Shown here piece by piece: positions 1-29,921 of a DNA stretch of 29,921 bases; within the stretch, counting starts at the first letter, position 1; each line of letters opens with the position of its first letter. The DNA lies in the IMG/VR virus record IMGVR_UViG_3300044611_000333, positions 1 to 29,921 of that record; one strand, written 5' to 3'. The position numbers were made by a program, and so were the translations under genes. Under the pieces are notes generated by a model that was not told the DNA's origin, ran no database searches, and was given only the letters and a program-made list of their open reading frames with translations. Source of the DNA: a virus.

Positions 1-196
1 TCTTAATTATTTGTTATAACTATAGTTTATTATAATGTATTATTAATTATAATACTCTATAGTTATTACATTCGGTTTATTTCATAAACCTCATTTAGAG
101 TTAATTCTTTAAATATTTGTTAAGTATTTATTAAGTACTTATTAGATATTAGTTTAGTAGTTATATTTGTCAGAAATGACTAAACTGGAGTATAAT
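1..196. promoter_or_regulatory. AT-rich leader with repeats, possible promoter region
   Basis: This gene-free leader is strongly AT-rich. It holds two copies of CTATAGTT (20-27 and 57-64), each followed by an ATTA-type run, and two TATAAT hexamers (31-36 and 48-53). It also has a perfect hairpin (74-90), a tandem 11-base repeat (120-130 TTAAGTATTTA, 131-141 TTAAGTACTTA) and the palindrome TAAGTACTTA (132-141). No convincing -35 element sits at 16-18 bases from either TATAAT. The position just upstream of the packaging and structural operon fits a late-operon promoter region, but which polymerase would use it is inference. Confidence 0.45.
74..90. promoter_or_regulatory. Perfect 7-bp hairpin with 3-nt loop
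   Basis: GGTTTAT and ATAAACC flank the 3-base loop TTC (GAA on the other strand). There is no T run after it, so it does not look like a normal intrinsic terminator. A stem of 5-7 bp with a 3-nt loop is the geometry of N4 virion RNA polymerase promoters, which is notable because this phage encodes an RNA polymerase of that superfamily. That link is inference. It could also be an operator or chance in AT-rich DNA. Confidence 0.35.
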
Positions 197-532
197 ATGT
201 TAGAGAACATAGAAGCAATTACTAATTCGTTAGAATATCGTAGTAAGAAAGAAACTGCTAATACCAGCAGTAAACCTGGATTGTACTTTAAAGGTGCAAC
301 CTATAGAATATCACCTATGGTGTTTACACTGTCTTCCCGTGGATTTCCTCAGCTGACATTTCAGTATAAAGGAGAAATGCATACTGTTGCTGTTAAGCGA
401 TTGGTATGGATCCTAGTCAATGGCCAAGTACCAGCTGGTATGATGGTTCAGCAGCAAGGGAACAAGAGTAACTATCATATTGAACAGTTAAGGCTTATTC
501 CCTATGGAACAAGAACCAGCAGTGTACCGTAA
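197..532 (+). CDS. Degenerate HNH-like small protein
   Basis: The protein has 111 residues from ATG 197, chosen because GGAG (187-190) lies 6 bases upstream. TTG 167 and ATG 176 are in frame but lack a good ribosome site. The C-terminal half resembles the core of phage HNH homing endonucleases: VKRLVWILVNGQVPAGM, then QQQGNKSNYHIEQLRLI. An active enzyme would have H in VHRLV, NH before the DGN-like turn, and N in the third position. Here the first H is K and the NH pair is QQ. It therefore looks like an HNH fold that has lost its catalytic residues, perhaps kept as a DNA-binding protein next to the terminase genes. HNH proteins that support packaging are common beside terminases in HK97-type phages, but this one should not cut by that mechanism. 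The HNH relation is inferred from pattern only. Confidence 0.6.
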   Translation: MLENIEAITNSLEYRSKKETANTSSKPGLYFKGATYRISPMVFTLSSRGFPQLTFQYKGEMHTVAVKRLVWILVNGQVPAGMMVQQQGNKSNYHIEQLRLIPYGTRTSSVP

Positions 533-908
533 GAGTGCTACACCAGGTGCACCACCAGCAGTAGCTAGTCAGAAGCGATTAGAGCAACTAAGATGTTGCC
601 CTTTAGGTAGACTGGTAATGCAGTTAGATGAACTCGATCAAGAGATTGACAGTATTCGCTCTGATCCTAGACCATCTAGAATTGCTATTGCTGCTATTAT
701 GTCAGTAAAGTTTAATGTACTTAAGGCGTTATTACCCTATGCATATGCTAAGGTTCCTGAGAATAAGGAAACTAGTAGCAATGAGCGTGTACCTATCGTT
801 ATTAATCTTGCACCTGAGGATGTGACTAGAGAAGAGCATATCCTCGTATCACAGATTAATGATGCCCTTGAAGGTGCTCGTCAACAATTCCCGCAGTATA
901 ACGGATAA
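504..908 (+). CDS. Probable terminase small subunit
   Basis: This 134-residue protein starts inside the end of the preceding gene (29-base overlap). It is two genes upstream of the large terminase, the usual place for the small subunit. The middle (about residues 40-80) is helical, with a charged stretch LDELDQEIDSIRSDPRPSR followed by an alanine- and isoleucine-rich helix. The tail (about 95-134) has VPIVINLAPEDV, the type of C-terminal segment seen in small terminases that bind the large subunit. No clear helix-turn-helix is visible to me at the N-terminus. Small terminases recognise the packaging site and stimulate the large-subunit ATPase. The call rests mainly on size and position. Confidence 0.6.
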   Translation: MEQEPAVYRKSATPGAPPAVASQKRLEQLRCCPLGRLVMQLDELDQEIDSIRSDPRPSRIAIAAIMSVKFNVLKALLPYAYAKVPENKETSSNERVPIVINLAPEDVTREEHILVSQINDALEGARQQFPQYNG

Positions 909-936
909 AATATTAATGTAACAATAAGGATAATGT

Positions 937-1158
937 ATGGATCATGTAGCTCTTACTATGCCTGAGCATTACTTGCCAGTCATCGTACACTACGTGGTTG
1001 GTGAGTTTATTACTAACGAGCCTAAGCTCTCCATACGCAGTATTACTGGTGATATCATAAGCGGTAATCTTGTGATTATCAACAATCAATTATGCATTAT
1101 CGATCATGATGGTAAGCATTATGTACCGCTTACCTCATACCGTATTATGCCAAGCTAA
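937..1158 (+). CDS. Small hypothetical protein
   Basis: I do not recognise this 73-residue protein. It is rich in isoleucine and valine and looks mostly beta-stranded, with alternating hydrophobic residues through GDIISGNLVIINNQLCIIDH and a HDGKHYVPL turn, which suggests a small beta-barrel. AAGGA is present about 9 bases before ATG 937. It lies between the probable small and the large terminase genes, so a packaging accessory role is possible but unproven. Confidence 0.6.
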   Translation: MDHVALTMPEHYLPVIVHYVVGEFITNEPKLSIRSITGDIISGNLVIINNQLCIIDHDGKHYVPLTSYRIMPS

Positions 1159-1197
1159 CCTCATGTTATGTTGAGTGATGACGACATAGCTATTCAG

Positions 1198-1229
1198 CCA
1201 CTGCCAGTAACTTGCTGGACTAACAGTGG
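1198..1229 (+). other. Two-tier inverted repeat before terminase
   Basis: CCACTG (1198-1203) pairs with CAGTGG (1224-1229). Inside it CCAG (1204-1207) pairs with CTGG (1215-1218), leaving a 7-base loop and a 5-base bulge. The T-rich run TATTTTATTT follows directly. It could be a weak terminator or attenuator, or a structure shielding the terminase ribosome site (AGGAA 1241-1245). The bulge and interrupted T run keep this uncertain. Confidence 0.4.
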
Positions 1230-1249
1230 TATTTTATTTAAGGAATATG

Positions 1250-2635
1250 ATGGGAACAGTAGATCTTCATAGAGCCCAATCACCAGTATTCCGTGAGATG
1301 TTTATGGCTGATAACCGTACTCGTTATGGTACTGTAGCAGCTAGTCGTGGATTTGGTAAGAGTGTGCTAGGTGGAGCTGCTGTATCCCAGGTAGTTGGTG
1401 AGCTTACTCAGCTGCCACCATATATTCCCAATAAGAATATTGTAGTAGCTGCTCCAACATACTCTCAAGTAACAGATATCTTCTACCCAATGCTAGCTTA
1501 TCAGTTTGGATTAGAAGATTGGTCTACTAAGAGTAGCAGAGCTGATGGTTACTTCGAATTTAATAATGCTGTTAAAGTTAAGCTAGTATCAGGTGAGGCT
1601 ATAGAGCGCCTTCGTGGTACTGGCATATATTTTCTACTTGTTGATGAGTTAACCTCCTTCAACATGAAAGAAGCAGCTAAGCTTGACATGTGGGAGTCCA
1701 TCCTACAACCCTGTATTACCACTCGTTGGAGTCCTAAGAGAGCTGCTGATTATTCGGCTCAGACTGGTATGGATGTTAACCCTGGTAAGGCACTATTTAT
1801 TAGTACTACTAAGGGCTTTGATACATTCTATGATCTCCACAATAGGGGTGGCAGTGATGGTTGGAAGTCTTGGAGTTACGACTATCGTTCCTCGCCGTAT
1901 ATTGATGCTGCTGAAGTTGAAGCTGCTGCTAAGTCTATGGATCAAATCAGATTCAATAGAGAATACATGGCTAAGTTCGAGGATAGCGGTAACAGTATCT
2001 TCTACATGTTTGACCGTAATGTTAATGTAGTCCCTGATGATTGTATTGTTGTACACCCAGAAGAACCCTTGCATATTGCAATTGACTTTAACGTTACTAA
2101 ACAACACAGTAGTGTTTGGGCTATAAGAGGTATCTATGCTATATGTGTCGATTATATTCAAGGTAGTGCTGATACTGAGCAGCTGTGTGCTACTATACAT
2201 GGCCGTTACGTTACCCCACAACGGGAAGCAGGGAAGATCTATACATACCCCGATCCTGCGGGGAGAGCGCGTAAGACATCAGCAACAGTTGGTTCAACAG
2301 ATTTCACAATTATTGAGTCATTTGGTTTTAGGACTCTCGCTCATAGTGGCCATCCTGCTATTGTGGATAGTGTAGCTGCAGTTAATGGTAAGCTCAAGTG
2401 TGCTGATAATCCAATAACAAAGGCTCCTGGTAAGTCTACCATGTTCTTTATGCGTAAGTGTAAGCCGGTTATCGAATCCGTAGCTAAGACAGTATGGGTT
2501 GATAACAATCAGGATACTGCAATGATTGACAAGAGTCTCGGTAATGAGCACTACAGTGACGGTATTAGATACTTCACTGAATATAATTGGCCTATCAAGA
2601 GTAAACGTCACGTTAAGCGTGGCTTTGGATTCTAA
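1250..2635 (+). CDS. terL: Terminase large subunit
   Basis: This is the packaging motor ATPase and nuclease, 461 residues from ATG 1250. That start lies 5 bases after AGGA; ATG 1247 and GTG 1226 are in frame but too close to, or upstream of, the ribosome site. Walker A is ASRGFGKS at residues 31-38. Walker B is FLLVDEL with D132 and E133, followed by a TSF motif of the coupling type. The C-terminal RNase H-like nuclease shows its three acidic positions: D279 in IAIDFN, D335 in YPDPAG and D437 in HYSDGIRYF. All key residues are present, so it should be active. It translocates DNA into the prohead through the portal, which is encoded two genes downstream, and cuts the concatemer. Confidence 0.96.
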   Translation: MGTVDLHRAQSPVFREMFMADNRTRYGTVAASRGFGKSVLGGAAVSQVVGELTQLPPYIPNKNIVVAAPTYSQVTDIFYPMLAYQFGLEDWSTKSSRADGYFEFNNAVKVKLVSGEAIERLRGTGIYFLLVDELTSFNMKEAAKLDMWESILQPCITTRWSPKRAADYSAQTGMDVNPGKALFISTTKGFDTFYDLHNRGGSDGWKSWSYDYRSSPYIDAAEVEAAAKSMDQIRFNREYMAKFEDSGNSIFYMFDRNVNVVPDDCIVVHPEEPLHIAIDFNVTKQHSSVWAIRGIYAICVDYIQGSADTEQLCATIHGRYVTPQREAGKIYTYPDPAGRARKTSATVGSTDFTIIESFGFRTLAHSGHPAIVDSVAAVNGKLKCADNPITKAPGKSTMFFMRKCKPVIESVAKTVWVDNNQDTAMIDKSLGNEHYSDGIRYFTEYNWPIKSKRHVKRGFGF

Positions 2636-2651
2636 CCTGTACGAGGATATG

Positions 2652-2933
2652 ATGAAGAATAGTAATTGTTTAGCCTTTGTGTTAACTATTGCTAAGTATC
2701 GGCGCAAGGGCGATTATATGCTCATCAGGAAGTCCAAACATGGATGGTTCCCTCACTTTGCAGCGATTATAGACTCAGCAGACGGTATTATCAAGATAGA
2801 GTTTGTCCCGATTAACCCAGAGCGTAAGTGGATACCACCTTTATTCTTTAAAGGTGAGATTGTGCTTACTCGATACAAAGAAATTAACAAGGAATGTTAT
2901 GACGAAATCCCTCGCGGAAGTGCTATCCGATAA
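2652..2933 (+). CDS. Small hypothetical protein
   Basis: I do not recognise this 93-residue protein. GAGG (2643-2646) lies 5 bases before ATG 2652. ATG 2718, giving MLIRKSKHGWFPHF, has its own AAGGG upstream and is a real alternative start; a conserved-looking core begins there. The core (KHGWFPHFAAIIDSADG, then IEFVPINPERKWIPPLFFKGEIVLTRYK) looks like a compact beta-rich fold. It follows the large terminase by 16 bases and overlaps the next gene by 35 bases, so it is cotranscribed with the packaging genes. Function unknown. Confidence 0.6.
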   Translation: MKNSNCLAFVLTIAKYRRKGDYMLIRKSKHGWFPHFAAIIDSADGIIKIEFVPINPERKWIPPLFFKGEIVLTRYKEINKECYDEIPRGSAIR

Positions 2934-3150
2934 AGAGCCAGTAGTTGCACCCGTAGTACCCGTAGTTGAACCAGTGCTAACCCAGACAGTTACTGATGTA
3001 GTACCGTTTGCTGAGAATGAGCGTGCGCCTGCTGATTGGACGCTTGTACCTGTTGATGGTGGGGAAGATCTCTACCAAGCAACTCATCGTGTAACGCGTA
3101 AGGTATTTGTTGGTACTATTGGCAACTTTAACGTTGCTCTTCGGGGATAA
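2899..3150 (+). CDS. Small protein with C-terminal ADW domain
   Basis: This is an 83-residue protein from ATG 2899, which has AAGGAA (2889-2894) just upstream. After a proline- and valine-rich linker (VAPVVPVVEPV) it ends in a domain of about 39 residues, ADWTLVPVDG...FVGTIGNFNVAL. The same domain occurs at the N-terminus of the hydrolase at 4703-5986 and again at 6019-6146. A free copy of the domain next to the portal suggests that it is a virion-binding or self-associating module, and this protein could be a minor head decoration or adaptor component. That role is inference; I know no named family for the domain. Confidence 0.65.
   Translation: MTKSLAEVLSDKEPVVAPVVPVVEPVLTQTVTDVVPFAENERAPADWTLVPVDGGEDLYQATHRVTRKVFVGTIGNFNVALRG
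3031..3147 (+). repeat. ADW domain, copy 1
   Basis: This encodes 39 residues starting ADWTLVPVDGG and ending FVGTIGNFNVALRG. The pattern shared with copies 2 and 3 is ADW, a GG turn, an aromatic-poor strand, then F-x-GT-(I/L)-x-x-FN. It is the most divergent of the three copies. Confidence 0.7.
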
Positions 3151-3152
3151 TT

Positions 3153-4700
3153 ATGCTAGCAGCCCGTAAACGATCTGTTGAAGATCCATGTGCAGCCTAT
3201 GACAGCTTATTGGACATCTGGACTCGTTCACGAGCTGTTATTGGGGGTGAGCGCTATGTTAAGGCAGTTGATACTTTACCTTCTAGCTCTAACATGCTTC
3301 TTCCGTTCTCCCCATCGATGACACTTGAGCAATACAATTTCTATAAGGGTGAAGCTGAGCTCCCTGGTATTGTATCACAATTTGCTAAAATGATTGTTGG
3401 TGGTCTCTTGCGTAAAGAGCCTCAGATCACATTCACTGATCAAGTGCCAGAAGAAGCCCAAGATTGGCTACGTAATGCAGTAGCTATGGATGGTAACTCC
3501 TTAGTATCCTTCCTTGATGAAGCGTTGTATGAAGAAGTGCAGACTAGTAGAGCGTGGGTTTATGTAGATTACCCTATCGTTGACCCTACTGCTGCTTCTA
3601 ATATGACCCAACAAGAATGGCAGGATGTCAAACCTTACCCAGTCATCTGGAAGGCAGAGTCTGTTATTAATTGGCAGACTGCTATCAGTAATGGTAAACA
3701 TCAGCTATCACGGTTAGTTCTTCGTGGTACCACTGAGAAGTATGATGAAGAGAATATTCATCCTCGTCTTATCGATACTATCTGGGTCCATGAGCTGTCC
3801 CCTGAAGGTAATTATCAGATTCGCAGATTTGAAGCTAGCGAAGTACAGCAGAAGGCAGCCAATGGTGCTACTCCTACACCTAGTGGCAATCCTGGATTCC
3901 ACGTCGTAGAGACGATTGAGCCTAAATCGTTTGGACTATCCCTTAAGTTTATTCCTGCATGGCCACTGAATGGTAGTATTCAGGCATCAGAGCCTATGAT
4001 TACTCCGCTTGTTGACAAGGAAGTTGCCTTGTACAATAAGATGAGCAGACGTAATCATCTTCTTTATGGTGCTGCTACATATACCCCTTGGGTTTCTTCT
4101 GATATGATTCAGGAGGACTTTGAAGATATCGTTAGCGGTGGTCTAGGCTCATGGATTAAACTACGTGCAGGTGATGCTATTGGTGTACTGGCTACCCCTA
4201 CAGATGCGCTTAAAGATAGTGATAGAGCAATTGCTGCTGCTATTGATGAGATGGCTCGTATGGGTATTCGGATGCTTACCCCTGAGTCTGCCCAATCTGG
4301 TGTAGCGCTAGAGATAAGAAACGCTGCTCAAACAGCACAGCTAGGCACCCTTAATGTTAAGATTAGTGCTACTATCTCTGATGTGTTAGCTCATTTGACT
4401 AACCGTAGGTATAACTTGCAGCTAACACGAGCTGATATCCAATTTCATCTAAGCGCTGACTTTAGTCCTGTACCCCTTGGTGCTGATTGGTTACGTCTTG
4501 CTACTGAATGGTATGAGAAGGGTCTTATCCCACGCTCTACCTGGCTTGCGCTTATTAAGGCTAATGATCTCATTGAGCCTGACTATAATGATGAAGAAGC
4601 TACAAAAGAAATTAACGATGACGAGCTGATTATGCCAAAGGGTGATCCCTCTGACTCAGCAGATCCTAAGAAGTTAAATCCTAAGAAGTACGAGGAATAA
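3153..4700 (+). CDS. Portal protein, DUF4055 type
   Basis: The 515-residue portal forms the dodecameric ring at one capsid vertex through which DNA is packaged and ejected. The N-terminal pattern (YDSLLDIWTRSRAVIGGERYVKA, SMTLEQYNFYKGEAELPGIVSQFAKMIVGGLLRKEP) is typical of the DUF4055 portal family, as is the later MGIRMLTPESAQSGVALEIRNA segment near residue 370. The C-terminal 35 residues are acidic and lysine-rich and probably disordered. Its length is normal for the family. It begins 3 bases after the preceding stop and ends 3 bases before the next start, with the ribosome site GAGGAA of the next gene lying within its stop region. It should contact the MuF-RNAP head protein and the connector proteins encoded downstream. 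Confidence 0.9.
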   Translation: MLAARKRSVEDPCAAYDSLLDIWTRSRAVIGGERYVKAVDTLPSSSNMLLPFSPSMTLEQYNFYKGEAELPGIVSQFAKMIVGGLLRKEPQITFTDQVPEEAQDWLRNAVAMDGNSLVSFLDEALYEEVQTSRAWVYVDYPIVDPTAASNMTQQEWQDVKPYPVIWKAESVINWQTAISNGKHQLSRLVLRGTTEKYDEENIHPRLIDTIWVHELSPEGNYQIRRFEASEVQQKAANGATPTPSGNPGFHVVETIEPKSFGLSLKFIPAWPLNGSIQASEPMITPLVDKEVALYNKMSRRNHLLYGAATYTPWVSSDMIQEDFEDIVSGGLGSWIKLRAGDAIGVLATPTDALKDSDRAIAAAIDEMARMGIRMLTPESAQSGVALEIRNAAQTAQLGTLNVKISATISDVLAHLTNRRYNLQLTRADIQFHLSADFSPVPLGADWLRLATEWYEKGLIPRSTWLALIKANDLIEPDYNDEEATKEINDDELIMPKGDPSDSADPKKLNPKKYEE

Positions 4701-4702
4701 TC

Positions 4703-5986
4703 ATGGGTAAGTACCTGCCAGCAGATTGGCAAATCACAGATGCAGGTGGTGGCAACATCGCTGCAGTTCATAAGCAATCTGGTGCCACTTTTGCAGGTAC
4801 CATTGCTCAGTTTAATACTCTCCTAGCTAATACCACGCTTGCAGATGTTACAGCTGTTTCAGCTAGTGGAAGTTCGCTTCCAACTGGTATTACGAGCTAT
4901 AAGCCACTTGGTGGAAATGGCTCATCGACTACTGCTGGACAAACAATTAGTTGCACTATGACCGTTCCACGAGCATTTGGAGCAGTACGTGTATTGTTTA
5001 TGAACTTCAACACTGCTGGTCAACGTGTTTTCAGAGCGCGTTGTGCAGCTTCTCCTACACTAAAACCAGCCTCTGGGGGCACAGGCCTGACACCTACCGA
5101 CATTACAGTTGGTGGCTCTACCACAATTACTGTCCCGATGGCTACGACTGTTAGTGGGCGTCTTGTGCCGGGCGCTGTATACTCAGACTTTATTCCTGTA
5201 GGGTCTGTAGCTCGAACAGATGTTGTTGGTGCTGATCCTGTGTTTTACTTCCGGGTGTACAGCGCTGACACTATTCAATACAACCCATTTAATTTCACAT
5301 CAGCCGAGTATGTAGCGGCCGGTAGGACCGGTATTGGTGGAGCAACTGCTGGGGATAGCGTAACAACCTGGAGTTCAGTAGATTTTACCTATATCCATGA
5401 AAATTCAGCTCTTTTCCCTAACTTTGCATTTGACTTCTTTACTGGCGGAAAAACATCAAGAGTGGGGTTATTTGGGGATTCCCTATCAGCCGGTGGTATT
5501 CCTATGGGATTCATGAAGGAGGCTGTCCTCGCTGGTCGAGATAACGTGACGATGGCTAATTTTGCTGTGGGTGGCGACTTCCGTGAGCAGACTTCAGCGA
5601 TTCTTCGCTCTGTTTTGAACTCAGGGTACGTGCCAGAGATCACTATTGTGTGGAATTACTCGGTCAACACATCGATGACTACACAAGCAAATAGAGACTA
5701 TCAATTCGGTTTGTTGTTGTCAGACGTCGAGTTTATTCGCTCGAAAGGGAGTAAGCCTGTAGTAGTACTGATGCACCAAGGGCCGGGAAGCGCAGAGCGT
5801 GCTGCGTACAATGTTCGCACGAAACTCGCGTTTGAAGATACCGATGTTCTGCTGCTTGATCTTGCCGAAGTGCTTGGTCCAAACGGAATTCAGGCACAAT
5901 ACACATCAGATGGTACTCACCTAACCGCATTGGCGTACGAGGTATTTGCTACGTACGCCACCCCCAAGGTGTTGAGTCTTATTTGA
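4703..5986 (+). CDS. SGNH/GDSL hydrolase with N-terminal ADW domain
   Basis: This is a 427-residue protein. Residues 7-43 are the ADW domain. A beta-rich middle (about 60-230) is followed by an SGNH esterase domain. Block I is GLFGDSLSAGG with the nucleophile S260, and block V is DGTHLTALAYEVF with D403 and H406. The GGD after FAVG (about 290) may supply block II glycine. SGNH enzymes deacetylate or de-esterify sugars such as O-acetylated capsule, lipopolysaccharide or peptidoglycan. A place between portal and head-assembly genes is unusual, since phage esterases more often sit with tail fibres. The shared N-terminal domain suggests it is attached to the virion. The substrate cannot be told from the sequence. 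Confidence 0.88.
   Translation: MGKYLPADWQITDAGGGNIAAVHKQSGATFAGTIAQFNTLLANTTLADVTAVSASGSSLPTGITSYKPLGGNGSSTTAGQTISCTMTVPRAFGAVRVLFMNFNTAGQRVFRARCAASPTLKPASGGTGLTPTDITVGGSTTITVPMATTVSGRLVPGAVYSDFIPVGSVARTDVVGADPVFYFRVYSADTIQYNPFNFTSAEYVAAGRTGIGGATAGDSVTTWSSVDFTYIHENSALFPNFAFDFFTGGKTSRVGLFGDSLSAGGIPMGFMKEAVLAGRDNVTMANFAVGGDFREQTSAILRSVLNSGYVPEITIVWNYSVNTSMTTQANRDYQFGLLLSDVEFIRSKGSKPVVVLMHQGPGSAERAAYNVRTKLAFEDTDVLLLDLAEVLGPNGIQAQYTSDGTHLTALAYEVFATYATPKVLSLI
4721..4831 (+). repeat. ADW domain, copy 2
   Basis: The copy runs from ADWQITDAGGGNIAAV to FAGTIAQFNTLLAN at the N-terminus of hydrolase 1. It is closest to copy 3. The identity extends upstream through the ribosome site and start codon (GGAATAATCATGGG at 4694-4707 and again at 6010-6023), so the whole 5' end of the gene was duplicated. 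Confidence 0.75.
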
Positions 5987-6018
5987 CCTACGCACAATTA
6001 TAATCTAAAGGAATAATC

Positions 6019-6177
6019 ATGGGCAGTAACTACACAGTAGCAGATTGGCAAATTAAGGATGCTGGTGGTGGTAATATTACTGCCTATAACCGCAGACTAA
6101 GGAGAAGTTCACTGGAACTCTCACACAGTTTAACACAAAGGCTAAAGGGGTCGCCCCTGTTGAGCCTCAGCCCGTAA
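6019..6177 (+). pseudogene. Frameshifted ADW-domain leader (copy 3)
   Basis: From ATG 6019, with the strong ribosome site AAAGGAATAATC, translation gives MGSNYTVADWQIKDAGGGNI and continues out of homology to a stop at 6175-6177 (52 residues). If one base is restored near 6090-6095, the other frame continues the domain as RQTKEKFTGTLTQFNTKA and runs into the hydrolase at 6177 without a stop. The two frames can meet only after the frame-0 stop TAA at 6087-6089. No slippery heptamer is present there (T AAC CGC), so a one-base deletion or a sequencing error is the simplest reading. The leader stop overlaps the next start as TAATG. Confidence 0.7.
6040..6146 (+). repeat. ADW domain, copy 3 (split by frameshift)
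   Basis: The first 17 residues (ADWQIKDAGGGNITAYN) read in the frame of ATG 6019. The rest (QTKEKFTGTLTQFNTKA) reads in the frame of the downstream hydrolase. Joined, they align with copies 1 and 2 across the whole domain. Confidence 0.7.
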
Positions 6178-7415
6178 TGTCACAAGTTAATCCTCTCACC
6201 GGGGGGGTTGAATTAACCGCAGGTGGCGTGCCGGTTTATGTGGGTGGATCGACTGTCAGAAAAAACGGAGTTGCCGCTTGGAGGCAAGGCGCTGGAATTC
6301 AGCAAACTAGCGCTGGCGGAGACAGAACCGCGCAACAGCAGATTCCTTATGATCGAAAATTCACCGGCGTACGGTTGGTTTATGCAAACTATTACCCAAG
6401 TGGTCCGGCAACACTGACCACCGTAAAGGTTGCCGTTGCCCCTATAGATGGAAGTAGTGGCAATACGCTAACGTGGACGCCTGTTACGTGGGCCGGGGCG
6501 GCATCAATAACACTGCCTGCGGCGGTAGGCAGCGCTAACAATTATGTTCCGTCTGTAGCATTCAGCGACTTTATCCCGATTACTGCCATATCAAGAACAG
6601 ACATACCTACCGCGCCTTATTTACTGCTTGTCCGAGGTTACGACGCCGCGCTTATTGTGGCCGGTGGCCCGGTAAATACTGCTGGTGCAGCGCAGTGGCT
6701 CGCCGATAGGGGCTATGTGTACCGTTACGGTGTTGCTGTTAGCGCGGGGGCTATTGTGGCTGACACAACGGCTATTACAACTGCCGCAACGTCAGGACTC
6801 GGTGTTATTAATGCCGTCGAGTTTTACGGGGCCGGCGATGCGCTTACATTCTACGTATTCGGCGATTCGCTAACTGCCGGCTACTCTGGCAATGCAGCGG
6901 GTTATCAGTCCGGTTGGCCGAACATGCTCGACTATATGTGGCGTACAAGCGGCAAAATTGGCGGGTGTGCGAATTGGGCGTGCGGTGGAATGACGCAGCA
7001 GAAATACATAGACACGATGAAGGCCGTATGCACAGCAAACGCTCCGTCAGCGGCTTATTTCTCCCCATACAGTCCAAATACAGGGTCGGCAACCCAAGCC
7101 ATTTGGGACTTGCAATACGCCATCGCAGCAGAAGCTATCGCATGGCTAATCGCACGAGGAATTCACCCTGTAATTTCTACTGCACTACCATCAGACTCGC
7201 TAAACGCCACACAGGACGGGTATAGAAAAGCATTTAATGCCAGACTAAAAGCGGATTACGCGCTAAATTGTACGGTTCTTGACCTTGCGCCGGTAGTTGA
7301 AGACCCGAATGATTCATCAAAGCAGCATCCTTTGATGAAATACGACAACGTTCACTTCAACGACGTGGGACACCAAGCGTGCGCCAATTATATCTACGCG
7401 AACCTCGCTTTCTAA
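6177..7415 (+). CDS. Second SGNH/GDSL hydrolase
   Basis: The 412-residue ORF starts at ATG 6177, which overlaps the leader stop (TAATG). No Shine-Dalgarno precedes it, so it is probably translated by coupling to the leader, or was once one gene starting at 6019. A beta-rich region (about residues 15-215) precedes the SGNH domain. Block I is YVFGDSLTAGYSG with S231, NWACGGMT may be block II (about residue 265), and block V is YDNVHFNDVGHQ with D390 and H393. The catalytic set is complete. The gene is visibly GC-richer than its neighbours: one sampled line, 6481-6540, is 38/60 G+C against 27/60 in the portal line 4441-4500. Its codons also differ, suggesting recent acquisition. Hydrolase 1 shares only the overall plan, so the two probably act on different esters. 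Confidence 0.85.
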   Translation: MSQVNPLTGGVELTAGGVPVYVGGSTVRKNGVAAWRQGAGIQQTSAGGDRTAQQQIPYDRKFTGVRLVYANYYPSGPATLTTVKVAVAPIDGSSGNTLTWTPVTWAGAASITLPAAVGSANNYVPSVAFSDFIPITAISRTDIPTAPYLLLVRGYDAALIVAGGPVNTAGAAQWLADRGYVYRYGVAVSAGAIVADTTAITTAATSGLGVINAVEFYGAGDALTFYVFGDSLTAGYSGNAAGYQSGWPNMLDYMWRTSGKIGGCANWACGGMTQQKYIDTMKAVCTANAPSAAYFSPYSPNTGSATQAIWDLQYAIAAEAIAWLIARGIHPVISTALPSDSLNATQDGYRKAFNARLKADYALNCTVLDLAPVVEDPNDSSKQHPLMKYDNVHFNDVGHQACANYIYANLAF

Positions 7416-7467
7416 TCCCCTCTGCACGGGGTTAAAGTTCCGTTCCTTTACATTAAGGGGATTTCAA

Positions 7468-7572
7468 ATGGCTAACAGAGTTGCAATGACAGAGTCGTTC
7501 TACGACATTACTATTGCAGAGTGGTTACCCGAGTATCGTATGATTGTAAGCTTATACCCTATCTCCCCCTAA
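7468..7572 (+). CDS. Possible 34-residue small protein
   Basis: ATG 7468 follows AAGGGG with a 7-base gap, a better ribosome site than several certain genes have. The product begins MANRVAMTESFYDITIAEWL and has no recognisable domain; IAEW recalls the ADW start but the rest does not align. It may be a real small gene, or the relic of another cassette of the kind found upstream. Confidence 0.4.
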   Translation: MANRVAMTESFYDITIAEWLPEYRMIVSLYPISP

Positions 7573-7634
7573 ATTTGTTTAATTATGTAACAGTAACCTA
7601 TTAGGCCCTCCAGGGTACTTCGGTAAGGAATAAT

Positions 7635-10600
7635 ATGACTGAACAAAATGCTACAACTATTATTGGTGACCAGAAGATTGATCGCGCAGCTATGGTCAGG
7701 CTCTACACTGAACGATTAAATGGTAAAGTATCAACAATCATCGATGGACATGAGGTTAATCTAACTGCTGCTTTAAAACAGTTTAAATGGAACTCTACTA
7801 AACCCATTAATGATGCGGTGGATCTAGAACTACAGCGTATGATGCGTGAAGGATATAGGACTACTGCTGGTGAGCTAATCTCTTTTGGTCATGACACTAG
7901 TAATAACACTCATGGTATTTTGAGCAGAGGCTTTAAGGGATTCTTTGAGCCTGCTATTGTTCCCCGAAGTGTGTCAGCAGAGATTGTACTAAGTAAGCCC
8001 CTGATCAAGAATACGACCCTTGAATCAGGCTGGAATGGTGTTGTTAATGCAGAAAGGCTTAGAATTGAGCAGGCGATCCGTAAAGGCATAGCAGCAGGTT
8101 CAACCGAAGCCTCCATTATAGCAGATGTTCAAAAGACATTTGGGCTTACCCGTGTACAAGCATCAGGCTTAGTAGTAACAGCTACTACGAGTGTTTACGC
8201 TCAGGCAGATCATGCTGTTTACAAGGCTAATGAAAAGTTTTTGAAAGGATGGCAATATGTGGCTGTACTTGATAGCCGCACTACTCCTTTGTGCGCTCAT
8301 AGAGACGGTACTGTCTATCCGATATCAGATACAAGTCACCTTCCTCCAGCGCATTGGCATTGCCGTAGCACTACTATACCTGTTGTTAAGCGTTGGAGCG
8401 ACTTAGGTAACTTAGATAGCGTTGCAGCTACAAGAGCAAGGAATACTACAGGCCTTACTCCTGAGAAAATCAAGGAATATGATCTTGAAGCATTTAAGTA
8501 CTTTGATGGTAATGCTTTCGAGAAGGTCAGTTACAATGACTGGCTACTCAGACAACCTACCGATATTCAGCTTAGGCATCTAGGTGATTATACCAAGGTA
8601 AAGATGTTTCAGAATGGAGAATTAACAGTTGACAAATTCGTTACTCCGAAGGGTTCAAGCTTGGGTCTTCGAGACCTCAGAGAAGCTACCGGCGACCTTG
8701 CCGGAGGCTACAACGGTTCAGTGGAAGGCACAAGTAGGGTCTTCATCAACGCAAAAGAGCGACTTGATGCTATTAGGCTCGGATACACCACACCTGAAGA
8801 GATTGTATCAAGCGTAGAAGCCCGTAATGCACTCTTAGAGTATTACAAGCTCCAGTCAGGTGAATTAAATGGTACCCTATCAGTTACAAACTATCGAGGG
8901 ATTCTACCACATGTTAAGAAGGCCACCAAGAGTCGCGTTCTTAATACACCGCCTACTGATGAGCAACTACTCTTCAACCCTCTTACTAAACGGAGAGAGG
9001 ATAGCCGTCTCTATCAGCCTAATAAAGCTGTTAATGAACGTGCTATTTCGCTTGTTTCTAAGAGTGAAGTTCTAACTGATTCAGACAAGCAATTTATTCT
9101 AGGCTTCAAGGATGAGATTGCTAAATCTGTTGGCATCAATGAAGCTGCTGTAGTTACTGATAACCTTCGAGTAAGCTTTGAGCGCTTTCGTAGAAATGGT
9201 GAGCCTTGGGGTAATCTTAAAGCTGTGCTTAACTCTCAGATGAAGCATGATGTTACTAACGTGTCAGAGTATATTGAGACTCAGCTTAGGAATAACTCAG
9301 ACTTCTTCTATAAACTTAAGCAGGATGCATTTCTTGACCCTGTACTTGGACCTATTCAAATTGAGGATCTAGCTAATAATTTCCACAAGAATATTGCAGC
9401 TAAGAACCTCTGGGAAGAGAAGGTTGCCCCTAAGATTGGTAGAGAGTTACGCCCATATCTTGATAGGGATATTCCACCTAAGCTGTGGGTGCGCCTAGAG
9501 GATAAGGATCTTGAGGAGTTCTATAATAGGTTTGCAATGAGGCTGGCGGCTGATGATGCTCCTGATCGTGATCAGGTTGCTATTGGTCTTGGCCGTGATC
9601 TGCATAATCTTGCGAACTATCGAGGTACTAAGCAAGAGTGGTATGACCTAGGAGTTAAGCTTCTAGATCGTGCTAAGGATAAGGGATTCTACGAGCTTGA
9701 AACATTTGGAGTAAAGAAACGTAGAATGCGTAGTAGAATGTCTGGTCAATATTTTGGTCAGTATTATGATACATTCAGTGTAAATCTAAAGATTACAGAT
9801 CAGCGTATCAAAGAGTACTCTTGGCTTAACCGTGCAGTAGATGTGGGTTATCGCATAGGTGTGAATGATACGTTTGATAATGCTCTTAAGGTTAGGCCAG
9901 GTTTCAAGACATACTTTGGAAAATGGAATTATGATACACGTATCCCTATTACCTCTACTAGCAGCTTCTCCAACTTTCCAGCCGAGTTTGTCGACGATAA
10001 CCTTGCAGACGCTCTTAACTGGGCTAGTTCTACTAAGTACAAGATCGACCCTGATATGCATGACTTTGTCGAGAAACTGCTACTCTTTGCAGACGACAAA
10101 GGTAATGCAAAGCACTACGATACACTAAATCACTATCGTAAGTACATCGCCGCTAGAGGTGATGCTTATGAGCGATTCAAAATGATGAAGTATTATCGTG
10201 GCAAGGACATGGAGTTTGGAAGCCATTCCTTTGTTGATCATCGAGGTCGTATCTATGATAGCGGATTCATTAGTCCACAATCAGGTGAAACGTTCCGTCC
10301 ATTCTTAAGTACTGCTGAGTCTAAAGTACTTGGCCAGGAAGGATACGAGAACTTTCAAGATCAAGTAGGCTCCTTCCTAGGTGGCCTTTCAGATCAGTTT
10401 GAGGGTAGATACAATGGGCTAAGCAATACTGGTAGGCAGAAGATTGCGGTTAAGTGGAGGCCTGAGCTTGTTAAGCTTGGCAATCACATTATTCGCGCTA
10501 AGCCTAACGATATTCGTAGCGTACTAGAGATGCCATTTGTGCAGATGGTAGAAGGTGAGGAACAGGGTAAGTTGTTTAGGTTAGCCGTAGAAGCAGCTAA

Positions 10601-10883
10601 GATTGACAAACATCTTCTAGGCAACTATAGCGATTTGAGCCGACTTCAGTCGTACAAAACCGCGTTAGCCCTGGAACAAGATGCATCCTCCTCTGGTGCT
10701 CAGATCATTGCATTGACTACTAAGAACAAACAGCTTGCTGAGCTTAGTAATGTAGTACCTACACATCAGAAGCGTCGATTGTACGATGAGATTGCATCTG
10801 CCACATTCCAAGATCCTAGATTTAAGAAGCTCAATGAGCGCTTAGGTCTAACTGAAAAGGATCTTAGAAAAGCAGCAAAGGCT
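7635..10883 (+). CDS. MuF head protein fused to single-subunit RNA polymerase, exon 1
   Basis: Exon 1 encodes residues 1-1083 of a 1506-residue protein. Residues about 100-255 are a MuF-type minor head domain ending in the family signature: D213-SRTTPLC220, then LPPAHWHCRSTTIP with P238, H240 and C243. The second half is a T7/N4-type RNA polymerase. It has the DxxGR motif at D868 (VDHRGRIYDSGFISPQSG, compare T7 DWRGRVYAVSMFNPQG), motif A with the metal ligand D1016 (ALEQDASSSGAQ, compare T7 VDGSCSGIQ), and the start of motif B with R1078 and K1082. Residues 260-860 are mainly helical, as in the N-terminal region of such polymerases. MuF proteins are a few copies per head near the portal, so the polymerase is probably packaged. 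The exon boundary after GCT (10881-10883) comes from P1 pairing and protein alignment. If unspliced, translation ends at TAA 10908-10910, before motifs B and C. Confidence 0.9.
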
Positions 10884-11094
10884 CAACTGGGTCTTTTAAA
10901 ATTGGGTTAATTGCTGGGACATCCCTCGTTAGGGGACAATCAGCAGCCAAGCTTATCCAGGAATGGATTTGAAGGTTCAACGACTAGAGCATACCTTCTA
11001 GAACAGAAGATGAAGCTCATACACTCAAGTGAGTGGAAACGCCCAACACCGTGAGGTGAAGATATAGTCTGATCTATATGGTAACATATAGGAG

Positions 11095-11799
11095 TGCTAC
11101 CGAGCACATGTGAGGTATTAAAATGGAACAATGGAAGCAGATTGAATCAATAAATTATGCGATCAGTAACCACGGTAGCGTATACAGTAATGTAAGTCAA
11201 AGATTTTTAAAGCCATACCCGAATAGGCAAGGCTATCTGGTAGTTGATCTAAGGCGTGGAAATCAACGTTATATGATTTCTGTGCATCGGTTAGTAGCTC
11301 TTAGCTTTATTCAAAATCCTGGCAATAAACCTGAAGTAAATCATGATGATGGTAACAAACAAAACAATTATTATAAGAATTTACTTTGGGCTACTAAGCG
11401 TGAAAATATTCAGCATGCTTATGATACCGGATTAAACCCTAATGGCTCTGGTAAACCTAATGCTAAGCTGCATGAAACTGATATCTTGTCAATCAGAGAA
11501 CTTATGCTGATAGGTGTAAGCAACCAGATAATCGCAAATATGTATAGGGTTTCCAGCGGCACTATTAGTGCGCTAAGGCTTGGGCATACTTGGAAACATA
11601 TTTTTGGTGATGCATTGCTACGATCTGGACCTAACCCAATTAAAAAGTTACAGCCAGAGGATATCCCTGTAATACGTGAGATGTTCTTAAAAGGACTTCG
11701 AGACTGTGACATTGGAGCAGTATATAATGTTGCAAGAGGCACTATAAACCAAATTCGTCAAGGTAAAACTTGGATTAATTATTAACAAACTCGGTAGCA
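11095..11799. repeat. 10-bp stem enclosing the intron ORF
   Basis: TGCTACCGAG (11095-11104) and CTCGGTAGCA (11790-11799) are perfect inverted complements lying 18 bases before and 5 bases after the endonuclease gene. They close the ORF-containing loop, so the reading frame can sit there without disturbing the ribozyme core. Confidence 0.85.
11123..11785 (+). CDS. HNH homing endonuclease of the intron
   Basis: This 220-residue protein spreads the intron by cutting the intronless RNA polymerase gene. The NUMOD4-like start (WKQIESINYAISNHGSVYS) is followed by an I-HmuI-type HNH core: H55 in SVHRLVALSFI, N73-H74 in EVNHDDGNKQNN, N81/N82, then NLLWATKRENIQHA. Two tandem helix-turn-helix repeats follow (about 113-159 and 173-219), each with KL..x..DI..IRE......G...I..(M/V)Y.V..GTI..(L/I)R.G.TW. 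These should read the target site. GAGG (11112-11115) lies 7 bases before the ATG. All HNH residues are kept, unlike in the related-looking protein at 197-532. Confidence 0.93.
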   Translation: MEQWKQIESINYAISNHGSVYSNVSQRFLKPYPNRQGYLVVDLRRGNQRYMISVHRLVALSFIQNPGNKPEVNHDDGNKQNNYYKNLLWATKRENIQHAYDTGLNPNGSGKPNAKLHETDILSIRELMLIGVSNQIIANMYRVSSGTISALRLGHTWKHIFGDALLRSGPNPIKKLQPEDIPVIREMFLKGLRDCDIGAVYNVARGTINQIRQGKTWINY

Positions 11800-11834
11800 C
11801 CGGTGGATACTAACGACATCCGCTAAACATAATG

Positions 11835-13106
11835 CATAACATGGTGACCTTCTATGGCGCAGGCATGCGTACTGCAGTGCTTAACGTTGAGAACAAACTA
11901 TCTAAGATTCTAGGTAAGCAAGCTAATGTGCTAGTTGTAAGAGCCTCCGAGCGTAATGAAGTACTTGCCCAAATATCAGCTAGGGCTGCTAAAGTTCAAC
12001 GTTGGGATCCAGAGTCTGCTGATGAACTAATGCAGCTACGCAAGCAGGTTAAGGAGATCTTCGATAAAGGTCTTAATCCTGGTGATGAGCTAATGGAACA
12101 GATGTGGTTCCTTGACCCTAAGTCTAGAGATGTTGTTGAGAAGCTTACTAGGCAGTATGCCGAGGTTGTTACTCCTAACGACTTTGCAGTCATTGGTAAG
12201 CTTATGTCAGAGCACATGGAAGCCCAAGTTCCAATACTAGGAGACTTCACCAGATTCTTTGGTAGGTTGGCTGAAGACTATTTAGTTAATGCTAAGCCAC
12301 CTTCCACATCACTTAAACGTGGTGTTGATTGGGACTGGCAGCAAGCTATCAAGGAAGAGACCATTGGGGAGCGCAAGAAAAACCCGCCTAAGCTATTTAA
12401 TAGATTACCTGGGTATAACCCTAATGACCCTTGGGTAGACGTTGTATTTGGTATTAAGGATCGTAAATATCCTAAGAAGTGGACCCAAATACCCTGGGTC
12501 AACTTTGATGGTAAGGTTCTTGAGCAGTATTATACCCAACGCTTTGAAGAGAAGCTTGTATATAAGACTGCAGATGGTACTTGGATTACTAACATTATCC
12601 AGGTTGATCAGAAGACTGACCCTTCGTGGCTTGATGAAATTAAGAATAAGAGTGGGCAGATTAATGACGTTGCTGATGCCACAGGTGCTAGGACTGCATT
12701 TGCAGTTAATGGCAACCATAGTAATGACGCAACACTTGTTAAGAATTTCCACTTGTGGGGCAAGAAGAATAATGTGGGTACCTCTACCATTCATGACGCC
12801 TTCTTCTCCAACGCCGCTGATATGATCAATGCTAAATCTGCCCTACGAGTTATGTACGCAGATGCAGTAGATAGACAATCAGTCAAGCAAACATTAGATT
12901 TGATGAGGTCTAGGGGCTTACCAAAAGATTTATACGATAAGTACTTAGCCGAAGCAATAGCTAAGGGTATCATTCCTGTGGCTGGAAAGAGCCGAGTAGG
13001 TGGTAAGCTACTTACTGAGGAAGATATTCTTAAAAGAAGTGATATAACAAAACCGATACCAATAGGCTTCAAAGATGATCTTGGATTCTACGGGTTAGGT
13101 GGGTAA
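11835..13106 (+). CDS. MuF-RNA polymerase fusion, exon 2
   Basis: Exon 2 encodes residues 1084-1506. It completes motif B as RKAAK-A-HNMVTFYG, giving R1078, K1082 and Y1090. The spacing is the same as T7 R627/K631/Y639 and N4 R666/K670/Y678. Near residues 1377-1404 NHSNDATLVKNFH and then TSTIHDAFF match T7 VHSQDGSHLRKTV and LIHDSFG. D1404 is the second metal ligand (motif C) and H1403 its partner. The end, FKDDLGFYGLGG, parallels the short aromatic C-terminus of the family. An ATG at 11832 could start a separate ORF, but it is inside the intron end, has no ribosome site, and would begin in the middle of motif B. This is therefore an exon, not a gene of its own. Confidence 0.9.
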   Translation, partial: HNMVTFYGAGMRTAVLNVENKLSKILGKQANVLVVRASERNEVLAQISARAAKVQRWDPESADELMQLRKQVKEIFDKGLNPGDELMEQMWFLDPKSRDVVEKLTRQYAEVVTPNDFAVIGKLMSEHMEAQVPILGDFTRFFGRLAEDYLVNAKPPSTSLKRGVDWDWQQAIKEETIGERKKNPPKLFNRLPGYNPNDPWVDVVFGIKDRKYPKKWTQIPWVNFDGKVLEQYYTQRFEEKLVYKTADGTWITNIIQVDQKTDPSWLDEIKNKSGQINDVADATGARTAFAVNGNHSNDATLVKNFHLWGKKNNVGTSTIHDAFFSNAADMINAKSALRVMYADAVDRQSVKQTLDLMRSRGLPKDLYDKYLAEAIAKGIIPVAGKSRVGGKLLTEEDILKRSDITKPIPIGFKDDLGFYGLGG

Positions 13107-13107
13107 C

Positions 13108-13120
13108 TGCTCTGTGAGCA
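13108..13120. promoter_or_regulatory. Hairpin 1 of a pair with TGT loop
   Basis: TGCTC-TGT-GAGCA is a perfect 5-bp stem with a 3-base loop, starting one base after the polymerase stop codon. It shares the core TCTGTGA with the hairpin at 13137-13147. No T run follows, so it is not an ordinary terminator. Confidence 0.4.
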
Positions 13121-13136
13121 CTTGTGTAGTAATAAA

Positions 13137-13147
13137 GGTCTGTGACC
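13137..13147. promoter_or_regulatory. Hairpin 2 of a pair with TGT loop
   Basis: GGTC-TGT-GACC is a perfect 4-bp stem with the same 3-base loop as the hairpin at 13108-13120, with centres 28 bases apart. It ends 13 bases before the scaffold start. The two could be protein- or polymerase-binding sites or RNA-processing sites at the head of the scaffold-capsid transcript. This is inference. Confidence 0.35.
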
Positions 13148-13160
13148 AGTGGAGTATTAA

Positions 13161-13874
13161 ATGACGCTAGAAGAACAAGCTGCTGCCGATTTGGCTGCAA
13201 AAGAACAAGCTGCCAAGGAAGCTGCTGAGAAAGAAGCTGCCGATAAGCTTAAGAATACTAAGCCTGACGACGCTGATATGGTCGCTAAGCTAGTTGCTGA
13301 AAAAGTTGAAGAGCAGCTTAAGGATATCAAGAGCAAGCTTGATGCCTCTTACAAAGCTAGGGACGAAGCCGCTAAGCGTGCCGAAGCCTTGGAAAAGAAA
13401 GAGCGTGAGGCTCAACTTAAACTGCTAGATGAATCTGGCAAGCATAAGGAAGCTTTTGACCTTCGGATTGCTGAAGCTAATGCCAAGCATGAAGAACTTA
13501 TGAGCAAGATTGCTTCTTTGGAGCAAGGCAACCTCGAACTTACACGTGATGCACAGATTCGCGACCTGTTGCGTACACAAGAGTTTCGTAATGATACTGC
13601 TGCTGAAATGGCCTTTAAGGATATCTCTAATCAACTCGTTCGTAACGAGCAGGGGGTCTGGGTTCATCGGTCAGGGATCAGTATTAAAGACTTTGTCACT
13701 GCTTTTATTAGTGATGAAGAGAAATCATTTCTATTCAAGGCTAAGGAATCTTCTGGTATGGGTGGTAAACCTCCAGGTGGTCCTAACCAATCAAATAACA
13801 ATTCTCTGTTTGCAAAATCGCAAGCAGAAGTGCTCAAACTTGCTATGGAAGGCAAGCTACCGGCACGCCGCTAA
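13161..13874 (+). CDS. Capsid scaffolding protein
   Basis: The 237-residue protein is strongly charged and helical. Residues 1-130 are an alanine-, lysine- and glutamate-rich coiled coil (EEQAAADLAAKEQAAKEAAEKEAADK onward). A linker rich in glycine, proline and asparagine follows at about 200-215 (MGGKPPGGPNQSNNN), then a short basic C-terminal helix ending KLPARR. This is the architecture of phage scaffolds, which bind the inner face of capsid protein during prohead assembly, often through a basic C-terminal helix. Its place directly before the major capsid gene, and after the MuF protein, supports the call. GGAG sits 8 bases before the ATG. No protease domain is visible, so scaffold removal may be by exit or by an enzyme elsewhere. 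Confidence 0.87.
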   Translation: MTLEEQAAADLAAKEQAAKEAAEKEAADKLKNTKPDDADMVAKLVAEKVEEQLKDIKSKLDASYKARDEAAKRAEALEKKEREAQLKLLDESGKHKEAFDLRIAEANAKHEELMSKIASLEQGNLELTRDAQIRDLLRTQEFRNDTAAEMAFKDISNQLVRNEQGVWVHRSGISIKDFVTAFISDEEKSFLFKAKESSGMGGKPPGGPNQSNNNSLFAKSQAEVLKLAMEGKLPARR

Positions 13875-13883
13875 GGAAATTAA

Positions 13884-15068
13884 ATGACTATTCGTACCAA
13901 CGTTACAGGCGCTACTGAATACGCCCTGCAATCGGCTATCAGCGCCTATTCTAACGAAGCTTACACCAATGCCAAGAAAATCTCTGGCACTGGTATCGTT
14001 TCCTCTAATCCTGACATTGATGTCAACACTGAGACTTTTATTGGTCAAATGCGCTGGCGTAAGCCGTTGGATGCTAAGATCAACATCGCATCCCTGACGG
14101 ACTCCTCTGAAGGTACTAAGACCGTCGTTAGTTCTGATTACGCTACCTATATCAAATCTGTGCGTACGCATGGCGCTGAGAAGGTAAATATGCAGCAAAT
14201 CGTTTCGAAAGAAGACGGCCTTGCTCAAATCGGTACCGACTTTGCTGAAACCCGCGCACAAGACGAGCATAACGCTCTGTTGGCTGTTTGTAAGGGTGTT
14301 GCTGTTGCTGAAATGCTTAACGGTGCTGCTACTGGTTCTGGTGCTACTGGCCTCGGTGGTCAATCGTTTGATAATGACCCTGCTGATAAGAAGTATGGCT
14401 TCTACGTTGACCTGGGTGCTAACGCTCCGGTTATTGCTGCCTCTACCTCTGTTCAAGGTGCTGCTCGTGCTGAGAACTTCCTGAAAGCTCTGGCCATGGG
14501 TTATAAGGATTACGAGCCGGAATATGCTTACTTGGCAACTTCACCTGAAGTAATGATGTCCCTTCGCTCTGCCAATATGGTTGACGAAGATCGCGTTACC
14601 GAAGCTAACGTTGAATTCCAGACGATTCTTGGTGGTAAGTTCCGCCTGATCTCTACTCGCGCTGCTCAGGGTCTGACTGGTGCTCAGCTAACCAAGATTA
14701 ACACCGGTGCTGGTGTTGATATCGTTGGTGTGAAGACCTCCTTCATCATCCTTCCTGGCTCTATTGCTTTCCAAGGTCTGGAAGTTCCTGATGAAGTTGA
14801 AATCACTCGTAACGGCAGCTCTTACAAGGGTGGCGGCTCTACCAACATCTGGTATCGTTGGGGCTATGTTGCTCATCCGCAGGGTTACACCTGGAATGGT
14901 TCGCAAGAGAAGTTCGCTTCTGATGCTGATTACCAAGCTGTTGGTGATACCTCTGAAACTCAGGGCTTGTTGACCGCTGCTACCATTGGTACCTCTACCC
15001 GTGGTGCTTGGGTTCGTAAGGCTTCCTCTGCCTTGTCGCTGGGTATCCTGCCGGTGTTCCACGCCTAA
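13884..15068 (+). CDS. Major capsid protein
   Basis: The 394-residue shell protein presumably has the HK97 fold. It follows the scaffold by 9 bases with the ribosome site AAGGAA. Visible pieces are the N-arm (MTIRTNVTGATEYALQSAIS), a region like the E-loop (IGQMRWRKPLDAKINIASLTDSSEGTKTVVSSDYATYIKSVRTHG, about 52-96), a long spine-helix segment (AQIGTDFAETRAQDEHNALLAVCKGVAV) and late beta strands (GVKTSFIILPGSIAFQGLEVPDEVEITRNG). Codon use is strikingly different from its neighbours, favouring CTG, CGT, GGT and TCT with few CTA or AGG codons, as expected for the most abundant phage protein. No N-terminal prodomain is apparent. Confidence 0.9.
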   Translation: MTIRTNVTGATEYALQSAISAYSNEAYTNAKKISGTGIVSSNPDIDVNTETFIGQMRWRKPLDAKINIASLTDSSEGTKTVVSSDYATYIKSVRTHGAEKVNMQQIVSKEDGLAQIGTDFAETRAQDEHNALLAVCKGVAVAEMLNGAATGSGATGLGGQSFDNDPADKKYGFYVDLGANAPVIAASTSVQGAARAENFLKALAMGYKDYEPEYAYLATSPEVMMSLRSANMVDEDRVTEANVEFQTILGGKFRLISTRAAQGLTGAQLTKINTGAGVDIVGVKTSFIILPGSIAFQGLEVPDEVEITRNGSSYKGGGSTNIWYRWGYVAHPQGYTWNGSQEKFASDADYQAVGDTSETQGLLTAATIGTSTRGAWVRKASSALSLGILPVFHA

Positions 15069-15087
15069 TAGCTGAGAAGGAGTTATC

Positions 15088-15570
15088 ATGGCGTTAACGC
15101 TAAATGTTAACTCATATGCTACTACCCAAATGGCTGCGTCATACTTTGAAGATCGTATCGACGTAGCTGCTTGGGAGGCTGCTAGTGAACCACAGCGTTC
15201 ACAGGCTCTAGTAACAGCCTCTATGATGCTTAATGAGATTCGCTGGGTAGGTAGTTCTACTTCTCAGACTCAAAAGCTTGCGTTCCCTAGAGCTGGAGCT
15301 TATTATGATACAATGCTTGAAGCCGAAATCGTACTAGATTCAGCTGTGGTTCCTGTTAGAATCTTAGAAGCTACTTATGAGCTGGCTTATCACCTGCTTA
15401 ATAATGATGGTCTTTTAGATAGCGCAGGTGCTATCTCTAATCTACAGGTAGGTTCAATCAAGATTGAAACTATCATTGCTCCAGCTCGCTTCCCTAGCAC
15501 AGTGCGTCGCCTTTTTGGGCCACTAGTGGTTAGTGGGGCTGAGTCAAGAAGCTGGTGGAGGGCTAACTAA
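15088..15570 (+). CDS. Head-tail adaptor, DnaT-like family
   Basis: The 160-residue protein matches the small connector proteins often named DnaT-like in phage annotations. They begin with a Y-x-x-x-x-x-A-x-x-Y-F pattern (NSYATTQMAASYFEDRID), carry WEAASEPQRSQALVTASMMLNEIRW, and have a conserved LAFPRAGAYY turn. The following helices (ILEATYELAYHLLNNDGLL) are typical of gp6-like adaptors that bind the portal after packaging. Start ATG 15088 has AAGGAG 6 bases upstream. The stop overlaps the next ATG as TAATG, so translation of the connector genes is coupled. Confidence 0.78.
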   Translation: MALTLNVNSYATTQMAASYFEDRIDVAAWEAASEPQRSQALVTASMMLNEIRWVGSSTSQTQKLAFPRAGAYYDTMLEAEIVLDSAVVPVRILEATYELAYHLLNNDGLLDSAGAISNLQVGSIKIETIIAPARFPSTVRRLFGPLVVSGAESRSWWRAN

Positions 15571-15935
15571 TGCGTAGCCAAGTTCTTCGCTATGTGGATC
15601 TTGCGTTCAAAGCAGTGGGAGATTTAGCAGATGAGATAATCCTTGTCTCTAACTCTTCTTCTGGCTTTGACTTTGCTACCGGTCAGCCTATAATGGGAAC
15701 ACCTACTACCAAGATAATCCGTGGTGTAGTTGAACAAGCAAAGAAAGAAAGTTTGGGTTCATACGAGCTTAGCGTTATGTGCAAAGCTGCCGATGTAGGG
15801 GATCCTTCTATTTATGATAGAGCAACTGTGCGTGGTGTTACGTATGCTGTTATAACACCCAACAGATCCGAAAAACAAGAAAATAGGTCTAATGGGTACA
15901 CTCATTATCTGTACCTCGCAAGGGAGAAAGTATAA
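15570..15935 (+). CDS. Probable head closure protein
   Basis: This 121-residue protein lies between the adaptor and the tail terminator, the slot of the head closure (stopper) protein. The predicted fold is mostly beta: a DEIILVSNSSSGFDFATG start, VVEQAKKESLGSYELSVMCKAADVGDPSIYDRATVRGVTYAVITPN, then a final strand YTHYLYLAREKV. This resembles the small beta-barrels that close the connector and receive the tail. It is joined by TAATG overlaps on both sides. The call is from position, size and strand pattern rather than from a recognised motif. Confidence 0.65.
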   Translation: MRSQVLRYVDLAFKAVGDLADEIILVSNSSSGFDFATGQPIMGTPTTKIIRGVVEQAKKESLGSYELSVMCKAADVGDPSIYDRATVRGVTYAVITPNRSEKQENRSNGYTHYLYLAREKV

Positions 15936-16345
15936 TGGGTAAATACTCCGACCTAATTACCAATGTATTTTCAGTATTTGCTCTTCCGGCCTGGAAATCT
16001 ACTGGATTAGAAACTGTACCCCAAGGTTTTGTTGGGGTTCAACCTCCTCCGTACATCAGGGTATCTATTCTAGCTTCTGGTGATAGCATAAATTCTGTAT
16101 CTACCAGCGGAATCATTATCGCTGACATTTTTACCATAAACGGTATGGGTCCAGCTCCTGCAGCAGTGATAGCAGACCAACTGGACTTATTCTTGCTGGG
16201 TAAAAGCTTTTCTTACGATGGTAGTGTAACACAAGTAGCTATAGAATCTAACTTTAGAGTCATAGGGCCGGATACTGAAAACAATTCTCTGTGCAGATCT
16301 GTGTATCAAGCGCAGTTTAATCATTTTAAATCACAAGGAACTTAA
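15935..16345 (+). CDS. Tail terminator protein
   Basis: The 136-residue protein resembles lambda gpU-type terminators, which cap the tail tube and join it to the head. It has an N-terminal helix (YSDLITNVFSVF), a long beta-hairpin region (YIRVSILASGDSINSVSTSGIIIADIFTING), the terminator-type helix GPAPAAVIADQLDLFLLGKSF, and a final pair of strands ending YQAQFNHFK. Its place immediately before the tail tube gene supports this. TAATG overlap with the upstream gene, and ATG directly after the TAA of this gene for the tube protein, show tight coupling. Confidence 0.75.
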   Translation: MGKYSDLITNVFSVFALPAWKSTGLETVPQGFVGVQPPPYIRVSILASGDSINSVSTSGIIIADIFTINGMGPAPAAVIADQLDLFLLGKSFSYDGSVTQVAIESNFRVIGPDTENNSLCRSVYQAQFNHFKSQGT

Positions 16346-16915
16346 ATGTCGCATATCGATTCAATTGGCGCTGGTATGTTCTCCAGCCTGTGTGTTGCAG
16401 TCGACGCTGATGGCACCGTAACACCAGCAACCTACGATAAGGCTGGTTTTGATGCGCTATTCACCACTGAGATTGCATCTATTGGTGGAACCGCGTCTGT
16501 TGGTACTTTTTACCGTATTAAGAATGTTCGCGAGTTCCCAGCGATGGGTACTCCGCCTAACATTGTTAATGTCCCAACCTTTGGTCAGAAATCTAGTCAG
16601 CAGATTCAGGGCCAGTCTGATGCTCCTAATATTGAGATCACGATTAACTACGTGCCTGCTGAATGGGCGTCTACCGCTGGACTTGGTGTAGCAGCAACCT
16701 CTGGTAAAACGGTAGCATTCCGATTTGCCTTGGCTAATGCTCAACCGGCAGGCTATGCATCCTCAGCTGGTAGCTTGGGTACGGTTCAAAATACCTACTG
16801 GTATTGGACTGGTAAGATTGAAGCAATCCTCGTAACGCCGTCGCTTTCTGATGCAAATCAGGCTACGGTTACCATCACGCTCCAGTCTGACTTGTACGGA
16901 GCTTACACCGTTTAA
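16346..16915 (+). CDS. Major tail tube protein
   Basis: The 189-residue protein stacks as hexamers to form the tail tube. The sequence is beta-rich with few charged residues. It starts with a short loop region (SIGAGMFSSLCVAVDADGT) and has FYRIKNVREFPAMGTPPNIVNVPTFGQKSSQQIQGQSDAPNIEITINYVP, the gpV-like layout in which a loop of about 20 residues joins strands that stack between rings. It ends with TVTITLQSDLYGAYTV. It sits between the terminator and chaperone genes and is followed by a strong transcription terminator, as expected for an abundant product. Codons are intermediate between the capsid gene and the others. Confidence 0.85.
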   Translation: MSHIDSIGAGMFSSLCVAVDADGTVTPATYDKAGFDALFTTEIASIGGTASVGTFYRIKNVREFPAMGTPPNIVNVPTFGQKSSQQIQGQSDAPNIEITINYVPAEWASTAGLGVAATSGKTVAFRFALANAQPAGYASSAGSLGTVQNTYWYWTGKIEAILVTPSLSDANQATVTITLQSDLYGAYTV

Positions 16916-16923
16916 TTGTAGTT

Positions 16924-16950
16924 AAGGGCATCTTCGGATGCCCTTTCTTT
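16924..16950 (+). terminator. Intrinsic terminator after the tail tube gene
   Basis: The stem AAGGGCATC (16924-16932) and GATGCCCTT (16937-16945) is perfect, with a TTCG tetraloop closed by C-G, the exceptionally stable C(UUCG)G type. The T-rich run TTTCTTT follows (16944-16950). It should lower transcription of the chaperone and later tail genes relative to capsid and tube. Confidence 0.9.
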
Positions 16951-16970
16951 GCTTTAACAATGGAAAATTA

Positions 16971-17189
16971 ATGAAAAAGCAACGGCCATTTAGTGCGCAG
17001 CGGACCATAGGGATCACACTTCACAATATGCGTAAGTGTATCGACCTGAGTATCTCAAAAGTATTCGAGTATGTTCCAACGGCAGAAGATCCGGAAGTCT
17101 CTAAGGAGATTTTCAAAACACTTGGTACGCTACATAAAATGCGTAACCAGATTAATGATTTCACTAAACAGGATGAGGTTTCAAAATGA
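16971..17189 (+). CDS. Small basic hypothetical protein
   Basis: The protein has 72 residues from ATG 16971. An in-frame ATG at 16938 lies inside the terminator hairpin and would add an unlikely leader, so the later start, with GGAAA just upstream, is preferred. The product is basic at its N-terminus (MKKQRPFSAQRTIGITLHNMRK) and helical after that (KEIFKTLGTLHKMRNQINDF). No family recognised. It overlaps the first chaperone gene by 4 bases (ATGA), so it is probably part of the tail-assembly group. Confidence 0.6.
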   Translation: MKKQRPFSAQRTIGITLHNMRKCIDLSISKVFEYVPTAEDPEVSKEIFKTLGTLHKMRNQINDFTKQDEVSK

Positions 17190-17482
17190 GTATTAAGAAT
17201 CTAGTTGGTAAACGCATGTCAAAGAAAATTAAGTTCATGGGTGAGGATATTGAAATTAATAAGCTGTCAGTAGCCGAGGTAATGGCTATCCAGAGTCAAG
17301 CTCAGATTAACTCTGAAGCAGACAACAATGGGATGTCTATTCTACGTACGGTTATTCGCTCCTCAGTTGTCGAAGCTAGTGACATTTCTGACTCTGAGTT
17401 TGAAACATTCCCCATGGATGAGCTTTCAAAGCTTTCTACCGAGATTATGAAATTCTCTGGGATTGACACTGCGGGAAAGTAG
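17186..17482 (+). CDS. Tail assembly chaperone, gpG-like
   Basis: This is the 98-residue product made without frameshifting. It is acidic in its second half (SVVEASDISDSEFETFPMDELSKLSTEIMKF). It holds the slot of lambda gpG, upstream of the tape measure, and helps load tube protein on the tape measure. GAGG lies 7 bases before ATG 17186. The final codons GCG GGA AAG TAG contain the slippery heptamer that produces the longer GT form. The sequence does not resemble gpG closely; function is inferred from position and the frameshift signal. Confidence 0.88.
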   Translation: MSIKNLVGKRMSKKIKFMGEDIEINKLSVAEVMAIQSQAQINSEADNNGMSILRTVIRSSVVEASDISDSEFETFPMDELSKLSTEIMKFSGIDTAGK

Positions 17483-17826
17483 AACTTTCAGATGAGCAGT
17501 TAGCATTGTATGAGCTGGCGTATAATCTTCATATGCCAGTTTATCGCTTGTCTGAAGAAATGCCGTATGAAGAACTAACCTATTGGATGGCATTTTTCCA
17601 GCGTCGGCCAGTAGGTTGGATGGAAGATATGCGCATAATGAAGATACTAGAAGCAATGGGAATTAAGGCTAAACCAGAAGAAGTATTTCAGTCGTTAGCA
17701 CTTCTAAGGAAGAACTCTACACCTAAACGTATTCAAGGTCTGCGTAGCTCATTTCTATTTAAGTGCATGCTGGAGGCTACTGGTGGTGATCAACCAGAAT
17801 TTTTGAAGGAGATAGCTAGTGATTAA
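17186..17826 (+). CDS. Tail assembly chaperone, frameshift product (GT-like)
   Basis: A -1 shift at G-GGA-AAG (17473-17479) joins residues 1-98 to a downstream frame read from 17479 (GTA GAA CTT TCA). This gives a fusion of about 213 residues. The downstream part has no good ribosome site at its first ATG (17506) and reads VELSDEQLALYELAYNLHMPVYRLSEEMPYEELTYWMAFFQRRPVGW, a typical T-domain start in which Y-E-E-L and W-x-A-F/Y recur. In lambda the same heptamer makes a few percent GT, whose T part binds tube protein. The stem GAAAGT (17475-17480) with ACTTTC (17484-17489) overlaps the site and may not be the stimulator. Confidence 0.9.
17473..17479 (+). promoter_or_regulatory. Slippery heptamer GGGAAAG, -1 frameshift site
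   Basis: The heptamer reads G GGA AAG in the zero frame, directly before the TAG at 17480-17482. It is identical to the lambda G/GT slippery site. The downstream open frame is exactly the -1 frame. Confidence 0.93.
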
Positions 17827-18139
17827 GATAAGTGTCTCCGGCGTAAATAAAGAGTTAACCAGAGTGTTCACTGAGGTAAAGAAGAGAGTAGGGTTAAGCT
17901 CGAGAGTAGATCTTATGCTAAAGGATCTTAAGGAAGTTACCCCAGTTGACACAGGCAACGCAAGAGACTCATGGCGTAAGGTAGCTAAACCGGACGGATC
18001 TTTTGTTATAGAGAATGATGCTGAATACATACAGCTCTTGAATCAAGGTACATCAAAACAGGCGCCTGAAAGGTTTATAGAATCCACAGTATTAAAGTAT
18101 GGAGTACCAGCAGGCGAAATAGTGCAAACTAGGGAGTAA
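17819..18139 (+). CDS. Tail completion / HK97 gp10-like protein
   Basis: The 106-residue protein starts at GTG 17819, 7 bases after AAGGAG, overlapping the chaperone stop by 8 bases. The family pattern is clear: TPVDTGNARDSW (about residues 41-52), then IENDAEYIQLLNQGTSKQAPERFIESTVL. These match HK97 gp10-like minor proteins (TPVxTGxLRxSW, INxxxYxxxLExGxSxQAP) that act at the tail end or neck. Members usually sit among the connector genes; here the gene is just before the tape measure. This may reflect a rearranged tail module. Confidence 0.82.
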   Translation: MIKISVSGVNKELTRVFTEVKKRVGLSSRVDLMLKDLKEVTPVDTGNARDSWRKVAKPDGSFVIENDAEYIQLLNQGTSKQAPERFIESTVLKYGVPAGEIVQTRE

Positions 18140-18142
18140 ATT

Positions 18143-21100
18143 ATGGCAGTAGCAGTTCAAGTAGTTTCAGACTCCAGAGCGGCGCAACAGGATATTGCGA
18201 AGTTAAGAAGCTCTGTAGAGGGTATCAGTCAGGCTACTAAGAATGCTACTGATACATTTAAGTCTCTGGCCCTAAGTTTAGGGGCGCTTGCTACATCTAC
18301 ATTTGGCGCGGTGGGGCTAGTTCGCTTATCGGATACGCTTACCACAGTAAATTCTAAACTTTTAGTTGTTCTAGAAACTCAAAATGCAGTAAACGCAGCT
18401 TTTAAGGCGAGTACTGATATCGCGCTTAGCACTAGAACTAGCTTGACGGATGTCGCTTCTCTGTACTCTAGAATCGCTATGTCCTCTAAAAGCTTGGGTG
18501 CATCTCAGAACCAAATTGCTAAAGTTACAAGTAGTATTAGCAAGGCTATCTCTGCCTCAGGGTCTACTGCGCAAGAATCTAGTGCAGCCGTAATGCAACT
18601 CGGGCAAGCATTAGCGTCTGGTAGGCTTCAGGGCGATGAGCTTAGGTCAATCCTAGAGAATGCCCCGTTACTTGCGCAACAGATTGCTGAAGGTCTAGGT
18701 AAGACTGTTTCTGAGATGAGAGATCTCGGTACAGCGGGAAAGCTTACGTCTAGGGATGTATTTGGAGCTATCCTTAAGCAAACAGATCAGATAAATAAAA
18801 TGTCTGGCAACATTGGTATCACATTCTCCTCTGCATTCACCAATGTAGGGAACGCACTAAGCATCATGTATGCTGGATTCACCAAGTATCTCGACGAAGA
18901 ATCAAAATTCTCTTCTGGCAAGACAATCGCAGCTAGAATTAACGACGCAGCCTTATCAGTTGCTAAGCTTGGTATGGATTTTAGACAGCTAACTATAGAT
19001 ATAAAGGCCGGTATTTGGTCTGTAGTTTTAGATGCGGAACAAGGTTTCCAAAGAGTTAGCAAGCAAGTGCAAGGTATTTACTCTGGGGTTGCAAAAGATG
19101 TTAGTAAAAGCGCATCCACAGTTGGTGATACAATAGCTGCACAGTTATCTAATGTTAGCATAAAGGGACTCTCGTTTAAGCTAGATACTACAAAGATTAA
19201 TATAGGTCAGTTCTTTCCTAACCTAGAATCGATTAGGCGCACTGTAATTGATTGGGTAACCACAATTGAGCGCGCATTCTTCTGGCTTTATGATCAAGTA
19301 ATTGGACACTCCTGGATTCCAGACCTAGTTGACGGAGTAATCTTCTGGATGCGTAAGCTTATGGGGGATCCGCTAGGTACAGCCTTATCCTTCACCAAGC
19401 GAGTAGGTGATGCATTTGAATCACTAACTGCTAGGGTTATGAAGGGAGACTTCGCAGCTGTGATTGCCGCACAACTTGCAGAAGCAAAAGCAGCTATTGA
19501 TCGCACTAAATTTGCTCGTAATATCAGGCAGACCCTTGGTATGCAAGAGGTGCAGCCAGGCTCCTACGCGGATCGATCAAGCAGAACTGGGCAGTCTAGC
19601 TATACTACTGATACATACGTAGGTAGAGGTCCTCTGCGGGATCAGAAAAATCGTACTCCATTACATGATATCACTAACGCGTTTAAATCAGAGAACCAAT
19701 CCCCATTCTTAGCCACAGTATTCACTGCAGTAGGTGCTGGACTACTGATGGCAGTCAGTTCCGGTAGCGTTATTAAGGGTATTGCAGTAGCTTTTGCTGC
19801 AGGTATTGGGACAGCTGTATTAGGAAGCTATAATAACCTCCTTCCAGTAGGTATTTTCATTGGTGGTGGTATCATAGCAGCCCTTACCGGTGGCTCAGCG
19901 GCTAAGGCAATTGCAGCTGTTGTAACAACTGCCTTTGGTCTAGTATCAGCCAAGGTGATATCTGATAAAGAGCTTTCTCTAACCACCGGAAGCATTGTTA
20001 ACGCATTTTTAAATGGCGTTAAGGGTGCTATCAATATGCTATTTGGTTCAGGCCTGTTTGGTGAGAAAGGGTTTTTAGGTACTCTATCATTACTGGCTAA
20101 ATTAGCCTTGATGTTCGCTAAGGGTCGAGAAATTATTGGTAACGCCGCTCTAGCTGTAGCTAAGTCACCTACATCTATCGTGGATAACCTATCAGACCGC
20201 GTTTTGCTACGCTCAGCTAATAAGGAGCTACTCAAGAATACTGCTGCTGCTGCAATGGTAACCACTAAGTCCCAGGCAGCCACAGCACAGGCTCAAGCTG
20301 CAATGGCAATGGCTAAGCAGAAGCTGAATAGTGCTACCAACGCTAACTCGTTTAATACCGCAGCTGCTCAAATGGCTAGGGCTCAAAAGCTTGTTTCGGC
20401 CTCTCAAGCGCTAGCAGCAGCAGCTCCAGCAGATATCGCTAGGCTTTCAGCTGAAAGAGAGAAGCTAGCACAAAACCAGAAAACTCTTGCAGATAGGATT
20501 GATGCAACCTCTAAGAGGTTTAGAGAGGGTGTTATGGCTGGTGGAGCAGGTATCGGTGCTATTTTCGGTACTATGGCTGGCTTTGAGATTGGTAACAAAA
20601 TAGCAGAGCAGATGACTAGCTACTCTGGGTGGGCTAAGGCTGGAGTTCAGATGGCAGGCGCCTTTATTGGTCAAGGTATAGGTGCTGCTATAGGAACTGT
20701 AGCTGGTGCAGGTATTCTTCAGGTGCTCTCGGCTTTACCAGCTATTTTAGCTGCACTCGGAATAGGCGCTCTTATATGGGCCGGTATGAACTGGGAATCA
20801 GTTTACGCCAACCTAAAAGATGTGTGGAAGGAAGTTGAGCCTGTATTTGCCAAAGCTTGGGTACAATTAACAGCAGTGCTTGATGGTTTTATAGGTAAGC
20901 TAATTGTTAGTCTCAAATCACTGGTACCTAACCTATCAAACAGAGTAGGTAATGTTGTATCAAATACAGAAGTTGGCAAAGATGGTCAAATTAACCCGTT
21001 CTCACTAGTATCTAACATTGCTAAGGAGGTAGTAGGCCTACGTTCTGATTTAGGTACAGGTACTATCGGTAATAAGTCTATAGTAACTGGTGCCTCCTTT

Positions 21101-23500
21101 GCTAGTGATCCGTTTATTGCAGGGCAGGTGGCCGCAGCTCAAGCCTCTGTTTCTGATGCCGATAGAAAGACTAATCTAGCGGCTTGGAACAAGATATCGT
21201 CATTCTTTGATCAGCCTATCTCCAAGATTCTAGAGTCAATCACTTCAACAATTTTTGGTGTTAAGGATGCTGGGGCAGCAGAGAGCGCAAAGGTAGTAGG
21301 TGCAATAGAAGCTACCAACAAAGCTACGAGAGCTGATATCGTAGTTCCTCCATCCGAAGATACATTGGCCCGGCTAGTGGCCGCTATAAAACGCACTGAA
21401 GGTACTAGCGAAGGTGTTACAAGCTTCAAGGGTGCTTCCGGTGTTATGCAAATAATACCTGATACATTTAACAGTGTAGTAGCTCAGCATAAATTAGTGG
21501 GTAAGTCGTTTGATAGCGCTTCTGACCGCATAGAGGTAGCTACAAGGCACATAGCTGACTTATGGGCTAAGTATCAAGATCCTGCTAAGGTATTTGCAGT
21601 GTATAACGGTGGTCCAAAGGCTGTTGCTGCTAACGGTGATTTAGTATCTAGACACACCATGAAAGATGGTAAATCTATAGATGATTCTTCTAGCTATGCC
21701 AAGAGAGCCTTGAAGGTATTTGAGGGCGCTGGTGGAGAAAGCACCGGAACTAAAGTAGGTAAAGCCATAGCAGGAAAACTCAATCTAGCTTCTAACGAGT
21801 TTGCAAAGTTTAAGGATAATCCAGCTGATTATATCGAGGCAACTTTAGTTGCTATGGGGCTTAAATCCCCGATGCTTGAAGGGCCCCCTGCCCCAACTCA
21901 GGAAGAAAAACTTAGGCCTAAACTACTTAGCGCTAAGCTAGAAGGGTTATACTCCGCAGAAAAATCTTTAGAAGAAATAAATACTGCAATTGGTAGTATT
22001 AATGCTAAAGCTCTTGATCTTGCTCAGTATAAGGCTATTCCTAAGGACGAGCTAGAAGTTATTGTAAGAAATTTTGATAACATTGCGAAGTTTAATGATG
22101 CTCTACTAGGTAATCTGAGTGATTTCACTAGACGTGGTACTGAAGAGAAGCTTAAGGAACTTGCTACTCAGAACAAAAAGCTGTTAGCTGAAGCTACTAA
22201 AAAGCTGGCCCCAGACCAAGCTCTTGAATTGGTTGCGTCTGCCGATGCGTCTAAGGCCGGCACAGACTACGCAACCAAAGTTAGGGATGATTTTTCTTCA
22301 GCTTTAGGTGCAGGGCTAAGCGGTGATTCCAAGCCTCTAAAGGATTTTGCTAAAAACTTTGCAGATACATTCACTAAATCAATTCTTAACTCTTTTGCCA
22401 AGGGCATAACTGATACCTTCTTTAAAACATCGGGTCTAGAGGAGCTGTTAGGTGGCTTGATCAAAGGTTCAATGTTTAGCGGTGAGAAGGCTGGTACTAC
22501 TGGAGGCACAGGAGTTAGTAAATTAATAGCTGGTGGTATAAATAAACTCAGCTCCTTACCCACAGCATTCAAATATGGTACTAATGCTGGGTCTACCCAA
22601 ACTGATATTCTAAAATCTCAAGATGCAGCTTTTTCAGAGCCTATATTAGATATTATCTCTTCGTCAGGTGAATTAACAGTAGACGCAATTGGATCAGCCA
22701 GTCAAGATAATGCCTCTACAATTGTATCAGGTTTAGGTGGAGTGTTTACCAAGAGCTTCCAAGATATGGGAATGACACTCAATAGTGCATTTTTAGGAAT
22801 CCAGGGTGCTATGGGATTCGGTGCATTTAGCGGTGGCGGTGGAGGTGGTGGGTTTGATGCCTTTGGTACTATCCTTAAAGTCGCTGGGCTAGCTATGTCA
22901 GCCTATGGTGGCGCAGGAGTCACTGATGCCGCAGGCGCTACCGTTGGCTCTAACCTTGGAGCAGGTGTAGGTCAGAACCTAACATTTGATTCTATTAACA
23001 TGAGCAGCGCTTCATTCAACGTTGGATCTGCTGATGTTGGGGTGTCTGGAAACATGTTCAGCTCTGCATCATCTAATACAATTGATATGGGCGGTGGCAG
23101 TGGGTTGAGGTTTGCTACTGGTGGATTAATTAGAGGTCCAGGCACAGGCACCTCTGATTCTATACCTATCATGGCATCCAACCGCGAGTTCATGGTTAAT
23201 GCTAAGCAAACTGCCAAGTTTAGACCCCTGCTGGAAGCAATTAATAGCGGCAGCATTTCTAAGTTTGCAACTGGTGGGTTTATCTCAAATGATATCGGAA
23301 GCAACGTTGTGGTTCAAGCTGCAACCAAGCGTAATCAAGAGATGGGTCTAGTCCCTGGGGGTAATAAGAACACCTCAGTGTTTAACATCAATGTAACTGG
23401 GGATGTTAGTCGCCAGACTAGGAAGGAAATCCAACAGATGATGCCAACCATCGCTGTTGGGGTGAACAATCATAACCATGAGAATGGTATGAAACGATAA
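18143..23500 (+). CDS. Tape measure protein with lytic transglycosylase domain
   Basis: The 1785-residue protein sets tail length; at about 1.5 angstrom per residue the tail would be near 260 nm. Residues 70-200 carry the conserved tape-measure N-terminal region (VASLYSRIAMSSKSLG, GQALASGRLQGDELRSILENAPLLAQQIAEGLG). Hydrophobic glycine- and alanine-rich stretches at about 523-583 and 833-881 could insert in the host membrane during ejection. Residues about 1075-1200 are a lysozyme-like transglycosylase with E1086 (AIKRTEGT), ASGVMQIIPDTF and VFAVYNGGPKAV (Y1154). Coiled-coil segments and a glycine-rich stretch follow. The C-terminus has the gpH-type repeats FATGGLIRGPGTGTSDSIPIM and FATGGF. 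The domain should open peptidoglycan for DNA entry. Start ATG 18143 follows GGGAG and lies 3 bases after the previous gene. Confidence 0.95.
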   Translation: MAVAVQVVSDSRAAQQDIAKLRSSVEGISQATKNATDTFKSLALSLGALATSTFGAVGLVRLSDTLTTVNSKLLVVLETQNAVNAAFKASTDIALSTRTSLTDVASLYSRIAMSSKSLGASQNQIAKVTSSISKAISASGSTAQESSAAVMQLGQALASGRLQGDELRSILENAPLLAQQIAEGLGKTVSEMRDLGTAGKLTSRDVFGAILKQTDQINKMSGNIGITFSSAFTNVGNALSIMYAGFTKYLDEESKFSSGKTIAARINDAALSVAKLGMDFRQLTIDIKAGIWSVVLDAEQGFQRVSKQVQGIYSGVAKDVSKSASTVGDTIAAQLSNVSIKGLSFKLDTTKINIGQFFPNLESIRRTVIDWVTTIERAFFWLYDQVIGHSWIPDLVDGVIFWMRKLMGDPLGTALSFTKRVGDAFESLTARVMKGDFAAVIAAQLAEAKAAIDRTKFARNIRQTLGMQEVQPGSYADRSSRTGQSSYTTDTYVGRGPLRDQKNRTPLHDITNAFKSENQSPFLATVFTAVGAGLLMAVSSGSVIKGIAVAFAAGIGTAVLGSYNNLLPVGIFIGGGIIAALTGGSAAKAIAAVVTTAFGLVSAKVISDKELSLTTGSIVNAFLNGVKGAINMLFGSGLFGEKGFLGTLSLLAKLALMFAKGREIIGNAALAVAKSPTSIVDNLSDRVLLRSANKELLKNTAAAAMVTTKSQAATAQAQAAMAMAKQKLNSATNANSFNTAAAQMARAQKLVSASQALAAAAPADIARLSAEREKLAQNQKTLADRIDATSKRFREGVMAGGAGIGAIFGTMAGFEIGNKIAEQMTSYSGWAKAGVQMAGAFIGQGIGAAIGTVAGAGILQVLSALPAILAALGIGALIWAGMNWESVYANLKDVWKEVEPVFAKAWVQLTAVLDGFIGKLIVSLKSLVPNLSNRVGNVVSNTEVGKDGQINPFSLVSNIAKEVVGLRSDLGTGTIGNKSIVTGASFASDPFIAGQVAAAQASVSDADRKTNLAAWNKISSFFDQPISKILESITSTIFGVKDAGAAESAKVVGAIEATNKATRADIVVPPSEDTLARLVAAIKRTEGTSEGVTSFKGASGVMQIIPDTFNSVVAQHKLVGKSFDSASDRIEVATRHIADLWAKYQDPAKVFAVYNGGPKAVAANGDLVSRHTMKDGKSIDDSSSYAKRALKVFEGAGGESTGTKVGKAIAGKLNLASNEFAKFKDNPADYIEATLVAMGLKSPMLEGPPAPTQEEKLRPKLLSAKLEGLYSAEKSLEEINTAIGSINAKALDLAQYKAIPKDELEVIVRNFDNIAKFNDALLGNLSDFTRRGTEEKLKELATQNKKLLAEATKKLAPDQALELVASADASKAGTDYATKVRDDFSSALGAGLSGDSKPLKDFAKNFADTFTKSILNSFAKGITDTFFKTSGLEELLGGLIKGSMFSGEKAGTTGGTGVSKLIAGGINKLSSLPTAFKYGTNAGSTQTDILKSQDAAFSEPILDIISSSGELTVDAIGSASQDNASTIVSGLGGVFTKSFQDMGMTLNSAFLGIQGAMGFGAFSGGGGGGGFDAFGTILKVAGLAMSAYGGAGVTDAAGATVGSNLGAGVGQNLTFDSINMSSASFNVGSADVGVSGNMFSSASSNTIDMGGGSGLRFATGGLIRGPGTGTSDSIPIMASNREFMVNAKQTAKFRPLLEAINSGSISKFATGGFISNDIGSNVVVQAATKRNQEMGLVPGGNKNTSVFNINVTGDVSRQTRKEIQQMMPTIAVGVNNHNHENGMKR

Positions 23501-23507
23501 TAGCTAT

Positions 23508-23542
23508 ATAGCCCCGCATCCAAATAAGACGGGGCTATTTTT
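23508..23542 (+). terminator. Intrinsic terminator after the tape measure gene
   Basis: ATAGCCCCG (23508-23516) and CGGGGCTAT (23530-23538) form a perfect 9-bp stem with a 13-base loop, followed by TTTTT (23538-23542). It separates the tape measure gene from the tail-tip genes. Confidence 0.9.
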
Positions 23543-23560
23543 AAATTCTTTGGAGAATAT

Positions 23561-24178
23561 ATGCCACTTTACGGTGTTTTAAAGAGCAGCACTAATACAG
23601 GTCTTGACAACGAATTGGCATGTATTTTTGCAGCCCCTATTACTTTTATGTCTAACCAACCTGAGTTTAGTGGTGATACAATGACCCTTCGTAGGGTTAG
23701 CAATTCCCAGAACGTTCAGCGTTGGGAGATTATTGCTACAGTACAGCAAACAGATGATCCTGTAGATTTCTTTGTGGGTAATATTCTCGCTGGAAAGAAT
23801 AAGGCAGTTTCTGTTAGGGCCCAGCTGTCTAAGGGTAGTAGCGAAATGCCCACCGGGTTGAATATCAAAGCCAATGGTAACTTCTACGTAGGAGATTCTA
23901 CAGTTAATCTTAGCGGAGCATCAAAGCTAATCAAGGGTGAATTCATCCGATTTAAGAATCATACCAAGGTATACCTTGTTACAAACCCTGGAGTGGCCGG
24001 TGTAGGCGTGGAGATCTACCCGCAATTAACTGAGTACGTACCAACGCTTACCGAAGTAGAATACGGGGCTAAGACTACGTTCTCAATGAAGTATGATACT
24101 GATGCGTTGGTAGGTATAACCTACAGCGACGGTATTCTCACTGAGGCAGGCCAGTATAAGCTAGTAGAGGCACTATGA
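23561..24178 (+). CDS. Tail-tip / distal tail protein
   Basis: The 205-residue protein is mostly beta-stranded, with a clear ribosome site (TTGGAGAA) before ATG 23561. It is the first gene after the tape measure, where distal-tail or gpM-like proteins lie. Recognisable pieces are MPLYGVLKSSTNTGLDNELACIFAAPITFMSNQPEF, FSGDTMTLRRVSNSQNVQRWEIIATV and a late segment IRFKNHTKVYLVTNPGVAG. The last matches a type of phage tail protein in which a KxY strand is followed by a short barrel. The next gene starts inside its stop (ATGA). I can place it in the tail tip but not give it a named family. Confidence 0.7.
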   Translation: MPLYGVLKSSTNTGLDNELACIFAAPITFMSNQPEFSGDTMTLRRVSNSQNVQRWEIIATVQQTDDPVDFFVGNILAGKNKAVSVRAQLSKGSSEMPTGLNIKANGNFYVGDSTVNLSGASKLIKGEFIRFKNHTKVYLVTNPGVAGVGVEIYPQLTEYVPTLTEVEYGAKTTFSMKYDTDALVGITYSDGILTEAGQYKLVEAL

Positions 24179-24774
24179 GAAATTTTAGCTCTAACATCCT
24201 AAGCCTGCTATCCTCTGACAATATCTCTGTATTCTATTGTGTTCATTTGACCCTAGGTGCAACTCAGCTCTACCACGTGAACCTTCCATACGATGTGACT
24301 ATACCAGGGCTAGGTACTTTCTTAGCGGATAATAATCTACTAAGCATTGAAGCACCTAAGCTCTCTACAGTTGTGGATCGTGAGACTTATAAGATTACTT
24401 ATCTAGACGTAGACTTTGATTTTAAACCTATATTCGCAGCAGGAGCTGTTGGCTCACCTGTTTCTGTATACATCGGATTCTTTAATACTTCTGAGTCAAC
24501 TCTTGGCGGTGCTGCTCCTGGTAGGCCTATGCTCCAACGTGAGGATATTATTCTTGCCTATCGAGGTATCGTGGATACCCACGGTTACGTTATTGATCAA
24601 GATGAGCAGCCTGCTTGTGGCATCGAGTGCTCATCTCCGATGGCAAGCTTAGACCTAAAGAGAGTGTTTAGTACCTCTAGAGATAGTATGCGAAGTATTG
24701 CACCATCTGATAGCTCTTTTGACCAGGTATACGAAGGCTCTGCTCAGGCGAATCTTTTATGGGGTAAACAATAA
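24175..24774 (+). CDS. Tail-tip assembly protein
   Basis: The 199-residue protein resembles gpL/DUF2163-like tip proteins. It has an N-terminal segment FYCVHLTLGATQLYHVNLPYDVTIPGLGTFLADNNLLSIEAPKLSTVVDRETYKITYLDVDFDFK, a central YIGFFNTSES strand, and the C-terminal signature AYRGIVDTHGYVIDQDEQPACGIECSSPMASLDLKRVFSTSRDSM followed by PSDSSFDQVYEGSAQANLLWGK. The close DSSF-x-Q...LLWGK ending, right before the J-like gene, is common in siphovirus tails. The cysteines at CGIEC might bind metal, but only two are present. It is coupled to the neighbours by ATGA and TAATG overlaps. Confidence 0.75.
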   Translation: MRNFSSNILSLLSSDNISVFYCVHLTLGATQLYHVNLPYDVTIPGLGTFLADNNLLSIEAPKLSTVVDRETYKITYLDVDFDFKPIFAAGAVGSPVSVYIGFFNTSESTLGGAAPGRPMLQREDIILAYRGIVDTHGYVIDQDEQPACGIECSSPMASLDLKRVFSTSRDSMRSIAPSDSSFDQVYEGSAQANLLWGKQ

Positions 24775-27700
24775 TGGTTGTATTTACTGCGCTTATTGAT
24801 GCGCTTATAATGATGGCAATCTCCCTTATCTACCAAAACGTTCAAGCGCGTAAGCAAAAGGAACGTATGAAGAAGATGCAGGAAGAGGCCGATAGGCGGG
24901 CTGATGCTGCAAAGGGGTTCCAGATTGTAACAGAAGGTGAAGCCGCACCTTTATTTAAGCTTTACGGTAGGGGTATCGCTGGCGGTATCCGAGTTTATCA
25001 TAATACGTTTAATGCAGTAAATCTTCCAGGACCAGCAGCAGGTGGTACTGCATGGGGCGGACTAAATGCAAGTGGTGGGGAAAAACATGAATTCATGATG
25101 ATCCAGCAAGCCTTCAGCTTTGCAGGAATCCACCGCGTTGTTAGTATTGAAGTGGATGATCTACCTTACTACGATGGTAAACATGCAGGCTGGTGCTACT
25201 TCCATACCTACCCAAATGGTGGTGTGGCAGATCCGTTAGCCTACCAAAATGATGGCGCTAGAGCTGGTTCTACATTCACTAATACCGCGTACGCTACTGC
25301 CTTATTTAGAATTAACCGTGATGAGCCTCAGTACTCCGGCGTACCTAACTGCAGGTTTCATCTAGAAGGCTCGGAGGTCGCAGGGATCAGTTTGAACTCC
25401 GGTGTCTATAGTCTCACAGCGAAATCCTATACAAATAACGCAGCTTTGTGTTTACTAGACTATCTGATTGACAATATTTCTGGTAGAGGCTTGGACCTTG
25501 CATCAATCAATATGCAGTCCTTCTACGCGGCAGCAGCCTTAAGCGATGTGGTGGTAATTGCTAATGGCTCTAAGGAAGGGAGGTTCTGGGAGAATACCCC
25601 TGGAGCTAGAGTAGTTCGTAGATTTGAGTCAAATCTTGCAGTTAGTTCGGCAGAATCCATCCGGGATAATATTGAAAAGCTGCTTGAGGGTATGGATATG
25701 GCCGAGCTGATCTGGTCTGAGGGCCAGTATAAGCTAAGTCTAAATTACCCTCTAGTATACACTGGCGGTACTTCATACGATCAAAACGCTGTAGTGCAAT
25801 ACATCTCGGGAGAAGCAATAGATTTGTATCGCTCTCTTATCCCTGGAAACAATACTCTACCTACTACAGCTAATTGGGCTAGAGATGTTCTATCTGCACC
25901 AATAACTGATGATGACATCATGCGTGGAAAAGAGATGTCAATATCATTTCCTAACGCGCAATCCCGGTTTAACTTAGTTACATGTAGATTCCGGAATGAG
26001 GCAAAGAACTTCGCAGAAGATACTGTAGGCTGGCCTGATAAGAGTACTCAGGTGTACGAGTCTTACATGCTAGAAGACGGTAACGTGCCCCTTGAAACAG
26101 ATATCTATGAGGATGCAGTAACAGACTATAACCATGCTCTAGCTAAAGCCGAGCAACGCTGCAGATACTCTCGTATTGGTGTTATCTATAAGTTAACTCT
26201 TTCTCCGAAGCACGTAGGTTTAGAACCGGGTGATCTAAAACTTTTGTATAGTAACTTACTCAAGGTTAACGGCGAGCTACTTCGGGTCACTGAGGTAAAG
26301 ATTAATGAGGACGGTACAGTTGCTACAGAGTTCTCTAGATTTAACGCAGAGGCTTTGGCATGGAATGCTAGCGACTCACTACCTGTTATCGAAAGAAATA
26401 TTCATGATGAAGGTCTTGCTCAAGCAACCAACCTCAGGTTCAAGGCAGAATCTAGACAGCTAGTTGCTTCTGTAGGAACACTCTATTGGGATGCAGCAAA
26501 TGATTCTAGAGTTCATAATTACAGTATTCGGTTTACTACCACACCACCTGAGATGGTTAGTTTTAATACTGTATGGGAAGAGTTAGGAACTACAAGGAAC
26601 CTGTTCTTCGAGATTATGGAGATCCCAGCAGGAACCTACACTCTGACAGTAGTTGCAATGTCCAACAAAGGGAAATCAGCTCCAAAGTTCAACACCATTA
26701 ACGGTAGCCATTGGCCAGCAATTAGCACAGGCATTGGTACTGTGGTTAGTGATCACGCAACTGTGTATCGCGCTACAGTGTATATTCGTCAGTTCTCTGC
26801 ACCAGCCGCACCAGTAGGCGGGGTGTTTAACTTTCAGACACTTACGTTTACCTCTGCACCTGTAGGCTGGACTACTACTGTTCCTGTCGGTGCACTTCAG
26901 CTATACTCCTCAGATGCTGTATTAAGAGAAGGTAGTAGTGTAATTGATTGGACAACGCCAATACCAATTGTAAGCGCAACTAGCTACGCAACCCTAACAA
27001 AGAATACTATTACAATTCTTCAGAATGACTCAGGTGTTAATTTTGGTTATGGAGATGCAAGCGTTAAGCTAAAAGCGGTTCTAAATAACTTGGATGTTTC
27101 TGCAGATGCTGGTACAACGTATACTGTAGTCAGAACAACGTCATGCGATGTAATAATGACTTACACTGGAGTTGACAAAGGCACATTCATCATTTCTAAC
27201 CTTGTTGGTGATTTAGGGTCTGCAACTGTAAGTGTGACCTTTGGAGGTGCCACGTTTGAGAGAACGGTGTCTGCATATGCCCTGAAGACCGGCTATCAAA
27301 TTGACTTAACACCACCTCCAGTACCTACTAGCGCCACTACAGTGGTAGGCTTGAACAATGTATTTATAACCCTACCTAGTCTCCCTAGTTACACTGAGGG
27401 TCATGGCCATTCCCGTACAGAAATATGGGGCTCAGGTAATCTTGCTGGTACATCCGATGATGCTACCTTCCTTGATTATTTCGATGGCACCACCTATGTT
27501 TATCCTTCACAGCTAAATGTGGAACTTCAGATCTGGCTTAGAAATAAGTCTAAGGATGGAGTATTATCTGATTTCTATGGCGGTACTTATGGTATCGATG
27601 CTACAACAGGTAAGATCCAGACGGGTGATCTAGAAACTAAGATTATCACTAGAGCTCTTCTTGGTGACGCCGTAGTAGATACTTTGCAAGTAGCCGATGG

Positions 27701-29717
27701 TGCCATTCAGAATGCAAAAATTGGTAACATCATTGAGTCTACAACTTACAATCAAGGGTTTACTGGTTGGAAGATTAACAAGAATGGTTCTGCGGAGTTC
27801 AACAACCTGACTGTTTATGATGGTGCAGGCGGGATTCTAATGTCATCTGGAGGTGGTACTAATTGGGGTGGTATCTCCGGGGCAGGCAAGCCTGCAGACG
27901 GTGCAACCCGTAATATAGCTAGAGGTAATTGGGCTGTTGGGATTGCTTACGATATAGGTGATGTGGTTACCAAGGATGGATCTTCTTGGAGCTCTTTAGC
28001 AGAGCACATTTCAAGTGCTGTGATTCTTCCACCTGACCTTCCTATCACGAGTAATTCCTATTGGACACTGTTTGCGTCTAAGGGTGCTGTAGGTGATAGC
28101 GCTGAAGTGTTTGATTTGAGAGTATCAAGTACTGTTATCACGAAGAGTGCATTAGGGGCAATGGCACCTACAACCTTTACAGTAAGCCTTTTTAATAAGG
28201 TTGGGAATGGGAATTTTATTCCTTATCTAGGTAGATTTAAGGTTTATGAGAACGGTAGCGGTATAGCCACTTATACCAGCAGTGGTAATGAGTCTGGCTA
28301 TGCTTATGGTGTTCCTGGGAACCTAACGAGTCTGAAGGTAGAAGCGTATATGGCAGGTGGAACTTCGGTTCTAGTAGATTCTGTAATTACGCCTGTGGTT
28401 GTTGATGGTAGCGATGCTATTACCGTTGTATTCTCAAACGAAGCGCATGCTATACCAGCTAGCGATGCCGGAGTTGTAAGCTCTTACATTGGCTCGGGTA
28501 CTACAATATCAGTATGGGAAGGGGCTACACAGCTTTCATATGCAACTTCTAGCCCGTTTAACTCCCAGTTTACTATCGGTTCTCCAGTAGTCAGTCCTGT
28601 AGGTGCTATCACAGTAGGGAGCTTCACTAATAATGGAGATTCCGCTACTGTAGGTGCACACTCAGCAATGAGCTCTACAGAGGATGTGTTGTCTATCGTG
28701 TACCCTATTACTGTGAAGAAGTACAATGGCTCCTCATTTTCACTTAGTAGGACTCAGACTGTAACTAAGAGTAAGAATGGTATCCAAGGTATTCCTGGTG
28801 TTTCTTCTATTAACGTGGTGTTGTCTAATGAGTCTCATACCCTCCCGGCTGACAACTCTGGTGCAGTACTAACGTTTGTAGGATGTAGTACCAGTATCTC
28901 CATATACGAGGGTACTACTGATACATCGGCATTATGGGCAGTCACACCTACTCCGTCATCAGGTGTCTCAGGAGTGTTAGTTGCTAAGACATACACAGTG
29001 TCCGCCATGTCTGAGGAGGCTGGGTATGTCGATCTGCTATGCACCAGGAGTGGATATACCAGTATAACAAAGCGGTTCTCAATAACGAAGTCAAGGGCTG
29101 GAAGTGATGCTAATGGTGCATATATTGCTATTAGTGCATCAAGCCAGGTGTTTACCTACGTTGATGGTGCAGCTTCCCCAGCATCACAATCGATTACACT
29201 TGGACTATCAAGAGCTAATACCGTAGCAGCCGCAGTTTTCTCCACAGTACCTGTAGTAACCCTTAGCGGTTCAGGAGATACACGTACGTTGGCAATTGCT
29301 GACTTCGGGTCGAATAGAGAGGTTGTTGTTACATGCACTGTTGGTACTCTCGTAGATACTATCACAATAGTAAAACTAGAGCGGTCAACTGCTGCAGCAG
29401 GAGCTACAGTTGGCGCTAACATCGGTACAAACCTTACTGGGCAGATTACATCAGTAAATGCAACTACTTTTATTCAGGCTGGTGCAATTGGTAATGCTCT
29501 TATAGGCAATGTGATTCAGTCATCCTCGTACGCAGCAGGCTCAGCTGGATGGAAAATTGATAAGACTGGTGCTATGGAGATGAATAATGCAACCTTCCGT
29601 GGAACTCTAGACATAAGAAGCGCAGGAACGGCTCGCCTTGAGGTAAAGAATAACGTAATTAAGGTGTTTGATTCTAATGGAGTTCTCAGAGTTAAGATTG
29701 GAGATTTATCAGCATGA
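24774..29717 (+). CDS. Tail tip attachment protein, J-like
   Basis: The 1647-residue tip protein probably determines host binding. It begins with a short hydrophobic stretch (IDALIMMAISLIYQNVQ, about 9-25) and a basic helix. The J-type core follows, with YGRGIAGG, GGEKHEFMMIQQAFSFAGIHRVVSIEVDDLPYYDG and the C-terminal part of the hub (NNISGRGLDL, RFNLVTCRFRNEAKNF, RVTEVKINEDGTVATEFSRFNAEALAW at about 500-535). A fibronectin-III-like section spans about 540-640. The distal half has many Ig-like beta repeats and two copies of IGN(V/I)I(Q/E)S...GWKI(D/N)K.G (983-1014 and 1577-1608), the central-fold unit of lambda J-like tips. The protein ends in a short beta segment ending VKIGDLSA. Host specificity is likely in the distal repeats. 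Confidence 0.9.
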   Translation: MVVFTALIDALIMMAISLIYQNVQARKQKERMKKMQEEADRRADAAKGFQIVTEGEAAPLFKLYGRGIAGGIRVYHNTFNAVNLPGPAAGGTAWGGLNASGGEKHEFMMIQQAFSFAGIHRVVSIEVDDLPYYDGKHAGWCYFHTYPNGGVADPLAYQNDGARAGSTFTNTAYATALFRINRDEPQYSGVPNCRFHLEGSEVAGISLNSGVYSLTAKSYTNNAALCLLDYLIDNISGRGLDLASINMQSFYAAAALSDVVVIANGSKEGRFWENTPGARVVRRFESNLAVSSAESIRDNIEKLLEGMDMAELIWSEGQYKLSLNYPLVYTGGTSYDQNAVVQYISGEAIDLYRSLIPGNNTLPTTANWARDVLSAPITDDDIMRGKEMSISFPNAQSRFNLVTCRFRNEAKNFAEDTVGWPDKSTQVYESYMLEDGNVPLETDIYEDAVTDYNHALAKAEQRCRYSRIGVIYKLTLSPKHVGLEPGDLKLLYSNLLKVNGELLRVTEVKINEDGTVATEFSRFNAEALAWNASDSLPVIERNIHDEGLAQATNLRFKAESRQLVASVGTLYWDAANDSRVHNYSIRFTTTPPEMVSFNTVWEELGTTRNLFFEIMEIPAGTYTLTVVAMSNKGKSAPKFNTINGSHWPAISTGIGTVVSDHATVYRATVYIRQFSAPAAPVGGVFNFQTLTFTSAPVGWTTTVPVGALQLYSSDAVLREGSSVIDWTTPIPIVSATSYATLTKNTITILQNDSGVNFGYGDASVKLKAVLNNLDVSADAGTTYTVVRTTSCDVIMTYTGVDKGTFIISNLVGDLGSATVSVTFGGATFERTVSAYALKTGYQIDLTPPPVPTSATTVVGLNNVFITLPSLPSYTEGHGHSRTEIWGSGNLAGTSDDATFLDYFDGTTYVYPSQLNVELQIWLRNKSKDGVLSDFYGGTYGIDATTGKIQTGDLETKIITRALLGDAVVDTLQVADGAIQNAKIGNIIESTTYNQGFTGWKINKNGSAEFNNLTVYDGAGGILMSSGGGTNWGGISGAGKPADGATRNIARGNWAVGIAYDIGDVVTKDGSSWSSLAEHISSAVILPPDLPITSNSYWTLFASKGAVGDSAEVFDLRVSSTVITKSALGAMAPTTFTVSLFNKVGNGNFIPYLGRFKVYENGSGIATYTSSGNESGYAYGVPGNLTSLKVEAYMAGGTSVLVDSVITPVVVDGSDAITVVFSNEAHAIPASDAGVVSSYIGSGTTISVWEGATQLSYATSSPFNSQFTIGSPVVSPVGAITVGSFTNNGDSATVGAHSAMSSTEDVLSIVYPITVKKYNGSSFSLSRTQTVTKSKNGIQGIPGVSSINVVLSNESHTLPADNSGAVLTFVGCSTSISIYEGTTDTSALWAVTPTPSSGVSGVLVAKTYTVSAMSEEAGYVDLLCTRSGYTSITKRFSITKSRAGSDANGAYIAISASSQVFTYVDGAASPASQSITLGLSRANTVAAAVFSTVPVVTLSGSGDTRTLAIADFGSNREVVVTCTVGTLVDTITIVKLERSTAAAGATVGANIGTNLTGQITSVNATTFIQAGAIGNALIGNVIQSSSYAAGSAGWKIDKTGAMEMNNATFRGTLDIRSAGTARLEVKNNVIKVFDSNGVLRVKIGDLSA
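27720..27815 (+). repeat. Tip-protein GWKI repeat, copy 1
   Basis: This encodes 32 residues, IGNIIESTTYNQGF then TGWKINKNGSAEFNNLTV. The unit is matched at 29502-29597 with the same length and spacing and no gaps. Confidence 0.85.
28413..28522 (+). repeat. Tip-protein Ig-like repeat, copy 1
   Basis: This encodes DAITVVFSNEAHAIPASDAG, then VVSSYIGSGTTISVWEG. It aligns with 28806-28913 without gaps over about 36 residues, sharing SNE.H..PA...G and (G/C)(T/S)(T/S)IS(V/I)(W/Y)EG. Confidence 0.8.
28806..28913 (+). repeat. Tip-protein Ig-like repeat, copy 2
   Basis: This encodes SINVVLSNESHTLPADNSG, then AVLTFVGCSTSISIYEG. It is the second copy of the unit at 28413-28522. The amino-acid match is clear while the bases have drifted, so the duplication is old. 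Confidence 0.8.
29502..29597 (+). repeat. Tip-protein GWKI repeat, copy 2
   Basis: This encodes IGNVIQSSSYAAGSAGWKID, then KTGAMEMNNATF. It is the second copy of the unit at 27720-27815, placed near the C-terminus of the protein. Confidence 0.85.
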
Positions 29718-29921
29718 GATATCTAATTTTAGAAGGTATCAAAATAATTGGGGTTGGCAATACCCAAGGTGAATCAGTCAGTAATGGTGTACCAATTGAG
29801 TCAGAGCCTAATGATAGGCTGCTGGCTACCGAGTACGTTTACGCGGGCCACCTTATCCACGTAGGATTGTCACCTAACCCATTCTCAGTTCTTGATCTAG
29901 CTTCGCTTACGCGGGTGTTTA
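29714..29921 (+). CDS. Partial CDS, unknown protein
   Basis: ATG 29714 overlaps the tip-protein stop as ATGA and the frame stays open to the window end, giving 69 visible residues that begin MRYLILEGIKIIGVGNTQGE. No family is recognised. Its coupling to the J-like gene suggests a tail-tip accessory or fibre-associated protein. Confidence 0.75.
   Translation, partial: MRYLILEGIKIIGVGNTQGESVSNGVPIESEPNDRLLATEYVYAGHLIHVGLSPNPFSVLDLASLTRVF

Follow-up and report, generated by a model that had tools for sequence, protein, structure and literature searches.

What is a domain of about 38 residues doing in three copies around one portal gene, once at the end of a small free protein and twice in association with a hydrolase? 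The question is raised by a stretch of viral DNA of 29,921 nucleotides, referred to below as the window, in which the gene order is terminase, small protein, portal, hydrolase 1, hydrolase 2, Mu-F/RNA polymerase, major head protein and tail genes. The terminase (1226-2635) was assigned from its sequence and from synteny with annotated relatives, and the portal protein (3153-4700, plus strand) by phrog_145 (E 2.4e-59) and DUF4055. Directly 5′ of the portal lies an open reading frame with positional counterparts, which encodes the free protein of 83 aa (2899-3150, plus strand). The domain, called ADW here, forms its C-terminal part (copy 1, ~3025-3144, plus strand) and is preceded by a Pro/Val-rich stretch. 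Copy 2 makes up the first ~45 residues of the ORF at 4703-5986 (4703-4837, plus strand), while copy 3 (6019-6140, plus strand) precedes the body of hydrolase 2.

An initial annotation of this DNA had recognized the three copies and read them as an interchangeable anchor. The first of these points was borne out by local alignment against 2000 shuffles, in which all the pairs scored above their shuffle maxima: 71 against 44 for copies 1 and 2, 56 against 49 for copies 1 and 3, and 117 against 46 for copies 2 and 3. Chance likeness was ruled out by these shuffles together with reversed and shuffled ORF controls and the portal loci of relatives. A search of the 29,921-base record seeded with copy 2 gave no fourth site. 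It had also been noted that copies 2 and 3 have a common ribosome site and start, and indeed the block GGAATAATCATGGG occurs exactly at 4694 and at 6010 (4694-4707, overlapping the portal stop, and 6010-6023, both on the plus strand), with 0 occurrences in 100 shuffles. The ADW parts of these two copies are ~55% identical, far more alike than the hydrolase bodies behind them.

The leader of hydrolase 2 had been described as frameshifted, and copy 3 is in fact split by a −1 break near 6090. Its first half (to A-Y-N) is read in one frame from 6019 to 6090 within a leader ORF at 6019-6177 (plus strand), while the second half (F-x-GT-L-x-x-FN, 6090-6140) lies in the −1 frame, in phase with the ORF at 6177-7415. 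The stop of the leader overlaps the ATG of hydrolase 2 (TAATG). Each half matches the profile of the fused copies separately (E 8.7e-8 and 2.2e-4, copy 3 itself having helped to build that profile), so the ancestral gene was probably intact. Programmed −1 frameshifting was considered and rejected, as no canonical slippery heptamer could be seen by eye where the two frames meet. A genuine mutation, reinitiation at TAATG or an error in the sequencing may each lie behind the break, and no second record of the phage was found that would tell them apart.

Hydrolase 1 (4703-5986, plus strand) consists of the ADW domain, a middle region and an SGNH/GDSL hydrolase part (5468-5941, plus strand) with a GDS motif and DxxH, and the body of hydrolase 2 (6177-7415, plus strand) is a paralogous SGNH/GDSL hydrolase. 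The two are homologous (26% identity over 381 aa, E 4e-22), the catalytic D259, S260, D403 and H406 are invariant between them, and FGDSL and DGTH / DNVH can be read as the SGNH motifs. Both proteins are filed as SGNH-like, since their Pfam SGNH/GDSL scores (29.5 bits for hydrolase 2, 18.9 for hydrolase 1) are below the curated cut-off of 32.9 bits. By fold comparison the C-terminal part of hydrolase 1 is GDSL-like, with a best E of 2.6e-5 obtained from a low-confidence model; the full AlphaFold2 model of this protein was made from two input sequences and has a pLDDT of 40, and at most its SGNH part is usable. By tblastn hydrolase 1 has no phage relative and hydrolase 2 has only distant ones (best PhiPLPE gp33, 26%), and the search of viral contigs with hydrolase 1 alone or the window portal alone gave no relatives.

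The homology of the hydrolases makes copies 2 and 3 the front ends of tandem paralogues, which leaves copy 1 as the sole copy in the window that is independent of the other two. For the same reason the window alone overstates swapping, and the evidence for it is supplied by other genomes. The notion of an interchangeable anchor is thus supported in part, by the varied partners found elsewhere, whereas the window hydrolases are by themselves poor evidence of exchange. The GC content is 0.43 in the leader of copy 3 and rises to 0.53 in the hydrolase 2 body that follows (0.44 in the window), and this rise, with the divergence of the bodies, fits either a body that was replaced while its anchor was kept or a body that diverged faster.

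Relatives of the window were drawn from IMG/VR by portal alignments. A profile made from the three window copies alone detected an ADW domain adjoining the portal in 81 of the 117 distinct portal loci, and the iterated profile did so in 98 of them, which correspond to 88 of the 104 clusters formed at 90% DNA identity. The ADW gene is at most 60 nt from the portal start in 85 of these 98 loci, and reversed and shuffled ORFs gave no match to the profile below E 0.05. The consensus can be written as P-[SA]-[ND]-W-x-I ... I-x-A-x-N ... T-G-x-x-F-x-G-T-x-x-x-F-N-x-x-L-R. A pattern search that did not depend on the portal, made with a tight subset of the alignment, returned 14 loci, all of which adjoin a portal of the same lineage. 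No ADW was confirmed in contigs of prokaryote genomes, where the pattern covered one tight domain subset only, and when 50,697 phages were searched with the domain by tblastn, only radical SAM, MiaB and hypothetical proteins matched, at chance level (E 2-7). DSS3_VP1 and Kolga have related portals without the domain. From these searches the ADW family appears to be lineage-specific, with the reservation that a pattern search can easily miss a domain of 38 residues.

One relative was found among deposited phages, namely gp45 of the metagenomic phage EBPR siphovirus 1 (JF412302). Like the window protein, gp45 is small and carries ADW at its C-terminus; its gene overlaps the portal start, and portal, MuF-RNA polymerase and HNH genes are neighbours in common. 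It is annotated as hypothetical only, and in contrast to the window no fused copy was found in that record. In another genome (L027:1152-1600) two adjoining small ADW proteins lie 5′ of the portal, an apparent duplication of the free form. The portal-5′ small proteins of L069, L075, L076, L082 and L083, and also those of L041, L132 and L135, have a similar layout and a faint resemblance to ADW (P-R-N-W..., or an ending L-R-G) that is too weak to establish kinship; the hhalign probability is 11% for L069, L075, L082 and L083, and for L041, L132 and L135 the likeness is by eye only.

The copies fall into two classes, and both the free and the fused forms claimed in the initial annotation are real, the former in small genes 5′ of the portal and the latter at the N-termini of larger proteins. 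In class C, to which copy 1 belongs, a small protein encoded directly 5′ of the portal has a variable N-terminal tail and carries ADW at its C-terminus, where the domain usually ends 4-6 residues before the stop. In class N, which includes copy 2, there are mostly a few residues between the initiator and the domain, behind which come unrelated proteins. Among the 67 records searched whole, some of which are near-duplicates, 62 carry ADW; the copy is single in 55 of these and 7 have extra copies. The profile search thus gave what the initial annotation had looked for, the domain joined to other C-terminal proteins in other genomes, including DUF1800, collagen-like and several unclassified ones.

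Behind ADW there is an SGNH hydrolase in the window, a DUF1800 protein in L242 (5133-7085, 650 aa, E 3e-49), and further proteins of 820 aa (L021), 280 aa (L022) and 125 aa (L152). L178 has two proteins fused to ADW, one of them with a collagen-like run, while in L053 ADW is placed after a collagen-like stretch and in L063 a free form of 67 aa is found. Among the collagen-like partners the sequence GPQGPTGPQGP was read. Most fused partners belong to no recognised family. The DUF1800 protein of L242 is encoded by the first sizeable ORF after the terminase, and DUF1800 is a family without a function assigned in Pfam.

In eight different genomes the fused domain retains W, F-x-G/D-T and F-N even though the copies have low identity overall. 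The class N copies have a mean mutual identity of 37% and so resemble one another more than class C (32%), and they are 28-37% identical to the class C copy of their own genome, compared with an average of 32% for unrelated N-C pairs. By these identities class N tends to look like a maintained form and not solely a product of recent local duplication, in a domain too short for firm trees.

An AlphaFold2 model of the domain made with 46 sequences (mean pLDDT 90) has three strands and a helix in the order beta-beta-beta-alpha. A search of this fold (45-residue domain) against PDB and viral structure libraries gave nothing below E 0.17, and comparison of 47 domain members with PHROGs and Pfam, and of the domain with PDB sequences, gave no credible match. 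The earlier remark that no named family is known for ADW therefore holds in all these libraries. In the libraries and papers searched we found no description of the family, of its near-universal portal-side gene or of the cassettes outside the tail module. The design of an anchor with exchangeable effectors is already known; the ADW family itself is unnamed.

The ADW-fused gene is the first after the terminase in L022, L152 and L242 and is preceded after the terminase by small ORFs only in L021 and L178, while an ADW gene follows the portal in L063 and, directly, in the window. The genes behind the fused ones encode a tail fibre (phrog_4176), tail collar families and an Ig-like protein, and the cassette neighbours include a pectate lyase family (E 4.6e-73) and Laminin_G_3 (E 1.3e-42). 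A run of adsorption genes with tail fibre, collar, pectate lyase and lectin-like neighbours was found in L021, L178 and L063. Such a run was not recognisable in L022 and L152, where the neighbours match nothing useful, and several large neighbours and fused parts have no match at all.

Two genes of the head region may be described here on their own account. At 7635-13106 of the window a Mu-F head morphogenesis domain is fused to a single-subunit RNA polymerase. The polymerase is interrupted: a group I intron matching RF00028 (E 1.7e-21) occupies 10844-11091, the gene of an HNH endonuclease lies at 11123-11785, and the C-terminal part resumes at 11832-13106. This interrupted order recurs in EBPR siphovirus 1, and in L152 the Mu-F and polymerase parts form one uninterrupted protein of 1534 aa. 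The fusion suggests a head-packaged polymerase. The major head protein (13884-15068) has a codon-usage distance of 0.605 from the other genes, the largest of those measured, and a GC content of 0.495; its codon bias may reflect high expression.

We favour, with a probability of roughly 60%, the reading that ADW is a lineage-specific virion-docking module with one fixed copy and an anchor that is reused for swappable adsorption proteins. In this mechanism ADW would be a small beta-beta-beta-alpha docking module of one tailed-phage lineage, and nearly every member would use it in a fixed manner as the C-terminus of the small portal-5′ protein. In some members a second use would be added, in which a class N copy anchors by its N-terminus an adsorption protein encoded beside the portal, and keeps that protein's C-terminal part exposed on the virion, where it could bind the host envelope or act on it. 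The two tandem hydrolases of the window would then de-esterify surface polysaccharide of the host, as SGNH tail fibres do; by this analogy they are probably polysaccharide esterases. The domain family, its two architectures, its neighbours and its apparent restriction to the lineage are seen in the sequences, and virion docking, surface display, a single site for both forms and the substrate are what we infer.

A common socket for the free and fused forms, which might lie on the capsid hexamers or at the portal/neck, is plausible. Since the fixed ADW is at the C-terminus, the fused ADW is mostly at the N-terminus, and the identity within a genome is 28-37%, this socket stays a candidate. As most carriers have one ADW copy, the anchor role is drawn from a minority of them, and for none of the carriers was a virion proteome or structure found. 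A wider proposal is that of a universal plug-in site at the portal/neck or capsid, where the fixed ADW protein and the same fold at the N-terminus of arbitrary enzymes or fibres would allow interchangeable tools to be displayed from the head or neck instead of the tail tip; we put this forward only tentatively and consider it somewhat doubtful.

The main rival to docking holds that ADW recruits proteins to the portal in head assembly, the portal-5′ protein being an assembly factor or an internal protein and the fused proteins being loaded in the head and ejected, or serving as helpers, without surface display. Gene position favours it, with the class C gene lying within 60 nt of the portal in 85 of all 117 loci, and the Mu-F head protein fused to RNA polymerase indicates that the same lineage may package proteins. 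Nevertheless, the partners and neighbours of the fused copies (SGNH, collagen-like, tail fibre, lectin-like, pectate lyase) resemble outer adsorption proteins and do not favour it, and we judge the assembly explanation unlikely. That nearly every member has an ADW copy linked to its portal gene suggests a role in structure or assembly, and this, together with the position of several ADW-fused genes among fibre and collar genes, also speaks against the idea that the hydrolases are soluble enzymes released at lysis, with ADW serving as a dimerisation or folding domain and no docking at all. For some Klebsiella phages it has been proposed that depolymerases lack an anchor and are soluble (PMC6872550), and the free portal-5′ form could be a partner in trans, but overall such an explanation is improbable.

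It can further be asked whether ADW has any role in the fused proteins, as recombination beside the portal might repeatedly join incoming genes to an ADW 5′ part, with copies 2 and 3 of the window simply arising by tandem duplication of one gene. The common ribosome site and ~76 nt of similar DNA in copies 2 and 3, the homologous hydrolase bodies and the frame shift that breaks copy 3 are consistent with this. However, the retention of W, F-x-G/D-T and F-N in eight genomes at low identity implies selection, and the class N copies are closer to each other than to class C. Such hitch-hiking is very improbable.

If docking is correct, ADW is a very small candidate anchor whose partner is directly testable. 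The domain gives a name-ready family to a near-universal gene of a large, mostly uncultured phage lineage, and it offers a marker for adsorption proteins whose genes lie outside the tail module, a place in which they tend to be overlooked. Should the portal-5′ and fused proteins truly share a site, the head or neck would be a modular mount for host-surface enzymes.

Three further known systems invite comparison. Head-completion proteins of the lambda gpW type are small and encoded between terminase and portal. The gene at 2899-3150 is likewise small and similarly placed, and an ADW gene stands 5′ of the portal in 98 of 117 loci; homology to a head-completion family was not seen, the whole 83-aa protein having no match in Pfam or PHROGs and the 47 domain members no credible one. 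As for the enzymes, it is established that SGNH tail fibres act as deacetylases of surface polysaccharide (PMC9569702; esterase activity, PMC13123978), and p-nitrophenyl acetate has been used for the esterase assay (PMC13123978). The window hydrolases resemble gp63.1 of Escherichia phage G7C and gp66 of Pectobacterium phage Possum in having an SGNH domain with GDS and DxxH (PMC9569702). They differ in what comes before it, which is ADW in the window and a tail-spike attachment domain in Possum gp66 and G7C (PMC9569702).

The combination of a conserved N-terminal anchor and exchangeable depolymerases is already known (PMC6872550). Like the receptor-binding-protein anchors of the T7/K1F type, of the Klebsiella KP32/KP36 type and of the G7C gp66 anchor-branch (PMC6872550), ADW is a conserved N-terminal module before variable, in those systems enzymatic, C-terminal parts, which here are SGNH, DUF1800, collagen-like and unclassified. 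The ADW-fused genes also often lead a run of adsorption genes, as those of known anchors do. No homology to an anchor family was found in PHROGs, Pfam or PDB sequences, or among structures below E 0.17; ADW and the known anchors have no Pfam family in common, and ADW has only ~38 residues with a beta-beta-beta-alpha model. The genes of known anchors are in the tail module, whereas those of ADW lie between terminase, portal and head genes. A further difference from the known anchors is that ADW occurs as well at the C-terminus of a free protein whose gene adjoins that of the portal.

Follow-up and report, generated by a model that had tools for sequence, protein, structure and literature searches.

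A MuF head-protein domain joined to a T7-type RNA polymerase in long-tailed phages: a candidate virion polymerase

The window, i.e., the whole 29,921-nucleotide stretch of viral DNA analysed here, contains a gene for a 1506-aa MuF-RNA polymerase protein, obtained by splicing exons 7635-10883 and 11835-13106. The gene order is portal, two SGNH-like genes, MuF-RNA polymerase gene, scaffold and major head protein (MCP), and the presence of a lambda-like long-tail module agrees with the siphovirus assignment made in the initial annotation. The features are as follows.

3153..4700, + strand: portal protein (context; phrog_145, E 2.4e-59)
7635..10883, + strand: exon 1 of the MuF-RNA polymerase gene, residues 1-1083
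8064..8378, + strand: MuF domain, residues 144-248, with D213, C220, H240 and C243 (Pfam PF04233)
10236..10250, + strand: DxxGR motif, D868-R872 (residue check, profile, alignment)
10680..10682, + strand: motif A catalytic Asp, D1016 (invariant in 54/54)
10866..10883, + strand: 5′ part of motif B, R1078...K1082 (residue check, alignment)
10884..11834, + strand: group I intron inside motif B (Rfam RF00028; ends set by the P1 pairing, the terminal G and comparison with relatives lacking the intron)
11123..11785, + strand: HNH endonuclease ORF in the intron (NUMOD4, HNH_3)
11835..13106, + strand: exon 2, residues 1084-1506 plus stop, with the rest of motif B and motif C
11835..11858, + strand: 3′ part of motif B, HNMVTFYG, Y1090 (residue check, alignment)
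12792..12797, + strand: motif C, H1403-D1404 (invariant in 54/54)
13161..13874, + strand: head scaffolding protein (context; phrog_206, E 2.1e-9)
13884..15068, + strand: major head protein (context; phrog_247, E 2.2e-16)
18143..23500, + strand: tape measure protein, 1785 aa, without cysteine (context and comparison; TMP_3, E 6.2e-51)

The group I intron model (Rfam RF00028) matches positions 10844-11091 with 88.2 bits (E 1.7e-21, gathering threshold 50). Sequence reading places the 5′ splice site after 10883, where the P1 pairing (AAAGGCU, followed by the cut, with GGUCUUU) has the usual U.G, and the 3′ end of the intron at G11834. In the same alignment columns, the exon junction reads RKAAKAHNMVTFYGAG in the spliced window gene and AKGAKAANMVTFYGAG in the intron-less DSS3_VP1 gene, and we infer from the sequence that the window gene is spliced in vivo. 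Of the span 7635-13106 given initially for the spliced 1506-aa protein, 951 bases are intron. The raw exon 1 ORF extends into the intron as far as 10910.

The initial proposal that a single protein combines a MuF domain with a full single-subunit RNA polymerase is confirmed by both Pfam domains and by all the named catalytic residues; each of the 13 residues checked sits at its given position in the spliced protein. The window protein scores 59.3 bits against Phage_Mu_F (PF04233; E 7.7e-16, cut-off 29.6). RNA_pol (PF00940) matches exon 2 with E 2.9e-5 (23.5 bits, above the cut-off of 22) and exon 1 with E 0.019 (14.3 bits, under that cut-off), and the two stretches taken together score 35.5 bits. 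A Pfam scan of full-length members finds Phage_Mu_F and RNA_pol each in 32/32 at E ≤0.01. Across the window protein and the 32 relatives, the scan at E 0.01 names no further domain apart from DUF5610 in one member; Pfam may lack a model of the MPTase that lies C-terminal to the N4-type polymerase.

Relatives of the fusion occur on at least 524 contig stretches of environmental DNA in IMG/VR, from which 80 loci were kept: 52 with the 5′ end present and 28 truncated at a contig edge. Of the 52, 51 encode the fusion as an uninterrupted ORF, as does phage DSS3_VP1. In the exception, locus L051, the frame is broken near residue 470; with its overlapping frames and adjoining sequences, the break looks like an indel error. 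The residue alignment comprises 54 proteins, of which 44 remain below 90% identity (pairwise 30-84%); since these genes share descent, the family counts are not independent. D868, R872, D1016, K1082, Y1090, H1403 and D1404 are invariant in 54/54 proteins and R1078 is kept in 51/54. Two of the proposed signatures are retained in part: in the MuF signature D213, C220, H240 and C243 are invariant in 54/54, but H242 is kept in 19/54 only, and in DxxGR the Asp and Arg are invariant, but position 871 is Ala in 47/54 and Gly in 5/54, the window included.

Among 50,697 phage records, only four have at least 80% of either ORF covered, the proteins being gp47/gp49 of EBPR siphovirus 1 (ESV1), DSS3_VP1 gp108 and its DSS3_PM1 homologue. 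All are the same protein, annotated as a head protein plus a hypothetical protein in ESV1 and as head morphogenesis or minor head protein-like in the DSS3 phages. ESV1 has a different intron from that of the window, at a different site; the DSS3_VP1 gene, which follows portal and tRNA, has none at the window's site, and DSS3_PM1 gives two matches 61 bases apart, like VP1. As the design is present in DSS3_VP1 and DSS3_PM1, which we take to be isolates, it is now open to experiment; the host of DSS3_VP1 is Ruegeria pomeroyi DSS-3. A search for prophage origin among 37 pattern stretches in genome contigs gave two loci with no sign of lysogeny, both from one Gammaproteobacteria MAG and one on a 74,179-base contig, a length shared by record G011. 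TMP_3 is present in 16/17 records, which indicates long-tailed phages and leaves the tail type undecided.

The suggested structure comparison was carried out with the polymerase part of relative L022, not the window protein (pLDDT 79.6, pTM 0.75). This model superimposes on T7 RNA polymerase (1s76_D, T7 31-883) with Z 29.8 and rmsd 3.2 over 522 residues, with Z 28.1 for POLRMT and 21.9 for N4 mini-vRNAP (3c46_A). In PDB sequence searches T7 RNA polymerase is matched with E 1.8e-6 by profile A1 (3 sequences) and 0.011 by the deeper profile A2 (41 sequences), and N4 vRNAP is unmatched at E up to 10 (A1) and up to 1 (A2). Judged from the modelled fold of L022 and these matches, the polymerase is of T7/POLRMT type rather than N4-vRNAP type. 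Identity with an N4-type virion polymerase was rejected on size (1506 vs about 3,500 aa) and fold, and the N4 part of the earlier "T7/N4-type" label is not borne out, T7 RNA polymerase and POLRMT being closer.

Foldseek against BFVD gives as top match A0A7S5FRK7 (1463 aa, TMq 0.78), from its size probably a protein of a DSS3 phage, followed by polymerases of T7-like and N4 type. In Foldseek, the T7 and mitochondrial matches reach 0.35-0.42 whole-model TM with large rmsd, VIA-align being more informative. Weak matches on the N4 side are PHROG 2166 "N4-like RNA polymerase" to exon 1 (E 1.3e-4) and N4 RNAPII in the PDB (6dt7, E 0.5 and 0.15). The better PDB match of profile A2 is the archaeal regulator 1uly (E 2.7e-4, profile 326-460), for which no interpretation was found. 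The model of the MuF half was poor (pLDDT 67.5, pTM 0.39), had no PDB match at E ≤0.001 and was left unused.

The polymerase part is almost devoid of cysteine: a single residue occurs in 52,591 aa from the 44 proteins, 43 of which are cysteine-free, and the window protein has none in this part. Relative L018, outside this set, has one cysteine in its polymerase part. The tape measures of these phages contain none in 31,879 aa (11/11 ORFs bearing TMP_3). In contrast, nine unbroken free T7-like polymerases from the same phages have 7-10 cysteines each, T7 gp1 has 12 in 883 aa and N4 gp15 plus gp16 have 13 in 673. Known ejected proteins follow the former pattern, with no cysteine in N4 vRNAP (3,500 aa), T7 gp15 plus gp16 (2,065 aa) or P22 gp7, gp20 and gp16 (1,309 aa), yet T7 gp14 and gp6.7, likewise ejected, have one each. 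Cysteine is likewise scarce in the scaffold and major head proteins (0.14 per 100 aa), so that virion assembly by itself would leave about 1.6 cysteines per 1150 aa, with P(0) 0.2 per protein; the argument therefore rests on the whole family and on the contrast with the free polymerases. Cysteine purge may serve as a general sequence test for ejected proteins. P23-45 was uninformative for this comparison, its gp64, portal and MCP also having no cysteine.

Each of the 10 IMG/VR records of at least 49.8 kb in the set of 80 loci encodes a second, free T7-like polymerase, as does DSS3_VP1; none was detected in ESV1 (54.5 kb), the closest named relative. In 10/10 records the nearest site of a conserved promoter-like motif, the early motif TTGCGnAAAAAnGGTATCTTATATGA, lies 1.0-3.2 kb upstream of the second polymerase gene on the coding strand. 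This motif is a single block of fixed spacing with conserved TGCG and AAA columns besides TATCTTATATGA, and was not found in ESV1, DSS3_VP1 or the window. A late motif has a site within 10 bases after the fusion gene in six genomes and was not found in the window. DSS3_VP1 has its own T7-like motif family, TAATAGGTTACGTTAAAGAGGGGGA, with 10 forward and 0 reverse sites at ≤6 mismatches; a second, early-type motif was looked for there and not found. The two motif classes provide ready templates for in vitro transcription.

Support for carriage of the fusion in the virion and for its ejection is indirect only, drawn from the cysteine loss, the second polymerase and the upstream motif. We consider it probable that the fusion is a virion polymerase anchored at the portal, which is ejected along with the DNA and starts a two-polymerase cascade, a reading in which we infer virion placement, ejection, activity and the pairing of motifs with polymerases. 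A self-splicing group I intron would let the head-module gene yield one 1506-residue protein, whose N-terminal MuF domain would bring it to the portal as the head is assembled and whose C-terminal 1100-odd residues would form an active T7/POLRMT-type RNA polymerase. Packed into the virion, the protein would leave through the tail alongside the DNA in an unfolded state, which is the proposed cause of the cysteine loss, then refold in the cell and start transcription of the first genes at an early promoter dedicated to it. These early genes would, in the larger relatives, include the ordinary T7-like second polymerase, which would read later promoters. On the more specific proposition, that widespread long-tailed phages eject a MuF-anchored T7-type polymerase which reads TTGCGnAAAAAnGGTATCTTATATGA as early promoter and switches on a second polymerase reading ACCCCGTTAAATTAACCC promoters, we are evenly divided.

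Since the fusion combines a head component with an entire RNA polymerase, the virus may deliver the enzyme that reads its genes into the cell along with its DNA. If true, this would be a further virion-polymerase design beside the N4 and tape-measure designs, with another polymerase and another carrier. The comparisons that follow concern these systems as described in the available parts of the cited papers. Virion polymerases are known from few phage groups, and tail passage is still an open question (PMC12633501); the dU-DNA of DSS3_VP1 (PMC12697855) sharpens the question of the first transcriber. Thermus siphovirus P23-45 (gp96 and gp64) is likewise long-tailed, with a polymerase fused to a virion protein, a second non-virion polymerase and two dissimilar promoter classes, that of the virion polymerase being AT-rich; it differs in having a two-barrel polymerase on the tape measure, where the present fusion has a T7-type enzyme on a MuF head protein, and in being shown experimentally (PMC10770324). 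N4 gp50 and its Schitoviridae counterparts share the single-subunit polymerase superfamily (PMC4496689, PMC12633501); gp50 likewise lacks cysteine, and N4 too makes a second polymerase from early genes. N4 differs in its hairpin promoters, and gp50 in its 3,500 aa, with distinct N- and C-terminal regions and an MPTase domain (PMC5512222), and in its lower fold match (Z 21.9 vs 29.8). T7 RNA polymerase and POLRMT are alike in fold and catalytic residues, but are not virion proteins, and T7 gp1 is cysteine-containing.

MuF fusions (phage Mu gp30, SPP1 gp7 and others) also join MuF to an enzyme near the portal gene, but the enzymes named in the available part of PMC5512222 are PBECR RNases, 2H, RelA/SpoT, PRTase and zeta-toxin-like kinase, with no polymerase among them. 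The word polymerase is absent from the MuF-toxin paper PMC5576092, and polymerase terms were not found in PMC12697855 or PMC13037479. No published description of a MuF-polymerase fusion was recognised in literature searches judged by title and the start of the abstract.

The role of an ejected polymerase could also be mainly mechanical, with transcription pulling the genome in and host RNA polymerase starting the early genes. Transcription drives genome entry in T7, a precedent for this role. The P23-45 authors propose translocation-transcription coupling, according to the available part of PMC10770324. Part of the early motif is readable as a sigma-70 −10 box, and one of the three G011 sites scored in a consensus scan, which returned 22 sites in 8 kb of G011 against a chance expectation of 17.9 (sd 4.7). 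A host start is disfavoured by the single-block motif, whose TGCG and AAA columns lie off the expected place of a −35 box; we consider this explanation unlikely, albeit compatible with the portal-anchored cascade rather than exclusive of it. Somewhat less likely again is that the polymerase half serves only the producing cell, in late transcription or packaging, without ejection. Such a role would suit the head-module location and the late motif site just after the gene in six genomes, but a separate free polymerase exists in 11/17 records, and a cytoplasmic enzyme needs no cysteine purge, of which the free enzymes show none.

Cleavage of the chain after MuF, with only the MuF part kept in the virion, appears improbable. 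Head proteins are often processed, the L051 frame is broken near residue 470, and the window protein has a match to PHROG 595 "head maturation protease", confined to the MuF stretch (residues 143-256). No separate protease gene, however, was found among the 23 window ORFs scanned, the L051 break resembles an indel error, and it is the polymerase half that bears the cysteine loss. Retention of the polymerase fold without activity, for a structural or DNA-binding role, would fit the weak overall sequence similarity to T7 RNA polymerase (E 1.8e-6 and 0.011) and the replacement of the DxxGR glycine by alanine in 47/54, but is very improbable given that D1016, D1404, K1082, Y1090, H1403 and R872 are invariant in 54/54 proteins.

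The IMG/VR record is in full the window, a fragment of 29,921 bases. The fusion gene, which joins a MuF head domain to a single-subunit RNA polymerase, appears as two raw ORFs with an HNH ORF between them. According to Rfam, a group I intron lies at window 10844-11091 (88.2 bits, E 1.7e-21). The splice-site pairing read from the sequence (exon end AAAGGCU with GGUCUUU, U.G at the site), together with the last intron base, G11834, sets the exon boundaries:

7635-10910, forward strand, first raw ORF of the fusion gene
7635-10883, forward strand, exon 1
11123-11785, HNH ORF
11832-13106, forward strand, second raw ORF of the fusion gene
11835-13106, forward strand, exon 2

These exons yield the same 1506 residues as the initial annotation, and all 13 of the named residues that were checked sit at their positions in this protein.

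The joining of both domains in one protein, likewise claimed at first reading, is real, as demonstrated by unbroken versions elsewhere. Tblastn of both fusion-gene ORFs against 50,697 phage records, at a required coverage of 80% or more, returned four records from three phages: EBPR siphovirus 1 (ESV1), DSS3_VP1 (VP1, twice) and DSS3_PM1. The VP1 version is a single gene of 1463 residues annotated 'head morphogenesis', and that of ESV1 is annotated in three pieces ('head protein', 'HNH endonuclease', 'hypothetical protein'). Scanning IMG/VR revealed at least 524 relatives, from which 80 loci were kept: 51 carry an unbroken ORF of about 1490-1580 aa, 28 lose their 5' side where the contig ends, and in one (L051) the frame breaks near residue 470, apparently through an indel. 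The 51 proteins were aligned with those of the window, ESV1 and VP1; 44 of these 54 fall below 90% identity, with pairwise identities of 30-84%. Invariant in 54/54 are MuF D213, C220, H240 and C243 and polymerase D868, R870, R872, D1016, K1082, N1085, M1086, V1087, Y1090, G1091, H1403 and D1404, while R1078 is kept in 51. Phage_Mu_F and RNA_pol each match all 32 full-length members scanned.

The polymerase had been assigned to a T7/N4 type; the T7 side of this assignment stands, whereas N4 proves more distant. A Foldseek search with an AlphaFold model of residues 349-1493 of a relative, L022 (41 sequences, pLDDT 79.6, pTM 0.75), retrieves mitochondrial and T7 polymerases (E about 1e-18, whole-model TM about 0.4). 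In VIA-align the model scores Z 29.8 against T7 1s76_D (rmsd 3.2, 522 aligned, T7 31-883 spanned), Z 28.1 against POLRMT 7pzp_A and Z 21.9 against N4 mini-vRNAP 3c46_A, comparisons that barely cover the first 216 model residues (L022 349-564). By sequence, PHROG 414 'RNA polymerase' matches the fusion protein at E 9.4e-12 and 5.4e-6, and PHROG 2166 'N4-like RNA polymerase' weakly (E 1.3e-4). In PDB searches, a 3-sequence profile finds T7 RNAP at E 1.8e-6 over stretches containing DxxGR, motif A and motif C, and a 41-sequence profile at E 0.011 only. We read the polymerase part, from sequence and model, as a complete T7/POLRMT-type enzyme, farther from the N4 virion polymerase. Ahead of the motif-bearing core, positions 326-460 of the 41-sequence profile unexpectedly match the archaeal regulator PH1932 (1uly_A, E 2.7e-4), a stronger hit than the one this profile gives to T7 RNAP.

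Cysteine content sets the polymerase part apart from free T7-like polymerases. The two cysteines of the window protein both lie within the MuF signature, and beyond residue 360 the 44 proteins contain one cysteine in 52,591 residues, 43 having none. Nine unbroken free polymerases from these phages (732-764 aa) have 7-10 each; in two more, split by insertions, the two main pieces contain 10 and 7. Across nine genomes, free polymerases contain 64 cysteines in 5,754 aa (eight phages, one only to its intron); per 100 residues, other ORFs over 300 aa have 0.94, the putative portal ORF (named by position) 0.52, and scaffold plus major head protein 0.14. For one polymerase part of about 1150 aa, 12.8 cysteines are expected at the free-polymerase rate (P of none 3e-6) and 1.6 at the scaffold/head rate (P of none 0.2). 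Cysteines are also lacking in 11 TMP_3-bearing ORFs (31,879 aa) and in the window tape measure (1,785 aa). The T7 control proteins are established as ejected: gp15 and gp16 have none in 2,065 residues, gp14 and gp6.7 one each. Ejection is likewise established, in the consulted parts of the sources, for P22 gp7, gp20 and gp16 (none in 1,309; PMC8402733) and N4 gp50 (none in 3,500; PMC4496689). Non-virion T7 gp1 has 12 in 883, and N4 gp15 plus gp16 13 in 673. Lack of cysteine has served before as one mark among others of a virion polymerase, according to the consulted part of PMC10747016. We read the loss as a probable adaptation to unfolding, crossing the oxidising periplasm and refolding. As far as we found, MuF carrier and T7-type polymerase would both be new for a virion polymerase: the literature searched, which left most subscription papers outside, holds no recognisable description of the fusion, nor does the consulted part of the likeliest survey, PMC5512222.

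The window encodes terminase, portal, two SGNH-hydrolase-like proteins, the fusion, scaffold, major head protein and connectors, followed by major tail protein, tape measure, distal tail protein and a lambda-J-like fibre. Since a scan of 23 ORFs revealed no sheath, the phage is, by gene content, a siphovirus. The genes between portal and MuF, labelled SGNH-hydrolase-like by their motifs (GDSLSAG, GDSLTAG), have no PHROG match at E 0.01. A short module, ADWxIxDAGGGNI...GTIxQFN, recurs in three adjacent genes between terminase and fusion gene; the copy at 6019 lies in another frame than the gene at 6177, as if frameshifted. A further HNH-endonuclease-like ORF occupies the left end.

167-532, HNH-endonuclease-like ORF (phrog_1891, E 3.7e-5)
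3030-3150, module copy
4703-5986, SGNH-hydrolase-like protein 1
4703-4830, module copy
6019-6178, module copy
6177-7415, SGNH-hydrolase-like protein 2

PF00940 was searched in 17 records (VP1, ESV1 and the 15 source records of the 80 loci that exceed 30 kb). A free polymerase stands beside the fusion in 11, namely all ten IMG/VR genomes of at least 49.8 kb and VP1; ESV1 (54.5 kb) and five 34-41 kb fragments showed none. By crude ORF calling, a single strand carries 86-99% of the ORFs in seven IMG/VR genomes. A 'late' motif, ACCCCGTTAAATTAACCC, searched with 3 or fewer mismatches in the ten genomes, ESV1, VP1 and the window, gave 49 forward and 2 reverse sites (ESV1 3, VP1 0, window 0). It follows the fusion gene in nine of the ten genomes (G013 excepted), at a distance of at most 10 bases from the last codon in six of them and at most 750 in the other three. 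In G001, G002, G009-G012, G014 and others it contains a short inverted repeat, GTTA-AAT-TAAC. An 'early' motif, TTGCGnAAAAAnGGTATCTTATATGA, trained on 15 sites from six genomes, was then found in four outside the learning set (G012, G003, G008, G010). Above 14 bits, each of the ten genomes has 2-4 forward sites, with a single reverse site (15.2 bits, G003); shuffled sequences reach 16.3 bits at most, so the weakest G012 site (14.3 bits) carries little weight. In 10/10 genomes the nearest early site, scoring 20 to 46 bits, precedes the free polymerase gene by 1034-3182 bases (2115, 1591 and 2127 in three).

In the simplest scheme, the ejected fusion polymerase would read the early motif, the free polymerase would thereby be made, and this would read the late motif. 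The same order is reported for P23-45 (PMC10770324) and, for its first two classes only, for N4 (PMC4496689), in the consulted parts of both sources. The scheme is weakened by the absence of the early motif from the ESV1, VP1 and window searches, and the host enzyme might instead read that motif. VP1 has a T7-promoter-like family of its own, with ten forward and no reverse sites at 6 or fewer mismatches:

DSS3_VP1 2240, 2331, 6578, 7406, 19235, 19324, 29394, 45924, 55096 and 59194, forward strand, TAATAGGTTACGTTAAAGAGGGGGA sites

Four polymerase genes are interrupted at motif B codons, three with a group I intron match, and motif B seems to be a hot spot for homing:

window 10884-11834, fusion gene
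L001:23186-24035, ESV1 fusion gene (RF00028, 40.5 bits, below gathering, E 1.3e-8)
L137:1141-1337, G013 free polymerase (group I intron, 63.6 bits)
G003 free polymerase, breaking off in motif B

The window and ESV1 introns lie 10 bases apart and their HNH proteins have no significant BLASTP similarity (E 46); we take them as separate insertions. A group I intron match of 93.9 bits also occurs in DSS3_VP1 (L002:3639-3855), between pieces annotated terminase large subunit and adjoining an endonuclease gene.
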